Positions 1 through 64,000 of a stretch of DNA of 64,000 nucleotides are shown here, piece by piece. Every line of letters begins with the position of its first letter. The stretch's first letter is position 1. The notes under the pieces were generated by a model. That model had not been told where the DNA came from and ran no database searches. It was given only the letters and a program-made list of their open reading frames with translations. Source of the DNA: Qipengyuania sp. JC766 (GTDB taxonomy: Bacteria > Pseudomonadota > Alphaproteobacteria > Sphingomonadales > Sphingomonadaceae); the NCBI RefSeq assembly GCF_040717445.1, contig NZ_JBFEFL010000001.1, positions 2,242,001-2,306,000 of the forward strand, given 5' to 3'. Position numbers and translations under genes: made by a program.

Positions 1-126
1 GATCACTTCCTCGCCGGCGACATCGGGCCCGGTCGGCTGCGCGCCGTCCGTATCCTGCGCGGCACCCGGTGCTGCATTGATCAGAAGTGCGACCGCCGAG
101 GCGGACGCCAGATACCGTGCCATCAT
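1..126 (-). CDS. N-terminus of an exported protein, probably a TonB-dependent receptor (partial)
   Basis: The minus strand opens with two consecutive ATG codons (126-124 and 123-121) and stays open to the window edge, giving 42 codons. The visible part reads as a signal peptide (MMARYLASASAVALL, then a cleavage-like AAPGAAQ), followed by an acidic, proline-rich linker ending GEEVI. A signal peptide, a short acidic linker and an EEVIVTG-type TonB box is how TonB-dependent receptors of this group begin, so that is the likely identity. The plug and barrel lie outside the window and the family call is inference. The gap to 373 carries two palindromes that could control it. Confidence 0.5.
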   Translation of the reverse strand, partial: MMARYLASASAVALLINAAPGAAQDTDGAQPTGPDVAGEEVI

Positions 127-183
127 CGTGACTCTCCCATGTGCTGCGACTTTTCGACTCGGTCGCTTGACGGGGGCCTTTTC

Positions 184-229
184 ATTCACACTGTCGATAA
201 TGTCAACACTCACTATCAAGCGTGTGAAT
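184..229. promoter_or_regulatory. Inverted repeat ATTCACAC ... GTGTGAAT in a divergent promoter region
   Basis: ATTCACAC at 184-191 and GTGTGAAT at 222-229 are perfect reverse complements separated by 30 bases. They lie 58 bases or more upstream of the leftward gene at 1-126 and upstream of the rightward transporter. The same TTCAC/GTGAA half-sites recur at 286-309. On the minus strand a TTGACA hexamer lies between the arms. This is unlike the AGCGCT operators found elsewhere in the window, so a different regulator is implied. The regulator itself is not identified. Confidence 0.35.
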
Positions 230-285
230 ATCAACAACGGCTGCTTGAGGTGCAGATCGACATTGACGATCCGACTGACCACGAG

Positions 286-309
286 TATTCACTCACTCAC
301 TAGTGAATA
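286..309. promoter_or_regulatory. Inverted repeat TATTCACT ... AGTGAATA
   Basis: TATTCACT (286-293) and AGTGAATA (302-309) form a perfect inverted repeat with an 8-base spacer. The spacer contains further ACTC repeats, and the centre-right includes the 10-bp palindrome TCACTAGTGA (297-306). The site lies about 65-100 bases before the transporter start. The symmetry suggests a dimeric repressor site, but no regulator is assigned. Confidence 0.4.
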
Positions 310-344
310 AAGAGCCGTACAACGATGCGGCCGGGAGAGCCAGG

Positions 345-395
345 ATGAGCGCCAAGGGCGGGATAGTCGTACAGTGTCCGGAACGCGGCTCGTGA
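345..395 (+). CDS. Possible 16-codon leader ORF before the MFS gene
   Basis: ATG 345 is preceded by GGGAGAG at normal spacing and is followed by 15 more codons and a TGA (393-395). Its stop overlaps GTG 392, which is in frame with the MFS gene. This may be a coupling leader or chance. No peptide function is apparent. Confidence 0.25.
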   Translation: MSAKGGIVVQCPERGS

Positions 396-1690
396 ACGCG
401 TCGGTCGCAACGGCGCCACGCGCCATTCGCAAGCCCAGCGGGAAGGACTGGACGATGCTCTCGCTCCTGAGTTTCGTCTACGTCCTGAACTTCCTCGACC
501 GGCAGCTGCTCGCCATCCTCGCCCTTCCAATCCAGGAGACGCTGGATATCACGGACGGGCAGCTGGGCCTTATCGGCGGCCTGTATTTCGCGATGTTCTA
601 TACCTTCATCGCTATCCCCGTCGGCTGGCTTGCCGACCGGACCAACCGGGTCACGATCCTGGCGGTGGCCTGCGGTATCTGGAGCGCGGCGACAGTCGCC
701 TGCGGTCTGGCGCGCACCTATCCCGAACTGGTCGTCGCCCGCATGGCGGTGGGCTTCGGCGAAGCGGGCGGGGTGCCGCCGTCCTATGCCCTGATCACCG
801 ATACCTTCTCGCCCGGATACCGCGCGACGGCGCTGGGCATCTTCAACCTCGGACCACCCATCGGTGCGGCGGTCGGCATCGCGTTCGGCGCGTCGATCGC
901 AGCTGCGTTCGACTGGCGCGACGCGTTCATCGTGGTCGGCATTGTCGGGATCGTGACGGCCATCATCCTGAAGCTGGTCATGCGCGATCCAGAGCGCGGC
1001 GGCACCGACATCACTCGTGACGAGACCGCGTCCACGCCGGCGCCGTTCCTGGGAACGGTCAAGGACTTCTTCCGCAATCCGCTGCTGGTGCGCGCATCGC
1101 TGGGGAGCGGCGCGACCCAGTTCGTCACTTACGGCCTGGGCAATTTCGCGGTCCTCTTCCTCATGCGGGAAAAGGGCATGACGCTGGAAGAAGTTGCCCT
1201 CTGGTACGCGCTGGTGGTGGGTCTCGGCATGGGGTCGGGCATGCTGGTTTCGGGCCGTTTGCTCGACCGGTTCACGCAATCGTCCCGCACGGCCTATGCG
1301 CTCGCACCCGCAATCTCGCTGGCGCTGGCACTGCCCTTCTACCTCGGCTTCGTCTGGGCGCCGGGCTGGGAAATGGCCCTGCTTCTGCTGACGCCGGTCA
1401 TGTTCCTCAACTACTTCTACCTCTCGGCCTCGATCGCCCTGGTGCAGGACGAGGTTCGCCCGAACCAGCGTGTGCTGGCAGGCGCTCTTCTCCTCCTGGT
1501 CATGAATTTCATCGGCCTGGGTCTCGGCCCGACCTATGTCGGTATCGCGAGCGATTACTTCGCGGCGCAGGGCATGACCAATTCGCTGCAAGTTTCGCTC
1601 TTCACGCTCACGCCCTTCTTCGTGATCGCGATCCTGATCTTCCTGTCGCTTGCCCGGCGCCTGGGTCGCGAAGTCCGGACCGCTGCCTGA
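374..1690 (+). CDS. MFS transporter, spinster-like family
   Basis: This 438-residue polytopic membrane protein belongs to the major facilitator superfamily. The first helices carry the FLDRQLLAIL segment and the GWLADRTNR loop typical of the spinster-like branch, and about twelve hydrophobic segments fill the length. The substrate cannot be read from sequence; family members move lipids, organic acids or sugars. The assigned start is GTG 374. GTG 392 is an in-frame alternative whose bases overlap the stop of a 16-codon leader ORF (345-395) that has a good ribosome site (GGGAG). It is divergent from the exported gene at the left edge, so the two may form a small uptake unit separate from the xylan regulon. 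Confidence 0.8.
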   Translation: MSGTRLVNASVATAPRAIRKPSGKDWTMLSLLSFVYVLNFLDRQLLAILALPIQETLDITDGQLGLIGGLYFAMFYTFIAIPVGWLADRTNRVTILAVACGIWSAATVACGLARTYPELVVARMAVGFGEAGGVPPSYALITDTFSPGYRATALGIFNLGPPIGAAVGIAFGASIAAAFDWRDAFIVVGIVGIVTAIILKLVMRDPERGGTDITRDETASTPAPFLGTVKDFFRNPLLVRASLGSGATQFVTYGLGNFAVLFLMREKGMTLEEVALWYALVVGLGMGSGMLVSGRLLDRFTQSSRTAYALAPAISLALALPFYLGFVWAPGWEMALLLLTPVMFLNYFYLSASIALVQDEVRPNQRVLAGALLLLVMNFIGLGLGPTYVGIASDYFAAQGMTNSLQVSLFTLTPFFVIAILIFLSLARRLGREVRTAA

Positions 1691-1723
1691 TCCCCTTGTG
1701 ACCGGCCGGCCCGTTCGCAAACG

Positions 1724-3289
1724 TCAGTCGCGGAACTTGCCGTCAACACGTCGTATTTCACTGCCGGCTTCGTCGCGCAGGCTTTTCGGAAGCAGCGCCT
1801 CGGGCATGTCCTGGTAGGACACCGGGCGCAGGAAGCGGTCGATGGCCAGCGTGCCGACCGAGGTGCTGCGGCCGTCCGAGGTCGCCGGGAAAGGCCCGCC
1901 GTGAACCATGGCGTGGGTCACGTCGACCCCGGTGGGCCAGCCATTGGCGATAATACGGCCGGCGAGGGTTTCCAGCACCGGCAGCAAGTCGCGGGCCGCG
2001 TCATGGTCCGCCTCGTCCATGTGCAGGGTCGCGGTCAGCTGGCCTTCCATCTGCTCGAGCACGCCGCGCAATTGCGCAAGGTCGCTGCACCGGACGACGA
2101 TCGAGGACGGCCCGAAGACCTCTTCGGAAAAGCCCGGATCGGCGAGGAAGGCTTCGGCGGATACGGTGAAGACCTGCGCCCGCCCGCAAGTTCCCGTTGC
2201 CTCGGGCCCGATCCCGACTTGCTCCGCCCCGCTTCTCATTGCGAGCCGTTCGGCAGCCTCGGCGTAAGCGTCATGGATCGAGGGTGTCAGCATGGTCTGC
2301 CCGCCGATTTCGGCCAGCGCGGTCCGCGTTTCGTCCAGGAATATATCGAGAGCATCGGACTCCACCGCGAGGAGGATGCCCGGATTGGTGCAGAACTGTC
2401 CCGCCCCCATGGATAGCGATCCGACATAGGCCCGGGCGAGGCCCTTCGGATCTTCGGAGAGCCGGGACGGCAGCAGGGTCACCGGGTTCACGCTGCTCAT
2501 TTCGGCATAGACCGGGATCGGCACTTCGCGATCCGCGGCATGGCGCATCAGGGCAAGGCCGCCGCCGCGCGAGCCGGTAAATCCGACCGCGGCGATGCGC
2601 GGGTCCTTCACCAGCGCTTCGCCGAGCGCGTTTTCGGTTCCGTTCAAGAGGGAGAATGTCCCGGCGGGCAAGGCAGCCTGTTCTACGGCTTCCGCAATCG
2701 CGCCTGCGACGAGCTCGCTCGTTCCCGGATGGGCGGGGTGGCCCTTCACCACCACGCAGCATCCCGCAGCGAAGGCCGAAGCCGTGTCCCCGCCGGCGAC
2801 GGAAAAGGCGAGCGGGAAGTTCGACGCCCCGAAGACCGCCACGGGGCCGAGCGGAACCATCCGCATCCGCAAGTCCGGCTTGGGCGGCGTACGCCCCGAA
2901 TCGGCGTGATCGATCCGCAGGCCCTGCCAGCCGCCGTGCTCGATCTCGTCCGCGAAGAGGCGCAATTGCCCGACAGTACGCCCGCGCTCGCCGTTCAGCC
3001 TCGCTTCCGGAAGTCCGGTTTCCTTCATGGCGCGCTGCGTGAGCGTATCCCCCAGCGCGTCGATCTTGTCGGCCGCGAGGCGCAGGAAGGCCGCGCGTTC
3101 CGATAGCGGTCGGCCGGCATATTCGGCCTGGGCCCCGGCAGCGGCAGCACAGGCGTCCGCAACATCGTTCGCGCTCGCGCTGGCAAAATTCTCACCAAAG
3201 GGTTTGCCGCTTTGCGCGTCCACCGCCTGGAAGTGGCTGTCGCCGTCGCGCCATTCGCCCGCTACGAAATTCTTTCCGGTGATGGCCAC
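1724..3289 (-). CDS. xylA: 2-oxoglutarate semialdehyde (2,5-dioxovalerate) dehydrogenase
   Basis: This 521-residue aldehyde dehydrogenase has catalytic Cys300 in GAGQFCTNPG and general-base Glu263 in YAEMSSVNP. Length and motifs fit the larger ketoglutarate semialdehyde dehydrogenases (classes II/III), which oxidise 2,5-dioxopentanoate to 2-oxoglutarate. That is the last Weimberg-pathway step, and the other four enzymes are also in this window. The symbol follows the Caulobacter xylXABCD usage, not xylose isomerase. The start is GTG 3289 with a strong AGGAGA six to seven bases upstream. An AGCGCT operator at 3376-3389 lies between this gene and the divergent sugar porter, so both are probably induced by xylose. 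Confidence 0.85.
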   Translation of the reverse strand: MAITGKNFVAGEWRDGDSHFQAVDAQSGKPFGENFASASANDVADACAAAAGAQAEYAGRPLSERAAFLRLAADKIDALGDTLTQRAMKETGLPEARLNGERGRTVGQLRLFADEIEHGGWQGLRIDHADSGRTPPKPDLRMRMVPLGPVAVFGASNFPLAFSVAGGDTASAFAAGCCVVVKGHPAHPGTSELVAGAIAEAVEQAALPAGTFSLLNGTENALGEALVKDPRIAAVGFTGSRGGGLALMRHAADREVPIPVYAEMSSVNPVTLLPSRLSEDPKGLARAYVGSLSMGAGQFCTNPGILLAVESDALDIFLDETRTALAEIGGQTMLTPSIHDAYAEAAERLAMRSGAEQVGIGPEATGTCGRAQVFTVSAEAFLADPGFSEEVFGPSSIVVRCSDLAQLRGVLEQMEGQLTATLHMDEADHDAARDLLPVLETLAGRIIANGWPTGVDVTHAMVHGGPFPATSDGRSTSVGTLAIDRFLRPVSYQDMPEALLPKSLRDEAGSEIRRVDGKFRD

Positions 3290-3375
3290 GTGGATTCTCC
3301 TGCTGGATGCTTGCTTTCGGACGGTCCGTGAAACGAAAATGCAAACGCGCTTGCGCTCGCAATCAATTCGGTCCT

Positions 3376-3389
3376 AGGTAGCGCTAACA
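3376..3389. promoter_or_regulatory. XylR-type operator 1 (AGGTAGCGCTAACA)
   Basis: This is one of six near-identical 14-bp palindromes with core AGCGCT found in promoter gaps of the locus. It lies 86 bases upstream of the semialdehyde dehydrogenase and 53 bases upstream of the sugar porter, suited to control both. The consensus TGRTAGCGCTAMCA matches, from memory, the operator of Caulobacter XylR. Confidence 0.8.
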
Positions 3390-3442
3390 TAAATAGCCGG
3401 TGTTGCAACCGGATGGTCCGCAAAGGACGAGGGAGAGGGTAG

Positions 3443-4867
3443 ATGGAGACGAACGAAGCCACGCGTGGTGCAAGCGACGCAGGCGCGAACATGGCCCTGA
3501 TCACGGCCATCGTGGCCGTGGCGACGCTGGGCGGTTTTCTTTTCGGTTTCGACAGCGGCGTCATCAACGGGACGGTCGACGGCCTCCGGATCGCATTCGA
3601 TTCCGACGATGTCGGGACCGGCTTCAACGTGGCCTCGATGCTGCTGGGCTGCGCGGTCGGCGCGTTCCTTGCCGGGCGGCTGGCCGACGTCATCGGACGC
3701 AAGAAGGCCCTGTTGCTGGCCGCGATATTCTTCATCGTCAGCGCTTACGGATCGGGGATCGCGGGCTCTTCGGTAGAGTTCGTCATCTACCGCATCATCG
3801 GCGGTTTCGCGGTGGGCGCGGCGAGCGTCCTCGCCCCTGCCTACATCAGCGAGGTCACCCCTGCCCATCTGCGCGGACGTCTGTCCAGCGTGCAGCAGGT
3901 GATGATCATCATCGGTCTCACCGCAGCGTTCCTTTCGAACTACCTGCTGGCCGAGTATGCAGGTTCCTCGACCAACAGCTTCTGGCTCGGGTTCGAAGCC
4001 TGGCGCTGGATGTTCTGGATGGAACTCGTGCCTGCGACGATCTTCCTGGTGGCGCTGGTTTTCATCCCGGAAAGCCCTCGCTTCCTCGTCTCTCGCGTCC
4101 GGACGGGCGATGCGCGCTCGGTGCTCACGCGCCTGTTCGGTGCCGGTTTCGCCGCGCGAAAGGTCACGGAGATCGAGGCTTCGCTGGCGAACGACCATCG
4201 CCCTCGTCTGTCGGACCTGCTCGACCGCACGAGCGGCAAGATCCGCCCGATCGTGTGGACCGGCATCGGCCTCGCCGTCTTCCAGCAGCTCGTCGGCATC
4301 AACGTGGTGTTCTACTACGGCGCGGTGCTGTGGCAGGCAGTCGGCTTCAGCGAGAGCGACGCGCTCAAGATCAACGTTCTGAGCGGCGCGATTTCCATCG
4401 GTGCGTGCCTCCTGGCTATCGCCCTCATCGACCGGATCGGTCGCAAGCCGCTGCTACTCATCGGATCGGTCGGCATGGCGATCACGCTCGCCGTCGTCGC
4501 AATCGCTTTCATGAGCGGCGAACTGGTCGACGGGACGCTCGAACTTTCGGACGATGCAGGCCTCACTGCCCTGATCGCGGCCAACCTTTATGTCGCCTTT
4601 TTCAACTTCAGCTGGGGTCCGGTGATGTGGGTAATGCTGGGCGAGATGTTCCCCAACCAGATCCGCGGATCGGGCCTAGCGGTCAGCGGCTTCGCGCAGT
4701 GGATGGCGAATTTCGGAATCACGATGACCTTTCCGATCATGCTCGGCACGATCGGCCTGACCGGCGCTTACGGGTTCTACGCCATCAGCGCGGCGGTCTC
4801 GGTCGTGTTCGTCTGGCTGATGGTCCGGGAAACGAAGGGCATCGAGCTGGAGGATATGCAGGGCTGA
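3443..4867 (+). CDS. Sugar porter (XylE-like MFS sugar/H+ symporter)
   Basis: This 474-residue inner-membrane protein is of the MFS sugar-porter family. Visible signatures are GRLADVIGRKKAL after helix 2, the FIPESPRFLVSR signature at the end of the sixth helix region, a QQLVGINVVFYYG motif in helix 7 and DRIGRKPLL in the second half. These are the residues that define XylE- and GalP-type proton symporters. The xylan context makes D-xylose or a related pentose the likely substrate. ATG 3443 follows the purine-rich GGGAGAGGG. A flavin-dependent halogenase follows after 53 bases on the same strand, probably in the same operon. Operator 1 lies upstream. Confidence 0.88.
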   Translation: METNEATRGASDAGANMALITAIVAVATLGGFLFGFDSGVINGTVDGLRIAFDSDDVGTGFNVASMLLGCAVGAFLAGRLADVIGRKKALLLAAIFFIVSAYGSGIAGSSVEFVIYRIIGGFAVGAASVLAPAYISEVTPAHLRGRLSSVQQVMIIIGLTAAFLSNYLLAEYAGSSTNSFWLGFEAWRWMFWMELVPATIFLVALVFIPESPRFLVSRVRTGDARSVLTRLFGAGFAARKVTEIEASLANDHRPRLSDLLDRTSGKIRPIVWTGIGLAVFQQLVGINVVFYYGAVLWQAVGFSESDALKINVLSGAISIGACLLAIALIDRIGRKPLLLIGSVGMAITLAVVAIAFMSGELVDGTLELSDDAGLTALIAANLYVAFFNFSWGPVMWVMLGEMFPNQIRGSGLAVSGFAQWMANFGITMTFPIMLGTIGLTGAYGFYAISAAVSVVFVWLMVRETKGIELEDMQG

Positions 4868-4920
4868 TCGCGCGCCGGGGCCACTTGGCTCCGGCGGCCG
4901 GGATCGAGGTCGACAGTACG

Positions 4921-6438
4921 ATGGAACAGCGCAAGCCGATCAAGCTCGTGGTGCTGGGAGGCGGAACGGCCGGCTGGATGACGGCCGCCGGGATCGCGAA
5001 ATTGCTGGCGGACCGGGTCGATGTCCACCTGGTCGAAAGCGAGGACATCGGCATCGTCGGGGTGGGGGAAGCGACGCTTCCCCACATCCGCGGGTTCGTG
5101 GAGCGGCTGGGGATCGACGAAGCCGCCTTCATGAAAGCGACCCACGCGACTTACAAGCTGGGCATCGATTTCCGCGATTTCGGCCGCATCGGCGAAAGTT
5201 ACATCCACCCCTTCGGCTCGTTCGGGGAAGAGCTGAATTCGGTCGGCTTCCACCATTACTGGCTGGAACTGCAGCGCCACGGGATGGCCGAACCGCTGGG
5301 CGACTATTCGTTGTGCGTGGCCGCCGCACTTGCCAACCGGTTTTCGCCGCCCGCGCAGGACATGTCGCTCGCCTCCACCTATGGCTACGCCTACCAGTTC
5401 GATGCGACGCTGTTCGGCCCGTTCATGCGCGAATTCGGGACTGGCATCGGGGTCACGCGCCACGAAGGCCGTGTCACGGAGGTGGAGAGGGACGGCAATA
5501 GGGGCGATGTCACGGCGCTGGTCCTTGCGGACGGGCGCCGGATCGAGGGCGACCTGTTCGTCGACTGCTCCGGCTTTCGCTCGCTCCTGCTGGGACAGGA
5601 ACTGGGCGAGGAATGGGAGGACTGGACCCACTGGCTCCCCTGCGACCGCGCGGCGGCGATGCCGTGCACCCACGCGACGGACGAACTGCGGCCCTACACG
5701 ACCGCCACCGCCATGCCCGCCGGATGGCGCTGGCAGATCCCGCTGCAGCACAGGATGGGCAATGGCTACGTCTTCTCGAGCGCCTTCATCGACGAGGACG
5801 CGGCATGCGAGACGATTCGCGCGGCGGCGGACGGCGAGCCGCTGGCCGATCCGCGGATCCTGAAATTCAGGCCCGGCCGCCGCAAACGGTCCTGGAGCCA
5901 CAACGTCATCGGCGTAGGCCTGGCGAGCGGCTTCCTCGAGCCGCTCGAATCCACCTCGATTTACCTGGCACAGATGGCCATCACCTACCTCATCGAACTG
6001 TTCCCGGAAGACGGGCGGGTGGATCCGGCCGACCGCGACGAGTTCAACCGGCTCGTGGACATGGAATACGACAGGGTCCGCGATTTCCTGATCCTCCATT
6101 ACCACGCGACGACGCGCGACGATTCCGAGTTCTGGAACCACGTCCGCACCATGGAGGTGCCCGACAGCCTGGCCGGTAAAATGGCCCTCTGGCGCGAGGC
6201 GGGCCGGATCGAGAAATATTCCGACGGCCTGTTCTACGATGCGAGCTGGATCGCAGTCTACATCGGCCAGGGCTGGCTGCCCGAACGGCACGACCCGCGC
6301 GCGGGCATGGTAGATCCAGCACGGCTGAAGGCGGCCGCCGACCGGCTCCGGCAGGAGATCGCCTTCGAAGTCTCGGCCATGCCGGCGCACCGCGAGTTCC
6401 TGCAGCGCGAGAGTGCGCGACTGGCCGACGCGGCGTGA
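4921..6438 (+). CDS. Flavin-dependent tryptophan halogenase family protein (copy 1)
   Basis: This 505-residue protein is of the tryptophan halogenase family. It has the FAD-binding GGGTAGW (13-19), GVGEAT, Lys79 in ATYKLGIDF (the same position as the catalytic lysine of PrnA), the halogenase motif WRWQIP at 269-274, and EPLES at 340-344. All key elements look intact. Such enzymes form hypohalous acid and transfer halogen to indole or other aromatic rings; the substrate of the glycan-locus subgroup is unknown. It follows the sugar porter and overlaps the next, degenerate paralogue at GTGA/ATG, so expression with xylose transport is likely. It is 40-50% alike by eye to copies 2 and 3. Confidence 0.88.
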   Translation: MEQRKPIKLVVLGGGTAGWMTAAGIAKLLADRVDVHLVESEDIGIVGVGEATLPHIRGFVERLGIDEAAFMKATHATYKLGIDFRDFGRIGESYIHPFGSFGEELNSVGFHHYWLELQRHGMAEPLGDYSLCVAAALANRFSPPAQDMSLASTYGYAYQFDATLFGPFMREFGTGIGVTRHEGRVTEVERDGNRGDVTALVLADGRRIEGDLFVDCSGFRSLLLGQELGEEWEDWTHWLPCDRAAAMPCTHATDELRPYTTATAMPAGWRWQIPLQHRMGNGYVFSSAFIDEDAACETIRAAADGEPLADPRILKFRPGRRKRSWSHNVIGVGLASGFLEPLESTSIYLAQMAITYLIELFPEDGRVDPADRDEFNRLVDMEYDRVRDFLILHYHATTRDDSEFWNHVRTMEVPDSLAGKMALWREAGRIEKYSDGLFYDASWIAVYIGQGWLPERHDPRAGMVDPARLKAAADRLRQEIAFEVSAMPAHREFLQRESARLADAA

Positions 6439-6455
6439 GCTCGGCAAGGGAACCG

Positions 6456-7913
6456 ATGCGGCGCGTCGTGGTCGCAGGTGGCGGTCAGGTCGCAATCCTG
6501 ACCGCGATCGGCATAAGGCGGGCGCTGCCGCGAAGCGACGTGATCGTTATCGGCTTGCCCCCGGACCGTGCGGCATTTGCGGATTTTGCGGCGACTGCCC
6601 TGCCGTTCACCAACCGGCTGCACGACCGATTGGGCGTCGAGGAAGCCGATCTCGTCCTGAAATGCGGCGCGAGCCACAGGCTGATCACCCGTTATCGGGA
6701 CTGGGGCGGAGGCGGCCAGGCCGGGCTGCTGCCCTATGGCGGGGGACAGGATCCCGCCCTCCAGACCCGATTTGCGCAGGAATGGGGCGGTGGACCGCGG
6801 AATGTCAGCCGGGAGCGCCCCGCCGGATCGCTGTCCGAAGTGCTGGCCGAGGCCGGACGGTTCGCCCCGCCGCCGCCGGATATGGAAACGCCGCTCTCGC
6901 GGGTGGAATATGGCCTGCGCTGGAACCCGCCGGCCTATCGCGACCTGCTGATCGGGATCGCGCAGCAGCTGGGTATCGCCCATGTGCCCGGCCCGATCGC
7001 CGCGCTCGAGCCGGACGATGCCGGCGGGATAGCATCGGTGGCGATCGAAGGCAGCGAGAGGATTGCGGCAGACCTGTTCGTCGATTGCAGCGGATCGGGC
7101 GCTGCGCTGGCCGCGGCCATGCCCGGATACGCGCGGATCGACTGGACTTCCGAACTCCCCGTCCGGCGCGTGCTCGTCGGCAAGCCCGGTCCGGCGGTCC
7201 TGGCGCTGGAAGACCGGATGTCGCTGGTACCGGAAGGCTGGCGCAGCGAACTGAACGGGCGCGACGGGGTTCAGGTATCTCTCGCCATGGCAGACGGGGG
7301 CGCCGAGGATGCCGCGGTGAATGCCCTGGGGGCAGAACCGATCGCTGGGATCGCGCTCAGTCCCGTGAGAATCCGCGATGCCTGGACCGGCAACGTGATT
7401 GCGCTGGGCGATGCGGCTGCGCAGTTCGAACCGCTGGGTTTTCTCAATCTCGATCTGGCGCATCGGCAGCTCGACCTGCTCCTCGAAATGCTGCCGGGCC
7501 GCGCAATCCTGCCGCCTGAGCGGGCGGAGTATAATCGGCGGGCGGGATTGATGATGGATGCGGTGCGCGACACTCTGGCGCTGCATTATGCGGCGCCGGG
7601 GGCGCGGGCGGTTTTCGGCGAACAGGCGGCCGTTCCGGACGCCGTCCGTATCGCGCTCGACCAGTTCGAAAGGCGCGGGCGTCTGCCGTTCCGGGAGGAG
7701 GCGCCGTTCCTGAAGCAGGAGGAAATGGAGCTGCTTACGGCGCTGGGTTTCATGCCGGGACGGGCGCCGCAGCATGGTGCGATGGACCCGCGCGAGGTCG
7801 AAATGGCGCTGGCGCGGGTACAACGGGATGCGAAAGAAGCGCTCGATTACGCCCCGGACTACCGCCAGTGGATGGCGCACGTTCTGAAGGTCAGCGCAAC
7901 GCCGACCGGATGA
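6456..7913 (+). CDS. Degenerate halogenase-like FAD protein (copy 4)
   Basis: This protein of about 485 residues aligns along its length with the halogenases but has lost their diagnostic residues. The N-terminal GGGTAGW is GGGQVAIL. The lysine region TYKLG aligns to SHRLI, so the catalytic Lys is replaced by Arg. No WxWxIP motif is present. The second FAD motif (DLFVDCSGSG) and a GDAAAQFEPLGFLNLDLAH segment are kept, so a flavin may still bind. ATG 6456 has AAGGGA at good spacing; GTG 6435 overlaps the stop of copy 1 and is an alternative. The 3' end overlaps the convergent JmjC-like gene by 23 bases. It may be a partner subunit or a different oxidoreductase. Confidence 0.7.
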   Translation: MRRVVVAGGGQVAILTAIGIRRALPRSDVIVIGLPPDRAAFADFAATALPFTNRLHDRLGVEEADLVLKCGASHRLITRYRDWGGGGQAGLLPYGGGQDPALQTRFAQEWGGGPRNVSRERPAGSLSEVLAEAGRFAPPPPDMETPLSRVEYGLRWNPPAYRDLLIGIAQQLGIAHVPGPIAALEPDDAGGIASVAIEGSERIAADLFVDCSGSGAALAAAMPGYARIDWTSELPVRRVLVGKPGPAVLALEDRMSLVPEGWRSELNGRDGVQVSLAMADGGAEDAAVNALGAEPIAGIALSPVRIRDAWTGNVIALGDAAAQFEPLGFLNLDLAHRQLDLLLEMLPGRAILPPERAEYNRRAGLMMDAVRDTLALHYAAPGARAVFGEQAAVPDAVRIALDQFERRGRLPFREEAPFLKQEEMELLTALGFMPGRAPQHGAMDPREVEMALARVQRDAKEALDYAPDYRQWMAHVLKVSATPTG

Positions 7914-8907
7914 TAGCGCGGATGCGCTCGAACAGGTCCGGCCGGGCCGCGCCCAGCACGCCGCGGGCGTGCTCCGGCAAGTGCGCGCCGGGATCGCCGT
8001 CGCTTTCGAACGCGTAGTAATCCAGCATGCCGCGCCATACCTCCCGCTGCGCCGGCGGCAGGTGGCGGAAGGCCAGGATCGCGTGGAGCAGCGCGTCGTA
8101 GGCGCTGCCGATCCCGTCGGGCTGGCCGCGTGTCCACCAGTAATTGACCAGGATGCTGACCGGCTCCAGCGATTCCACACCGTGCCACCAGCAATAGGGG
8201 ATGTAGATCGCGTCCCCCGGTTCCAGCGTGGCGACCTGCGCGGTCTTCCACGCTTCCATGAAGCGCGGATGGCGGTCGAGATCGGGCCGGGCGAGGTCCA
8301 CCATGCTAACCGGCGTGCCGGCGGGGGTCAGTTCGAAGGGCCCGGGATAGAGGTTGGCGATCTGGTCCGGCGGGAAGATCGTGAAGCGCCTGCGCCCGGC
8401 GACGCAGCAGGCGATGTTTTCCTTGATGTCGAAATGCGGCGCCACGCGGATCCGGTTGCCGATCCAGATGCGCGGGGCGATATCGGGCAGGAGCGTCAGG
8501 CGATTGTCGCGCGCGAAGGCGGGCATGAGGTCCGCGACGTCTTCCGACTGGACCGCCATTCCGGGCGGATCGGGCAGGTCGGCGGCGTGCAGCAGGTCCT
8601 GCAGGAAAGCTTCCAGCCGGCCCTGCCCGTTCCTGAAATTGAGGCCGGTCATCGCCTCGTTGTAGAAGAACCGCCCGCGCTGCGACGGCGCGGCCGCGAT
8701 GGCGGTGACGGGCCGGGTGGGCCCGCAATCCGAAAGATAGCGCACGATCGCCGCATCGCTGTCCCGCGCCTGCCGGACGGCGGGCCATTCGCGCACCAGT
8801 CCGCGCAGGACGACCGGCTTCCCCGCAACGCGGATCTCCTCCAGCGCGGCATTGTCTACCGGACCGGCGAGCTCCTCGACCGCGTCGGGCGCGGGCAGGC
8901 CGGTCAT
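7891..8907 (-). CDS. JmjC/Cupin_8-like Fe(II)/2-oxoglutarate oxygenase (copy 1)
   Basis: This 338-residue protein has the Cupin_8/JmjC-like fold signatures. An HFD triplet in VAPHFDIKEN gives the His-x-Asp metal pair, followed by RRRFTIFPPDQ, and the distal His is in PYCWWHGVES after LEPGDAIYIP. The facial triad is therefore intact, which predicts a hydroxylase or demethylase acting on protein or small-molecule substrate. N-terminal GKPVVLRGLVREWP is typical of the family. ATG 8907 overlaps the stop of halogenase copy 2 (ATGA), so it is the last gene of a halogenase-halogenase-oxygenase operon starting at 12001. Target unknown. Confidence 0.82.
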   Translation of the reverse strand: MTGLPAPDAVEELAGPVDNAALEEIRVAGKPVVLRGLVREWPAVRQARDSDAAIVRYLSDCGPTRPVTAIAAAPSQRGRFFYNEAMTGLNFRNGQGRLEAFLQDLLHAADLPDPPGMAVQSEDVADLMPAFARDNRLTLLPDIAPRIWIGNRIRVAPHFDIKENIACCVAGRRRFTIFPPDQIANLYPGPFELTPAGTPVSMVDLARPDLDRHPRFMEAWKTAQVATLEPGDAIYIPYCWWHGVESLEPVSILVNYWWTRGQPDGIGSAYDALLHAILAFRHLPPAQREVWRGMLDYYAFESDGDPGAHLPEHARGVLGAARPDLFERIRAIIRSALR

Positions 8908-10439
8908 GCCACGATGCGTTCGGTCGCGGGGATCGCGCTGCGATTGCGGGCGAGGAATTCGTCCTGCGTCGGCATCTGGTCCACCGCCTGCGCGATGACC
9001 TGCCCGATATGGGCCAGCCGCTGCTTCGTCTCCTGTTCGTCCAGCATGGCGGCAACGGGGTGGTACCCTTCCGGCTCCACGCCTTGGCCCGCCATCACGG
9101 ACAGCCAGCTGGTCTCGGTGAAAAGCTCCTCGTGCTCGCGGATCACGCGGCCGGTGGCGCGGAACATCTCCAGCTTCTCGCGCAGGCCGTCGGGCGGCGG
9201 CAGTTCGCGGCAATAGCGCCAGAACTCGGAATCGTCGCGCTCGGTCGCCTTGTAGTGCAGCACCAGGAAATCGCGGATATCGACGTAGTCGCGCTCCGTA
9301 TCGGCGTTGAAGCGATCCGCTTCCTTCCGCCCGAACGCGCTGGTCGGGAAAAAGGCGAGCAGGCGCGCGATGCAGGCCTGCACCAGGTGGATGGCGGTCG
9401 ATTCGAGCGGTTCCAGGAACCCGCCCGCAAGGCCCAGCGCAACCACGTTCTTCTCCCACGCCCGTTCGCGGTGCCCGGCCACGAAGCGCAGATGGTTGGG
9501 TTCGGCCAGCGGCTCGCCGTCGAGATTGTCGAGCAGGATCGCCAGCGCCTCGTCCGCCTCCATGTGGGCGGAGGAATAGACGTGGCCGTTGCCGATCCGG
9601 TGCTGCAGCGGGATGCGCCACTGCCACCCGGCGGGCCGCGCGGTGGATCGCGTCAGCGGTTCGCGGTCGCCGGCGAGCGAGCAGGGCATGGCCACCGCCC
9701 GGTCGCAGGGCAGCCACTTGCTCCAGTCGCGGAACGGGACGCCCAGCGTCTGGCCGAGGAGGAGCGAGCGAAAGCCGGTGCAGTCGAGGAACAGCTGTCC
9801 TTCGACGTCGGAGCCGTCCTCCAGCCGCACGCCGGTGACGAAGCCGCTTTCCCCGTCCTGCAGGACTTCCACGACCTTGCCCTCGCGCCGCACGACGCCC
9901 TGCGCCTCCGCCCGCTTGCGCAGGTAACGCGCATAGCGCGCGGCATCGAACTGGAAGGCGTAGGACAGCTTCGACAGGGGCGATTTCGGATTGTCCAGCT
10001 GCGGCCAGAAGAACTTGCCGCCCTTCCCGGCCATCGCCGCGATCGAGTACCGGTCGAGCTCCGACGTGTCGCCCGCCGCCCGGCCGCGCAGCCAGAAATG
10101 GTGGAATTCGATCCCCAGCATGTCGAGCCCGTAGGTCCCGAAGGGATGAACGTAGGAATGGCCCGGGCGCAGCCAGTCGACGAACTCGATCCCCAGCTTG
10201 TAGGTCGCGTGGGTTTCCCGCACGAATTCGTTCTCGTCGATGCCGAGCATGTTGTTGAAGGACAGGATCTGCGGGATCGTCGCTTCGCCCACGCCGACCG
10301 TGCCGATCGCCTCGCTTTCGACGAGTTCGATGGAGAGGCCGGGAAAGCCGCCCAGCACCCGGGACAGCGCGGCCGCGGCCATCCAGCCCGCCGTCCCGCC
10401 GCCCACGATCACGATCCTGCGAATGGGCTCCCCGTTCAT
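8904..10439 (-). CDS. Flavin-dependent tryptophan halogenase family protein (copy 2)
   Basis: This 511-residue halogenase-family protein has FAD-binding GGGTAGW, GVGEATIP, Lys81 in HATYKLGIEF, the motif WQWRIP at 272-277, and FLEPLESTAIH later. The catalytic set is intact. ATG 10439 overlaps the TGA of copy 3 by four bases, and its own stop overlaps the ATG of the JmjC-like gene by four, so translation of the three is coupled. No dedicated flavin reductase is seen nearby, though this family needs reduced FAD. The natural substrate is unknown. Confidence 0.88.
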   Translation of the reverse strand: MNGEPIRRIVIVGGGTAGWMAAAALSRVLGGFPGLSIELVESEAIGTVGVGEATIPQILSFNNMLGIDENEFVRETHATYKLGIEFVDWLRPGHSYVHPFGTYGLDMLGIEFHHFWLRGRAAGDTSELDRYSIAAMAGKGGKFFWPQLDNPKSPLSKLSYAFQFDAARYARYLRKRAEAQGVVRREGKVVEVLQDGESGFVTGVRLEDGSDVEGQLFLDCTGFRSLLLGQTLGVPFRDWSKWLPCDRAVAMPCSLAGDREPLTRSTARPAGWQWRIPLQHRIGNGHVYSSAHMEADEALAILLDNLDGEPLAEPNHLRFVAGHRERAWEKNVVALGLAGGFLEPLESTAIHLVQACIARLLAFFPTSAFGRKEADRFNADTERDYVDIRDFLVLHYKATERDDSEFWRYCRELPPPDGLREKLEMFRATGRVIREHEELFTETSWLSVMAGQGVEPEGYHPVAAMLDEQETKQRLAHIGQVIAQAVDQMPTQDEFLARNRSAIPATERIVA

Positions 10440-12001
10440 GTCGCGCCTCCGGCCGCGAAGGCGGGCATGGCATTGTCCGCGTGCCAGGCCCCGGCCTGCT
10501 TCAGGAACTGTTCCTGCGAGGGCAGCCGTTCGGCGACCATCCGGTAATTCTCCCGCATCTGCTGCAGGGCCGACCCGATCTTGGCCTCGTCCAGCGTATC
10601 GGCGATCGCGTCGTAGCCGTCGGGATGGATATTCTGGCCCAGCAGCACCGCGATCCAACTGGGCTGGGCGAACAGTTCCGCGTTCTCGCGGAAGACCCGG
10701 CCGTGTAGCTTCCACAGCGCCATCTTGCGGGTCAGGCTCTCGGGCACCTCCATGTCGCGCACGTAGCGCCAGAAGGGCGTGTCGTCGCGCTGCGTCGCCT
10801 TGTAGTGGAGGATGATGAAGTCGCGCACGTCCTCGTAGATCTCGCGCATTCCGCGGTTGTATTCGTCCCGCTCCAGCGGGCTGACCGGCTTGTCCGGGAA
10901 CAGGGCGAACAGGCGCGCGATGCCGTTCTGGACCAGGTGGATGCTGGTCGATTCGAGCGGCTCGATGAAACCGGACGACAGGCCGAGCGACACGACGTTG
11001 TGGTTCCATGCCTTGCTGCGCATCCCTGTCAGGAAACGCAGCGTGCGCGGTTCCGCCAAGGGTTCGCCTTCCACATTGTCCAGCAGGATGCGGCGCGCCT
11101 CGTCCTCGTCCATGAACCGGCTGGAAAAGACGTGGCCGTTGCCCATCCGGTGCTGCAGCGGGATGCGCCACTGCCAGCCCGCGCCATGTGCGGTCGCGCG
11201 GGTGAAGGGATCGGGCGGGGCGATATTGGCGGTGGGCAGCGCGATCGCGCGGTCCATCGGCAGCCAGGCGCTCCAGTCCTCGTAGCCGGTGCCCAGCTCC
11301 TCCTCGATCAGCAGGCCGCGAAAGCCGGAGCAGTCGATGAACAGGTCCGCCTCGATCCGGCGTCCGTCCTCGATCCGCACTGCGGTCACGTCGCCCGTTT
11401 CCGCATCGCGCTCGACCCCGGTGATCCGGCCTTCCTGGCGGATCACGCCCTGGCGTTCGGCGCGGCGGCGCAGATAGGCGGCATAGAGCCCGGCATCGAA
11501 ATGGAAGGCGTAGGCGATTTCGCTGACCGCCGACCGCGCGCCCGGTGCCGGCCGCCCGAAGGCGGAGCGGGCGGCGGCCATGGTGCTCATCGAATATTCG
11601 CCGATATCGCCCGTCCGGTCCGGTTCCAGCCGGCGCTGGCGCAGGTAGAGCTGGTGGAACTGGATGCCGTGGAAATCCTGCCCGTATTCGCCGAAGGGGT
11701 GGAAATACCGGTCGCCCGGGCGGCCCCAGTTGCAAAACTCGATGCCCAGCTTGAACGTGCCGCGCGTCTCGCGCAGGAATTCGTTCTCCGGGATGTCGAG
11801 CATCGCGTTGAAGTTGCGAATCGGCGGGATGGTCGCCTCGCCCACGCCGACGGTCCCGATCGCGTCCGATTCGACCAGCGTGATGGTGCGCCGGCCATCG
11901 TCGAAGAACTTCGACATGGCGGCCGCCGCCATCCAGCCGGCGGTGCCGCCGCCGACGATCGCGACGCGCTCTATCCGCTTCGCGGTAACGTTATCACTCA
12001 T
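10436..12001 (-). CDS. Flavin-dependent tryptophan halogenase family protein (copy 3)
   Basis: This 521-residue halogenase-family protein has GGGTAGW near residue 18, GVGEATIP, Lys84 in GTFKLGIEF, WQWRIP at 276-281 and FIEPLESTSIH. I chose ATG 12001 because MSDNVTAKRIERVAIVGGG places the Rossmann motif at the family's usual distance and a GTGAGGG sequence precedes it; a longer reading to 12109 adds no recognisable domain. It is the first gene of a leftward operon (copy 3, copy 2, JmjC-like) divergent from the xylan receptor, with operator 2 in the shared gap. Confidence 0.88.
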   Translation of the reverse strand: MSDNVTAKRIERVAIVGGGTAGWMAAAAMSKFFDDGRRTITLVESDAIGTVGVGEATIPPIRNFNAMLDIPENEFLRETRGTFKLGIEFCNWGRPGDRYFHPFGEYGQDFHGIQFHQLYLRQRRLEPDRTGDIGEYSMSTMAAARSAFGRPAPGARSAVSEIAYAFHFDAGLYAAYLRRRAERQGVIRQEGRITGVERDAETGDVTAVRIEDGRRIEADLFIDCSGFRGLLIEEELGTGYEDWSAWLPMDRAIALPTANIAPPDPFTRATAHGAGWQWRIPLQHRMGNGHVFSSRFMDEDEARRILLDNVEGEPLAEPRTLRFLTGMRSKAWNHNVVSLGLSSGFIEPLESTSIHLVQNGIARLFALFPDKPVSPLERDEYNRGMREIYEDVRDFIILHYKATQRDDTPFWRYVRDMEVPESLTRKMALWKLHGRVFRENAELFAQPSWIAVLLGQNIHPDGYDAIADTLDEAKIGSALQQMRENYRMVAERLPSQEQFLKQAGAWHADNAMPAFAAGGAT

Positions 12002-12061
12002 GCCCTCACCCGGCTGTTCCCTCTTTGCCACACGTCCTTTGCTAAAGTGCCAAGAGGCGAC

Positions 12062-12090
12062 TTGCAAAGGCAAGATTGTGTCGATATGCC
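12062..12090 (+). promoter_or_regulatory. Possible sigma70-type promoter for the TonB receptor
   Basis: TTGCAA (12062-12067) and TATGCC (12085-12090) are separated by 17 bases, ahead of operator 2 and the receptor start. The hexamers are only moderate matches, so this is a suggestion. A start near 12097 would put the operator about 30 bases downstream, where a bound repressor would block transcription. Confidence 0.3.
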
Positions 12091-12126
12091 TTTGTCCAGA
12101 ACAAAACAAAGCGCTGTCGGCCTTAA

Positions 12127-12140
12127 TGGTAGCGCTAACA
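12127..12140. promoter_or_regulatory. XylR-type operator 2 (TGGTAGCGCTAACA)
   Basis: This AGCGCT-core palindrome lies just upstream of the ribosome site (GGGAGGGAA) of the TonB receptor and 125 bases from the divergent halogenase copy 3. It is the best match of the six to the consensus. Confidence 0.85.
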
Positions 12141-12156
12141 TGGGAGGGAAAGCCTT

Positions 12157-15100
12157 ATGAAGGCGCTACCGCAAGGTATTCATTCGACATTGTCCGCGCA
12201 GGAGCGGTTCCGCGTGCTGCTGAAGGCAGGCGCATCCTCGCTCGCGCTGGGTGGCCTGTTCGCAGGTTCCGCCGCATTGGCGCAGGACCGTCCGCAGACG
12301 ACCGACACCGAACAGGCGGGCGAACCCGAACAAGGCGCGGAGCCGACGCTGGTCGAAGACAACATCATCACCGTCACCGGCATCCGCCAGTCGCTCGCCA
12401 ATGCGCAGGACATCAAGCGCGACGCGGACACGGTGGTCGATGCCATCACCGCCGAGGATATCGGCGCCCTGCCGGACCGCTCCGTGACCGAAGCGCTGCA
12501 GCGCGTCCCCGGCATCGCGATCAACCGCTTCGCCGGTTCCAACGACCCGGACCACTTCTCCGTCGAAGGGTCCGGCGTGGTCGTGCGCGGCCTCAACTTC
12601 GTGCGGTCCGAATTCAACGGGCGCAGCGCGTTCGCGGCCGGCGTCAACGGCCAGGCCCTGAACTTCGCGGACGTGCCGTCCGAACTGCTCGGATCGGTCA
12701 TCGTCAGCAAGAACGCGACTGCGGAACAGATCGAGGGCGGCCTTGCCGGCACGGTCAATCTCAACACCCGCAAGCCGTTCGACCGCGACGGGTTCCGCGT
12801 CGCCTTCGGCGCGGAGGCCAATTACGGCGACTTCCGCGAGGAATGGACGCCGACCGGCTCGCTGCTGATCAGCAACACCTGGGACACCGACATCGGCAAG
12901 TTCGGCCTGCTGGCGAGCGGGTCCTATTCGCGGATCAAGAGCCGCGCCGACGGCCTGCAGGTCGCGAACTACCAGACCCGCGACGGGCAGCTGGTCCGCT
13001 TCACCGATGTCGACGACCGCTTCATCTGCCGCAATCCGCTGCCGTCCGGAGTGGACAACAACACGCTTCCCCCGCCGCAGGCCGCATGCGGCGATTTCGG
13101 GTCGGGCGGGCCGGACGGCTTCGCGGACTATGCCGATTTCCGCGTCGCGCCCGTGGGCGGCCAGTTCCGCACGCAGGAGTTCGACCGCGAGCGTGACGGC
13201 CTCGCCATTTCCGCGCAGTTCGAATCGATCGACCGGAACACGCTGCTGACGGCCGAATTCATCCGCTCGCACTCGACCAACCGGTGGGGCGAATACACGT
13301 ACGAAACCGCGCCCGACCTGTCCGAATACTCGACCTATCCGATCGGCTGCCAGCAGAACGCGGGCGGTCCGAACGTGGTCGACAGCAATGGCGTCATCGA
13401 TCCCGACGACGAGACCCCGCCGCGCGCGCAGTGCCCGGTGGGCGGCTTCACCGACTTCATCTACGACGAGAACAACGTCTTCCAGTCGGGCTACATCGTC
13501 GATGCCAGCAATGGCTGGCGCGGTGCGACCAACAATTACGACCCGACGCTGGGCACGGGCGGATCGCCCTACGTCCCGATCGGCGGCTCGCAGTTCTCGC
13601 TCGCCCGCCGCCAGGTGGACGACGAGGTGACGAACGAGGACTACAGCCTCAACCTGCGGCACGATTTCAGCGACCGCGCGACGCTGGAACTGGACGCGCA
13701 ATACGCCACGTCTCGCAAGGAAAACCTGGACTTCAGCGTGTTCGGTTCGAACTTCGCCGACCAGGAGCTGGACCTCACCGGCGAATACCCGGTCTCCATC
13801 CCGCACAAGCCGCAGTTCCTCGGCTACACCTGGTCCGCGCCGAGTCCCGAACTGGGCGGCGCGACGGAAGAGGAATATTTCAACGATCCGCGCTTCCAGT
13901 TCTGGCGCGCGGCGATGGACCACGCGGAAGAGAGCACTGGCGAGCAGTTCGCCTTCCAGGCGGACTTCGAATACGAGTTCGACGAAATGGCCTTCATTCG
14001 CCGCGCCAAGGTCGGCGCGCGCTACCAGGGCCGCGAACAGACGGTGCGCTACACCACCTACAACTGGGGCATGCTGAGCGAGACCTGGTCGGGATCGCGC
14101 CCGATCAACTTCGCCGACACCCCGGCCGACCAGGCGGTGCGTTACAACTTCCCGAACTTCTTCCGCGGCGAAGTCCCGCCCCCTCCGGGCGCGTTCTACT
14201 ACGCGGGCGACCTGATCGATGATTACGACGGTTCGGTGGCGTTCTTCCGCGACATCCAGGACCTGACCATCCAGGCCGGCGGCGCGCCGACCTGGAACCC
14301 GCTGGCCGAACGCGGCGGGGCGATCCCGGGCACGCGGTACCTGCCGTCGGATATCCAGACCGTCGACCAGTACGACTACGCCGCCTACGGCATGCTCAGC
14401 TTCGGCAGCGACGACCTGTTCGGCGACGTGCGCATGTCCGGCAATGTCGGCGTCCGCTATGTCCGCACCGACCTGACCTCTGCCAGTTCGCGCGGGCCGG
14501 GTACGCTGGACGGGCTCAACATCGCGCAGCCGTTCGACGTGCGCTGTGCGCCGCGCGCGCGGCCGGCGGAAGCGGGCGGCGGCACGGCGATCCCGGGCGG
14601 CATCTGCAATATCGGCGAGGAAGCGTATCTCGCGCTGCAGAACTTCGTCGACGGCAGCTTCACCTACACGCCGATCAAGAACAGCTACGATTACTTCCTC
14701 CCCAGCCTGAACCTGAAGTTCGGCCTGACGGACGAGCTGATCCTGCGTCTTGCGGCTTCGAAGGTGCTCACCCGGCCGGACAACAGCTACATCCGCAACT
14801 ACTTCGTCTCCAGCATCGACACGTCGGGCAACTTCACCGGCTCCGCCGGCGATCCGACGCTGCTGCCGGCGACGGCGTGGCAGTACGATGCCAGCCTCGA
14901 GTGGTACTTCGCACGGGTCGGCTCGCTGACGCTGAACGGGTTCTACAAGGAGATCGACAACTTCTTCTTCCAGTCCGTGCGGACGGAGACGATCACCAAT
15001 GGCAGCGGCGAAACCCGCGACGTCACGGTGCGCGGCCCGGCGAACTTCGACGGTCAGGGCAAGGTGAGGGGCTTCGAGGTCGCCTACCAGCAGACCTTCG

Positions 15101-15597
15101 ATTTCTTGCCGGCCCCGCTCGACGGGTTCGGCGTGCAGGCGAACTACACTTTCATCGACAGCGAGGGCCTGCCCAACGCCTTCCTCAACGTCGGCGCCGT
15201 GCCGACCGATTCGACGGTCGAGCCGGGCAACCTCCCGCTCGAACAGCTGTCGCGGCACAACTACAACCTCACCGGCTTCTACGAGAAGGGACCGATCTCG
15301 CTGAGGGCCGCGTATAACTGGCGATCGCGCTTCCTGCTGACGGCATCGGATGCGATCTTCCCGTTCTACTCGATCTTCAACGAACCAACGGGCCAGCTCG
15401 ATGCGTCGATCTTCTTCAATGTGGGCGACGTGCTCGACCTGCCGGGAGACATCCGGATCGGTGCGCAGGGCGTGAACCTGCTCAACGAAGTGACCCGGAC
15501 GACCCAGGCCTATAGCGGCGATCCGGAAGACCTGGTCCCGCGCTCCTACTTCATGAACGACCGACGGTTCTCCCTGATCCTTCGCGGATCGTTCTAG
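12157..15597 (+). CDS. TonB-dependent receptor, probably for xylo-oligosaccharides
   Basis: This 1146-residue outer-membrane receptor has a signal peptide to about residue 43 (AALAQ), an acidic linker, the TonB box NIITVTG (69-75), a plug domain (GALPDRSVTEALQRVPGI to about residue 220) and a long 22-strand barrel ending in RFSLILRGSF with the terminal Phe of outer-membrane barrels. Its size and the ITVTGIRQSL plug opening are typical of Caulobacter/sphingomonad carbohydrate receptors. Flanking xylanase genes and operator 2 point to xylan fragments as ligand; this is inference. The start has a strong GGGAGGGAA ribosome site. A hairpin terminator follows the stop. Halogenase genes lie divergently upstream. 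Confidence 0.9.
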   Translation: MKALPQGIHSTLSAQERFRVLLKAGASSLALGGLFAGSAALAQDRPQTTDTEQAGEPEQGAEPTLVEDNIITVTGIRQSLANAQDIKRDADTVVDAITAEDIGALPDRSVTEALQRVPGIAINRFAGSNDPDHFSVEGSGVVVRGLNFVRSEFNGRSAFAAGVNGQALNFADVPSELLGSVIVSKNATAEQIEGGLAGTVNLNTRKPFDRDGFRVAFGAEANYGDFREEWTPTGSLLISNTWDTDIGKFGLLASGSYSRIKSRADGLQVANYQTRDGQLVRFTDVDDRFICRNPLPSGVDNNTLPPPQAACGDFGSGGPDGFADYADFRVAPVGGQFRTQEFDRERDGLAISAQFESIDRNTLLTAEFIRSHSTNRWGEYTYETAPDLSEYSTYPIGCQQNAGGPNVVDSNGVIDPDDETPPRAQCPVGGFTDFIYDENNVFQSGYIVDASNGWRGATNNYDPTLGTGGSPYVPIGGSQFSLARRQVDDEVTNEDYSLNLRHDFSDRATLELDAQYATSRKENLDFSVFGSNFADQELDLTGEYPVSIPHKPQFLGYTWSAPSPELGGATEEEYFNDPRFQFWRAAMDHAEESTGEQFAFQADFEYEFDEMAFIRRAKVGARYQGREQTVRYTTYNWGMLSETWSGSRPINFADTPADQAVRYNFPNFFRGEVPPPPGAFYYAGDLIDDYDGSVAFFRDIQDLTIQAGGAPTWNPLAERGGAIPGTRYLPSDIQTVDQYDYAAYGMLSFGSDDLFGDVRMSGNVGVRYVRTDLTSASSRGPGTLDGLNIAQPFDVRCAPRARPAEAGGGTAIPGGICNIGEEAYLALQNFVDGSFTYTPIKNSYDYFLPSLNLKFGLTDELILRLAASKVLTRPDNSYIRNYFVSSIDTSGNFTGSAGDPTLLPATAWQYDASLEWYFARVGSLTLNGFYKEIDNFFFQSVRTETITNGSGETRDVTVRGPANFDGQGKVRGFEVAYQQTFDFLPAPLDGFGVQANYTFIDSEGLPNAFLNVGAVPTDSTVEPGNLPLEQLSRHNYNLTGFYEKGPISLRAAYNWRSRFLLTASDAIFPFYSIFNEPTGQLDASIFFNVGDVLDLPGDIRIGAQGVNLLNEVTRTTQAYSGDPEDLVPRSYFMNDRRFSLILRGSF

Positions 15598-15618
15598 AGA
15601 CCGGCACGCCCGGACAGG

Positions 15619-15653
15619 AAAGGCCGCCACGCGCATCGCGTGGCGGCCTTTTC
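15619..15653 (+). terminator. Rho-independent terminator after the TonB receptor
   Basis: A perfect 15-bp stem (15619-15633 pairing with 15637-15651, arms AAAGGCCGCCACGCG) with a 3-base loop is followed by TTTCTCTTG, 22 bases past the receptor stop. The stem is long and GC-rich. Being symmetrical, it may also stop the convergent GH10 operon. Confidence 0.85.
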
Positions 15654-15754
15654 TCTTGTCATCGGCACAAGCGGTCGCCGAGCCGGCATCGCCGGGGCAC
15701 GTCGCAGGCCCTGCCGGCATCGCCGACAGGCCACGTTCCGCTGCTATCGGTGGA

Positions 15755-16951
15755 TCAGACGGGCATCAGGGCCCGCGCCAGCGCGTCGCGCACCGGCTTG
15801 GGCCGGTAACCCGCATCGTAGGGCGTCCCGCGAACGGGCAGCCCGTCGGGGCGCATGGCGGGCTCGAAATACTGTAGCCAGTTGAAGGTATCGACCATCC
15901 CCCAGGCGAGCACGTCGTCGAGATGGTCCGAGTAATCCATCATCACGTCGAAATAGCGGCGCGTGAAATCGGCCACCTTCCGGTCGCGCAGGGCGATATC
16001 GGCCGGCACGGCCCTGTCCTTGACGTCGAACTCGGTAATCAGCAGGCGGTAGCCCATGCCGGTCACTTCATCGAGGAAGCCCCGCCACTGCCGCTCGGCA
16101 TAGGGTCCGACGCCGGTCGACGGGTCGATCTCGAACATCTCGATATGCGACTGGATGCCCAGGGCATCGACCGGGACGTCGCGCTTCCGGAAGCCTTCCA
16201 GCAGGCGCAGCACGTCGGCGCAGTGCTTCAGGTGTGCCGGCTCCCAGCTCATGTAGTCGTTGTAGACCAGCTGCCCCTGGGGCAGTTCCTCGCGTGCGGT
16301 GTGGAAGGCGAGGTCCAGCACGGCCTCCACGCTGCCCATCGCGCGGCTGAGGCTCGTTTCCATGGGCGCGTTGCGGTCGTGGTCGATCGCCTCGTTCACG
16401 ACGTCGTGGCTTGAAATGACGCCGCGATAGCGCCGGGTCACCGTGCGGATATGCTCGGTCACGACCCGCTCCGCCTCCTGCACGGGATTGGCGCCGAAAT
16501 CGTAAGTGTTGAGCCAGTCAGGGAACCACTGCGGCCGATGCCACAGCAGCGTATGTCCGCGCATGTCCAGCCCCTCGCGTCCGACCCAGGCGACGATCTC
16601 GTCCATGCGGGCGAAGTCGTAAGTCTCGGGACCGGGGCGCAGGGCCTGCCATTTCATTTCGTTTTCCGGCACCACGATACCGCATTCGGCCTTCACGATG
16701 GCCGTGTAGCGCGGGTTCTGGATGGAGCCGGCCTCGGGTCTGCCGGGGATCGAGGCGATGGCGCTGCCGAACCTGCGCCCGCCGCGCCGCGCGATCGCGT
16801 TCAGTCCGGGCCCTTCGGGTGGCAGGGCGAGGGGATCGGTTCCTTGCGGAGCGGGTGCCGACGGCAGGCCGAGACTGCCTGCGCAAGCGGAAAGCGGCAG
16901 TGCCGCCATGCCGGCGAGCGCACCACGGCGGCTGAATTCGAACGTATTCAT
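15755..16951 (-). CDS. GH10 endo-1,4-beta-xylanase, Tat lipoprotein
   Basis: This 398-residue family GH10 enzyme cuts the beta-1,4-xylan backbone. Acid/base Glu187 lies in HDVVNEAID and nucleophile Glu307 in LLITEFDVKD; HTLLWHRPQWFP and GIQSHIEMF are further GH10 signatures. The N-terminus has twin arginines (SRRGALAG) followed by the lipobox LSAC at residues 20-23, so the enzyme is predicted to be exported folded by Tat and lipid-anchored, perhaps on the outer membrane next to the receptor. It is the last gene of a GH3-GH3-GH10 operon, starting one base after the stop of the preceding GH3. Confidence 0.92.
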   Translation of the reverse strand: MNTFEFSRRGALAGMAALPLSACAGSLGLPSAPAPQGTDPLALPPEGPGLNAIARRGGRRFGSAIASIPGRPEAGSIQNPRYTAIVKAECGIVVPENEMKWQALRPGPETYDFARMDEIVAWVGREGLDMRGHTLLWHRPQWFPDWLNTYDFGANPVQEAERVVTEHIRTVTRRYRGVISSHDVVNEAIDHDRNAPMETSLSRAMGSVEAVLDLAFHTAREELPQGQLVYNDYMSWEPAHLKHCADVLRLLEGFRKRDVPVDALGIQSHIEMFEIDPSTGVGPYAERQWRGFLDEVTGMGYRLLITEFDVKDRAVPADIALRDRKVADFTRRYFDVMMDYSDHLDDVLAWGMVDTFNWLQYFEPAMRPDGLPVRGTPYDAGYRPKPVRDALARALMPV

Positions 16952-16952
16952 A

Positions 16953-19340
16953 TCAGGCGATCTCCACCTCGACGCTTTTGAGAGAAGCGCTGCTTTTACC
17001 TGCCGAAATCCGGACCGGACCCGGCTCGTTGACCTCTTCCATCGCGCGGTTCCATATCGTCAGGCGCTCCGGCGCAATGGCGAACCGGATCTTCCGCCGT
17101 TCTCCCGGCGCCAGCGTGACGCGTTCGAACCCCTTCAGTTCGAGGACCGGCGTCGTCACGGACAGGTCGCGCCGGGTCACGTACAACTGGACCACTTCGT
17201 CCCCGGCCCGGTCCCCTGCGTTGTGCACCTCGACCTCGACCGAAAGTGGTTCGTCCAGCGCGAAAACGGGTTTGGCGGGACGCGGTTCGGATATGACGAA
17301 TTCGGTGTAGCTCAGCCCGTGCCCGAACGGGAACAGCGGCGCCGCATCGTCGAACAGGTAGCCGCGCCGCGCGCTCGGCTTGTGGTTGTAGAAGGACGGG
17401 ACCTGCCCTGCGTTGCGCACCACCGTGACCGGCAGTTTCGCGCCCGGATTGTTGAGGCCGAGCAGCGTTTCGGCCATCGCCACACCGCCTTCCTGTCCCG
17501 GATACCAGCATTCCAGCACGGCATCCGCCTGTTCGATAACGCGCGGCCAGCTCGGCGGGCGGCCGTTGATGGCGCACACGATCAGCGGTTTGCCGAGCAC
17601 CGCCATCGCGTCCACCAGTGCGTTCTGTTCCCCGACGATGTCGATGCTGACGCGGTCGCCCAGATGGGTGGTAGCGAAGCCTTCCCGGCTGGTCTGCTCC
17701 GTATCCCCGATCGCCAGCACGATCGTGTCGGCATTGCGGGCCACTTCCATCGCCTCGGCAATCAGTTCCAGGTTGCGTGCGCGCGGTGCGAGCTCGACAT
17801 CGCTTTGCGAGCGGTCCTCGCTGGTCGTGATGAAGACGCCCTGCGCTGTCACGAACCGCGCGTCGGGCGCGACCTGCCGCAGGCCTTCGATCAGGCTGAT
17901 CGTCTGCTTCGGGACGGAGGAGTAGCCCCCGAGCCGGGCGATCGCATGGTTGGGCCCGATGACCGCGACCGTGCCCATGCGTGCGGGGCCGAGCGGCAGT
18001 GCGCCGTTGCGATTGGTCAGCAGGCACACGGACTTTCGCGCCGCTTCCAGCGCCAACGCGCGGGCTTCGGCATTGCCGGTGATCCGCGCGGCCAGCGCGG
18101 CGTCGCCATAGGGATTTTCGAACAGTCCGGCGCGGAACTTGAAGGCGAGCATGCGGGCGCAGGCGCGGTCGACCAGTTCCACCGGGATCCGCCCGGCCTC
18201 CACCGCCCGTTCGAGCGTGGCGAAGGCGGTGCCGTCCGGGAGCTCGCTGTCGACTCCCGCCTCGAGTGCCTGCCTCGCCGCGTCTTCCAGGTCTGCTGCC
18301 ACCGAGTGCAGGCTGGCGAGCTCGCGCACGCCGCCGTAATCGCTCACGATCACGCCTTCGAAGCCCCATTCCCCCCGCAATACGTCGTCCAGCAGCCAGG
18401 CATTCGCGTGGCTCGGTATGCCGTCGATCTCGTTGTAGCTGGGCATGACGGCACCGATGCTCGTCCGGCGGACGATCTCGCGAAACGGGGGGAAGAAATT
18501 CTCCCGCAATTCGCGTTCGGACAATTGCGCGGGCGCGACGTTGTTGCCCGCTTCCGGCTGGCCGTGCCCGGTCATGTGCTTAAGCGTTGCGAATACCTTG
18601 CCCTCGCGCAGCATCTCGAACCTGCCAGGCCCCTGCATGCCTTCGACGGCTGCGACGCCCATCTCGGATACGAGGAAGGGATCCTCTCCCCATGTCTCCT
18701 CGATCCGGCCCCAGCGCGGATCGCGCACGATATCGACCACCGGGCTCAGCACCAGCGGCACGCCGCGGGCGCGCACCTCGCGCGCGATCACGGACTGGAC
18801 CCGGCGCATCAGGTCGGTGTCGAACGTCCCGGCAAGCGCGATCGCCTGCGGGAACATCGTGGCCTCTGTCGCCATGTAGCCGTGCAGCGATTCCTCGTGC
18901 AGCAGCACCGGGATGCCGAGCCGCGTGTCCTCGACTGCCCAGCGCTGCAGGGCGTTGATGAAGGCGACGGTTTCTTCCGGTGTGCGCCAGCGCGCCGCGG
19001 TGCCGCCCGCGGCCCCCGAAATGCCGGGAACGCCGCGCTTGTCGCTGGGGCGGGTCACATGGCCGATGCCGTCGGGAAAGGCGGCGCGGGCCTTCGCCGG
19101 ATCGAAGGCGAGGCCGTCGATCATGTCCGCCTTGGCCGCCCAGGCGGTGCGGATCTGGGCGACTTTCTCCGCAAGGGTCATGCGGGCCATCAGGTCCGCG
19201 ACACGCGCGGCCACGGACGCGCGCGGATCGCGATAGACCGGCCCGGCCTGCGCAAAGGCACGCGGAACGTGCATCGCGGTGAGGGCGGAGAGGCCGGCCC
19301 CCGAAAGCAGCCCGATCGCGCCGCGCCGCGAAACGGTCAC
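16953..19340 (-). CDS. GH3 beta-glycosidase, likely beta-xylosidase (copy 1)
   Basis: This 795-residue family GH3 enzyme has a Tat-like signal (VSRRGAIGLLSGAG), an N-terminal barrel with KHMTGHGQPEAG and the nucleophile Asp in GVIVSDYGG, a C-terminal alpha/beta sandwich (VIGPNHAIARLGGYS) and a fibronectin-III-like tail. The layout and the FHEESLHG/LHEESLHG-type motif fit xylosidase/glucosidase members acting on xylo-oligosaccharides. The start is GTG 19340, overlapping the stop of GH3 copy 2 as GTGA, which implies translational coupling. It is closely similar to copy 2, so the pair is a tandem duplication. Aglycone specificity is not readable. Confidence 0.88.
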   Translation of the reverse strand: MTVSRRGAIGLLSGAGLSALTAMHVPRAFAQAGPVYRDPRASVAARVADLMARMTLAEKVAQIRTAWAAKADMIDGLAFDPAKARAAFPDGIGHVTRPSDKRGVPGISGAAGGTAARWRTPEETVAFINALQRWAVEDTRLGIPVLLHEESLHGYMATEATMFPQAIALAGTFDTDLMRRVQSVIAREVRARGVPLVLSPVVDIVRDPRWGRIEETWGEDPFLVSEMGVAAVEGMQGPGRFEMLREGKVFATLKHMTGHGQPEAGNNVAPAQLSERELRENFFPPFREIVRRTSIGAVMPSYNEIDGIPSHANAWLLDDVLRGEWGFEGVIVSDYGGVRELASLHSVAADLEDAARQALEAGVDSELPDGTAFATLERAVEAGRIPVELVDRACARMLAFKFRAGLFENPYGDAALAARITGNAEARALALEAARKSVCLLTNRNGALPLGPARMGTVAVIGPNHAIARLGGYSSVPKQTISLIEGLRQVAPDARFVTAQGVFITTSEDRSQSDVELAPRARNLELIAEAMEVARNADTIVLAIGDTEQTSREGFATTHLGDRVSIDIVGEQNALVDAMAVLGKPLIVCAINGRPPSWPRVIEQADAVLECWYPGQEGGVAMAETLLGLNNPGAKLPVTVVRNAGQVPSFYNHKPSARRGYLFDDAAPLFPFGHGLSYTEFVISEPRPAKPVFALDEPLSVEVEVHNAGDRAGDEVVQLYVTRRDLSVTTPVLELKGFERVTLAPGERRKIRFAIAPERLTIWNRAMEEVNEPGPVRISAGKSSASLKSVEVEIA

Positions 19341-21739
19341 GGTCGGACCGTCAGTGTCGTTTCCTGCAGGTCGACCGAATTGGGCCCGACCATGATGGTG
19401 AATTCACCCGGTTCGATCACCCGCTCCATGTCGCGGTTCCACATCATGAGAGAGCGCGGCTCGATCGGGATCGAGACCGTGCGGCTTTCCCCCGGTTGCA
19501 GCGTCACGCGCCGGAAACCGGCCAGTTCCTTGACCGGGCGGGTCACCGAACTGATCGTGTCGCGCAGATAGACCTGCACCACCTCGTCGCCCGCCATCGG
19601 CCCGGTATTGGTGACCGTGGTGCTGACGCTGACCGGTTCGCCGGCGGCGATGCTGCCGGACGAAAGGACCGGCGCGCTCATTTCGAAGCTGGTGTAGCTG
19701 AGCCCGTATCCGAAGGGATAAAGCGGGGTCACTTCGTCGAACAGGTAACCGCGCCGCGCGCTCGGCTTGTAATTGTAGAAATTGGGGACCTGCCCGACAT
19801 TGCGCGCGGTCGTGACCGGCATCTTGCCGCCCGGATTGACGCGTCCGAACAGCGCATCGGCAATCGCCGTGCCCTGCTGCTCGCCCGCGTACCAGGTTTC
19901 GAGGATCGCGTCGGCCTGCTCGGCCACCACGGGGTAGCTCGGCGGCCGACCGTTCACCAGCACGGCGACGATCGGCTTGCCCAGCGCCTTCAGCGCCATG
20001 AACAGCTCGTTCTGCTCGCCCACGAGATCGAGGCTGGTCCGGTCGCCGAGGTGTTCGGGCGCCCAGCCTTCGCGACTGGTCTTCTCGGTATCGCCGATGA
20101 ACAACAGGATCGTGTCCGCATCGCGCGCGACCTCGACCGCCTCGGCAATGCGACGCCGGTTCTCCTCCGGATCGCCGAGTTCGACCTCGTCGTCCCACCA
20201 GTCGTCGCCCTTGGTGATCTCGACGCCCAGCGAATGGACGATATTCGCCCGGTCGCCCGCAAGCGCACGGATGCCTTCGAGCGGGGTGACGCTGGCGCGC
20301 GGCTCTCCGTAATAGCCGCCCAGTCGCGCGACATCGGCGTTCGGTCCGATAACCGCGATGGTCGGCCGGTCCGCGGATGTCTCGGGCAGGGCGAGCGGAA
20401 GGACGCCCTCGTTCTTCAGCAGGACGAGCGACTTCTCGGCCGCCCGGCGGGCCAGCGCGACGCCTTCCGGCCCATTGGACCGGCGCGCCTCGGCCAGGTC
20501 GGGCCAGGGATCGTCGAACAGGCCGGCATTGAACTTCATCGTCAGGAACCGGCGGACCGCCGTGTCGAGCGTGTCCATCGACACGGTTCCTTCGGCCACG
20601 CTGGCGGCCAGGTCCCGGAAACCGTCGCCCGACGGCAGGTCGACATCGACGCCGGAATTCACTGCCAGCGCACCCGCCGCCTTGTAGTCGGGCACGATCC
20701 GGTGGAGCCGCGCCATGTCCTCGATCGCGTAGTAATCGCTCACCACAGCGCCGCGGAAATTCCACTCGCCGCGCAGCACGTCTTGCAGCAGCCAGCTGTT
20801 CGAATGGGACGGAATGCCGTCGATCTCGTTGTAGCTGGCCATCACCGCGTCGATCGGCGTGCGGGTCACGACCTGCTCGAAAGGCGGGAAGAACTGTTCG
20901 CGCAATGTCCGTTCGGAAATCTGGGCGGGCCCCACATTGGTGCCGCTTTCCGGCTGGCCGTGGCCGGTCATGTGCTTGAGCGTGGCCATCACCTGCCCGT
21001 CGCGCAGGCGGCGGTCGGTGCCGGGGCCGGTCAGCCCCTCGACCGAGGCGACGCCCATCTCGCCCACCAGATACGGGTCTTCCCCGAAGGTCTCCTCGAT
21101 CCGGCCCCAGCGCGGATCGCGCGCGACGTCCACCACGGGAGAGAGCACCAGGTGGACGCCGCGCGCGCGAACCTCGCCGGCAATCAGGTCGTTGATCTCA
21201 CGCACAAGATCCGGGTCCCAGGTGCTGGCAAGGCCGATCGATTGCGGGAAGGCGGTTGCATCCTTCGCCGCGAAACCGTGAAGCGATTCTTCGTGGAACA
21301 GCACCGGAATGCCGAGCCGCGTCTCCTCGATCGCCCATTTCTGGGCGTCGATGACGTACCGGATGCTGTCCTCGATGCTGCGGCGCGGGATTTCGCGCGG
21401 GGAGCCCGGCCCGGTCCGGTCTGACGGCCGCGCGATCTGTCCCAGCCCGTGCGGATAGACCGCGGACGCCTTTGCGGGATCGAAATCATCGCTTTCGTCC
21501 TGGATATCCGGCTTGGCATTCCAGACGCTGATGATCTGGGCGACCTTCTCTTCCACGGTCATGCGCTGCAGCAGGTCCTCGACCCGCCGCTCGACGGGAA
21601 GGGAAGCGTCCCAGTATGGCGCGTCGGGCATCGGGCGTTCGACAGCGACCTCCTGCGCCATCGTCGCGGGCGCGATCGGCCCCGCAAGCGCCATCAGGGC
21701 AGCACCTGCGGCAAGGCTGGCGCGGAGCATCTTTCGCAT
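19337..21739 (-). CDS. GH3 beta-glycosidase, likely beta-xylosidase (copy 2)
   Basis: This 800-residue family GH3 enzyme has a Sec signal (MRKMLRASLAAGAALMALAG), barrel motifs LFHEESLHG, RWGRIEETFGEDP and KHMTGHGQPESG, the nucleophile Asp in AVVSDYYAIED, and a C-terminal fibronectin-III-like domain. I chose ATG 21739 because a signal peptide follows at once and AGGGA lies upstream; a longer reading to 21784 would run into the operator. It leads the GH3-GH3-GH10 operon and is divergent from the GH67 gene across a 62-base gap containing operator 3. The likely role is to cut xylo-oligosaccharides to xylose in the periplasm. Confidence 0.88.
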   Translation of the reverse strand: MRKMLRASLAAGAALMALAGPIAPATMAQEVAVERPMPDAPYWDASLPVERRVEDLLQRMTVEEKVAQIISVWNAKPDIQDESDDFDPAKASAVYPHGLGQIARPSDRTGPGSPREIPRRSIEDSIRYVIDAQKWAIEETRLGIPVLFHEESLHGFAAKDATAFPQSIGLASTWDPDLVREINDLIAGEVRARGVHLVLSPVVDVARDPRWGRIEETFGEDPYLVGEMGVASVEGLTGPGTDRRLRDGQVMATLKHMTGHGQPESGTNVGPAQISERTLREQFFPPFEQVVTRTPIDAVMASYNEIDGIPSHSNSWLLQDVLRGEWNFRGAVVSDYYAIEDMARLHRIVPDYKAAGALAVNSGVDVDLPSGDGFRDLAASVAEGTVSMDTLDTAVRRFLTMKFNAGLFDDPWPDLAEARRSNGPEGVALARRAAEKSLVLLKNEGVLPLALPETSADRPTIAVIGPNADVARLGGYYGEPRASVTPLEGIRALAGDRANIVHSLGVEITKGDDWWDDEVELGDPEENRRRIAEAVEVARDADTILLFIGDTEKTSREGWAPEHLGDRTSLDLVGEQNELFMALKALGKPIVAVLVNGRPPSYPVVAEQADAILETWYAGEQQGTAIADALFGRVNPGGKMPVTTARNVGQVPNFYNYKPSARRGYLFDEVTPLYPFGYGLSYTSFEMSAPVLSSGSIAAGEPVSVSTTVTNTGPMAGDEVVQVYLRDTISSVTRPVKELAGFRRVTLQPGESRTVSIPIEPRSLMMWNRDMERVIEPGEFTIMVGPNSVDLQETTLTVRP

Positions 21740-21788
21740 CAGTGATCCCTCTCTCCCGGGCCGCGCTTCTTGACTGGGCGGCATCCTG

Positions 21789-21802
21789 TGATAGCGCTAC
21801 CA
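21789..21802. promoter_or_regulatory. XylR-type operator 3 (TGATAGCGCTACCA)
   Basis: This AGCGCT-core palindrome lies in the 62-base gap between the divergent GH3 and GH67 genes. Its last base is the A of the first candidate ATG of GH67, an unusually close position that would allow the repressor to cover the start region of both units. Confidence 0.82.
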
Positions 21803-23919
21803 TGATGAGAGGGTCCAAGCTTGTCAACACGATTGCGACTGCGGTCGCGATCCTTGTCGCGGGCGCATTTCCGCCGGCTGCGGTGAGGGCGGAGGACGGC
21901 TACGATCTCTGGCTGCGCCATGCGCCACTGGATGGCGCAGCGTTGGAGCGGATCGTCGCCATGCAGGGATCGATCGTTGCCGAGACCCGCTCCGATCCGA
22001 CCATCGGTATAGCGGCCGCGGAACTGCAGCGCGGCCTGCGCGGCCTGACGGGCGCGTCGGGCGATGGACAGGCTTTCCCCATCGATTTGCCGACCGGCGA
22101 CGACGCAGGGGCATTCCGCTTCGAGTGCGACCGCGACGACCTGCCCGCCGGCGGGGCTTTCGAAGTCCGGTCGGTAAAGGGAGGGATCGACCTGGCGGCC
22201 GCCGAACCCATCGGTTGCCTGTACGCGTCCTTCGCCCTTCTTCGCGAACTTGGGCAGGGACGCGACCCGGCCACGATCCGGATGGCAGAGGCACCGGCGA
22301 TGCCGCTGCGCCTGCTCAATCACTGGGACAATCCCGACGGTCATGTCGAGCGCGGCTATGCCGGGCGTTCGATCTTCGACTGGTGGCACCTGCCGGACCG
22401 GCTGGACCGGCGGATGATCGACTATGCGCGCGCCAATGCGTCCGTCGGCATCAACGGCGCGGTCGTGAACAACGTCAATGCGCGCGCCTTCATGCTGGAG
22501 CCGCGCTACATCGCCAAGCTCGCCCGGCTGGCCGATGCATGGCGACCCTACGGTATCCGGACTTACCTGTCGGCGCGCTTCAGTGCGCCGCGCGACATCG
22601 GCGGGCTGGAAACGGCGGACCCGCTCGATCCGGCAGTGCGCGCGTGGTGGCAGGCTAAGGCGGACGAAATCTATGCGAGCATCCCCGATTTCGGCGGATT
22701 CCTTGTCAAGGCGAACAGCGAAGGCCAGCCCGGCCCGCAGGATTACGGGCGGACCCATGCCGACGGCGCGAATATGCTCGCCGAAGCGCTGGGGACCCGC
22801 GGCACGGTGATCTGGCGTGCCTTCGTATATTCGGCGGAAGACGAGACCGACCGGGCCAAACAGGCATATGACGAGTTCGTACCGCTCGACGGCAAATTCG
22901 CGGACAACGTGATCGTGCAAGTCAAGAACGGACCGATCGACTTCCAGCCGCGCGAACCGTTCCATCCGCTGTTCGGCGCGATGCCGAACACGCGGCTGAT
23001 GCTGGAAGCCCAGATCACCAAGGAATATCTCGGGTTCGCGAGCCATCTCGCTTTCCTTGCGCCCATGTGGCGGGAAACGCTCGCGTCGGAAACGGGCCGC
23101 GGCGGGACGGTCGCGCGTATCGTCGCCCTTGCCGGCATGGCGGGCGTCGCCAATACGGGGTCCGATCGCAACTGGAGCGGCAGCCATTTCGACCAGGCGA
23201 ACTGGTACGCCTTCGGGCGGCTGGCGTGGGATCCCTCGCTCGCGTCCGAAACCATCGCGCGTGAGTGGACCGCGCTGACGTTCAATCGCGATTCCCGTTT
23301 CGTCGAAGCCGTAGTGCCGATGATGCTGGGCAGCCGCGAGACTGTGGCGCGCTACATGACGCCGCTCGGCCTCGCACACCTGATGGACACCGGGCACCAT
23401 TACGGTCCCGCGCCCTGGGTGTGCGAGCTCGACCGGCCCGAGTGGAACCCGTGCTATTATCATCGCGCGGACGCGCGAGGCATCGGCTTCGACCGAACCG
23501 CGTCGGGATCGAATGCGCTCGCCCAGTACGATCCGACCGTCGCGAAAGCATGGGCGGACCCGGCAACGATCGACGACCGGTACCTCCTCTGGTTCCATCG
23601 CGTGGCCTGGGACCGTCCCATGCCGTCCGGCCGGACGCTGTGGGCCGAACTGGTCCATCGCTACGATCGCGGCGTGGCCGAGGTCGATGCGATGGCGGCG
23701 ACCTGGGATGGGCTCGGGCCGTACGTGGATACCGAGCGGCACCGGTCGGTGGCCGAAAGCCTCGCCATCCAGCAATCCGAAGCGCGCTGGTGGCGCGATG
23801 CGTCGATCGCCTACTGGCAATCGGTGAACGGCCTCGATCTGCCCGACGGCGCCAGGCCACCGGCACACGATCTGGAGCACTACCGCAGCCTCGAATTCCC
23901 GGAAGCGCCCGGGCAATGA
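21802..23919 (+). CDS. GH67 alpha-glucuronidase
   Basis: This 705-residue family GH67 enzyme removes (4-O-methyl)glucuronic acid from the ends of xylo-oligosaccharides. The catalytic residues are visible: acid Glu307 in KANSEGQPGP, Asp380 in KNGPIDFQPREP and Glu408 in AQITKEYLG. The spacings of 73 and 28 residues equal those of the Cellvibrio enzyme (292/365/393). An N-terminal signal-like segment (NTIATAVAILVAGAFPPAAVRA) suggests export. Two adjacent ATGs (21802, 21805) are possible; no ribosome site is seen because the operator abuts them. The stop overlaps an in-frame ATG of the LacI gene. Confidence 0.92.
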   Translation: MMRGSKLVNTIATAVAILVAGAFPPAAVRAEDGYDLWLRHAPLDGAALERIVAMQGSIVAETRSDPTIGIAAAELQRGLRGLTGASGDGQAFPIDLPTGDDAGAFRFECDRDDLPAGGAFEVRSVKGGIDLAAAEPIGCLYASFALLRELGQGRDPATIRMAEAPAMPLRLLNHWDNPDGHVERGYAGRSIFDWWHLPDRLDRRMIDYARANASVGINGAVVNNVNARAFMLEPRYIAKLARLADAWRPYGIRTYLSARFSAPRDIGGLETADPLDPAVRAWWQAKADEIYASIPDFGGFLVKANSEGQPGPQDYGRTHADGANMLAEALGTRGTVIWRAFVYSAEDETDRAKQAYDEFVPLDGKFADNVIVQVKNGPIDFQPREPFHPLFGAMPNTRLMLEAQITKEYLGFASHLAFLAPMWRETLASETGRGGTVARIVALAGMAGVANTGSDRNWSGSHFDQANWYAFGRLAWDPSLASETIAREWTALTFNRDSRFVEAVVPMMLGSRETVARYMTPLGLAHLMDTGHHYGPAPWVCELDRPEWNPCYYHRADARGIGFDRTASGSNALAQYDPTVAKAWADPATIDDRYLLWFHRVAWDRPMPSGRTLWAELVHRYDRGVAEVDAMAATWDGLGPYVDTERHRSVAESLAIQQSEARWWRDASIAYWQSVNGLDLPDGARPPAHDLEHYRSLEFPEAPGQ

Positions 23920-23963
23920 GAAATCTTGCCGCCGAGACGGAGACGGGTCTAAGGGATTGGTCC

Positions 23964-25070
23964 ATGGAGGGCACCAGGACCAACGGAAAGCCGGGCCGCA
24001 AGCGCGGTTCGCGGCGCGGCAATGCCGCTCCCACCATCGCAGACGTCGCGCAGGAGGCGCGCTGTTCCCCGATGACCGTCAGCCGGGTCATCAACGGCGA
24101 GGGCAATGTGCGCGAGGAAACGCGCGAGCAGGTGCTCGAAGCGGTGCGCAAGCTCAACTACTCGCCCAATCGCGCGGCGCGCTCGTTGGCCGGAGGAGAG
24201 CAGCTTCGTATCGGGCTCCTCTTCGACAATCCGTCCGCGTCTTATCTGAGCGAATTCCTGATGGGCGCGCTGGACGAGGCGTCGCGCCGCGACATCCATC
24301 TCGAAGTGCAGAGCTGCGACAATGTCCCGGACAATGCGGCACTGGTCGGGAAGATGTCGGAAGGCGGGATTTCCGGCTTCATCCTGCCGCCGCCGCTCTG
24401 CGACGACCAGAGCGTGCTCGACCTGATTACCGGCGCGGGCGGGATCGCCGTGGCAGTAGGACCGGGCCGTGCGAGCGGATCCCATGGCGCGGTGATGATC
24501 GACGAATACCAGGCCGCCTACGACATGACCAAGCACATCATCGGGCTCGGTCACACGCGCATCGGCTTCATCATCGGCAATCCGGAGCAGGTGGCGAGCG
24601 GGCGCCGCCTCAACGGCTATCGCGCCGCGATGGAGGATGCGGGTCTCGAGGTGGCGGAAGACCTGCTGGCACAGGGGCAGTTCACCTACCGGTCGGGCAT
24701 GGTCGCCGCGGAAAAGCTGCTTTCCGCCGATCCGCATCCGACCGCCATCTTCGCGTCCAATGACGACATGGCCGCGGCGACCGTGGCCATGGCGCACCGG
24801 CGGCACCTCGACGTGCCGAGCGACATTACCGTGTGCGGCTTCGACGATACCGACCTCGCCAGTTCGATCTGGCCGGAACTGACCACGATCCGCCAGCCGA
24901 TCCGCGAAATGACGGCAAAGGCGGTGCAGATGATTGCCGACCTGACGCGCGCCCGCCGCCAGAGCGAACGGTTGCAGGCGGAACACGTGATGTTCCCCTA
25001 CGACCTCATCAAGCGCAATTCCGAAGCCGGGCCGAGCCTGGCGAAGTCGAAGCCGGACCGCGCCCGATGA
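23964..25070 (+). CDS. xylR: LacI-family regulator, probable xylose repressor
   Basis: This 368-residue LacI/GalR-type regulator has an N-terminal helix-turn-helix (TIADVAQEARCSPMTVSRVI), the hinge NYSPNRAARSLAGG and a periplasmic-binding-protein-like effector domain ending in a FDDTDLASSIWPELTTIRQP segment. A basic tail (GRKRGSRRG) precedes the helix-turn-helix. Start 23964 has TAAGGGA at good spacing; ATG 23916, which overlaps the GH67 stop, adds 16 residues and is possible. Position between GH67 and xylonate dehydratase, plus six LacI-style palindromes around the locus, suggests it is the XylR-like repressor of this regulon and controls its own operon through operator 3. Confidence 0.85.
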   Translation: MEGTRTNGKPGRKRGSRRGNAAPTIADVAQEARCSPMTVSRVINGEGNVREETREQVLEAVRKLNYSPNRAARSLAGGEQLRIGLLFDNPSASYLSEFLMGALDEASRRDIHLEVQSCDNVPDNAALVGKMSEGGISGFILPPPLCDDQSVLDLITGAGGIAVAVGPGRASGSHGAVMIDEYQAAYDMTKHIIGLGHTRIGFIIGNPEQVASGRRLNGYRAAMEDAGLEVAEDLLAQGQFTYRSGMVAAEKLLSADPHPTAIFASNDDMAAATVAMAHRRHLDVPSDITVCGFDDTDLASSIWPELTTIRQPIREMTAKAVQMIADLTRARRQSERLQAEHVMFPYDLIKRNSEAGPSLAKSKPDRAR

Positions 25071-26848
25071 GCGACGGCGAAAGCCGCCGCCTTCGCTCCC
25101 GCGACTGGTTCGACAATGTCGAACGGATGGACATGACCGCGCTCTATCTCGAGCGTTTCATGAATTACGGCATCACGCCGGAGGAACTGCGCAGCGGCAA
25201 GCCGATCATCGGGTTCGCCCAGTCGGGCAGCGACCTGAGTCCGTGCAACCGCATCCATCTGGAACTGGCGAAGCGGACCCGCGACGGCATCCGCGATGCG
25301 GGCGGGATCCCGATCGAGTTTCCGGTCCACCCGATCTTCGAGAATTGCCGCCGTCCCACAGCCGCGCTCGACCGCAACCTGCTCTATCTGGGACTGGTCG
25401 AACTTCTCAACGGATACCCCATCGATGGCGTCGTCCTGACGACCGGGTGCGACAAGACGACGCCCAGCCAGGTGATGGCGGCGAGCACGGTCGATATTCC
25501 GGCAATCGTCCTGAGCGGCGGTCCCATGCTGGACGGCTGGCACGAAGGTGAGCTTGTCGGCAGCGGGACAGTGATCTGGCGCAGCCGCAGGAAGCTCGCG
25601 GCAGGCGAGATCGACGAGGAAGAATTCCTGCGCCGGGCGACCTCGAGCGCGCCGAGCGCCGGGCATTGCAATTCCATGGGTACGGCCAGCACGATGAACG
25701 CGGTGGCCGAAGCGCTCGGCCTCAGCCTGACGGGCTGCGCCGCGATCCCCGCGCCCTATCGCGAGCGCGGGCAGATCGCCTACCGCACCGGGCAGCGCAT
25801 CGTGGAGATGGTGCGCGAAGACCTGAAGCCGTCCGACATACTGACGCGCGACGCCTTCCTGAACGCGATCGCCACGGTCAGCGTCATCGGCGGATCGTCC
25901 AACGCCCAGCCGCACATCCAGGCGATGGCGGCGCATGCGGGCGTGCCGCTCGAACCCGAGGTCTGGCAGGAGCATGGCTACGATCTCCCGCTGCTGGTCA
26001 ACATGCAGCCGGCCGGTGAGTATCTGGGAGAGAGGTTCCACCGCGCAGGCGGAGTCCCGGCGGCGATGTGGGAACTGCTCGCGGCAGGCGTGCTGAAGGG
26101 CGACGTGCGCACTTGCACCGGTGAATCGATGGCGGAAAACCTCGCGGGCCGCGAGACCGGGGATCGCCAGATGATCCGCCCCTTCGCCGATCCGCTGATG
26201 GAGAAGGCCGGCTTCCTCGTCCTGTCGGGCAATTTGTTCGACTTCGGCATCCTCAAGACCTCGGTCATCTCGGACGAGTTTCGCGCCCGCTACCTGTCGC
26301 GTCCCGGGCAGGAAGGCGTGTTCGAGGCGCGCGCGATCGTGTTCGACGGCTCGGACGATTACCATCACCGGATCAACGATCCCGCGCTCGACATCGACGA
26401 CGATTGCATTCTCGTGATCCGCGGGTCGGGCGTCGTCGGCTGGCCGGGCAGTGCGGAAGTCGTCAACATGCAGCCGCCCGACGCCCTCATCCGGCAGGGC
26501 ACGCAATGGCTGCCGACGCTGGGCGACGGGCGCCAGTCCGGGACGAGCGACAGTCCTTCCATCCTCAACGTCTCGCCCGAAAGCGCGGCCGGCGGAGGCC
26601 TTGCCTGGCTGCGGACCGGGGACAGGATCCGGGTGGACCTGAACGACGGTACCTGCAACGCGCTGGTCGGTGCGGACGAGATCGCGCGTCGCCTGGCAGA
26701 AGAACCCGCGCCGCCGGTCCCGGAGCACAATACGCCTTGGGAAGAGCTTTTCCGCGAAAAGACCGGACAGCTGGGCCAGGGCGGCGTGATGGATTTCGCG
26801 GTCAAGTATCGCGGCACCAGCCGCAAGCTCCCGCGCCACAACCACTAG
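25067..26848 (+). CDS. xylD: D-xylonate dehydratase (IlvD/Edd family)
   Basis: This 593-residue member of the IlvD/Edd dehydratases keeps the three iron-sulfur cysteines: Cys60 (SDLSPCNR), Cys128 (TTGCDKTTP) and Cys201 (GHCNSMGTA). Family members of this length act on sugar acids. With xylose dehydrogenase, lactonase and XylX present, the substrate is most likely D-xylonate, giving 2-keto-3-deoxy-D-xylonate, the third Weimberg step. ATG 25067 overlaps the stop of the LacI gene (ATGA), so regulator and enzyme are made together. Its TAG stop shares the bases CTAG with the stop of the convergent GH5 gene. Confidence 0.88.
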   Translation: MSDGESRRLRSRDWFDNVERMDMTALYLERFMNYGITPEELRSGKPIIGFAQSGSDLSPCNRIHLELAKRTRDGIRDAGGIPIEFPVHPIFENCRRPTAALDRNLLYLGLVELLNGYPIDGVVLTTGCDKTTPSQVMAASTVDIPAIVLSGGPMLDGWHEGELVGSGTVIWRSRRKLAAGEIDEEEFLRRATSSAPSAGHCNSMGTASTMNAVAEALGLSLTGCAAIPAPYRERGQIAYRTGQRIVEMVREDLKPSDILTRDAFLNAIATVSVIGGSSNAQPHIQAMAAHAGVPLEPEVWQEHGYDLPLLVNMQPAGEYLGERFHRAGGVPAAMWELLAAGVLKGDVRTCTGESMAENLAGRETGDRQMIRPFADPLMEKAGFLVLSGNLFDFGILKTSVISDEFRARYLSRPGQEGVFEARAIVFDGSDDYHHRINDPALDIDDDCILVIRGSGVVGWPGSAEVVNMQPPDALIRQGTQWLPTLGDGRQSGTSDSPSILNVSPESAAGGGLAWLRTGDRIRVDLNDGTCNALVGADEIARRLAEEPAPPVPEHNTPWEELFREKTGQLGQGGVMDFAVKYRGTSRKLPRHNH

Positions 26849-28194
26849 GCGAAGGCGAGCGCCTCGCGCGCGTGCTGGCGGATCAGCGCCAGCATCGCTT
26901 CGTCGGTATCGAAGTTCCCGTACCAGCCCTGGGCCTCGTGCGGCGGATCGCCCATATAGGCGGTCCCGCCGGCACCGTCGCCGTCGCGGAAGCGCGCATC
27001 GGGGTGCGCGGCCCGGGCTTCCCCGTTCCACGCCCAGAAATTGCTGCCCGCAATCGGCCCGCCCGACTGCCAGTCCGCTTCGACCGCGGAGTAGATCGTC
27101 CGGTAGAAGCGTTCGCGAAACTCGGTCGTGGCGCCGGGCGAATAGCTTTCCGCGTCTCGCGGGAAGCCGAATTCCTCGACGAGCAGGGGCTTGCCGAGCC
27201 GGCGCGCCAGTCGCTCGTGCACGCCGAGATACTCCTCGGTGTTCTGCGCCGCCGTTGGCCAGGTTCCGGGCAGATCGTCCCCGTCGACCCAGCCCCAGTT
27301 GAGCGGCCAGATATGTGCCGTCAGATAGTCGATCCGCTCATGCGCCCGCAGGACGAGGTCCTCGCGCCCGTTGGTCGCCTGCGTCCCCTCCTGGCCGAGG
27401 GAAACGAGATGATTGCCGTCGAGCGACCGGATGAGCGCCGCCGTTCCGTCGATCCAGTCGAGATAGGCCCCGGCATTGCGCGCAATGGCCGCGTCGCTGC
27501 CACCGGGCCGCGGCTCGTTCGCGTGCTGCCAGCTCATGATCGCCGGATCGTCCCGATAGGCTTGCCCGGTGATCGAGTTGGTTCGGCCGACCACGCGGCG
27601 CAGATGCTCGTTGTAGAGGGCGACCGCGTCGTCGTTGGCGTAAAATTCGGCCGTCGCATCGGCGAAGGCGGGCCAGGGATGGGCGGGATCGCCCATGTCG
27701 ATGAAACTCCCCGTCGTCCGCCACAGCAGAGTCTGCAAGCCGCCCGACCATTCCCAGAAGTTCGACAGTACGAGTACGGCGGTCATGCCGCGTTTCGCGA
27801 TTTCGCTCATCGCGAAGTCGAGCCCTTCGAACAGGGGCGCGTTGGCGGTTCCGTCGGGCCGCGTGAAGCCCGGCTTGATCGAATTCGCGAGCGGCCCTTC
27901 CTCGCCCGAGGCCATGATCCGCAAATTGTTGATGCCCACCGCCTGCAGGCGGTCCAGTTCCCGGACCAGTCGCGCCCGGTTGCCGAACGCCGCGTCCGCG
28001 CCCAGCCAGGCGGCGTACCACATGTTCGCACCGACCACGCGGTACGGCTGCCCGTCACGGCGAAGGGCCATGCCCTCGCGCACGACGAAGCCCGGACTCT
28101 TCATGCCCATCGTGGTGCATCCTCCCAGAACCGCCGCGCCACCCAGCAGGATCGATCCTCCCAGAAAACCGCGGCGGTCCGTCGCAGGCATCAT
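26845..28194 (-). CDS. GH5 endo-beta-mannanase-like lipoprotein
   Basis: This 449-residue protein has GH5 motifs: acid/base Glu227 in SWQHANEPRP and nucleophile Glu341 in LLVEEFGFPR. The opening RVVGANMWYAAWLG and the overall pattern resemble GH5_7 mannan endo-1,4-beta-mannosidases. The N-terminus has the Tat-like RRGFLGGS followed by lipobox LGGC (Cys26), so a Tat-exported lipoprotein is predicted. ATG 28194 overlaps the stop of the acetylesterase gene. It is the last gene of the xylX-xylB-xylC-esterase-GH5 unit, which ties mannan cleavage to xylose induction. The subfamily is judged by eye. Confidence 0.8.
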   Translation of the reverse strand: MMPATDRRGFLGGSILLGGAAVLGGCTTMGMKSPGFVVREGMALRRDGQPYRVVGANMWYAAWLGADAAFGNRARLVRELDRLQAVGINNLRIMASGEEGPLANSIKPGFTRPDGTANAPLFEGLDFAMSEIAKRGMTAVLVLSNFWEWSGGLQTLLWRTTGSFIDMGDPAHPWPAFADATAEFYANDDAVALYNEHLRRVVGRTNSITGQAYRDDPAIMSWQHANEPRPGGSDAAIARNAGAYLDWIDGTAALIRSLDGNHLVSLGQEGTQATNGREDLVLRAHERIDYLTAHIWPLNWGWVDGDDLPGTWPTAAQNTEEYLGVHERLARRLGKPLLVEEFGFPRDAESYSPGATTEFRERFYRTIYSAVEADWQSGGPIAGSNFWAWNGEARAAHPDARFRDGDGAGGTAYMGDPPHEAQGWYGNFDTDEAMLALIRQHAREALAFA

Positions 28195-30089
28195 TCTACG
28201 ATCAGTTCGAAGCCGGGGACGGGCAGGTCGCGAGCGTCGAAGAGGTTCACGATCGGGGCATCGGCCCATGCATGCCGCACGACGGCGTCGGTTTCCGGGG
28301 AGCCGGAGCGGATCACAAGCGTCTGCCCGTCGATCCGCGCATCGGCCCAGCGGCAGGCGGATCGGTCGGCCGCACACAGTTCCACGCCGAGCGGGACTGG
28401 TCCGCCATACGCGCGGAGATCGCCTTCGACGCCGACGAACCGGACCACGATCCGGTCCCCGTCACGCGTCGCCTTGCCGGGCATGGGGAGCGGCGTTTCC
28501 TGTGCGGCCATGGCCAGGCGCTTGCCTAGATCGTTCTTGTTGGCGGGGTGGATATCGGTCGGCTCGCCGATATCGATCGCTGTCACCATCGCCGCATCGG
28601 CATCGGCATTCACGCCGTCGATCTGGTCCTGGCGGAGTTGCGCCCATCCCGATGGCGCAGGATCCGACCGACGTTGGCCATAGTCGGCCAGTTGCACGAC
28701 CAGCATGCGCGCCTGCTGCCCGAACTGGCGACGCCAGCCGGCAAACAGGGCGGCCAGCTTCCGGTCGTAATCGGGCTGCCCCACATCCGCCTCTCCCTGG
28801 TACCAAGCGACGGCGGCGAGGCGCATGTTTCCCAGCGGGGCGATCATGGCGTTGTGCATCACGCCAAGGCCCGCATTGGCATCCCAAGGCGCGCGCGGCG
28901 GCACGCCATCCACATCGGACCGCGCATATTCCCAATCCGCACCCAGCGGTACCGGATCGCCGCTCGCGGGCGTGAAGAACAGCCGGTCGGGCCCGGCGAA
29001 GAAGCCGCCGGTATCCCACATGTTGTTCGCCGCGATCAGGACTTCGTTTTCGCCCTCGCGCAGGTACTGCGCCGGCACCCGGTATGTGCGTTCGACCCCC
29101 CAGCCGAACGTGTAGCCTACGGGATTGCCGTTGACCCAGGTAAGGTCCAGATCGTCGATAGCGCCGATCGACAGCGCGCCCTGCGCCGCGGCCTGCCCGG
29201 CAGTCAGCGAAAAAGTCTGGCGCAACCACACATTCGCCTGCGGCCGCGTGTCGAGCCTGGTACCCTTCCAGTCGTTCCAGAAGGAGAATTGCGGGATCGG
29301 CTGCCAGTCCAGCGTTGCGCTGTTCTTCCAGGGCTCCCGCCCGCCATCCTGGCTGCGCCACCAGTCGTACCATTGCGGTACGAAAGCCTGCGCCGCGGCA
29401 AGCGGATCGTTCTGGTAAAGCTGCAGTTGTGCGATCGCTTTGGACCCATGCAGCGCCTCGACCGCTTCCGGGGCATACCAGGCCCGGGCAGCGCTCCCGC
29501 CCCAGTTCGAATTGACGAGTCCCACCGGCACGCCCGCGCGATCGGCGCGCAACTGCTTCGCCATGTAGAAGCAGGCTGCGGAGAACGGCTCCACGCTTTC
29601 CTGCGTCGCCGGCGTCCAAGACACCGGACTGGCGAAGGTCGGCCGGGGCACTGCCGCCGTGGCTTTCGGTACGGTCAGCAACCGGATGCCGGCGTCCGGC
29701 GCCAGCCGCAGTTGGTTGTAGGTATCGAGCGCCCGGCTCACCGGGAGTTCCATGTTGGACTGCCCGCCGCACAGGTAGACGTCGCCCACCAGGATGTCGT
29801 CCAGGCGCACCGAGCCGGTCCCGTCGCGTACCGTCAGCACAATCGGCTGCTCGCTCGCGGTCCGGGCCGGGAAGGTGAGTTCGAAACGACCGGTGCCGTC
29901 GGCAGTCGCTTCCGCTTCGGTCCCGTCGAGGGACCCGCTCACGGTCCGGCCTGCCTCGGCGGAGCCGGACACGACCACGGGCGCGTCGCGCTGCAGGACC
30001 ATGCCGTCGCCGTATCCGGAATCCAGCACGGGGGCCGCGTGGACGGCACCGCTGGCAAGGATCCCGAAGACGGCGAAGGCGAGCCTCAT
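28191..30089 (-). CDS. SASA-family carbohydrate O-acetylesterase, exported
   Basis: This 632-residue protein of the sialate O-acetylesterase/SGNH superfamily has a signal peptide (to about residue 19), catalytic Ser111 in CGGQSNMELP, AWYQGEADVG, and the Asp/His pair in DIHPANKNDLG. A galactose-binding-like insert carries WVNGNPVGYTFGWG. In glycan loci such enzymes remove acetyl groups from xylan or xyloglucan, which fits here; the sialic acid name is historical. The gene sits between xylonolactonase (ATGA overlap) and the mannanase-like GH5 (ATGA overlap) in one operon. Confidence 0.85.
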   Translation of the reverse strand: MRLAFAVFGILASGAVHAAPVLDSGYGDGMVLQRDAPVVVSGSAEAGRTVSGSLDGTEAEATADGTGRFELTFPARTASEQPIVLTVRDGTGSVRLDDILVGDVYLCGGQSNMELPVSRALDTYNQLRLAPDAGIRLLTVPKATAAVPRPTFASPVSWTPATQESVEPFSAACFYMAKQLRADRAGVPVGLVNSNWGGSAARAWYAPEAVEALHGSKAIAQLQLYQNDPLAAAQAFVPQWYDWWRSQDGGREPWKNSATLDWQPIPQFSFWNDWKGTRLDTRPQANVWLRQTFSLTAGQAAAQGALSIGAIDDLDLTWVNGNPVGYTFGWGVERTYRVPAQYLREGENEVLIAANNMWDTGGFFAGPDRLFFTPASGDPVPLGADWEYARSDVDGVPPRAPWDANAGLGVMHNAMIAPLGNMRLAAVAWYQGEADVGQPDYDRKLAALFAGWRRQFGQQARMLVVQLADYGQRRSDPAPSGWAQLRQDQIDGVNADADAAMVTAIDIGEPTDIHPANKNDLGKRLAMAAQETPLPMPGKATRDGDRIVVRFVGVEGDLRAYGGPVPLGVELCAADRSACRWADARIDGQTLVIRSGSPETDAVVRHAWADAPIVNLFDARDLPVPGFELIVE

Positions 30090-30970
30090 CCCAGTTTCGC
30101 TCGCGTCAGAGGAAAGCCCCTGACCGGCGCCGCGAACGCAAACAGGCCGCCTGCGAGCGGGTACTCTTCCATGTCGCTCGCCTGCATGTCCTTGGTGGCG
30201 CTCGTGACATAGGCGGTCGCGAAATCCGTGCCGCCGAACGCCATCTTCGTCACGTCCCGGGCGGGGACCGGAATGGTGGCGACAAGTTCGCCATCGGGCG
30301 AGAAACGCGCGACCGAGCCGCCCAGATAGAGGCCGGTCCAGACATGGTCTTCGGCATCGACGACCGGGCCATCCGGATAGGCCTTGGGAAACAGCGCTCC
30401 GGTATCCACGAACGGGCGCGCCTGCCCGGCGCCGCTTTCCGACAGGTCGGCGACCATGATCCGCTGCGAGCCTGTATCGGTGAAGTAAATCCGGTCGCCG
30501 GCCATATTGACGGCAGGTCCGTTGGTGATGGTGATGCCGGCCGGTCCGGCGGCACGGATTTCGCCCCGGTCGTAGACGTAGAAGCGTCCGGTGCCGGTCG
30601 TCTCGGTGTCATCCATCGTCCCGAACCAGACCCTGCCCCACGGATCGGTGCAGGCATCGTTGAGGCGGTTGCTGCGCGGTTCGCCCGGCACGTCCGCGTG
30701 TTTCGCGAACTCACGGCTTTCCGGGTCGAAAGTGTAGAGCCCGTCTTTCAGCCCGCACAGGAGCAGTCCGTTTTCGGCAGGGATCGCCCAGCCGATTTGT
30801 TCGGGTGCATCGGTATGCGAATTGCTGCCCGTATCGGGATCGAAGTGCCAGAGACGCTTTCGCTTGATGTCAACGAACCAGACGACACCGCGTTCGGAGT
30901 CCCATAGGACGCCTTCGCCCAGCTTGCTTTCGGCATCGAGCACCCGCTCGACCGGCACGTCTATCTCCAT
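30086..30970 (-). CDS. xylC: Xylono-1,4-lactonase (SMP-30/gluconolactonase family)
   Basis: This 294-residue six-bladed propeller lactonase has the metal ligands expected of the family: Glu in SKLGEGVLWD, Asn in RSNRLNDACTDP and Asp in YPDGPVVDAEDHVW. It would open xylonolactone to xylonate, the second Weimberg step. I start at ATG 30970 (MEIDVPVERV), the usual family length; this overlaps the xylose dehydrogenase end by ten bases. There is no signal peptide, so it is cytoplasmic. It is co-transcribed after xylX and xylB. Confidence 0.88.
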   Translation of the reverse strand: MEIDVPVERVLDAESKLGEGVLWDSERGVVWFVDIKRKRLWHFDPDTGSNSHTDAPEQIGWAIPAENGLLLCGLKDGLYTFDPESREFAKHADVPGEPRSNRLNDACTDPWGRVWFGTMDDTETTGTGRFYVYDRGEIRAAGPAGITITNGPAVNMAGDRIYFTDTGSQRIMVADLSESGAGQARPFVDTGALFPKAYPDGPVVDAEDHVWTGLYLGGSVARFSPDGELVATIPVPARDVTKMAFGGTDFATAYVTSATKDMQASDMEEYPLAGGLFAFAAPVRGFPLTRAKLG

Positions 30971-31746
30971 CCGGCATCCACCCAGTAATTGTGCGCGGTA
31001 CAGAAGCGCGCGTCGTCGGACGCCAGGAACAGCGCCATGGCGGCGATATCGACCGGCTGTATCCGCCCGTCGAGGCACTGCGCGGCGACGATCTCGGCCT
31101 CGCCGGCGGGCGAGTACCATTGCATCTGGCGCGGCGTCTGGACGTTGCCGGGAATGATCGTGTTCACCCGGATGTTGTCGCCCCCCAGTTCCCTGGCGAG
31201 GCTGCGCGTCAGTCCCTCGATCGCGGCCTTCGCCGTCTGGTAGAGGACGAGGTCCTCAAGGCCCAGGTGCCAGCTGATCGATCCCAGGTTCACGATGCTG
31301 CCCCCGCCTGCTTCGCGCATGGAGGGGACGACCGCTTTTGCGGCGAAGAACTGGTGCTTCAGGTTCACCGCCATCCGCTCGTCCCAGTAGGCGGGAGTGA
31401 CGTCGGAGACGCTGTGCCGGTCGTCGCTGGCGGCATTGTTCACGAGGATATCGCAACCGCCCAACCTTTCGATCAGCGCAGCGATCGTGGCGGCATAATC
31501 GTCACAATCGGTCACATCGCAGGCTTGGAATACGGGCGGGAAGTCGGCCATGGACAGGCGGCTTGCCACTTCCGCCCCCCGATCCTCCTGGATGTCGACG
31601 AAGGCGACGCGGGCGCCTTGCAGGGCGAAGGCTTCCACGATGCCTTCCCCGATGCCCGACCCGCCGCCGCTGACCAGCACCCGCTTGCCCGCAAGGCTCA
31701 GATAGATTGCCGATTGCCGGACCGGAGTTGCGTCTGCTTCAGCCAT
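30961..31746 (-). CDS. xylB: D-xylose 1-dehydrogenase (short-chain dehydrogenase)
   Basis: This 261-residue short-chain dehydrogenase has the nucleotide motif SGGGSGIGEG (about 26-35), Ser156 in LGSIS, and Tyr169/Lys173 in LYQTAKAA, all needed for catalysis. ATG 31746 (MAEADATP) gives the family length. Position between xylX and xylC matches the Caulobacter arrangement, where the SDR oxidises D-xylose to xylonolactone with NAD+. The symbol follows the Caulobacter naming, not xylulokinase. Sugar specificity is inferred from context. Confidence 0.85.
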   Translation of the reverse strand: MAEADATPVRQSAIYLSLAGKRVLVSGGGSGIGEGIVEAFALQGARVAFVDIQEDRGAEVASRLSMADFPPVFQACDVTDCDDYAATIAALIERLGGCDILVNNAASDDRHSVSDVTPAYWDERMAVNLKHQFFAAKAVVPSMREAGGGSIVNLGSISWHLGLEDLVLYQTAKAAIEGLTRSLARELGGDNIRVNTIIPGNVQTPRQMQWYSPAGEAEIVAAQCLDGRIQPVDIAAMALFLASDDARFCTAHNYWVDAGWR

Positions 31747-31796
31747 GCGGCCCAATTCCCCTTGTGTATTCGTCCGTTCCGCTTTTGCGCGGAATC

Positions 31797-32921
31797 TCAG
31801 GCACGGGATACGAGATCGCGCGAGGCGAGGTTCTTCATGAAAGCGGCGATGCCCATTGTCCATTCGGGCGCATCGCGCGACGTCGTCACCGTGTTGGAAA
31901 GCGTGCCCAGCCGTTCCGAACGGATGGTGACCGTGTCCCCGACCTTGTGCGTGAAGCCCGCGCCTTCCACGTCGCGGTCCTGCGTCGGCGCGAAGAGCGT
32001 GCCGCAGAACAGGACGAACCCGTCCGGATAATGATGTTCGGACAGGCACTGCGCGACGAGGTCGAGCGGATCCCTGCTGATTTCCGCCATCATGTTGCGC
32101 CCTTCGAGGCGATAGCCGTCCGGTCCCTCGATCAGCAGTTCGACGTCCGCCTTGCGCACGTCATCGATCCCGAAATCGTTATCGAACAGGCGGATGAAGG
32201 GCCCGATCGCGCAGGATGCCGTGTTGTCCTTCGCCTTCGACAGGAGAAGCGCCGAGCGCCCTTCGAAATCCCTCAGATTGACGTCGTTGCCCAGTGTCGC
32301 GCCGACCACTTCGCCGGCAGCGTCGACGGCCAGCACCACTTCGGGTTCCGGGTTGTTCCAGCTCGAGTCGGACCGGACGCCGATCGCCATTCCGTGTCCG
32401 ACCGAGGACAGGACGGGCGACTTGGAAAAGATTTCGGCGTCGGGCCCGATGGCCACTTCGAGATATTGCGACCACATGCCCTCTTCGATGAGGGCCTGCT
32501 TCAGCTGCTCGGCCTCTGCGCTTCCCGGCACGACCGACCGGATGCCTGCCCCGACCTTGCCTTCCAGCTGAGAACGGATGGCGGTTGCGCGGCTGGCGTC
32601 GCCCCGCGCGCGCTCCTCGATCACCCGCTCGATAGCGGAAACGGCGAAGGTTACGCCGCTCGCCTTGATGCATTGCAGGTCGATGGGACTGAGGAGGGAC
32701 CACCCCTCGGGCAGGCCGTCCGCGATTGCGCCCAAATCCTGACCGCCGTCGAACTCGCGCCGCGCAATCGCGCCCGATACGGTCGATGCGACAGGGGTGA
32801 GATCGAAGATGCGCCCTTCGCGCAGGACGATGACGACCGGTCCGGCGGGCGACGAGGCGCGGCCGATGAACGTGCCGGCTTCGCCGTCGGCAGGCAGTAT
32901 ATGTGTCAGATCGGCGGCCAT
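31797..32921 (-). CDS. xylX: 2-keto-3-deoxy-D-xylonate dehydratase (FAH family)
   Basis: This 374-residue fumarylacetoacetate-hydrolase-like protein resembles Caulobacter XylX, which dehydrates 2-keto-3-deoxyxylonate to 2-oxoglutarate semialdehyde. The metal-site region NNPEPEVVLAVD, the SVGHGMAIGVRSDS loop and the NDVNLRDFEGRSALLLSKAKDN block are the family marks seen. It heads the operon xylX-xylB-xylC-esterase-GH5. ATG 32921 has GGGAGGG upstream, and operator 4 lies 23 bases before it, between this gene and the divergent GH43. Confidence 0.88.
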   Translation of the reverse strand: MAADLTHILPADGEAGTFIGRASSPAGPVVIVLREGRIFDLTPVASTVSGAIARREFDGGQDLGAIADGLPEGWSLLSPIDLQCIKASGVTFAVSAIERVIEERARGDASRATAIRSQLEGKVGAGIRSVVPGSAEAEQLKQALIEEGMWSQYLEVAIGPDAEIFSKSPVLSSVGHGMAIGVRSDSSWNNPEPEVVLAVDAAGEVVGATLGNDVNLRDFEGRSALLLSKAKDNTASCAIGPFIRLFDNDFGIDDVRKADVELLIEGPDGYRLEGRNMMAEISRDPLDLVAQCLSEHHYPDGFVLFCGTLFAPTQDRDVEGAGFTHKVGDTVTIRSERLGTLSNTVTTSRDAPEWTMGIAAFMKNLASRDLVSRA

Positions 32922-32944
32922 TATCCCGCTCTTGCCCTCCCAAT

Positions 32945-32958
32945 TGTGAGCGCTACCA
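32945..32958. promoter_or_regulatory. XylR-type operator 4 (TGTGAGCGCTACCA)
   Basis: This AGCGCT-core palindrome lies in the 91-base gap between divergent xylX and GH43. The left arm departs from the consensus at two positions, and the right arm is perfect. Confidence 0.78.
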
Positions 32959-33012
32959 TATGGCTGCGGCCCTTAAGGGGCAAGGCTTAAGAACGGACAG
33001 GGGAAGAGGGTC

Positions 33013-34668
33013 ATGGATACAGGCAAAATCGCGCTGACAGCGGCGTGTCTGGTGGGGTTCGCAGGCATCGCCGCGGCCCGGCCGGTCGCGACATTCGATC
33101 ACGTCGAGTATTCCGCGACCGAGGCATCCGCCAAGACACCGCCCGATGCGTTCCGCAATCCGGTATTGCCTGGTTTCCATCCCGATCCCTCGATCGTGAA
33201 GGTGGGGGACGATTTCTACGCGGTCACGTCCACCTTCAGCTGGTTTCCCGGACTGCCGATATTTCACAGCACGGACCTGGTGAACTGGAAGCTGGTCGGC
33301 CACGCGATCGACCGGCCGGACCAGATCGACCTCTCGGGCCTCGGCACGAACCGCGGCCTGTTCGCGCCGGCCATCACGCATCACGATGGCAAGTTCTGGA
33401 TCGTGAACACCTGCATCGAATGCGGGGACAACTTCGTCCTCACGGCAGACCGTCCGGAGGGACCGTGGAGCGATCCGCAATGGCTCGAATTCGGCGGGAT
33501 CGATCCCTCGCTCTATTTCGAAGGGGACCGGGCCTGGATCGTCTACAACGACGCGCCTCCGGGCGAGCCGCAATACGAAGGCCACCGGGCCCTGTGGATG
33601 CAGGAGTTCGACCAGCAGGCGATGCAGGTGCTGCCCGAACGCACCTTGCTGGTGAATGGCGGCGTCGACCTTTCGACCAAGCCGGTCTGGGCGGAGGGGC
33701 CGCATATCTACAAGGTCGACGGCTGGTATTACCTGCTGGCGGCGGAAGGCGGCACGGCCGACCAGCATTCGCAGACGATCTACCGCTCGCGCAATGTGGA
33801 CGGCCCGTACGAGCCGGGGCCGGTCAATCCCATCCTGACCCAGCGCGACCTGCCGCCCGGCCGCCCGGACCGGGTCGAGGCGACCGGCCATGCCGACATG
33901 GTGCAGCTGGACGACGGGAACTGGTGGGGCGTCTTCCTCGCCACGCGGCCCTTCGCGGGGCAGTCCACCCTGCTGGGGCGCGAGACCTTCCTGCTGCCGG
34001 TACAATGGAAGGACGGCTGGCCGATCTTCCTCGAATGCGGCGAGCCGGTCCCGCCAGTGGTACCGAAACCGGACCTTCCGCCGTCCGTCGGCGACGACTT
34101 CTCCGGCTGGCGCGACGATTTCGACGCCGTCTCGCTTTCGCCGGAATGGATCACGCTACGCACCCCGCAAGGCACCTCGCACATCGTGCACGATATCGAC
34201 GGCGGCACGATCCAGCTGGAGCCGGGCGCGGCCCCTGCCGGCAGCCTCGAACGTCCGGCTTTCATCGGCCGGCGTATGCGCCATCATGCGGCGCAGTTCA
34301 CCTCGTCCTTCGAACTCGGGAGCGAGGCCGAAGGCGATTATGCCGGGCTGCTCGCCTTCATGGACGAAGGGCATTTCCTGACTGCCGGGTTGGAACGGAC
34401 CGGGAAAAGCCACAGCGTCGTCGTCCGGATGCGGAAGGACGAGGGCGACGCCGAGCGCGGGGAAGTAATCCACCGCGCGCCGTGGACCGGCAACGCTATC
34501 CAGATGCGGCTGTCCTTCGATGGCGGCACTGCCGTTGCGTCGTGGCGGTCGAACGAGACGGACGGTTGGCAATCGTCGCCCGCCATCGATGTCGAACCGC
34601 TGTCCTCGATCCATGCCGGCCTTTTCACCGGGCTGGTGGTCGGCCCCTACGCAGTCGCGGGGTCCTGA
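33013..34668 (+). CDS. GH43 beta-xylosidase / arabinofuranosidase, exported
   Basis: This 551-residue family GH43 enzyme has a signal peptide (to about residue 22, AGIAAA), a five-bladed propeller with base Asp58 in PGFHPDPSIV, pKa-modulating Asp164 in FGGIDPSLYF and acid Glu228 in PVWAEGPHIY, and a C-terminal beta-sandwich from about residue 355 (DDFSGWRDDFD onward). Two-domain GH43 enzymes of this type release xylose or arabinose from xylo-oligosaccharides. Length and layout fit. It is divergent from xylX with operator 4 between, and convergent with the tandem-module gene, ending ten bases from it. Confidence 0.9.
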   Translation: MDTGKIALTAACLVGFAGIAAARPVATFDHVEYSATEASAKTPPDAFRNPVLPGFHPDPSIVKVGDDFYAVTSTFSWFPGLPIFHSTDLVNWKLVGHAIDRPDQIDLSGLGTNRGLFAPAITHHDGKFWIVNTCIECGDNFVLTADRPEGPWSDPQWLEFGGIDPSLYFEGDRAWIVYNDAPPGEPQYEGHRALWMQEFDQQAMQVLPERTLLVNGGVDLSTKPVWAEGPHIYKVDGWYYLLAAEGGTADQHSQTIYRSRNVDGPYEPGPVNPILTQRDLPPGRPDRVEATGHADMVQLDDGNWWGVFLATRPFAGQSTLLGRETFLLPVQWKDGWPIFLECGEPVPPVVPKPDLPPSVGDDFSGWRDDFDAVSLSPEWITLRTPQGTSHIVHDIDGGTIQLEPGAAPAGSLERPAFIGRRMRHHAAQFTSSFELGSEAEGDYAGLLAFMDEGHFLTAGLERTGKSHSVVVRMRKDEGDAERGEVIHRAPWTGNAIQMRLSFDGGTAVASWRSNETDGWQSSPAIDVEPLSSIHAGLFTGLVVGPYAVAGS

Positions 34669-34677
34669 GGGGCCCGG

Positions 34678-35802
34678 CTATTCGGTCCTGAAGATGTAGA
34701 CAGGACCGATATCGACCGACTGCGCTTCGGACGCGAATTGGAGCGAGAGCTGCGCCGTTCCGGCGGGCAGGTCGCGCGGGGCGGTGGTGCTGATCCGGAT
34801 CAGCTGCCAGTTGTCTCCGACCTTGAAGATGTTTTCCGCGAACCCGTCGTAAGGCTCGGTGTTGTCCTGGATGCGCATGGCGACCAGCGCCTTGCCGTCG
34901 GGCGTCCCCGCGCTGACGGTCTTGGCCGCGATCGCGACGAGTATCTTGTCGCCTGCGGCGATGTCCTTCTCGATGGGCACGTTGGCGGATAGGTCCCAGT
35001 CGTTCTCCCCGGGCGCGTCGATCGTGAAGCGGGTCGCCTGGCCCAGCCAGATCGACGGATCCTCGCGCGGCTCGAAGCGGCCTGCGGCGACGTTGTTCTG
35101 CCAGTCGCGCAGGTCCGGCCGGTTGAGGAGCGAGCCGGCGCCTTCCAGTGGAGTCGGGATCAGCGGTTCGTCGGCCGGCTCCTGTGCGGCGGCGGCCTGT
35201 GCGGGCGCGCCGCCGATGATCGACGATGCACCCTTGACCACGATGGTCTGGCCGATCTCCACCACCTGCTTCGCGCCGGCGAGTTGCATGACGACGCGCG
35301 CGTTCGCCCGGTCGATGGCCTGCGTTGCGGTGCCCGCGACCTCGTACCAATCCCATTCCGGTCCGATCGAAACGCGCCGGTCACCGAAACCGCCATAGGG
35401 CGGGGCATTGTCCTGGAAGCGGACACCGATCACGCCGTTGCCATCGTTCGTATTCGCGGAGACCGTACGGGCGTAGAAGCCGACCGTCACGGTGTCGCCG
35501 CGCTGGATACCGCTCAGCAACGGGACCAGCGTCTGGCGGGCCCAGAGATTGGCGTCTGCCGACGCGACTGCGTAGCGCCTCGCGGCCCCGCCGCCGGGAA
35601 TGCCGTCGTCCTGAACGCCTTCGACTTCCAAGCCGTTACCCTGCACTTCCCAGAGCAGGTCGGTCGGGTCGTTGATCAGCGATCCGGGAAGCTGTTCGTC
35701 GAACGCCTGCAGTTCGGGCGAAAGGTCCTGCGCGGCGGCGAGGGGCGTCAGGGCGATCAGCGCCGCTCCTGCGGCAAGCGAGGTGATTATACGGCGAGCC
35801 AT
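34678..35802 (-). CDS. Exported protein of two tandem carbohydrate-binding-like modules
   Basis: This 374-residue protein has a signal peptide (MARRIITSLAAGAALIALTP) and then two homologous halves of about 150 residues each. GDTVTVGFYARTVSANTNDG with RFQDNAPPYGGF in the first half matches GDKILVAIAAKTVSAGTPDG with RIQDNTEPYDGF in the second. The pattern looks like jelly-roll CBM4/9-type modules, but no catalytic motif is seen. It follows the GH5 gene after 15 bases, in a unit with operator 5 upstream. It may act as a free periplasmic or surface binding protein for polysaccharide. I do not recognise a named family. Confidence 0.65.
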   Translation of the reverse strand: MARRIITSLAAGAALIALTPLAAAQDLSPELQAFDEQLPGSLINDPTDLLWEVQGNGLEVEGVQDDGIPGGGAARRYAVASADANLWARQTLVPLLSGIQRGDTVTVGFYARTVSANTNDGNGVIGVRFQDNAPPYGGFGDRRVSIGPEWDWYEVAGTATQAIDRANARVVMQLAGAKQVVEIGQTIVVKGASSIIGGAPAQAAAAQEPADEPLIPTPLEGAGSLLNRPDLRDWQNNVAAGRFEPREDPSIWLGQATRFTIDAPGENDWDLSANVPIEKDIAAGDKILVAIAAKTVSAGTPDGKALVAMRIQDNTEPYDGFAENIFKVGDNWQLIRISTTAPRDLPAGTAQLSLQFASEAQSVDIGPVYIFRTE

Positions 35803-35817
35803 GTCGTGATCTCCGCT

Positions 35818-36852
35818 TCAGTCTGTTTCGGGAAGGCCGAGCGCGGCGCGCATTCCGGGAAGCCATTGCTGCTTCTCCCGATCCCAGAAGGGATAGGTGT
35901 TGGCATAGGCCCACACGCACATCCCCACGCCGGCCGGTTCGAACGCCTCGCGCACGGCGCGGTGATAGGTGGCACGCTCCTGCGTCGGGCTGTGCAGGTC
36001 GTACGCGCCCACTTCGCCCATGAAAGGCGTCTTGCCGGTCCGCGCGACGTAATCGCGGATCTTCTGCACGTCGCGGGCGAGCTGCTCGCGATCGCCTTCG
36101 GCCGGATACCGGCGGCCCGGCGGCGGCATGTCCGGAGCGGTCCAGCTCGCGCCCTGGTGGGTGTAGGCGAACGGATCGTAATAATGGAATGTCGGGTGGA
36201 CGTGGGGATCGTCGGGCAGGGGCAAAGTCGCGAGGGAATCGATCCCGCTCCAGTTCTCGCCCCCGTAGATCACCGCGCGGGTCGGGTGGGTTTCGCGCAC
36301 CGCACGCAGGGCAGGCGCCAGCGTCTGCAGCAGGTTGGAGTGATCGAAGTTCCTGTGCGGCTCGTTCTCGAGTTCGAACCAGAGGGTTTCCTCCGGATAG
36401 CCTTCGAAACGCTCTGCAATCTGGCGCCACACCGCGCCGTGCCATTCGGCCGTGGCGAGCGGATCGTCATGGATCGGCTCGAAATGGTGGCTGTTGAGGA
36501 TCACGTTGAGATCGGCCGCCAGCGCCTGGTCGACGACCGTCTGGACCCGGTCCATCCATTCCGGGTCCACGGTCCAAGGCGATGCCGGCGCCGTCTTGTT
36601 GTGCCAGCGAACGGGAATGCGGACCGTGTCGAACCCGGCGGCCTTGATCCGGGCGAAGTCGTCCGCCGCGATCGGTTTTCCGCCCCAGCTTCCTTCCCGC
36701 TCCGGCTCCAGCGAGTTGCCCATGTTGATGCAGGTGCCGACCGGCAGCGGCGCGGCCTCGGTCCCGGTCTGCGATGCGGCGACCGGCTGGGCCGACGCGA
36801 GCGCTGCGCACAACGCCGCCACACATGCCTTTGCCGTCAGAATCCGTACCAT
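35818..36852 (-). CDS. GH5 endoglucanase-like glycosidase, exported
   Basis: This 344-residue GH5 (cellulase family A) protein has a signal peptide (to about residue 26), GTCINMGNSLEP at the start of the barrel, FDTVRIPVRW, acid/base Glu164 in FELENEPHRN and nucleophile Glu280 in PFMGEVGAYD. The catalytic core is complete and no extra domain is present. Substrates in this branch include beta-1,4-glucan, xyloglucan and mixed-linkage glucan, so the polymer is not certain. It is co-transcribed with the tandem-module gene behind operator 5. Confidence 0.85.
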   Translation of the reverse strand: MVRILTAKACVAALCAALASAQPVAASQTGTEAAPLPVGTCINMGNSLEPEREGSWGGKPIAADDFARIKAAGFDTVRIPVRWHNKTAPASPWTVDPEWMDRVQTVVDQALAADLNVILNSHHFEPIHDDPLATAEWHGAVWRQIAERFEGYPEETLWFELENEPHRNFDHSNLLQTLAPALRAVRETHPTRAVIYGGENWSGIDSLATLPLPDDPHVHPTFHYYDPFAYTHQGASWTAPDMPPPGRRYPAEGDREQLARDVQKIRDYVARTGKTPFMGEVGAYDLHSPTQERATYHRAVREAFEPAGVGMCVWAYANTYPFWDREKQQWLPGMRAALGLPETD

Positions 36853-36897
36853 CTATCTCTCTCCATCCGACGCGCCTCTCCGGGCTGCGTTCGCTCG

Positions 36898-36911
36898 CGA
36901 TAGCGCTATCA
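36898..36911. promoter_or_regulatory. XylR-type operator 5 (CGATAGCGCTATCA)
   Basis: This AGCGCT-core palindrome lies 45 bases upstream of the GH5 gene and downstream of the second JmjC-like gene. It separates the GH3-JmjC unit from the GH5-module unit. Confidence 0.8.
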
Positions 36912-36964
36912 CGGAGGCCGGTGGCCCGTAAAGCGGGTCATTGCCGCACTGCCCCTTTGCCGCG

Positions 36965-37972
36965 CTATCGGCCCCCGAGAACCTGGACGACGAAGCGCCG
37001 GATCATTTCGTCGCGCTGAGGGGATGGCGGCCCGGTCACGGTGCGCGCATGGGCCGGCAAGTGATCCGCCGCAGCCTGAGCGTCCTCCCCGAAAACGAAA
37101 TGCTCGAACCAGTGCGACCAGGCCTTTCGCTGTCCTTCCGGCTGGTCCCGGATCGCCATGATGGCGTGGACCAGTGCAAGGAAGCCGCCGCCGTGCCGGG
37201 CATCGTTGTGCCAGTAGTTCACCAGGATATTGACCGGCTGCGTCGCCTGTACGTGGTGCCACCACAGAGTCGGGATGTAGATGGCATCGCCGGGCTCGAG
37301 TTCCGCCGTCAGGGCGCGTTCCCGCGCGCGTTCATAGTTGGGATACCGCTCGAGGTCGGGATCCAGCGGATCGACCATGCTGACAGGCTGGCCGGCCAGC
37401 GTCATGTCCAGCGGGCCGACATACAGGTCCGCGGTCGCATCGGGCGGGAAGAGAGTGAAGCGCCGCTTGCCCAGCGCGACGACCGCGAGATTGTCCGACA
37501 GGTCGAAATGCGTCGCGACCTGTGTGGCGTTGCCCAGCCAGATGCGCGCCGTCGCATCGGGCAGTCCGTCCGCCAGTGCGAAGGGGTTCTCGGCTTCGAA
37601 GCCCGGCACATGCGACGCGGCGGGCGTGGCGCCGGCGTAGATTCCGATCGCGTCAGCATCGCCGGCAATCCGGGCGAGGTGACGCGCCAGCTGGGTGAGC
37701 GTGCCCTTCTGCCGCTGGAAATTGAAGCCGCGCATGTCCGGCGCGTAGAAGAAGCGCCCCCGTTCCGCAGGCGGCGCGACCATGACATCCGTCGGTGCGC
37801 CGCTGTCGAGCCGCTCCAGATGCCGGAGCGCCGCCTCGGGCGAAGTTCGCCCCGCCGCGACGATCGGCCAGTCCTTCGCAGCCCCGCGCATTACGACCGG
37901 GCGAAAGAGCGGGCGGATTTCGGCTTCGAACCTATCGCCGCTCGGGACCGCTATTTCCTCGACTGGGGACAT
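36965..37972 (-). CDS. JmjC/Cupin_8-like Fe(II)/2-oxoglutarate oxygenase (copy 2)
   Basis: This 335-residue paralogue of the oxygenase at 7891 has VATHFDLSDN for the His-x-Asp pair, KRRFTLFPPDATADLYVGP, and the distal His in PTLWWHHVQATQP after LEPGDAIYIP, so the metal triad is kept. The N-terminal RPVVMRGAAKDWP is the family opening. I start at ATG 37972 (MSPVEEIAVP), 28 bases after the GH3 stop; ATG 38029 would overlap that gene. It is apparently co-transcribed with the GH3 lipoprotein behind operator 6. The target is unknown, but it is a second link between this family and the xylan regulon. Confidence 0.8.
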   Translation of the reverse strand: MSPVEEIAVPSGDRFEAEIRPLFRPVVMRGAAKDWPIVAAGRTSPEAALRHLERLDSGAPTDVMVAPPAERGRFFYAPDMRGFNFQRQKGTLTQLARHLARIAGDADAIGIYAGATPAASHVPGFEAENPFALADGLPDATARIWLGNATQVATHFDLSDNLAVVALGKRRFTLFPPDATADLYVGPLDMTLAGQPVSMVDPLDPDLERYPNYERARERALTAELEPGDAIYIPTLWWHHVQATQPVNILVNYWHNDARHGGGFLALVHAIMAIRDQPEGQRKAWSHWFEHFVFGEDAQAAADHLPAHARTVTGPPSPQRDEMIRRFVVQVLGGR

Positions 37973-38000
37973 GCCGGGCAGGACTAGCGCGGCCCGCTCG

Positions 38001-40535
38001 TCACGAACAGGGCAGCACCACCTCCGCATCGGTTCCCAGCCGCACTTCGCCGATCGCGAAATCCGTAGACCCGCGTGTCGTCAGGACGAACGGTTCGGTC
38101 AGTTCGGATATATCCGCACCCTTGTCGCGCAGGCATTTGAGTGGAATGCCGTAGCGGACCCATTCGCTGCCCTGCGGCAGGGAGACGTTCGCAAAGCCGC
38201 GGCTGTCCGGTCCGATCGCGCCCAGCATCGCGCTGTCGGGCGCATCCCAGACCTTCATGGTCGCGAGCAGGAGGATGTCGGCATTCGTTTCCTTCGCGAT
38301 GTCGACCGGTTCGAAATTGCGCAGGGCGACGCTGGCGGTGCCGCCTTCGACGGTGAAGCGCCGCGCCCCTTCCTGCACCTGGAAGTTCTCGGCCGTCACG
38401 CGCACGCGGCCGGCCAGCGCTTCTGCCGGCACGGTGGTGATACGGGTCTGTTCGGCGGAGCCTTCCCCGTTCACGAGGAGCGACCAGCGGGCGGCCGGCG
38501 CCCCGGCGCTGAACCAGAGGCGGCTGTCGCCGGCCAGCTCGGATGCGTCGAGTTCGGGCAGGGGCGTCCACGCCGCGCGCGGGCTGGCGTAGCTGAGGCC
38601 GTAACCATAATCGAACAGCGCACCGTCATCCATGTCCGCGGTCCGCGGCCAGGCGGCGGGCAGCTTGCCGACAAAATCGTGCCGTGCCCCGCCGTCGGGT
38701 CCGGCGACGATCACGTCCGCGATCCCGCCGCCTTCGCTGCCGGGCAGCCATGCGACGACGAACGCGTCCGCGGCGTTGAGGGCAGGGTTCACGTAAAGCG
38801 GGCGGCCGGTGACCATTAGCGCGACGACAGGGATGCCCTGCGCCTTCAGCTTGCGCATCGTTTCGTAAGGCCCGGTCAGTTCGGCATCGAGGGCGAGCGT
38901 CGCCCGGTCCCCCTGGAACTCGGCATAGGGTTTCTCCCCGAACACGACGATGGCGGCATCGGGCCGCTCGTCAAAGCTGCCGTCGGGCGACAGCTGCGCG
39001 CTGCCCCCGGCGGCCTGCACCGCGTCGCGAAGGCCGGTGAAGATGGAGGTCGCGCCCGGGAAGTGGCTGTTGTCGACGCCGGTCCCTTGCCAGCTGAGCG
39101 TCCAGCCGCCGGACTGGCGCGCGATGTCGTCCGCGCCCTCGCCCGCGACCAGCAGTCGCCCGCCCGGGGCCAGCGGCAGGATGCCGCTGTTCTTGAGCAG
39201 GACGAGCGACTTGCGGACCGATTCGCGCGCGATCGCGCGGTGTTCCGGCGCGCCGAGCAGTTCGTAATCGCCCGCCAGAGGCCGCGTGGAGGGTTTGCCC
39301 GCATCGAACAGGCCCAGCCGCGCCTTCACTTCCAGGATCTTGGTCACCGCATCGTCGATCCGCGCCATCGGGATGGTGCCGGCCCGCGCGCGCTGGAGGA
39401 GGTCGTTGTAGATCGGCTTCCAGGTATCGGGCGCCATGTACATGTCGATCCCCGCCATCAGCGCCTGCGGGCAGCTTTCATTGGTGCAGCCGGCCACCTG
39501 GCCGTGCGCGTTCCAGTCCGAGACGACGAAGCCGCCGAAATCCATCCGGTCCTTCAGGACGCCCGTCACCAGCGACTTGTTGCCGGTCATCTTCTTGCCC
39601 TGCCAGCTAGAGAAGCTGATCATGACGGTCGAGACGCCTTCCGCGATCGCCGGACCGTAGGGCAGGCCGTGGATGTCGCGCAGTTCCTCCTCGCTGATGG
39701 AACTGTCGCCCTGGTCGACGCCGTTGTCCGTCCCGCCATCGGCCAGGAAGTGCTTGGTCGAAGCGATGACGTAGGGGCCGGAAAGCAAGTCGTCATTGCT
39801 CGGCGGACCCTGCAGGCCGCGCACCATCGCGCCGACATAGGACGCAACCAGTTCAGGGTCCGACGAATAGCCTTCGTAGGCACGGCCCCAGCGGAAATCC
39901 TGCGGGACCGCGACAGTGGGCGCGAAGGTCCATTCCTGACCCGTGACGCGGATTTCCTTCGCCGTCGCCGCGCCGATCCGTTCGATCAGCGCGGGATCGC
40001 GCGCCGCGCCAAGGCCGATATTGTGCGGGAAGATAGTGGCCCCGATGATGTTCGAATGGCCGTGGACCGCATCGGTCCCCCAAACGATGGGGATGCCCAC
40101 GCCGCCGTCGCTCGTGTCGACCGAATTGTCGTAGAAATCATCCGCCGCCGCCAGCCATTCGGGCGCGGGCGCGAGGTCGTTGCCGTTCGGCCCGCTGTTC
40201 CCGCCGACCAGGATCGAACCCAGGTTGTAGGTCTTCACGTCTTCCGGCGTGACGCAGCACAGATCGGCCTGGACCAGCTGGCCGATCTTTTCCTCCAGCG
40301 TCATGCGCGAAAGCAGATCGGCGATCATCGCGCTGTCTTCGGCAGGGACGGTCACGGGATAGTCGTAGGACGGCCAGATCGACGGGTCGGCGACACCGGC
40401 ACCTGCATCCGATGCGACCGCGTCAGCATCCTGCGAGGCGGCGGCGACCGGCACGGCATCCTGCCCGGATACGGCGGTGCAGCCTGCGAGCGTTGTGGAC
40501 AGGAACAGGCCGGTCAGGGCCAGGCGCTTGAGCAT
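38001..40535 (-). CDS. GH3 exo-beta-glucosidase-like lipoprotein
   Basis: This 844-residue GH3 enzyme has a signal with lipobox LAGC (Cys19), a barrel with STKHFLADGGTDNGVDQGD and nucleophile Asp in FVVSDWNAHGQ, a second domain with LRDAVQAAGG and a C-terminal galactose-binding-like extension ending in VVLPCS. The layout resembles ExoP/Cel3A-type exo-1,4-beta-glucosidases and differs from the two GH3 copies at 16953-21739. ATG 40535 gives a clean lipoprotein signal. Likely anchored in the outer membrane or periplasm, it would trim glucan or xylan oligomers. Operator 6 lies 62 bases upstream. Confidence 0.88.
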   Translation of the reverse strand: MLKRLALTGLFLSTTLAGCTAVSGQDAVPVAAASQDADAVASDAGAGVADPSIWPSYDYPVTVPAEDSAMIADLLSRMTLEEKIGQLVQADLCCVTPEDVKTYNLGSILVGGNSGPNGNDLAPAPEWLAAADDFYDNSVDTSDGGVGIPIVWGTDAVHGHSNIIGATIFPHNIGLGAARDPALIERIGAATAKEIRVTGQEWTFAPTVAVPQDFRWGRAYEGYSSDPELVASYVGAMVRGLQGPPSNDDLLSGPYVIASTKHFLADGGTDNGVDQGDSSISEEELRDIHGLPYGPAIAEGVSTVMISFSSWQGKKMTGNKSLVTGVLKDRMDFGGFVVSDWNAHGQVAGCTNESCPQALMAGIDMYMAPDTWKPIYNDLLQRARAGTIPMARIDDAVTKILEVKARLGLFDAGKPSTRPLAGDYELLGAPEHRAIARESVRKSLVLLKNSGILPLAPGGRLLVAGEGADDIARQSGGWTLSWQGTGVDNSHFPGATSIFTGLRDAVQAAGGSAQLSPDGSFDERPDAAIVVFGEKPYAEFQGDRATLALDAELTGPYETMRKLKAQGIPVVALMVTGRPLYVNPALNAADAFVVAWLPGSEGGGIADVIVAGPDGGARHDFVGKLPAAWPRTADMDDGALFDYGYGLSYASPRAAWTPLPELDASELAGDSRLWFSAGAPAARWSLLVNGEGSAEQTRITTVPAEALAGRVRVTAENFQVQEGARRFTVEGGTASVALRNFEPVDIAKETNADILLLATMKVWDAPDSAMLGAIGPDSRGFANVSLPQGSEWVRYGIPLKCLRDKGADISELTEPFVLTTRGSTDFAIGEVRLGTDAEVVLPCS

Positions 40536-40597
40536 TCTAAAGTCTCCCGGTTGACCGTCTGTCGCGGCCCTCATGTCCCTGCGCATCCCGATGCGTA

Positions 40598-40611
40598 TGG
40601 GAGCGCTACCA
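40598..40611. promoter_or_regulatory. XylR-type operator 6 (TGGGAGCGCTACCA)
   Basis: This AGCGCT-core palindrome lies 62 bases upstream of the GH3 lipoprotein gene and 57 bases beyond the end of the upstream oxidoreductase gene, so it serves the GH3-JmjC unit. Confidence 0.8.
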
Positions 40612-40668
40612 TACCCGGTTCCGCCGGCAGCACAAGTCATCCGGTGCCGGCAAGCGAGGCAGCCTGCG

Positions 40669-41844
40669 TCAGACCCGGACGAACTGCCCGTCGGCGTCGG
40701 CGCTGCGATACATCGCCTCGATCAGGCGAATGTCGCGCAGGCCCATCTCGCCCGGCGTCAGGTGGGGCTCGCCGGAACGCGCGGCTTGCGAGAACCCGTC
40801 GACCTGCGCAGCGAACTGATCGCCCGCATTGCCGGCCGAATATTCGCGCGCGGGCCCGCCCGCCTCCAGCCTGATCGTGTTGTCGTAATAGGTCGTGGCA
40901 GGCTGCATCTCTATCGACGCGTCCGAACCGAAATAACGCTGCCGGGACACGTACGGACTCCAGCAATAGGACGATGAGCCCTGCACATTTATCCCGCTCG
41001 CCATGCGGATCCTCCAGTCCAGCCCGCCTTCCACCTGCGTGAAGCGCGGATCGCCCTGCGGCGTGGAATAATGGGCGGAGACCGAGACCGGCGTATCGTC
41101 GGGCAGCATCATGAGCGAGGTGTTAAGGCCGTAGACGCCGATGTCGTACATCGATCCCCCGCCCGCCAGTTCCTTTTCAAGACGCCACTTGTGCGGCGGC
41201 CAATCGGGATTGGCGTTGAATCCGTGATCGGCCGAAACGAACCGCATGGTGCCGAGTTCGCCGGCCCGGATCCGCTCCAGCACGTGCATGTTGTTCGGCT
41301 CGAAATGGACCCGGTAGGCGACGCCCAGCGTGCGCCGGTTGCGCTCCGCCGCCGCGATCATCGCCTCGCACTCCGCGCTCGTCGAGGCCATCGGCTTCTC
41401 GCACAGGACGTGCTTGCCGGCATCCAGCGCGCGGATCGTGTATTCCGCGTGCAGGCCCACCGGCAGGACGATGTAGACGCAGTCGATCTCCGGATCGTCG
41501 GCAATCCGGTCGTAATCGTCATAGCCGTAGAAGCGCGAGACGCCGTAACGCGCGCCAAGCTCGCGCGCCTTGTCCGCATTGCCCGAAACGAATGCCGTCA
41601 GGCGCGAATGGCGCGCATTCGCGAAGCCGGGAATGACCTGCCCCACACCGAACGTGCCCAGCCCGACCACGGCCCAGCGCATGCGGTTCCCGGGGCGTTC
41701 GGGCAGTTGCGGATTGCCGATCAGCGGCTGCCCCTCGGCCTCCTGACCCGCCGCCCGGCCGGCCGCCAGCGCGGCCGCGGCACCTGCCCCCAGCATCAGG
41801 GCCTCGCGGCGCGTGGGATGGGTTTCGTCTTTTCCGGATGCCAT
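40669..41844 (-). CDS. Gfo/Idh/MocA oxidoreductase, Tat-exported, aldose oxidoreductase-like
   Basis: This 391-residue protein has a Tat-like leader (TRREALMLGAGAAAALAAG), a Rossmann motif VVGLGTFGVGQVIPGF, and CEKPM after HAEYTIRALDAGKHVL, the mark of the Gfo/Idh/MocA family. It resembles periplasmic glucose-fructose oxidoreductase and the aldose-aldose oxidoreductase of Caulobacter, which keep a tightly bound NADP and convert sugars to lactone plus alditol. A role in periplasmic sugar oxidation is plausible. It has no AGCGCT operator of its own and is divergent from a ROK kinase with a 50-base gap. Confidence 0.78.
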   Translation of the reverse strand: MASGKDETHPTRREALMLGAGAAAALAAGRAAGQEAEGQPLIGNPQLPERPGNRMRWAVVGLGTFGVGQVIPGFANARHSRLTAFVSGNADKARELGARYGVSRFYGYDDYDRIADDPEIDCVYIVLPVGLHAEYTIRALDAGKHVLCEKPMASTSAECEAMIAAAERNRRTLGVAYRVHFEPNNMHVLERIRAGELGTMRFVSADHGFNANPDWPPHKWRLEKELAGGGSMYDIGVYGLNTSLMMLPDDTPVSVSAHYSTPQGDPRFTQVEGGLDWRIRMASGINVQGSSSYCWSPYVSRQRYFGSDASIEMQPATTYYDNTIRLEAGGPAREYSAGNAGDQFAAQVDGFSQAARSGEPHLTPGEMGLRDIRLIEAMYRSADADGQFVRV

Positions 41845-41894
41845 CGCGTCATTCCCCGCTATGCTTTCGGAACATATGACAAGGGCCCGCGCGG

Positions 41895-42839
41895 TTGGCT
41901 ACTGCGCCGATCTCGCGGGGGCCATTCGGGAAGGGCGGAGCGGTCATCGCGGGGAAGGACATCACGTTTGGCGGCATCGAGGCGGGCGGCACCAAATTCG
42001 TCCTCGCCATCGGCAGCCCGTCGGGCACGATTGTCGAGCGGCACGAAATTGCCACGCGCGGGCCCGAAGATGCGCTGCGCGAGGCACTGGACTGGTTCCG
42101 GGGCCAGGAGGGCAGGCACGGCCCGGCCGCCGCGCTCGGCATCGGCAGTTTCGGTCCGGTCGATTGCGATCCCCGGTCGCCCGGCTGGGGCCGCATCACC
42201 ACCACGCCCAAGCCCGGCTGGGCGGATTGCGACATCGCGGGGTACTTCGCGGACCGGCTCGGTTGCCCGGTCGGCTTCGACACGGACGTGAATGCGGCGG
42301 CACTGGCGGAATGGCATGCCCGCCGCGACCGCCCACCCCACGGGCTTGCCTATGTCACGGTCGGGACCGGCATCGGCGGCGGGATCGTGGCAGGGGGCGA
42401 CGCGATCGGAAAGCCCGCCCATCCGGAAATCGGCCATATCCGCGTGGCGCGCCATGCCGACGACCGTGCCTTTGCAGGATCGTGCCCCTTCCACGGCGAC
42501 TGCCTGGAAGGGCTGGCGAGCGGCCCGGCGATCCGCGCGCGCTGGGGGCTACCGCTCGGGGAATTGCCCGCCGACGGTCCGGCGAAGACCGTGGTCGCGC
42601 ATTACCTGGCGCAGCTGTGCCACGTCCTGTTCTCTACCGCGGTCGCGGATCTCGTGCTGATGGGCGGTGGTGTCATGAAGACGCCGGGGCTGCTCGATCT
42701 TGTCAGGACCGGGATGGCCGATATCGACCGGGGCTACCTTCCGCAGGGTATCGACCGCCGCATCGAGCGCCCGCTCCTGGGCGATGACGCAGGCATTGCC
42801 GGGGCGCTGATCCTCGCGGGCCGGGCTCTGGACGACTGA
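41895..42839 (+). CDS. ROK-family sugar kinase (fructokinase-like)
   Basis: This roughly 314-residue ROK kinase has the ATP-binding motif FGGIEAGGTKF, the TVGTGIGGGIV motif, and the zinc/sugar segment HPEIGHIRV with CPFHGDCLEG. This set fits ROK fructokinases and glucokinases that phosphorylate hexoses at C6. The start is uncertain: TTG 41895 is the only usual start before the nucleotide motif in this frame. It is divergent from the aldose oxidoreductase gene. It is close to, but probably not a member of, the xylose regulon, since no operator is seen in the shared gap. Confidence 0.8.
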   Translation: MATAPISRGPFGKGGAVIAGKDITFGGIEAGGTKFVLAIGSPSGTIVERHEIATRGPEDALREALDWFRGQEGRHGPAAALGIGSFGPVDCDPRSPGWGRITTTPKPGWADCDIAGYFADRLGCPVGFDTDVNAAALAEWHARRDRPPHGLAYVTVGTGIGGGIVAGGDAIGKPAHPEIGHIRVARHADDRAFAGSCPFHGDCLEGLASGPAIRARWGLPLGELPADGPAKTVVAHYLAQLCHVLFSTAVADLVLMGGGVMKTPGLLDLVRTGMADIDRGYLPQGIDRRIERPLLGDDAGIAGALILAGRALDD

Positions 42840-42857
42840 TCCGCTCGAGCCCGGCGG

Positions 42858-43619
42858 CTATCCCTGCATCTGCCGCTTCCAGGCTCGCGCGCCGTCCTGC
42901 GACTGGCGCCTGATTTCGGGCACATCGACTCTTGCGTCGGGGTCGAGCGTCACGTCCAGATAGTCCGCGACCAGCGCCACCGCCGCTGCCGGATCGTCCA
43001 GCACGTCCTCGTACCAGACGACCAGCGGTGCGATCCCCATCTCGCCATACATCTGCTCCCACGCCTTTTCCTGCATGGCGAGTTCGCGGCTCGCGCGTTC
43101 GACCATGGCGGGGGAGAATTCGGGCTCGGCGCGCGCGCCCGTTTCCTGCTCCTGCCGCCAGATGCCCGACAGGCTGGCCCGCGCGAGGGAGATCGCGTGC
43201 GCTTCGGTGTCCCTGCGCCGCAACTGTACGACCTTGCTCGCCGGGCCCGCCGCGAGGAGGAACCGCATCGCGCCGGAAAGCAGCGCGGGATTGGCAGCGG
43301 CCAGCACTTCCATCTGCAAGGGAAAGGCCTTCAGCCCGAAGATTCCGTTCGGGGACGTGCGGGTGCGAACGATCCGGTCCCACAGCTCGATCTGGTCACG
43401 CGGCCGGCCATGGACATGGCCGAACGGGCCGGTGGCTTCGAAATTGAGGTATTCCAGCGGGGCGCCCAGGCATCCGGTTCGCCAGAGCAGGTGGCTGAAA
43501 TAGGTGCTGCCCGATCGCGGTACGGTCGCCAGCAGATAGGGTCGCGGCGGCGACTGATGGGCAAGCCAGTCGAACTGCGGCTCGTAGCCTGTCAGGACAT
43601 GGTCGGGTATCGTCGGCAT
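42858..43619 (-). CDS. Stf0-type sulfotransferase
   Basis: This 253-residue protein shows the PAPS-binding 5' loop ATVPRSGSTYFSHLL and FGLKAFPLQMEVL, which match Stf0 (trehalose 2-sulfotransferase) family proteins. A 3' segment VVQLRRRDTEAHAISLARA supplies the second phosphate-binding site. The reaction would move sulfate from PAPS to a sugar hydroxyl; the acceptor is unknown. It is convergent with the ROK kinase (18-base gap). Neighbours give no clue to acceptor, though surface glycan genes lie 17 kb away. Confidence 0.78.
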   Translation of the reverse strand: MPTIPDHVLTGYEPQFDWLAHQSPPRPYLLATVPRSGSTYFSHLLWRTGCLGAPLEYLNFEATGPFGHVHGRPRDQIELWDRIVRTRTSPNGIFGLKAFPLQMEVLAAANPALLSGAMRFLLAAGPASKVVQLRRRDTEAHAISLARASLSGIWRQEQETGARAEPEFSPAMVERASRELAMQEKAWEQMYGEMGIAPLVVWYEDVLDDPAAAVALVADYLDVTLDPDARVDVPEIRRQSQDGARAWKRQMQG

Positions 43620-43706
43620 CCGCCCCTTCGCCTCGCCTCTTGCTATCCGGGCGAAGCCTGCATCCCGGCCGGTCGCCGGGTCAATCCCCCAGGTTGATCC
43701 CCGATG

Positions 43707-44189
43707 TCAGCGGTATTTCATGTGGATGGTGATCGGCTTGACCCCGTCCCCGACCGCGAACTGCGTCTTGGAAACGCCCGGTGCGGTCACATAGACCGTG
43801 GGATTGCGCGACATGCCGCCGCCATCGCCGAACAGGTCGACCTCGCGATCGCCATCGACATCGTGCTGCACCGCCACGGCATACTGGCCGGGCTTCGGCA
43901 CCGGTACGCAGACCACCACCAGACCCTGCCGCGGCTTCATGTCGACGCGGCTGAGATAGCGCTTGCTCTTGAGCCAGTCGCTCCTCTCGGCGCGATAGGT
44001 GCGCACGAACAGATTGCCTTCGCCGGACTTCAGGCCGCGCACGAAGATCTTGATCGCGGGCCCCTTGTTGCCCTCGCAGCGGCTGAGGTCGTTACCGATG
44101 ACCTGCGCATATTGCGCGCTCGCCGGGGCGGCCGTCGCGAGACTTGCCAGCGCAAGCGCCGCCGCTCCGTATCGAAGTGAATTGGTCAT
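43707..44189 (-). CDS. DUF2141 exported protein
   Basis: This 160-residue protein has a signal peptide (to about residue 25, APASAQ) and one DUF2141 domain, marked by VRGLKSGEGNLFVRTY, GQYAVAVQHDVDGDREVDLF and a GGMSRNPTVY segment. The family has no settled function and is common in sphingomonads. It stands alone between the sulfotransferase and rpe, both across short gaps. The 225 bases to rpe hold a GCCTC/GAGGC hairpin but nothing decisive. Confidence 0.78.
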   Translation of the reverse strand: MTNSLRYGAAALALASLATAAPASAQYAQVIGNDLSRCEGNKGPAIKIFVRGLKSGEGNLFVRTYRAERSDWLKSKRYLSRVDMKPRQGLVVVCVPVPKPGQYAVAVQHDVDGDREVDLFGDGGGMSRNPTVYVTAPGVSKTQFAVGDGVKPITIHMKYR

Positions 44190-44414
44190 GCATTATCCTG
44201 ATTTCGAGGACGTCGCAGCGCTACAACGGACACGCGCCGACAGTCTTGTTTCGGGACACTTCATGGAGGCCCGCCCATGAATTCCGTCTGAATTGGAACA
44301 CGATTGGCCGAACGGCGAAAACAATACGGAAAGCGGTGTGGAAAAAGGAACGCCTCGCCTTGAGGCGACTCCGGGGGGACGATACGCGCAACCATGCCCG
44401 CCAAGGATGTGCCA

Positions 44415-45077
44415 ATGGCCACCCCGCTTGTTTCCCCTTCGATCCTGTCCGCCGACTTCGCCAGGCTGGGTGAAGAGGTGCGCGCGATCGATGCGGCCGG
44501 GGCGGACTGGATCCACATCGACGTGATGGACGGCCATTACGTCCCCAACATCACCATCGGTCCCGATGTCGTGAAGGCGCTGCGGCCCCATACGGACAAG
44601 CCGTTCGACGTCCATCTGATGATCAGCCCGGTCGACGCCTATCTGGAAGCTTTCGCCGAGGCCGGCGCCGACATCATCACCGTGCATCCCGAAGCGGGGC
44701 CGCACGTCCACCGCACGCTGCAGGCGATCCGGGGCCTCGGCAAGAAGGCCGGCATCGTCTTCAACCCGGGCACGCCGGTCGACGCGCTCGATTACCTGAT
44801 CGACCTGGTCGACCTCGTCCTGGTGATGAGCGTCAATCCCGGTTTCGGCGGCCAGAGCTTCATTCCCGGACAGCTGGACAAGATCGCCGCCGTGCGGGAG
44901 CGGATCGACCGGAGCGGGCGCGACATCCGGCTGGAAGTGGATGGTGGCGTCAATGCGGACACCGCCCGGCAATGCGTCGCCGCCGGGGCGGACGTGCTGG
45001 TCGCGGGTTCGGCCACGTTCAAGGGCGGGCCCGATCGCTACGCCGCGAACATACAAGCCTTGAGAGGGGGAGACTGA
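44415..45077 (+). CDS. rpe: Ribulose-phosphate 3-epimerase
   Basis: This 220-residue TIM barrel interconverts ribulose-5-phosphate and xylulose-5-phosphate. Visible marks are [29 protein letters not shown] with the metal Asp/His, [14 protein letters not shown], and [15 protein letters not shown] 44415 has AAGGA eight bases upstream; ATG 44394 would add seven residues. The stop overlaps the start of the next gene (TGATG), so the two are coupled. Confidence 0.95.
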
Positions 45078-46933
45078 TGGCCAGCGCAGCGGAGAAGACG
45101 CGGGTCGAGGAACTTTCCCGCCCTGCGCAGACGGCATTTCCGCTGGACGACGATCGCGTTGAACCGACCGCCATCACGCGCGAGGACGTAGACGGGACGC
45201 CGGCGGAGACCACCGGACGCGCGCTCGCCATTGCGGACATTCCGCAGCCCGGAACGAGCCTCACCGAGCGCTTCATTCGCACTGCCTATCGCCTCGGCGT
45301 GCCGGCGAACCTTTTGTCCAGCCCCTTCGGCGTCGTCAGTCCCCTGCGTCTTCTGGCGACCGCAGAAAGCCCGCTTCCCGGTAATCGGGCCGCCGGAGTG
45401 GCCTTGCGCGCCGGCCATTTCCTCGTCGATGGCGCGAAACTGCCGATTTCCGGCGTCGACATGGAGCCCTCTGCAACGATGGTGGCGCGCCAGGCCCGCG
45501 CCATTCACGGCTTCGGCTGGGTGCGCGACCTGTCCACTGCCGTCTCCTGGCGTGAAGGCGCTCCGATCGCGGAGCGGATCCTCGACGCCTGGCTCGCGAG
45601 CAATGCGGAACCGGCGCGCAACCGCGCATGGTCGGTCGAACTGACGGCGATGCGCCTGATGGCGTGGCTGACCGATGCGCCGCTTGTCCTGTCCGCCAAG
45701 GACGGCCGCCGCCGCAAGCAGCTGTTCGAGCACATGGCCATTACCGCGCGCTGGCTCGACCGCAAGGTCCCGGGAGAATCGGACAAGGTCGCGCAAGTGC
45801 TGGGCTGGGCAGCGATCGTGGCCGCGGGTCTGATGTTGCCCGACGGGAAGCCGCGCCGCATATTCGGCGAGGCCGGCCTGGTACGCGCATTCGGAGAAGC
45901 CGTGGCGGAAGATGGCGGTGTGCTGTCCCGGTGCCCGCTTTCGCAGCGGGACATTATCGCGGCGCTGATCGACCTGCGCGCCTGCTACGCCGCGCGGCGG
46001 ATCGACCCGCCCGAAGCGATCGAGACGATGCTGGCGCTCACCGTGCCGCCGCTGCTCGCGCTGGTTCACAGTGACGGCGGACTGGGCAGCTGGCAGGGCG
46101 GATCGGCCACGGCAGCTTACCGGATCGCGGCACTGGTCGAAGCGAGCGGCGTGCGCGCCCGCCCCCTTTCGAACGGTAAATCGTGGGGCTATCACCGCGT
46201 GGCCCTTCGCGACACGACGCTGCAATTCGATGCGGCACCGCCGCCACTGGGTCGCCATGCGCGCAGCGGGTGCGCATCCACGCTCGCCTTCGAATTCTGT
46301 CCGGCAGGCCATCGCCTGATCGTCAATTGCGGCGGCGCGGCGCTTGCGGGCGGTCTCGTCCCTGCCCGTATTGAGCAGGGCCTGCGCGCCAGCGCCGCCC
46401 ATTCCACCTTGACGCTGGACGATGCGAATTCGACCGCGGTCCTGGGCCGCGGCGGGCTCGGGAACGGGGTGAACGCGGTGGAAGTCGACCGACGGGTTGT
46501 CCAGGACAAGCGCGGCAAGGCAACGATCGTGACCGCGAGCCACGACGGCTATGCGGCGCGCTACGGTCTCCTTCACGAACGCACGCTCGCCCTGCGCGAG
46601 GACGGCATGGAGCTTCAGGGCGAAGACCAGCTCGTCCCGTCGGGCAAGCGCGGGAAACGCGGGAAGATCGCACTGACCCTGCGGTTCCATCTCGGCAAGG
46701 GCGTGCAGGCACGGCTTACCGAGGATGCCCGCGGTGCGGGCCTCGCCCTTCCCGACGGCAGCTTCTGGCAGTTCCGTCTCGGCGCGGAGGCGAGCGACGT
46801 CTCGCTTGCGCTGGAAGAAAGCCTGTGGGTCGACGGCGAGGGACGTCCGTGCCCGATCGAGCAGCTCGTGGTGCACGGGATGATTTCACGCAGCGGCGGG
46901 CGCTTCCCGTGGCTGTTCAAGAAAATGGGATAG
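45077..46933 (+). CDS. Heparinase II/III-like protein
   Basis: This 618-residue protein has the heparinase II/III family layout: an alpha/alpha-barrel N-terminal half (GFGWVRDLSTAVSWREGAPIAERI, then RAWSVELTAMRLMAWL) and a C-terminal beta-sandwich (HSTLTLDDANSTAV). No signal peptide is seen. Homologues sit between rpe and purH across many sphingomonads, suggesting a housekeeping role in envelope polysaccharide rather than heparin use. ATG 45077 overlaps the rpe stop by one base. PurH follows after six bases. Confidence 0.85.
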   Translation: MASAAEKTRVEELSRPAQTAFPLDDDRVEPTAITREDVDGTPAETTGRALAIADIPQPGTSLTERFIRTAYRLGVPANLLSSPFGVVSPLRLLATAESPLPGNRAAGVALRAGHFLVDGAKLPISGVDMEPSATMVARQARAIHGFGWVRDLSTAVSWREGAPIAERILDAWLASNAEPARNRAWSVELTAMRLMAWLTDAPLVLSAKDGRRRKQLFEHMAITARWLDRKVPGESDKVAQVLGWAAIVAAGLMLPDGKPRRIFGEAGLVRAFGEAVAEDGGVLSRCPLSQRDIIAALIDLRACYAARRIDPPEAIETMLALTVPPLLALVHSDGGLGSWQGGSATAAYRIAALVEASGVRARPLSNGKSWGYHRVALRDTTLQFDAAPPPLGRHARSGCASTLAFEFCPAGHRLIVNCGGAALAGGLVPARIEQGLRASAAHSTLTLDDANSTAVLGRGGLGNGVNAVEVDRRVVQDKRGKATIVTASHDGYAARYGLLHERTLALREDGMELQGEDQLVPSGKRGKRGKIALTLRFHLGKGVQARLTEDARGAGLALPDGSFWQFRLGAEASDVSLALEESLWVDGEGRPCPIEQLVVHGMISRSGGRFPWLFKKMG

Positions 46934-46939
46934 CTTTCG

Positions 46940-48529
46940 ATGACCGAACCGACGATCCGGCGGGCACTCCTCTCCGTGTCCGACAAGACCGGCTTGCCCG
47001 AACTCGGCAAGGCTCTGGCCGAGCGCGGTATCGAGCTGGTTTCGACTGGCGGCACGGCCCGCGCCCTGCGCGACGCCGGCCTGGACGTGCGCGATATCAG
47101 CGATCTGACGGGCTTTCCCGAAATGATGGACGGCCGGGTCAAGACGCTCCATCCCAAGGTCCATGGCGGCCTGCTCGCTCTGCGCGACAATTCCGAGCAC
47201 GTCGCCGCGATGGAAGCGCACGATATCGGCGCCATCGACCTGGTGGTGGTCAATCTCTATCCCTTCGAAGCGACGGTCGGCAGGGGCGCGGACCGCGACG
47301 AGGTAATCGAGAATATCGACATCGGCGGGCCGTCCATGGTCCGCTCGGCCGCGAAGAACCACGCGCATGTCGTTATCCTGACCGATCCGGCAGACTATGC
47401 CTGCCTCGAAAGCGAGCTCTCGGCACACGATGGCGCGACCTCGATGGATTTCCGCCGGCGCATGGCGGCCAAGGCCTTTGCGCGCACTGCCGCCTACGAC
47501 GCCGCTATCGGACAGTGGTTCGCCTTTGCCGACCAGGGAGAGCGCTTCCCGGAGCGGGTCTCCATGTCGCGCTCCCTCGCCGGTACGCTGCGCTACGGGG
47601 AGAACCCGCACCAGAACGCAGCGCTCTACCTTCCCGGCGGACCGCATACCAGCGGGTTGCCGCAGGCCGAGCAGGTCCAGGGTAAGGAACTCAGCTACAA
47701 CAACTACAACGACGCCAACGCCGCCTTGGAACTCGCTGCGGAATTCGCCGGAGGCGATCCGGCGGTGGTGATCGTCAAGCACGCCAACCCCTGCGGCGTG
47801 GCCCAGCGCGCGACCCTGCTCGAGGCATGGAACGCCGCGCTCGAATGCGACAGCGTGTCCGCATTCGGCGGTATCGTCGCGACCAATGTTGCGCTGGACG
47901 GTCCGACGGCCGAAGCGATCTGCCAGATCTTCACCGAAGTGGTGGTGGCACCGGGCGCCGACGAAGCAGCCTTGGCGGCCTTTTCCCGCAAGAAGAACCT
48001 TCGGCTGCTGCTCACCGACGGTCTTCCCGATCCTCGCCGGCCGGGGCAGACCATGGCCATCATCGCGGGCGGCATCCTGGTGCAGGATCGCGACAACGGC
48101 GCGATCACCGAAGCGGACCTGAAGGTCGTCACGAAGCGGGCCCCGAACGAGCGCGAGCTGCAGGACTGCCTGTTCGCCTGGACCGTGGCGCGCCACGTGA
48201 AGTCGAACGCGATCGTCTACGCGAAGGACGGCGCCACCGCGGGAATCGGAGCGGGCCAGATGAACCGGCGCGATTCGAGCCGGATCGCCGCGACGAAGGC
48301 GGCCGAAGCGGCCGAGAAATACAAGTGGCCGGAGCCCAGGACGGTCGGCAGCGCGGTCGCTTCCGATGCTTTCTTTCCCTTTGCCGACGGTTTCCTTGCG
48401 GCAGCCGAAGCGGGTGCCACGGCAGTCATCCAGCCCGGCGGATCGATCCGGGACGACGAAGTCATCTCCGCCGCAGACGATGCGGGGCTGGCCATGGTCT
48501 TCACCGGAATGCGGCATTTCCGCCACTGA
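46940..48529 (+). CDS. purH: Bifunctional AICAR transformylase / IMP cyclohydrolase
   Basis: This 529-residue protein catalyses the last two steps of purine synthesis. The N-terminal MGS-like cyclohydrolase domain carries [15 protein letters not shown] and [11 protein letters not shown]; the transformylase domain carries [14 protein letters not shown] and the KHANPCGVA catalytic segment, with [14 protein letters not shown] near the end. The length is normal for the family. It forms a tight run with rpe and the heparinase-like gene. Confidence 0.97.
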
Positions 48530-48650
48530 CCACCGGCCTTAGTAACCGAAAATCGACGGTTCGAGACTAACGGGTCTGAAACGAGCCGTTCACTTCGATG
48601 CAAGCGACACCCATCTAAGGTCACGAGCATCATCCTAGAAAGCTTACGCC

Positions 48651-48785
48651 ATGTCCTTCCTCCGTTCCGATCTCACTCGCAACTTTCTGCTCGGCTTCGT
48701 CCTGTGCGCGGGTGTGCTGATCGTGGGTCAGGGTCCGGAAGGCATGCTTTCCTTCATTCCGCAGGCGGTGGCCGGGGTCCGGTGA
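48651..48785 (+). CDS. Small hydrophobic protein upstream of msrA
   Basis: This 44-residue reading frame begins ATG 48651 and encodes an [20 protein letters not shown] segment with one membrane stretch, ending GVR. Its TGA overlaps the GTG start of the MsrA lipoprotein (GTGA), which argues that it is translated. It has no recognised family to me. It may be a small membrane peptide or a coupling leader for msrA. The 121 bases before it hold no clear signal. Confidence 0.55.
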
Positions 48786-49468
48786 TCGCGCGCGCGCTTC
48801 TTCCGATCGCTGCTGCCGGTGTTCTGGCACTGGCCGGTTGCGGTACGCCGCCGGTCGAGGCGAAGGAGCAGCATTTGCGTGCGCCCGTACCGGAGCGCAC
48901 GGCCACTGAACCACAGGGCCTGCAGACCGCCGTGTTCGCCGGGGGCTGCTTCTGGGGCGTCGAGGCTGTGTTCAGTCACGTCAAGGGCGTCAAAAGCGTC
49001 GTGGCAGGCTATCACGGCGGAAACGCCGCGACTGCCAATTACGATGCTGTCAATTCCGGTGTTACCAGGCATGCGGAAGCGGTGCGGATCGAATACGATC
49101 CTTCCGTGGTCCGCTACGACGAATTGCTGCAGATCCTGTTTTCCGTCGTGGCCGATCCCACGCTGCACAACAGGCAGGGACCCGATACCGGCAGCGAATA
49201 CCGTGCCGCGCTCGTCCCGCTGACGGACGAACAGCGCGCTGTCGCTGCCGCCTATCTGGAGCAGATGCAGGTATCGGGGGTCTGGAACGATCCCATCGTC
49301 ACCGAGATCGAGGATTATCGCGAGTTCTTCGTGGCGGAAGAGAAGCACCAGGATTTCGCACTGAATAATCCCGATCACAGCTACATCGTTTACTGGGACA
49401 AGCCGAAGATCGAGGCGTTACGCGAAATGTATCCCGACCACTATCGGGCCGAGTTCGTTCCCGGCTGA
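48782..49468 (+). CDS. msrA: Peptide-methionine (S)-S-oxide reductase, lipoprotein form
   Basis: This 228-residue enzyme reduces methionine S-sulfoxide in proteins. The catalytic Cys is in AGGCFWGVEAVF (Cys56), with GYHGGNAATANYDAV and the TGSEYRAAL segment behind it. The GTG start gives the lipobox LAGC (Cys20) after [16 protein letters not shown], so it is predicted to sit in the periplasm as a lipoprotein, not the usual cytoplasmic form. Start 48782 overlaps the stop of the small upstream ORF. Confidence 0.88.
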   Translation: MIARALLPIAAAGVLALAGCGTPPVEAKEQHLRAPVPERTATEPQGLQTAVFAGGCFWGVEAVFSHVKGVKSVVAGYHGGNAATANYDAVNSGVTRHAEAVRIEYDPSVVRYDELLQILFSVVADPTLHNRQGPDTGSEYRAALVPLTDEQRAVAAAYLEQMQVSGVWNDPIVTEIEDYREFFVAEEKHQDFALNNPDHSYIVYWDKPKIEALREMYPDHYRAEFVPG

Positions 49469-49504
49469 GTAGCGGGAGGCCGGAAGGCTCGCTATATTCG
49501 CGTC

Positions 49505-49969
49505 ATGACCGACCACGCGCACGATCACAGCGAACATAGCGGCGAGGAACTCGTCGCCGAAGCCCGCCGCACGTTGACAGAGGCTGGCGAGCAGTGGACC
49601 GCCATGCGGCAGGCGCTGTTCGAGGAGCTGGCCCGGTTCGAGAAGCCGGCTTCCGCCTACGATATTGCGGACAATCTCTCGAAAACGCGCGGGCGCCGGG
49701 TCGCGCCCAACAGCATCTACCGCATCCTGGACGTCTTCGTGGCGAACAACCTCGCCTTGCGGGTGGAAAGCGCCAACGCGTATCTCGCCAACACGCATCC
49801 CGGCTGCGAGCACGACTGCATCTTCCTCGTCTGCGACGAATGCGGCGAGGCAACCCATGCGGACAACGATGCCGTGGCGCAAAGCGTGCGATCGGTGGCG
49901 AACGACCGGAACTTCCGCACCCGTCGCCCGATCATCGAGGTGCGCGGATTGTGCAGCGACTGCGCCTGA
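49505..49969 (+). CDS. zur: Fur-family metal regulator, Zur-like
   Basis: This 154-residue Fur-family protein has a histidine-rich N-terminus (MTDHAHDHSEHSG), a winged helix with APNSIYRILDVFVANNLALRV, and two CxxC zinc pairs (VCDECG, LCSDCA). The HPGCEHDCIFLVC segment is also typical of zinc sensors. The histidines suggest the zinc-uptake regulator role, but iron or peroxide sensing cannot be excluded. No regulated transporter is nearby. Confidence 0.78.
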   Translation: MTDHAHDHSEHSGEELVAEARRTLTEAGEQWTAMRQALFEELARFEKPASAYDIADNLSKTRGRRVAPNSIYRILDVFVANNLALRVESANAYLANTHPGCEHDCIFLVCDECGEATHADNDAVAQSVRSVANDRNFRTRRPIIEVRGLCSDCA

Positions 49970-50040
49970 CAGGCGCTGCGCGCTGAACCGGCGTAAAACC
50001 GTTCATCGACAGTCGCGATCGGGCAGGGTAAGCCCGTCAT

Positions 50041-51963
50041 ATGACATCAAATCCCGAAACGCCGTTGCTCGATACGGTGAAATTCCCCGCCGACCTGCGC
50101 AAGCTGCGCAAGGACCAACTCCGCCAGCTTTCCGACGAATTGCGCGAGGAGATGATCTCCGCCGTCAGTACGTCGGGAGGGCACTTGGGCTCCGGTCTCG
50201 GCGTGGTCGAGCTGACCACCGCGATCCATTACGTCTTCAACACTCCGGACGACAAGCTGATCTGGGACGTGGGTCATCAGTGCTATCCGCACAAGATCAT
50301 CACCGGCCGGCGCGACCGGATTCGCACCCTGCGCCAGGGCGGCGGACTGTCCGGCTTCACCAAGCGCAGCGAGAGCGAATACGATCCGTTCGGTGCGGCG
50401 CATTCCTCCACGTCGATTTCCGCCGGGATCGGCTTCGCCATGGCCAACAAGCTGCAGGGCAAGCCCGGCCGTGCGATCGCCGTCATCGGCGACGGCGCGA
50501 TGAGTGCGGGAATGGCCTACGAGGCGATGAACAATGCCGAAGCGGCGGGCAATCGCCTGATCGTGATCCTGAATGACAACGACATGTCGATCGCGCCGCC
50601 GGTGGGCGGCCTGTCGGCCTATCTGGCCCGGACCGTCTCCAGCAGCGAATATCTCGGCCTTCGCAGCCTAGCTTCGCGCATGACCGCCAAGCTTTCGCGC
50701 AGGGTGCACAAGGCGCTCGACAAGGCCGAGGAATACACGCGCGGCATGGTGACGGGCGGGACGTTGTTCGAGGAGCTCGGCTTCTATTACGTGGGCCCGA
50801 TCGACGGGCACAATCTGGAACACCTCATCCCGGTGCTGGAAAACGTGCGGGACAGCGAGCAGGGACCGGTGCTGATCCATGTGGTGACCACCAAGGGCAA
50901 GGGGTACGAGCCGGCGGAAAAGAGCGCCGACAAGTATCACGGGGTGCCCAAGTTCGACGTGGTGACCGGGGAAAAGGCCAAGTCGGCGGCCGGCCCGCCC
51001 AACTATCAGGACGTGTTCGGCGACACGCTGACCAAACTGGCGGAAACCGACGACCGGATCTGTGCGATCACGGCCGCCATGCCGGGCGGCACGGGCGTGG
51101 ACCGCTTTGCCAAGGCGCACCCGGAGCGTGCGTTCGATGTCGGGATCGCGGAACAGCACGGGGTGACCTTCGCTGCCGGCCTTGCCGCGCAGGGCATGCG
51201 TCCGTTCGCCGCGATCTATTCGACCTTCCTGCAGCGCGCCTATGACCAGGTGGTGCACGACGTTGCGATCCAGAACCTGCCGGTCCGCTTCGCGATCGAC
51301 CGCGCAGGGCTGGTCGGCGCCGACGGCGCGACCCATGCGGGCAGCTTCGACGTGACCTATCTCGCCACGCTGCCCAATTTCGTGGTGATGGCACCGGCGG
51401 ACGAAGCGGAACTGGTCCACATGACCTACACCGCTGCCGAGCATGACGAGGGTCCCATCGCTTTCCGTTACCCGCGCGGCGCCGGCACCGGCGTTGCCAT
51501 ACCGGAAACGCCGGAGAAGCTGGAGATCGGCCGCGGTCGAATCGTGCGCGAAGGCAGCAAGGTGGCCATCTTGTCGCTCGGCGCGCGGCTCGAGGAAGCG
51601 AAGAAGGCTGCCGACCAGCTCGACGCGAAGGGCCTGTCCACCACGGTGGCCGACATGCGCTTCGCCAAGCCTCTCGACACCGACCTGATCGAGACCCTGA
51701 TGCGCAGCCACGAAGTGGTCGTCACGGTCGAGGAAGGCGCCGTCGGCGGGCTGGGCGCGCATGTCCTGACCTTTGCCAGCGACAGCGGCCTGACCGATAA
51801 CGGGCTGAAGATTCGTACGCTTCGCCTACCCGACATTTTCCAGGACCAGGACAAGCCCGAAAAGCAGTATGACGAGGCCGGTCTCAACGCGCCGCATATT
51901 GTCGATGCGGTCCTGACCGCACTTCGCCACAACAGCGCCGGTGTGGAGGAAGCGCGGGCCTGA
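50041..51963 (+). CDS. dxs: 1-deoxy-D-xylulose-5-phosphate synthase
   Basis: This 640-residue thiamine diphosphate enzyme makes DXP from pyruvate and glyceraldehyde-3-phosphate, the first step of the non-mevalonate isoprenoid pathway. It has [15 protein letters not shown], the thiamine motif [30 protein letters not shown] and the transketolase segment [15 protein letters not shown]. The length is normal. The gene stands alone with a 71-base gap before it. Confidence 0.97.
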
Positions 51964-52006
51964 TCGGTCCGGTCGGCCGCAGGGGAAAGCGCGCGAGGCA
52001 AGGCAA

Positions 52007-52804
52007 ATGGCTCTTCTACGCACTGAACGTGACGGTCCGGTCACCACGCTGACCATCGACCGGGCGGAGACCATGAACCCCCTCGGCATACCGGGGGACG
52101 GGGAAGAGTTCGCCGCGGCCTGCGATACCATCAATCGCGATCTCGAGACACGCTGCGTCATACTGACCGGAGCGGGCAAGGCCTTCAGCGCGGGCGGCGA
52201 CGTCAAGGCGATGCGGGACAGGACCGGGACGTTCGGCGGCACGCCGCCTGCCATTTCGGACGGCTATCGCGACAACATCCACCGCATATTGCGAGCGCTC
52301 TACGGCTTGCGCGTGCCCGTGATCGCGGCGGTCAACGGTCCGGCGATCGGGCTAGGCTGCGATGTCGCCTGCCTCGCCGACATCCGGATCGCGGGCGAGA
52401 AGGCGAAGTTCGGCGTTACCTTCCTCAAGCTTGGCATCATACCCGGCGACGGCGGGGCCTGGATCCTGCCGCGCGCGATCGGGATGAGCCGTGCGGCGGA
52501 GATGTTCTTCACCGGTGACGTGATCGATGCGGCGACCGCCCGTGACTGGGGACTCGTCAGCCGCGTCGTGCCGCAGGACGATCTGCTGGCCCAGGCGAAC
52601 GTACTCGCTTGCAGGATCGCGGCGCTTCCGCCGCACGCGCTGCGGCAGACGAAGATGCTGCTGCGGCAAGGGCACGACATGAGCTATGACGGCGCGCTCG
52701 AGCTGGCGGCGAACACGCAGGCGATGATGCACCACACCGCCGATCACGCGGAAGGCGTCGCGGCATTGATCGAAAAGCGGGAGCCGCGCTTTACCGGCGA
52801 CTAG
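52007..52804 (+). CDS. Enoyl-CoA hydratase/isomerase family protein
   Basis: This 265-residue crotonase-fold protein has GKAFSAGGDVKAM (oxyanion hole), NGPAIGLGCDVACLADI (second oxyanion Gly) and FLKLGIIPGDGGAWILPR with the acidic residue typical of active hydratases. The reaction is probably hydration of an enoyl-CoA; substrate chain is unknown. ATG 52007 has GGCAAGGC just upstream. It begins 43 bases after dxs and may be read with it. Confidence 0.88.
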   Translation: MALLRTERDGPVTTLTIDRAETMNPLGIPGDGEEFAAACDTINRDLETRCVILTGAGKAFSAGGDVKAMRDRTGTFGGTPPAISDGYRDNIHRILRALYGLRVPVIAAVNGPAIGLGCDVACLADIRIAGEKAKFGVTFLKLGIIPGDGGAWILPRAIGMSRAAEMFFTGDVIDAATARDWGLVSRVVPQDDLLAQANVLACRIAALPPHALRQTKMLLRQGHDMSYDGALELAANTQAMMHHTADHAEGVAALIEKREPRFTGD

Positions 52805-52807
52805 GCC

Positions 52808-53479
52808 TCAGCCGATCCAGCGCCAGGGGCCGGCATCCATGCTGTGCAGCCAGGTGGCCAGCAGCCAGATAGCCGCCCCTGCCATCCACGAGAGCGGTCC
52901 CACCGCGAAAATCCGCTGCATTTTCGGCCAGTAGCTCGTGTTCGCTTCCCACTGCACCCAGGCTTCGCCCATCAGAGCTTCCTTCTTGCGGTCCTGGAGC
53001 TTCGCGCCGACGAGCGCGAGGATGCCTATCGCCAGTGCGACGACGATGGTGCGGGGGGTCGGCGCGGCGGCAAGGTGGGCGAGGGCCCAGAGCGCGAAGC
53101 CCCACATCATCGGGTGGCGGGTGACGCGGAAGACGCCGGAAGGCGCTTTCGTGGCCGCTTTCTCTGCCCGGGGAGCGGGTAGCGCGGGGTTGCCGACGAG
53201 CGAGCCTGCGAAGAGGACCATGGCGACGAGCGTGATCGCGCTTGCGAGGATCCAAACGCCATCGGAATAGCCGCCCCATAGCGGAATTCCGGGGCTTAAG
53301 GCCACGAAAGCGAGGTACATCCAGACCATCGCGGCGGCGCTCACGAGCGAGTAGACGGCCATGAAGCCTGCCTCTCCGAGCGCCCGGACCATGCCGGCCC
53401 GGAAGGGATGCGACATGGCGAAATGGCTGCCGACAAAGGCCGTGCTGGCCGCGATCAACGAGACGAGAGTCTGGTCCAT
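52808..53479 (-). CDS. NnrU-family membrane protein
   Basis: This 223-residue protein has six or so hydrophobic segments and the NnrU block VTRHPMMWGFALWALAHL, with HFAMSHPFRAGMV near the start. NnrU proteins are linked to denitrification in some species, and many copies occur without it, as here where no nitrite or nitric oxide reductase is seen. The precise role is unknown. It is convergent with the enoyl-CoA hydratase gene. Confidence 0.82.
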   Translation of the reverse strand: MDQTLVSLIAASTAFVGSHFAMSHPFRAGMVRALGEAGFMAVYSLVSAAAMVWMYLAFVALSPGIPLWGGYSDGVWILASAITLVAMVLFAGSLVGNPALPAPRAEKAATKAPSGVFRVTRHPMMWGFALWALAHLAAAPTPRTIVVALAIGILALVGAKLQDRKKEALMGEAWVQWEANTSYWPKMQRIFAVGPLSWMAGAAIWLLATWLHSMDAGPWRWIG

Positions 53480-53581
53480 ACGGTGCCTCCCCGTGCCGTG
53501 TGCGCCCTGCCGAACCGTGTCAGCAGGGTGCGAATAAAGCGCTGCATTGCCGGCTTCGTACAGGCGAAACCGGCCGAAGTC

Positions 53582-54136
53582 TCAATTTCCGCTCGGCGCC
53601 GCCGCCTGCGGATCGACGATCGCGAGCAGTTCCACCTTGAACAGCAGCGTCGCACCGCCCGGAATGGGACCTCGGCCCTGCCAGCCATAGGCCATGCTGG
53701 CGGGCGCGGCGATCTCGATCGTGTCACCCACGCCGGCCTGCGGGATCGCAAGTTGCCAGGCCGGAATGAGGCTGCGCAGAGGGAAGGTCGCAGGCTCGCT
53801 GCGTTCGTAGGAGCTGTCGAAACCGGTGCCGTCCACGAAGGTCCCGGCGTAGTGCACGGTCACCCGGTCGGTCACGGCTGGCTTCGGCCCGGTGCCGTCG
53901 CCCGCGATGCGCCGCCACAGGAGGCCGCCGGACAGGAACTGCCAGTCGCCCGACCGCGCCCGGTCCTCCAGCGCCGCCCACTGCGCCGCCTGCCAACCGA
54001 TCGTCGGTACGACCGGTTCGGCCGGCGGCGGCGCGGCGACATCCTGTGCGGCAGCGGGCATCGCCAGCGCGGCGAGGCCCATGGCGAGACCCAATGGTAC
54101 TGTCACGGCCCGGCGACAGGAGATCCTACCAGTCAT
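53582..54136 (-). CDS. FKBP-type peptidyl-prolyl cis-trans isomerase, exported
   Basis: This 184-residue protein has a signal peptide (to about residue 30, AMPAAAQ), a short linker and one FKBP domain, with VTVHYAGTFVDGTGFDSSY, the PAWQLAIPQAGVGDTIEIAAP core and AYGWQGRGPIPGGATLLFKVEL. It speeds proline isomerisation in the periplasm. ATG 54136 overlaps the end of the amidohydrolase gene by 11 bases, so it is read in the same unit. Confidence 0.92.
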   Translation of the reverse strand: MTGRISCRRAVTVPLGLAMGLAALAMPAAAQDVAAPPPAEPVVPTIGWQAAQWAALEDRARSGDWQFLSGGLLWRRIAGDGTGPKPAVTDRVTVHYAGTFVDGTGFDSSYERSEPATFPLRSLIPAWQLAIPQAGVGDTIEIAAPASMAYGWQGRGPIPGGATLLFKVELLAIVDPQAAAPSGN

Positions 54137-55511
54137 AGGCCTTGGGCAGATCGCTTTCGTCCAGGTCGCGATAGCGGTCGCGCAGCCGGGTCTGGTGGTT
54201 CTGCAGTGGCTGTTCGACGCCGTCGATGAAGACGCGTTCCGGTGCGCTGTCGAGTTCCAGCGGATCGCCGTCCCACATCACCACGTCGCCCGCCGCGCCA
54301 TTGGCCAGCACGCCCAGGCGTCCTTCGAACCCGGCAATGGCCGCCGGGACCGAGCTGATCGCGGCAAAGGCCTGGCCCCAGCTCAGCCCGTCCGCCCCGG
54401 GCACCCGGCTCAGCGCGACGAGGTTGCCGGCATATTGCGTAGCCGTGCGCGGCTGCCCGTCTGTTCCGCCGTCGAGCCCGCCGATCGCCACCTGTACGCC
54501 CGCGCGGGCCATGCGCCCCACGTTCGACTGCGTGGCGGCCAGTTGTTCGAAGCTGACGGGCAGGTCGTTCAGGGCCCGCGCGATCACGGGTATGCCCGCC
54601 TGCGCGATCCGGTCCGCGACCATCCAGCCTTCGCTCGCGCCGACCAGCACGAGCCGCAGGTTGGGAAATTCGCGCGGGAGGGAAAGCACCTGACGGATGT
54701 CCGCGGCGCGTTCCACCAGCACGTAGAGCGGCTGCTGCCCGCGGACCACGGGGACCAGCGCGGCGGCATCGAAGCGGGTCAGCAGCGTGTCGCTGGCGCG
54801 CTCCGTCTCGTTGTCGAGCAGGCGCGTGTCGATCGGCAGGTCGTCACCGCTGCGGTCGCGTTCGGGCTGCACCGCGCGGCCGACCAGCTGCGAATCGTCG
54901 CCATACTGGCCCGCTTCGCGCAAGGCGTTGCGCAGCAGCGTGTGCGCGCCGGTGCGGCTGCCCCCGCCAAGCCGCGCGCCCGCTTCGCCGAGCGCCACCA
55001 TCTGGAACGCGCGCGGCCGCACGACCATCATCGGATCGTCGCCCAGGTCCACGATCGCGCCCTGCCCCGCAAAGATCGAGCTGGACGGATAGCCGGTGAC
55101 AGACGCGCGCGTCACGCCGCCCGCGCGGCTGACCAGCACGTGCTGCGAGGAAGGGTTGAGCGCGGGCGCCACGTCCAGCGCGGCGCTGAAGGGCGATCCG
55201 CGCGCGGCGGTGTCGTTCGATTCGTCGACCGCATCCACATCGGCGAGGCCGAGCGAGGTGACGGCGGCGAACAGGCCGGGCGTGACCCACTTGCCGGTGC
55301 CGTCCACGGCGGTGCCGCTGGCCGCGGGCGCGCCCGAAGCAGGCCCGGCATAGACGACGCGGCCACCGCGGACGGACACCGTGCCGCCTTCGATGGGGTC
55401 GCTGCCGTCGCCGGTGGCGACCGTCGCGCCGGTGATGTCGAAATCCTGCGCCGCGGCAGGCGTGCCGAGCGCGAGCAGGGCAGTTGCGGCGAGAAGGGCG
55501 GAGCGGATCAT
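54126..55511 (-). CDS. Amidohydrolase-like protein without metal ligands
   Basis: This 461-residue exported protein (signal to about residue 22) is a paralogue of the next gene, but its active site is gone. The HxH-bearing PGVIDIHSHLG region is PGLFAAVTSLGL here; the strands that should hold the later histidines read LVLVGASEGWM, and the Asp region reads VAIGGLDGGTDGQ. The fold marks VGRMARAGVQ and ANGAAGDVVMWDGDPLEL are kept. It is likely a catalytically dead partner of the intact enzyme, with which it overlaps by four bases (ATGA). Confidence 0.8.
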   Translation of the reverse strand: MIRSALLAATALLALGTPAAAQDFDITGATVATGDGSDPIEGGTVSVRGGRVVYAGPASGAPAASGTAVDGTGKWVTPGLFAAVTSLGLADVDAVDESNDTAARGSPFSAALDVAPALNPSSQHVLVSRAGGVTRASVTGYPSSSIFAGQGAIVDLGDDPMMVVRPRAFQMVALGEAGARLGGGSRTGAHTLLRNALREAGQYGDDSQLVGRAVQPERDRSGDDLPIDTRLLDNETERASDTLLTRFDAAALVPVVRGQQPLYVLVERAADIRQVLSLPREFPNLRLVLVGASEGWMVADRIAQAGIPVIARALNDLPVSFEQLAATQSNVGRMARAGVQVAIGGLDGGTDGQPRTATQYAGNLVALSRVPGADGLSWGQAFAAISSVPAAIAGFEGRLGVLANGAAGDVVMWDGDPLELDSAPERVFIDGVEQPLQNHQTRLRDRYRDLDESDLPKAYDW

Positions 55512-56893
55512 TTGACGTCTCCTTCACCGGGCTGGCCGAGCTCGAAATCGCTTACCGGGCGGCGCTTCGCGTCCATCGCGTCGTACATCAGGGCACCGTC
55601 GATCCAGACCTTTTCGGGCCGCGAATAGACGCTGAGCGGGTCGCCGTTCCACAGCACCACGTCGGCCATCTTGCCCGATTGCAGGCTGCCGGTCATTTCG
55701 TCGATGCCCATGGCCTTGGCCGCGTTCAGCGTGATCCAGCCGATCACGACCTCGTCCGGGATGGCGATGCCGATGCGCGCGCCGGCGGCCTGCGCCTTGG
55801 CGGCTTCCTGGTTCAGGCGCTGGATGCCGTCCTGGTCGTCCGAGTGGATGATGACGCAGGCGCCCGCCTGTTGGAGCAGCGCGCCGTTTTCGGGAATGCC
55901 GTCATAGCTTTCCATCTTGAAGCCGTACCAGTCGGCCCAGACGGCGCTGCACACGTCGTTTTCGCGCAACAGATCGCCGATCTTGTAGCTTTCGACCGCG
56001 TGGTGGAAGGCAGTGACCTTGTAGCCCATCTCCTTCGCCATATCCATGACGAGCGCCATTTCGTCGGCGCGGTAGCAGTGGTTGTGGATCAGGATTTCTC
56101 CGTCGAGAACGCCGGCCAGCGTTTCGTTGGCGAGATTGCGCTTGGACCGGTCGCCATCGGCATAGGCCTTGGCATCCAGCCACATCTGCCGGTTGACCGC
56201 GAAATTGCCCATCCGGGTGGAAGGCGCGCGCCCGCGCCCGCCATAGACGCGCTTGGGATTCTCGCCGCAGGCCATTTTCATGCCGTAGGGCGCGCCGGGG
56301 AACTTCATGCCCTGCACGGTGCGCGATGCGACGTTCTTGAGCGTGACGGAGCGGCCGCCGGTCAGGTTGGCGGAGCCGGGCAGGATCTGCAGGCTGGTCA
56401 CGCCGCCATTGGCGAGCGCGCGGCTGAAGCCGGGGTCCTGCGGCCAGACCGAATGTTCGGCCCACACTTCGGGCGTCATCGGGCTGGTCGCCTCGTTGCC
56501 GTCGGAATGCGCGTCCACGCTGGGGCTGGGATAATCGCCCAGGTGCGAGTGGATATCGATGACGCCCGGCGTCACGAACTTGCCGGCCCCGTCGATCCGC
56601 TGATAGCCGTCGGTCGAAAGGTCCGCCCCGCCGACCGCCACGATCTCGCCGTCGCGGAACAGGACCGTGCCGTTGTCGATCCGCCCGCCCGCGCCGTCAT
56701 AGACGGTCGCGCCGACCAGCGCGGTCGGCACGCCCGGATACGGCTCGTAGGTGGAGGCATAGGGCACGTCGCCCGTGTCGGCGGCCGAACCGGTCGACGC
56801 GGCGCTTTCATTGCCCCCGGTCGTGCTGCACGCGGAGAGGGCGATGACCGCCGCCCCCATGAACACGCGGCCCGTCATCGCTCTCAATCGCAT
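55508..56893 (-). CDS. Amidohydrolase, imidazolonepropionase-like lipoprotein
   Basis: This 461-residue amidohydrolase-superfamily enzyme has lipobox LSAC (MGAAVIALSACS), the metal pair HSH in GVIDIHSHLG, further His in ILIHNHCYR and VTAFHHAVES, and Asp in IIHSDDQDG. These point to an active metal-dependent hydrolase, of the kind that cuts dipeptides or related amides. The stop overlaps the start of the degenerate paralogue. A POT peptide transporter is the next upstream gene, which suggests a small peptide-use unit. Confidence 0.85.
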   Translation of the reverse strand: MRLRAMTGRVFMGAAVIALSACSTTGGNESAASTGSAADTGDVPYASTYEPYPGVPTALVGATVYDGAGGRIDNGTVLFRDGEIVAVGGADLSTDGYQRIDGAGKFVTPGVIDIHSHLGDYPSPSVDAHSDGNEATSPMTPEVWAEHSVWPQDPGFSRALANGGVTSLQILPGSANLTGGRSVTLKNVASRTVQGMKFPGAPYGMKMACGENPKRVYGGRGRAPSTRMGNFAVNRQMWLDAKAYADGDRSKRNLANETLAGVLDGEILIHNHCYRADEMALVMDMAKEMGYKVTAFHHAVESYKIGDLLRENDVCSAVWADWYGFKMESYDGIPENGALLQQAGACVIIHSDDQDGIQRLNQEAAKAQAAGARIGIAIPDEVVIGWITLNAAKAMGIDEMTGSLQSGKMADVVLWNGDPLSVYSRPEKVWIDGALMYDAMDAKRRPVSDFELGQPGEGDVK

Positions 56894-56916
56894 TGGTATT
56901 CCCCCCTTGGTCGATA

Positions 56917-58539
56917 TCAGGGCTGGCGAGTGGCCGGGTGAACACCCGCGCCCTGCGGCTCGCCCGGGCCTTCGGCTTGGCCCTCGAGGTCATCGTCGGC
57001 CAGCGTCTCGAGATGCATCCACCGTTTCACGAAACGCGCGATCAGCATGACGACCAGTCCGACACCCATCGCGACAAGCCCGATTTGCCAATAGACATCG
57101 AGCGTGCCCTGGCGGGTCATTTCGCCGTCTTCTCCGCCGGTAGCGGCGCCGATCATGCCTGCCACGTAGTTGCCGCCGGCAGTCGCAAAGAACCATGCAC
57201 CCATAATCAGGCTTGCCAGATGCTTGGGCGCCAGTCGGTTCATGGCCGAGAGGCCCACCGGGGAAAGACACAGCTCACCCGTCGTGTGGAACAGGTAAAT
57301 GCCGAACAGGAAGATGACCGGTATCTTGGCATCGACCCCAACCGTCTCGGCACCCCAGACGAGAACGAGGAATCCGAAGCCCAGCTGAACGAGACCGAGG
57401 CCGAACTTGGCGGGCGTGGAAGGCTCCCAGCCGCGCCTGCCCAGCCATGTCCACAGAGCTGCGAAAACGGGGGCCAGCAGGATGATGTATATCGGGTTGA
57501 TTGACTGGAAGATTGGAGCCGGGACGCCGCCAAGATCGATGTAGCGATCTGTGAACAGGTTCAACGAGCCGCCCGCCTGTTCGAACAGACCCCAGAAAAG
57601 CGGCTGAAGCGCGATCAGGAACAGGATCGCGAACATCCGCTCGCGCGGTTCCTTGTCGAGCTTGAACGCTTCGAAAAGAACGTATGCCAGCAGTGCGATG
57701 CCGGACAGCAGCATCAAGCCACCGACGACGGACTGGAACTGGATCAGCAGCCACATGATCGCAACACCCAGGATGCCCACGCCATACATCACCAATTCGG
57801 TGGACTTGGAAAGCGGTCTCGGCGGTTCACCCTGACCCAGAAGCAGTGGTTTACCGATCACGAAGACGATCAGGCCGAGCAGCATACCGATACCCGCTGC
57901 ACCGAATCCATACGCCCAGCCAAGGGTAATGCCGAGGTAGCCGGCAATGATGGTTCCAACCGCCGCGCCTACGTTAATTCCCATATAGAAGATCGTGTAG
58001 GCGCCATCGCGACGGACGTCGGTCCGCGGATAAAGCTGGCCGACGATCACGGAAATGTTGGCCTTGAGGAAGCCTGAGCCGACGATGATGAAAGCGAGCG
58101 CAAGCCAGAAGATGTTGATGGTGGGATCGTTCTGACCGCCGGTGCCTTCGAATGCCATGAAGAAGTGACCGAAGGTCAGCAAGATCGCTCCGAAAAGTAC
58201 GGCCTTGCGCTGCCCGAGATAACGGTCGGCCAGCCATCCGCCCAGAACGGGCGTGATATAGACGAGGCTGACATAGGCACCGTAGATGATGTTCGAAGCG
58301 CTGTCGTTATAGAGCCAGTGCTGTGTGAGGTAGAAAATCAGCAGGGCGCGCATGCCGTAGTAGGAAAAGCGCTCCCACATTTCGGCGAAAAAGAGAATGT
58401 AGAGACCCTTGGGGTGCCCGGCGACTTCCGGTGTCTTGCGCGTGACTGCGAGTGCACCGGCAATCAGGAATATGGCCAACACGACCGAGGCGATCGCTGC
58501 GATCCAGTCCCCCTGATTCCAAAGAGCCATGTCCTTCAT
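56917..58539 (-). CDS. POT/PTR-family peptide transporter
   Basis: This 540-residue polytopic protein carries the proton-oligopeptide transporter marks: the ExxER-type FAEMWERFSYYGMRALL, GGWLADRYLGQRKAVL, GSGFLKANISVIVGQLY and the later FWGLFEQAGGSL. It would carry di- and tripeptides inward with protons. The C-terminal tail is acidic and glycine-rich. It lies just upstream of the amidohydrolase pair. The 195 bases between it and the GntR gene on the right hold no clear regulatory palindrome. Confidence 0.9.
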   Translation of the reverse strand: MKDMALWNQGDWIAAIASVVLAIFLIAGALAVTRKTPEVAGHPKGLYILFFAEMWERFSYYGMRALLIFYLTQHWLYNDSASNIIYGAYVSLVYITPVLGGWLADRYLGQRKAVLFGAILLTFGHFFMAFEGTGGQNDPTINIFWLALAFIIVGSGFLKANISVIVGQLYPRTDVRRDGAYTIFYMGINVGAAVGTIIAGYLGITLGWAYGFGAAGIGMLLGLIVFVIGKPLLLGQGEPPRPLSKSTELVMYGVGILGVAIMWLLIQFQSVVGGLMLLSGIALLAYVLFEAFKLDKEPRERMFAILFLIALQPLFWGLFEQAGGSLNLFTDRYIDLGGVPAPIFQSINPIYIILLAPVFAALWTWLGRRGWEPSTPAKFGLGLVQLGFGFLVLVWGAETVGVDAKIPVIFLFGIYLFHTTGELCLSPVGLSAMNRLAPKHLASLIMGAWFFATAGGNYVAGMIGAATGGEDGEMTRQGTLDVYWQIGLVAMGVGLVVMLIARFVKRWMHLETLADDDLEGQAEGPGEPQGAGVHPATRQP

Positions 58540-58734
58540 GCAGTGTCCCCGTCGTATCTGTCGAATGTTTCGACCAGTTCCTCAAAGCGCGCACCCTAAC
58601 GCCTGTTTCAGTTCTGTGAAGCCGTAGTTTCATTCGAAACTTCGAATGGTTGGCACGTTTTCCCCCGCGCCAGGCGCATGACAGGAACTTGACCCGCTCT
58701 GGTGTATTATGCCAGTGAGGCACCGGAGAAACCC

Positions 58735-59070
58735 ATGAGCAACCGTCCCGTCTATCTGAAACTGCGCGACAGGATCGCGGCCGCGATCCTGGAAGGGCGG
58801 TATGCGGAAGGGGACATGCTGCCCTCCGTCCGCGCCTTTGCCGCCGAGCAGGGAGCGAACCCGCTGACCGTCGCCAAGGCGTACCAGCAGTTCCAGGCGG
58901 ATGGGCTTGTGCGGGTGCAGCGGGGCATCGGCATGTTCGTGGTGCGCGGCGCGGCGGAACGGCTGCGGCAGGCGGAACGGGCCGATTTCATCCAGCGCGA
59001 ATGGCCCGAGATCCGCGCGCGGCTGGACCGGCTGGGCATCGCGCCCGAAGACCTGCTGGAATCCTCCTGA
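58735..59070 (+). CDS. Short GntR-family regulator (YtrA-like)
   Basis: This 111-residue GntR-family protein is a winged helix (PVYLKLRDRIAAAILEGRYAEGDMLPSVRAFAAEQ, cited by position 5-39) plus a short helical tail, with no large effector domain, as in the YtrA group. ANPLTVAKAYQQFQADGLV is the recognition helix region. ATG 58735 has CCGGAG upstream. It is divergent from the POT transporter and could regulate it; the two-helix tail suggests dimerisation. Confidence 0.85.
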   Translation: MSNRPVYLKLRDRIAAAILEGRYAEGDMLPSVRAFAAEQGANPLTVAKAYQQFQADGLVRVQRGIGMFVVRGAAERLRQAERADFIQREWPEIRARLDRLGIAPEDLLESS

Positions 59071-59172
59071 CGTATCGTGCGTGCCCGCCCTCGCGGAGCG
59101 ATATTGCGCTATCGGGACGGCTCTGGCAGGGGATGGCGGAGGGTCACTCTCTAATCGGACGGGAGAGGTGAA

Positions 59173-59454
59173 ATGATACGATCGGAACTGCTGCAGGCGC
59201 TTGCAGACGACAATCCGGAACTGCGGGCCGAAGAGATCGAACATTTGGTCGATATCTTCTTCGAGGAAATCACCGCGCGGCTGGCCGAAGGGGGCCGGGT
59301 CGAATTACGCGGCTTCGGCGCATTTTCCACGCGCCAGCGCGATGCGCGCACCGCGCGCAATCCGCGGACGGGCGAACCCGTCGAGGTGCCCGCCAAGTCG
59401 GTGCCCTATTTCAAGCCCGGCAAGGAAATGCGCGAGCTGCTCAATCCGGCCTGA
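59173..59454 (+). CDS. ihfB: Integration host factor beta subunit
   Basis: This 93-residue HU/IHF-family protein bends [34 protein letters not shown] and [12 protein letters not shown] with [13 protein letters not shown] match IHF-beta rather than HU. It lies just upstream of tRNA-Leu, so its terminator is not evident before the tRNA. The 102 bases before it carry no clear promoter. Confidence 0.93.
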
Positions 59455-59492
59455 CGGGGCGATTTTCGCCGCGCCGGGGGCGCCGGTTCGAT

Positions 59493-59577
59493 GCGGGTGT
59501 GGCGGAATGGTAGACGCCAGGGACTTAAAATCCCTTGTCCTTCGGACGTGCGGGTTCGAGTCCCGCCACCCGCACCA
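59493..59577 (+). tRNA. tRNA-Leu (anticodon TAA)
   Basis: This 85-base cloverleaf has acceptor arms GCGGGTG (59493-59499) and CACCCGC (59567-59573), an encoded CCA end (59575-59577), a T-arm GGGTTCGAGTCCC and anticodon loop CTTAAAA, giving anticodon TAA. The long variable arm (TTGTCCTTCGGACGT) is that of a class II tRNA, which supports leucine. Confidence 0.95.
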
Positions 59578-59711
59578 GTCTTTCCAAGATAAATGCATCT
59601 GCGCGGTGGGAGCGCAACCACGTCCTTTTACGTAGGGGCGCGTGAGGGTTCGCGTAGGTCGCCTTGCGTATTACGGCTCCAGGGAGGGCGGATTTTCGCA
59701 AGGAACTGCCT

Positions 59712-60383
59712 ATGCAAATCGAACAGAGCGGGCCCAGGCCCGAAGCAGCGTCTAAGGTCGTCGTCGACGATCGGGGCGCGCCGCGTGTGACCACGCTGTA
59801 CCGCCCGGCGAAGCTGATTTCCCACAAGGCCGAATATCTGTGCATCCTGCGCGATATCTCCGCGAGTGGCGCGAGTTTGAGACTGCTGCACGCGCTGCCG
59901 TCCGAGAAGGATCTCTCGCTGGAGTTCGAATGCGGCCTCAGGGTCGCGGTCGACCTCGTCTGGACCTCGGACGATACGGCGGGCGTCAAGTTCCGCGATC
60001 CGGTCGACGTACAGAGCGCGCTCGGCACACTGAGCCTGTTTCCGCGGCGCGACCTGCGTTTCTCGCTCCCGCTGCCGGTGGTGCTGACCACGCCGCGCCG
60101 GTCGCTGCGCGGGCGGATGGGCAACCTGTCGCGCGAAGGGGCGATGGTGCGATGCCCGGCCTTCCTCGCGATAGGGCGGGCGGTCCGCTTGGAGGCACGC
60201 GGCCTGCCGCCGATCGACGCGCATGTGCGCTGGCGCAAGGGCAACCGTTACGGCTTCGTCTTCGCGAACACCTTCCCGCTCGACGTGCTGGCGCAGACCA
60301 TCTTCCGCCTGCAGAGCGATTGCCCGTTCCTGCTCGCGCCGCGGGCGGATTATCCCGATGCGATGCGCGAGAGGGCATCTTAA
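59712..60383 (+). CDS. PilZ-domain protein with two PilZ-like modules
   Basis: This 223-residue protein has an N-terminal PilZ-like block (LYRPAKLISHKAEYLCILRDISASGASLRL) and a second in FPRRDLRFSLPLPVV with GRMGNLSREGAMVRCPAFL, positions about 40-75 and 120-160. PilZ domains bind cyclic di-GMP through arginines and the D/NxSxxG motif; the first has DISASG and the second NLSREG. ATG 59712 has AAGGAA upstream. It may couple c-di-GMP to surface glycan synthesis from the genes that follow. That link is inference. Confidence 0.8.
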   Translation: MQIEQSGPRPEAASKVVVDDRGAPRVTTLYRPAKLISHKAEYLCILRDISASGASLRLLHALPSEKDLSLEFECGLRVAVDLVWTSDDTAGVKFRDPVDVQSALGTLSLFPRRDLRFSLPLPVVLTTPRRSLRGRMGNLSREGAMVRCPAFLAIGRAVRLEARGLPPIDAHVRWRKGNRYGFVFANTFPLDVLAQTIFRLQSDCPFLLAPRADYPDAMRERAS

Positions 60384-60439
60384 CCACCTCCTAACCATTT
60401 TCTTTCACATCCGGCTCACACCACCAGAGGGGGCTGGAA

Positions 60440-62041
60440 ATGAGCACACCGGGCGCGCAGGCTCTCGACGTAGACGTAGCCATCATCGGAGCGGGACCCG
60501 CGGGCCTTACGGCCGGCTACCTGCTGACGAAGCAGGGCAAGTCGGTCGCGATCATCGAGCGGGACGAAACCTATGTCGGCGGCATCAGCCGCACGGTGGA
60601 ACACGAAGGCTATCGTTTCGACATCGGCGGCCACCGCTTCTTTTCCAAGAGCAGCCAAGTCGTCGACCTGTGGAACGAGATCCTGGGCGAAGACGACTTC
60701 ATCCAGCGCCCGCGAATGAGCCGCATCTATTACGAAGGCAAGTTCTACAGCTATCCTCTGCGCGCATTCGAGGCGCTGTCCAACCTCGGCCTGCTGCGAT
60801 CGACCGCCTGCATGGCGAGCTACCTGTGGTCCCGGGCCTTCCCGATCCGCGACGTGAAGAGCTTCGAGGACTGGACCACCAACCAGTTCGGCCAGAAACT
60901 CTATTCGATCTTCTTCAAGACCTACACCGAGAAGGTGTGGGGCATGCCCTGCGACGAGATGAGCGCGGACTGGGCGGCGCAGCGCATCAAGGGCCTGTCG
61001 CTCTGGGGCGCGGTGACCGACGGGCTGAAGCGTTCGCTCGGCCTCAACCGCAAGCCCAACGACGGGCAGGCGGTAAAGACCCTCCTCGAAACTTTCCGCT
61101 ATCCCCGGCTCGGCCCGGGCATGATGTGGGACGCCGCGCGCGACAAGATCGTGGCAGCGGGCAGCCAGGTGATCATGGGCCATTCGCTCGACCAGCTGGC
61201 GAGCGACGGGCGCGGCGGCTGGCGCATGACGGCCAAGGGCGCGTCAGGTCTGGTCACGATCCGCGCGCGCCATGCCATCAGCTCCGCGCCGATGCGTGAA
61301 CTGGCGAAGCGGATGCATCCGCTGCCGCAATCGACCTTCCAGGCGAACGAGCTCAAATATCGGGACTTCCTGACCGTCGCGCTGATGGTGGAAGGCGAGG
61401 ACCTGTTCCCCGACAACTGGATCTACATCCACGACAGCAAGGTGAAGGTCGGCCGGGTGCAGAACTTCCGCAGCTGGTCCCCACACATGGTGCCGGACGA
61501 GGACATGGCCTGCGTGGGGCTGGAATATTTCTGCTTCGAAGGCGACGGGTTGTGGTCGATGGCCGACGACGATCTCATCGCGCTCGCGACGGCCGAGATG
61601 GAAACGCTCGGCCTGGTCGATCCCGCGAAGGTGCGCGGCGGCGCGGTCGTGCGGCAAGAAAAGGCCTATCCCGTCTACGACGAGGATTACGCGGCCAATG
61701 TGCACGCGATGCGCACCGAGCTGGAGGAGCAGCATCCCACGCTGCACCTCGTCGGGCGCAACGGCATGCACCGCTACAACAACCAGGACCATGCCATGAT
61801 GACCGCCATGCTGACGGTCGAGAACATCCTGACGGGCGAGCGCATCTACGACACGTGGTGCGTCAACGAGGATGCCGAATATCACGAGGCCGGGGCGGAA
61901 GGGGCCGAAAAGACCCTGCCCGCGCGCGAGGCGATCACTCCCGACCAGGCCGCGGCTCTGGGTTCGCTGATGCCGGTGCCGGAACGGCTGGCCGATACCA
62001 AGTCCGGTGCCAAGTCCGACAAGGATCGCAAGGCAGCCTGA
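60440..62041 (+). CDS. FAD-dependent oxidoreductase, protoporphyrinogen oxidase/UDP-galactopyranose mutase-like
   Basis: This 533-residue flavoprotein has [15 protein letters not shown], then [31 protein letters not shown] and [12 protein letters not shown], marks shared by amine-oxidase-like proteins of glycan gene clusters. A C-terminal [23 protein letters not shown] closes the FAD site. The substrate is unknown; members are often sited with GtrA and membrane glycosyltransferases, as here. It may act on polyprenyl or sugar intermediates. The next gene starts 20 bases later. Confidence 0.8.
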
Positions 62042-62061
62042 CCGATGGGCGGAACGCAGTC

Positions 62062-62472
62062 ATGACGCGCCTGTTCTGGCGTGCGGCCGATATCCGGCTG
62101 GTCCGCTACCTGATGGCCAGCGTCGGCGCGCTGGCCGTGGATGTCGGCCTGTTCCTGCTGCTGCTTCAGGCTGGGTTGCTGGCCGCGCTGGCATCGGCCG
62201 TCGGCTATTGCGCCGGGATCCTGGCGCACTGGCTGCTGTCCAGCCGGACCGTGTTCCAGGACCGGGTCGCCATCACGGCACGCGACCGCACGCGGCAGAA
62301 GGCGCTGTTCGTCGCATCCGCACTGCTCGGCCTGGCCATCACCACGCTGATCGTGGGGGCGGCGGATGCGGCTTCGCTCGATCCGCGCCCGGCCAAGCTG
62401 TTCGCGATCGGGGTGAGCTTCACCGCGACATGGGTTCTGCGAAGCAAGGTGGTTTTCCGTGCGCGCATATGA
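62062..62472 (+). CDS. GtrA-like membrane protein
   Basis: This 136-residue protein has four membrane segments in the GtrA pattern: LVRYLMASVGALAVDVGLFLLL, SAVGYCAGILAHWLLSSRTVF and ATWVLRSKVVFRARI. GtrA-type proteins are thought to flip polyprenyl-linked sugars across the inner membrane. The 3' end overlaps the next gene (GTG 62459) by 14 bases, so the two are coupled. Confidence 0.85.
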   Translation: MTRLFWRAADIRLVRYLMASVGALAVDVGLFLLLLQAGLLAALASAVGYCAGILAHWLLSSRTVFQDRVAITARDRTRQKALFVASALLGLAITTLIVGAADAASLDPRPAKLFAIGVSFTATWVLRSKVVFRARI

Positions 62473-64000
62473 ACGCGGCGCCGACCGCCGGTTGCGCAGC
62501 GGCGAACATCCCAACCGGGCGATAGCGATCGCCTGGCTCGGTCTCAGCCTGCTGCTGTGCCTCGTCGCGCTGCCGAATATCATGGCGGGGCGCTTGCCAG
62601 ATCCCGACGACGCGCTGCGACTCGTGCAGGTTCGCGACCTGATGGCGGGACAGGGCTGGTTCGACGTGACGCAGTACCGGATCGCGGGCCCCGACGGCAC
62701 GCCGATGCATTGGTCGCGCCTCGTCGACGTCCCCGTGGCGCTGGCGATCGCCTTTTTCGACCTGTTCCTTGCGCACCCGCAGGCAGAGACCGCCGCACTG
62801 GTGCTCGTCCCGCTGCTGACCTTCGGCGCGACGCTCGCCTGTATCGGACGGCTCGCATGGCGACTGTTCGACATGCAGGTGGCCGTCCTCAGCTGCCTCG
62901 TCACCGGCCTGCTGACCGCGCTCGTCTTCCAGATCCAGCCGCTCCGGATCGATCACCATGGCTGGCAAATTGCCGCCGTGGCCTTCGCCGTCTGGGCGAT
63001 ATCCTGGCGCAGCCATGTGCGCGGCGGGGTCGGCGCAGGCCTCGCCATGGCGTTCGGGCTGGCGATTTCCATTGAGCTACTGCCCGTTGCCGCCGCTTTC
63101 GCTCTCGTCCTGTTCGTGCGCTGGTGGCGCGAGCGCGCAGCCCGCTGGTGGCTCGTGGTCTATCTGCAGGCTCTGGCCCTGGGGCTGGGCGCGCTGTTCC
63201 TCGCAACGCGCGGGGTGGGCGATCTTGCGCCCTATTGCGACGCCCTGTCGCCGGCTCACCTCGGCTTCTTCCTCACCGCCGCGCTCGGCACCGGAGTGGT
63301 CGCGGCGATCCCCGGACTGCAGCGCCTGGGCGCGTTCGTCCTGCTGGGCGCAGTCGGAGTGGTGGCGCTCGGCTTTTTCGGCCTGTCCGCGCCGCAATGC
63401 CTGCGCACGCCGTTCGGCGCGCTCGACCCGCTGGTGCGCGATTTCTGGTATCTCAACATCGCGGAAGGCCGCCCCGTATGGGAGCAGCCCTTCGCAGACA
63501 TCGCGCCGAAGATCGTCCATGCGCTCGCCGGATTGTTCGCCATCGCACTGCTGGTCGGCCGGTCCTCCGATTGGGTACGGCGCTGGTGGACCGAATATGC
63601 CCTGCTGTACGCGCTGATACTGCTGCAGGCGATCTTCGTCGCCCGGTCGTTCGCCTTCGTGGCGGTGCTGGCGGCGGTGCCGCTCGGCTGGCTGCTGTCG
63701 CGGATGCTGGTCCGCCTGCGGCAGGCGGACGGAGTTCCGGGCAAGGCAGCCGTGGCCGTGGCGCTTGCCGCCATGCTCGTCCCGGGCGGCCTTATCGCCG
63801 CCGTTTCCTCCATCGCCTCGGTCGGACAGGCAAGGGCGTCCGCACCGGTTCGCGAAGCGTCCTGCGACCCGCTGGCGCGGGCGCGTAACATGGACCGCCT
63901 GCCTGCGGGCACGGTATTCGCGCCCTTGGACATCGGCCCTGCGATCCTGCTCGAAAGCGACCATTCGGTCGTCGCCACCAGCCATCACCGCGCGGAAGAT
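62459..64000 (+). CDS. Polytopic membrane protein, GT-C glycosyltransferase-like (partial)
   Basis: The reading frame from GTG 62459 is open for 514 codons to the right edge. It encodes many hydrophobic segments after a basic N-terminus. A soluble stretch DPDDALRLVQVRDLMAGQGW with HWSRLVDVP lies after the first helix, and HHGWQIAAVAFAVWA is in a later one. A two-acid DD motif after the first membrane segment is a mark of GT-C transferases that use polyprenyl donors, such as oligosaccharyltransferases. That is inference; the C-terminus is missing. The start is a GTG inside the GtrA gene; no in-frame ATG fits better. Confidence 0.7.
   Translation, partial: MRAYERGADRRLRSGEHPNRAIAIAWLGLSLLLCLVALPNIMAGRLPDPDDALRLVQVRDLMAGQGWFDVTQYRIAGPDGTPMHWSRLVDVPVALAIAFFDLFLAHPQAETAALVLVPLLTFGATLACIGRLAWRLFDMQVAVLSCLVTGLLTALVFQIQPLRIDHHGWQIAAVAFAVWAISWRSHVRGGVGAGLAMAFGLAISIELLPVAAAFALVLFVRWWRERAARWWLVVYLQALALGLGALFLATRGVGDLAPYCDALSPAHLGFFLTAALGTGVVAAIPGLQRLGAFVLLGAVGVVALGFFGLSAPQCLRTPFGALDPLVRDFWYLNIAEGRPVWEQPFADIAPKIVHALAGLFAIALLVGRSSDWVRRWWTEYALLYALILLQAIFVARSFAFVAVLAAVPLGWLLSRMLVRLRQADGVPGKAAVAVALAAMLVPGGLIAAVSSIASVGQARASAPVREASCDPLARARNMDRLPAGTVFAPLDIGPAILLESDHSVVATSHHRAED

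Follow-up and report, generated by a model that had tools for sequence, protein, structure and literature searches.

The locus described here raises the question of why a xylan utilization region would carry several flavin-dependent halogenase (FDH) genes, and on what their products act. A first-pass annotation of the window, that is, the whole stretch of 64,000 nucleotides from Qipengyuania sp. JC766 that was analysed, had placed three intact halogenase genes, a fourth copy and an oxygenase gene between two operators, with a sugar porter and a TonB receptor as neighbours. Open reading frames, Pfam matches and coordinates confirm this arrangement, and NCBIfam models confirm both neighbours. 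We call the intact copies alpha, beta and gamma, and the fourth copy psi. The features of the locus are as follows.

3376..3389, no strand: LacI-type operator 1, 5' of the sugar porter-alpha-psi operon
3443..4867, plus strand: MFS sugar porter resembling XylE, leading the likely alpha-psi operon
4921..6438, plus strand: alpha, intact FDH (PF04820 Trp_halogenase match and motifs)
6435..7913, plus strand: psi, FDH paralogue that lacks both the catalytic Lys/Glu and the FAD-loop residues and follows alpha in all alpha loci examined
7897..8907, minus strand: Cupin_8/JmjC oxygenase (Cupin_8 match, HxD...H)
8904..10439, minus strand: gamma, intact FDH (Trp_halogenase match and motifs)
10436..12001, minus strand: beta, intact FDH (Trp_halogenase match and motifs)
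12127..12140, no strand: LacI-type operator 2, in the gap separating the receptor gene from the divergently oriented beta-gamma-cupin operon
12157..15597, plus strand: TonB-dependent receptor, TIGR01782 (TonB-Xanth-Caul), by model match
15755..16951, minus strand: GH10 xylanase
16953..21784, minus strand: two GH3 genes (16953-19340 and 19337-21784)
21616..23919, plus strand: GH67, frame as listed, with a later true start possible
24033..25070, plus strand: LacI-family regulator, start inferred (HTH at residues 257-302 of frame 23265-25070)

Alpha starts 53 bp past the stop of the sugar porter gene, for which the top NCBIfam model, XylE, scores under its cut-off and the sugar porter family model above its own. 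Alpha and psi overlap by four bases (GTGA), and a later ATG is a possible alternative start for psi. On the minus strand, the four-base ATGA overlaps previously noted between two halogenase copies and the oxygenase gene are indeed present at the beta/gamma and gamma/cupin junctions. The psi and cupin genes are convergent and overlap by 17 bp, and a gap of 155 bp (12002-12156) separates beta from the receptor gene. Further along the locus, a GH5 gene accompanies the listed GH10, GH3, GH67 and LacI-family genes. The operator TGGTAGCGCTAACA, allowing up to two mismatches, has 8 matches at 5 places in the window, compared with 0.13 expected from shuffled sequences, and none of 100 shuffles reaches 8. 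The cluster lies between the sites at 3376 and 12127, and this predicted shared operator precedes both the halogenase operons and the xylan genes. In this sense, the operators support the earlier proposal that the cluster is embedded in a xylan regulon, as they are predicted to tie the halogenase genes to the LacI and xylan genes.

Alpha, beta and gamma are FDHs with their catalytic residues kept, and halogenating activity is predicted from their sequences. They match Trp_halogenase with 604, 632.3 and 624.5 bits, respectively (cut-off 21), and all retain GGGTAGWM, the FKLGI/YKLGI lysine, WxWxIP and EPLES, the last three having been correctly listed in the first-pass annotation. Across the alpha, beta and gamma clades, K88 is found in 129 of 130 frames, and L343 and E352 in all 130. 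The dN/dS values of alpha range from 0.04 to 0.125 in six pairs, and that of beta is as high as 0.215 in the window pair. Xcc4156 (6y1w) is the nearest solved structure to alpha and, together with BrvH (6frl) and 9luq, makes up the three nearest solved relatives of both alpha and the four-copy profile. BrvH and Xcc4156 are indole-type FDHs with open substrate sites; they are the nearest solved relatives of alpha, beta and gamma and share their catalytic motifs. According to the available text of a 2020 report, the native substrate of BrvH and of the Xcc halogenases is unknown (PMC7336383), and brvH also adjoins a second halogenase gene in the accessible part of its description (PMC5945002). 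The word TonB occurs 0 times in the two main texts on BrvH and Xcc4156, and their available portions describe no inactive paralogue.

To place the cluster in a wider context, we compared 40 loci with a clade-alpha gene, 80 other FDH loci and 20 control stretches located 150 kb upstream in the same genomes. A receptor of the window type, which itself matches TIGR01782 with 652.6 bits (cut-off 310), lies in the same stretch in 39/40 alpha loci and 65/80 other FDH loci but in 0/20 controls; the profile was trained on linked receptors, and unlinked TIGR01782 receptors still reach 277-666 bits with it. Hence, the linkage between FDHs and TonB receptors extends beyond close relatives, and the array shares its locus with such a receptor in both Alpha- and Gammaproteobacteria. 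Some TIGR01782 receptors have no FDH nearby. Of 13 receptors taken as such, 12 fall outside the FDH-linked group, as judged from FastTree leaf order without support values, and the thirteenth (L178) turned out to be linked; here, unlinked refers to flanks of about 1.5 kb, and three of these receptors (L154, L179 and L190) are also FDH-free over 14-20 kb. Operator-like palindromes occur in 16/40 alpha loci, 12/80 other FDH loci and 1/20 controls. GH10 is present in 16/40 alpha loci versus 3/80 other FDH loci (Fisher p 9e-7). Many of the neighbour-gene clusters are shadow frames, and for this and the other neighbour-gene counts only clusters with a Pfam-checked member were used, the remaining members being assigned by cluster. 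GH31 is found in 5/40 and 10/80 loci, respectively, and was set aside as substrate evidence because GH31 enzymes may work on sugars derived from xylan as well. Known TIGR01782 receptor-sugar loci have the receptor, LacI operators, sugar porter and glycoside hydrolases in common with the window, whereas a psi-containing halogenase array is absent from the descriptions that we found. Likewise, a literature search by title and abstract retrieved no paper on receptor-linked FDH arrays or on a conserved inactive FDH.

Psi is a constant companion of alpha. An FDH-like frame lies directly 3' of alpha in 73/73 alpha loci, comprising the first 40 and 33 more that were chosen by alpha similarity alone (44 matches, of which 11 belonged to the first set). 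All pairs among the 73 alpha sequences are at or below 98.5% identity. In the first set, 39 of the 40 psi frames were found by script and that of L078 (8481-9989), masked by a long overlapping frame, by inspection. The psi label in the neighbour count of this set derives partly from a score cut (<400 bits), and the residues were checked separately. The window psi scores 170.5 bits against Trp_halogenase and receives no family name from NCBIfam; all 32 aligned psi sequences match PF04820. In the window copy, the GxGxxG motif position reads GGGQVA, an arginine replaces the lysine, and GWRSEL and EPLGF stand for WxWxIP and EPLES. Among 66 aligned alpha-linked psi, a count that leaves out a gamma fragment (L247 6831-8033), K88 is kept in 2, E352 in 11 and both in none. 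Seven short or end-cut psi of the first set (L024, L033, L039, L042, L092, L108 and L127) were left out of the motif counts, and none of them has the catalytic lysine where the residues are visible. The FAD-loop GxVGVGE residues are also largely gone, with G56 kept in 6% and E59 in 3% of 33 sequences. In their place, psi has conserved residues of its own: R88 in 50/66, D56 in 52/66, A55 in 56/66 and D343 in 51/66.

The psi sequences form a single clade (41/41 frames, support 0.991), which a site-heterogeneous tree with 81 rows places on one side of a branch (SH-aLRT 100). Their dN/dS of 0.12-0.30 in six pairs indicates purifying selection, and in the L080/L081 pair the value equals that of alpha. 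The AlphaFold model of psi (pLDDT 91.4, pTM 0.92) has BrvH and Xcc4156 as top Foldseek matches (TM 0.83-0.86), so an FDH fold is predicted for psi. Since psi forms one clade under purifying selection, with a predicted FDH fold, loss of the K/E pair and its own conserved residues, it is probably a conserved, apparently non-halogenating partner of alpha. The role of psi may nevertheless be loose, because it has diverged more rapidly than alpha (median distance 0.72 vs 0.45 in 19 loci) and is only 344-378 aa long in seven loci. Eight psi-clade frames occur without a clade-alpha gene, in seven loci (L149, L130 twice, L079, L126, L117, L150 and L091); a different FDH precedes psi in four of these loci, and two start at or near a contig end. 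One of the eight frames (L150 11502-13001) retains both K and E, so loss of the pair is not universal in the psi clade.

The first-pass annotation had regarded the fourth copy as degenerate. Lost catalytic residues and fast evolution would fit a decaying duplicate of alpha, but the frame is open in all 73 loci (that of L042 is cut by the end of the stretch), and the constant linkage, the clade support, the purifying selection and the psi-specific residues contradict decay, which we reject as barely credible. A more serious alternative, still unlikely in our judgement, is that psi has become a hydroxylase-like flavoprotein that holds its flavin through the GD motif and oxidizes the same aromatic target. 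D343 stands in a GDAA context in the 51 psi that carry it and in 0/130 alpha, beta and gamma frames, and psi sequences give weak matches to UbiH-type (9/32), QhpG (8/32) and GoxB (6/32) models. The QhpG and LodB matches lie far under the cut-off, and GoxB reaches an E value of 1.3e-9 in the best psi. In Rossmann FAD folds, an acidic residue at position 48 binds the ribose; it is present in only 10/66 psi and in 4 of the 51 with D343. Moreover, the loss of E59, the absence of D343 from several psi branches and the short psi versions argue against a flavoprotein, although QhpG itself offers a precedent, being described in the available text as a peptidyl-tryptophan dihydroxylase (PMC7876137). 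The weak flavin hydroxylase matches and the GDAA motif would be compatible with another enzyme activity of psi.

What, then, could the array modify? GoxB/LodB maturases are flavoproteins that act on tryptophan within a peptide or protein. Two FDHs do the same according to the accessible parts of the reports, SrpI (PMC10858898) and MibH (PMC7336383, PMC5945002). The substrates of MibH, SrpI, QhpG and GoxB/LodB are known, whereas the target of the array described here is putative. Our best explanation regards the cluster as the form that a conserved array takes in a xylan locus. This array consists of a TonB receptor, alpha, psi, beta and gamma, and in one lineage a Cupin_8 resembling protein hydroxylases is joined to gamma. 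As a whole model, we tentatively favor, at somewhat less than an even chance, that alpha with psi as its partner, beta and gamma halogenate aromatic side chains in a protein or peptide. The LacI operators would turn the array on with xylan sugars, and the target would be made or taken up under the same regulon. Psi, without halogenating, would most likely form a complex with alpha, either as a stand-in for one of the two subunits of an FDH homodimer or as the part that presents the substrate. The halogen would probably be bromine, and the linked receptor is the most constant candidate target, with another surface protein as a further candidate.

Two other substrates deserve consideration. The three halogenases could act on a small, diffusible, indole-like compound, such as a signal or an antibiotic, with the position in a sugar locus tying its production to feeding. 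In favor of such a compound, free indole and its derivatives are halogenated in vitro by BrvH and the Xcc enzymes, according to the available text (PMC7336383). Against it, the scanned cluster genes include no other biosynthetic gene, and loci for different sugars retain FDHs next to one and the same type of receptor; we consider this reading rather improbable. Plant phenolics released from xylan, a target suggested in the first-pass annotation, fare worse. Xylan carries feruloyl groups, and alpha arrays are enriched beside GH10. However, GH97 occurs in 14/80 and a glucokinase-type gene in 9/80 of the non-alpha FDH loci, and the other FDH locus of the same genome carries GH97; aromatic groups are unexpected at such loci. 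Because related FDHs and receptors share loci with these genes, plant phenolics are disfavored as a common substrate, although this evidence does not bear on a substrate special to alpha arrays. The nearest characterized relatives being indole halogenases also counts against phenolics, and we regard them as a highly improbable target.

Returning to the peptide or protein model, a more specific version is that the array halogenates its own receptor, for instance at W637 or W644, with the dead FDH subunit of an alpha/psi heteromer recognizing the protein substrate. Both tryptophans are present in 36/36 alpha-linked receptors, compared with 1/12 and 0/12 unlinked ones, respectively. We consider this version a long shot, and the adjacency of the receptor may reflect co-regulation only. 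Receptor and FDH distances correlate (0.82-0.94 in 19 loci); we rejected co-phylogeny as proof of receptor modification, since such values are equally expected of any co-inherited genes. If true, a nutrient receptor would carry a halogen mark that is added after translation by the very sugar regulon to which the receptor belongs. The constant pairing of psi with alpha also provides a direct handle on the question of the native substrate, and a single FDH from such an array, when assayed in vitro, may be missing a subunit. Should psi be a pseudoenzyme subunit, it would represent an old, widespread dead halogenase that has been retained for a role in regulation or in recognizing the substrate.

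The oxygenase is a lineage-limited addition and no constant part of the array. The cupin gene is present in 20/40 alpha loci, 10/80 other FDH loci and 0/20 controls, and directly follows gamma in only 13 of the 30 gamma-clade genes of alpha loci. Thus, of the halogenase/Cupin_8 pairing near TonB receptors that had been envisaged earlier, the FDH-receptor linkage stands, whereas a constant halogenase/Cupin_8 pair is rejected. From its sequence, the gene (217.4 bits against Cupin_8) encodes a Cupin_8/JmjC 2-oxoglutarate oxygenase with putative turnover on protein, and this FIH-like enzyme would hydroxylate the same target as the halogenases or a neighboring one. Its nearest solved relatives are the JmjC protein hydroxylases FIH and JMJD5 (phmmer E 1e-17, over residues 149-275 only), with which it has in common the HxD...H iron ligands, H158, D160 and H242, invariant in 24 aligned sequences.

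The reading frames, coordinates and motifs reported by the first-pass annotation proved correct on ORF, profile and motif checks. The array and its neighbors are arranged as follows:

3443-4867, + strand: sugar porter, ending 53 bp before alpha
4921-6438, + strand: alpha, a flavin-dependent halogenase (FDH)
6435-7913, + strand: psi, the FDH-like fourth copy
7897-8907, - strand: cupin, a Cupin_8 oxygenase
8904-10439, - strand: gamma, an FDH
10436-12001, - strand: beta, an FDH
12157-15597, + strand: TIGR01782 TonB-dependent receptor

Because the gap between the porter and alpha is so short, the porter, alpha and psi likely form a single operon. Beta, gamma and the cupin gene constitute a second one, convergent with the first and divergent from the receptor gene. 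Further along the window are genes for GH10, two GH3, GH67, GH5, a third GH3 and a LacI regulator, and the operator TGGTAGCGCTAACA has eight matches at five places in the window versus 0.13 expected. A second Cupin_8 oxygenase gene (36965-38029, - strand) lies between a GH3 (38001-40640) and the GH5 gene (35818-36852), with operator-like sites at 36901 and 40598. Cupin_8 genes also accompany sugar genes where no halogenase is present. This gene is the second strong match among three to PF13621 in the genome (2.7 Mb), one of which is weak. Of six PF04820 matches in the genome, four fall in the window; the other two, at 1758811 and 1766739, have an esterase, a GH97 and a TIGR01782 receptor nearby. 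This other halogenase locus (L010, G000:C1:1750000-1769999) encodes, at 8677-10500 of the stretch, an FDH of a diverged branch in which K and E are kept (ATYKLGI, EPLEAT).

PF04820 was matched at E <= 0.001 in 104 of 149 family genomes (over the family cut-off in 101), many of them with several matches. From 40 of the 104 we took one 20-kb halogenase-centered stretch each, with 20 stretches 150 kb away as controls, and added loci from named genomes, a biased sample comprising the best 80 of 586 confirmed loci. L072 and L096 repeat family loci and were excluded from trees and locus counts. Including the window and L010, 40 loci carry a clade-alpha gene and 80 do not. With the named loci being the best 80 of 586, a window-type receptor lay within the stretch in 39/40 alpha loci, 65/80 other FDH loci and 0/20 controls, and a cupin gene in 20/40, 10/80 and 0/20, respectively. 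Among those best 80, alpha loci occur in Sphingomonas, Erythrobacter, Oceanicaulis and Maricaulis, and in the Gammaproteobacteria Aestuariibacter (L106, L109) and one MAG (L129). Hence, the linkage of FDHs to TonB receptors extends beyond close relatives. Sphingomonad-like arrays also appear under Gram-positive names (L077, Bacillus sp. 2B10; L083, Arthrobacter sp. TPD3018), in records that are probably mislabelled or contaminated.

A phylogeny built on 266 FDH frames places the window's alpha, psi, beta and gamma in four separate branches, whose members mostly hold the same array position elsewhere, with alpha in first place and psi in second, ahead of beta and gamma. Support was 0.913 for the alpha clade (40 members), 0.991 for psi (41), 0.919 for beta and only 0.366 for the wide gamma branch. 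Under a site-heterogeneous model (81 rows), psi forms one side of a branch with an SH-aLRT of 100, in a tree for which the tool warns of long branches for some psi; alpha (2 changes), beta (4), gamma (3) and the single-copy FDHs (5) are somewhat intermixed.

The first-pass annotation had called psi degenerate, and our results argue against decay. An FDH-like frame lies directly 3' of alpha in 40/40 alpha loci (39 by script, L078 by reading). Moreover, an alpha-only search of 397 family genomes gave 44 matches in 40 genomes, 11 of them already in the first set, and such a frame (416-574 aa as listed) adjoins alpha in 33/33 further loci from 29 genomes. No pair among the 73 alpha sequences is more than 98.5% identical. 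In six close pairs, psi had a Nei-Gojobori dN/dS of 0.12-0.30 and alpha one of 0.04-0.125; three pairs gave 0.04-0.215 for beta and 0.05-0.21 for gamma, and dS was saturated in the pair L108/L127. In addition, psi has conserved residues of its own (A55 56/66, D56 52/66, R88 50/66, R92 48/66, D343 51/66) in an alignment of 66 sequences (33 + 33), from which seven short or cut psi were excluded. Among the first 33, R88 and D343 occur together in 20, neither occurs in 12 and R88 stands alone in one; as the sequences come mostly from one subclade, this pattern is a lead and not an independent test of covariation. The association with alpha is not a strict rule, since eight psi-clade frames lie in seven loci without a clade-alpha gene. 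Another FDH stands in front in four of these loci, and in two the start coincides with a contig end or lies close to it. One such frame (L150, 11502-13001, + strand) keeps both K88 and E352; it may resemble the ancestral form or be a long branch placed wrongly in the tree. In L024, L033, L039, L092, L108 and L127, the psi directly behind alpha is only 344-378 aa long and scores no more than 112-168 bits with the halogenase profile, a marginal match. In L247, psi is an open frame and gamma (6503-8033, - strand) consists of two overlapping frames, perhaps reflecting a frameshift or sequencing error.

As to its role, psi lacks the FDH catalytic pair and the FAD-loop glutamate, described as a FAD-binding sensor in one report (PMC7336383). 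K88 is kept in 2/66 psi, E352 in 11/66 and both in none, whereas the 130 alpha-, beta- and gamma-clade frames have K in 129 (one gap) and E in all 130. Because of these losses, halogenation by psi through the known route is unlikely. A psi model built from 32 sequences (pLDDT 91.4) matches BrvH and Xcc4156 over its full length. We favor psi acting as a partner of alpha without catalysis over its being a flavoprotein with other chemistry. The latter would fit the GDAA context and weak matches to UbiH, QhpG and GoxB; however, the acidic residue at position 48 is kept in only 10/66 psi, and psi measures only 344-378 aa in seven loci, both of which favor the partner role.

The protein families involved (FDHs, Cupin_8 oxygenases, TIGR01782 receptors) are known ones. 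The literature searched, which lacked most subscription papers, described neither the alpha-psi pair nor the array, so the evidence that these are new is weak.

The nearest solved relatives of alpha are Xcc4156, 9luq and BrvH. The open site of Xcc4156 prompted its authors to propose larger substrates, possibly peptides (PMC7336383). The cupin protein is closest to the protein hydroxylases FIH and JMJD5, and the most constant neighbor of the array is the receptor. Among 13 receptors without an FDH in the flank of about 1.5 kb, 12 fall outside the linked-receptor group, and the one placed inside (L178) proved to be FDH-linked. W637 and W644 are both present in 36/36 aligned receptors of alpha loci, versus 33/57 and 27/57 in those of other FDH loci and 1/12 and 0/12 in unlinked ones. 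In the receptor model (pLDDT 78), they sit at the beginning of a long loop that connects strands 614-632 and 733-751 and is probably extracellular because it lies on the side opposite the short turns. These tryptophans may simply be sugar-binding. With the named loci again the best 80 of 586, GH10 occurs in 16/40 alpha versus 3/80 other FDH loci (p 9e-7), GH97 in 1/40 versus 14/80 and glucokinase in 0/40 versus 9/80. These counts suggest that the array type tracks the sugar and that the link between FDH and receptor is independent of it.
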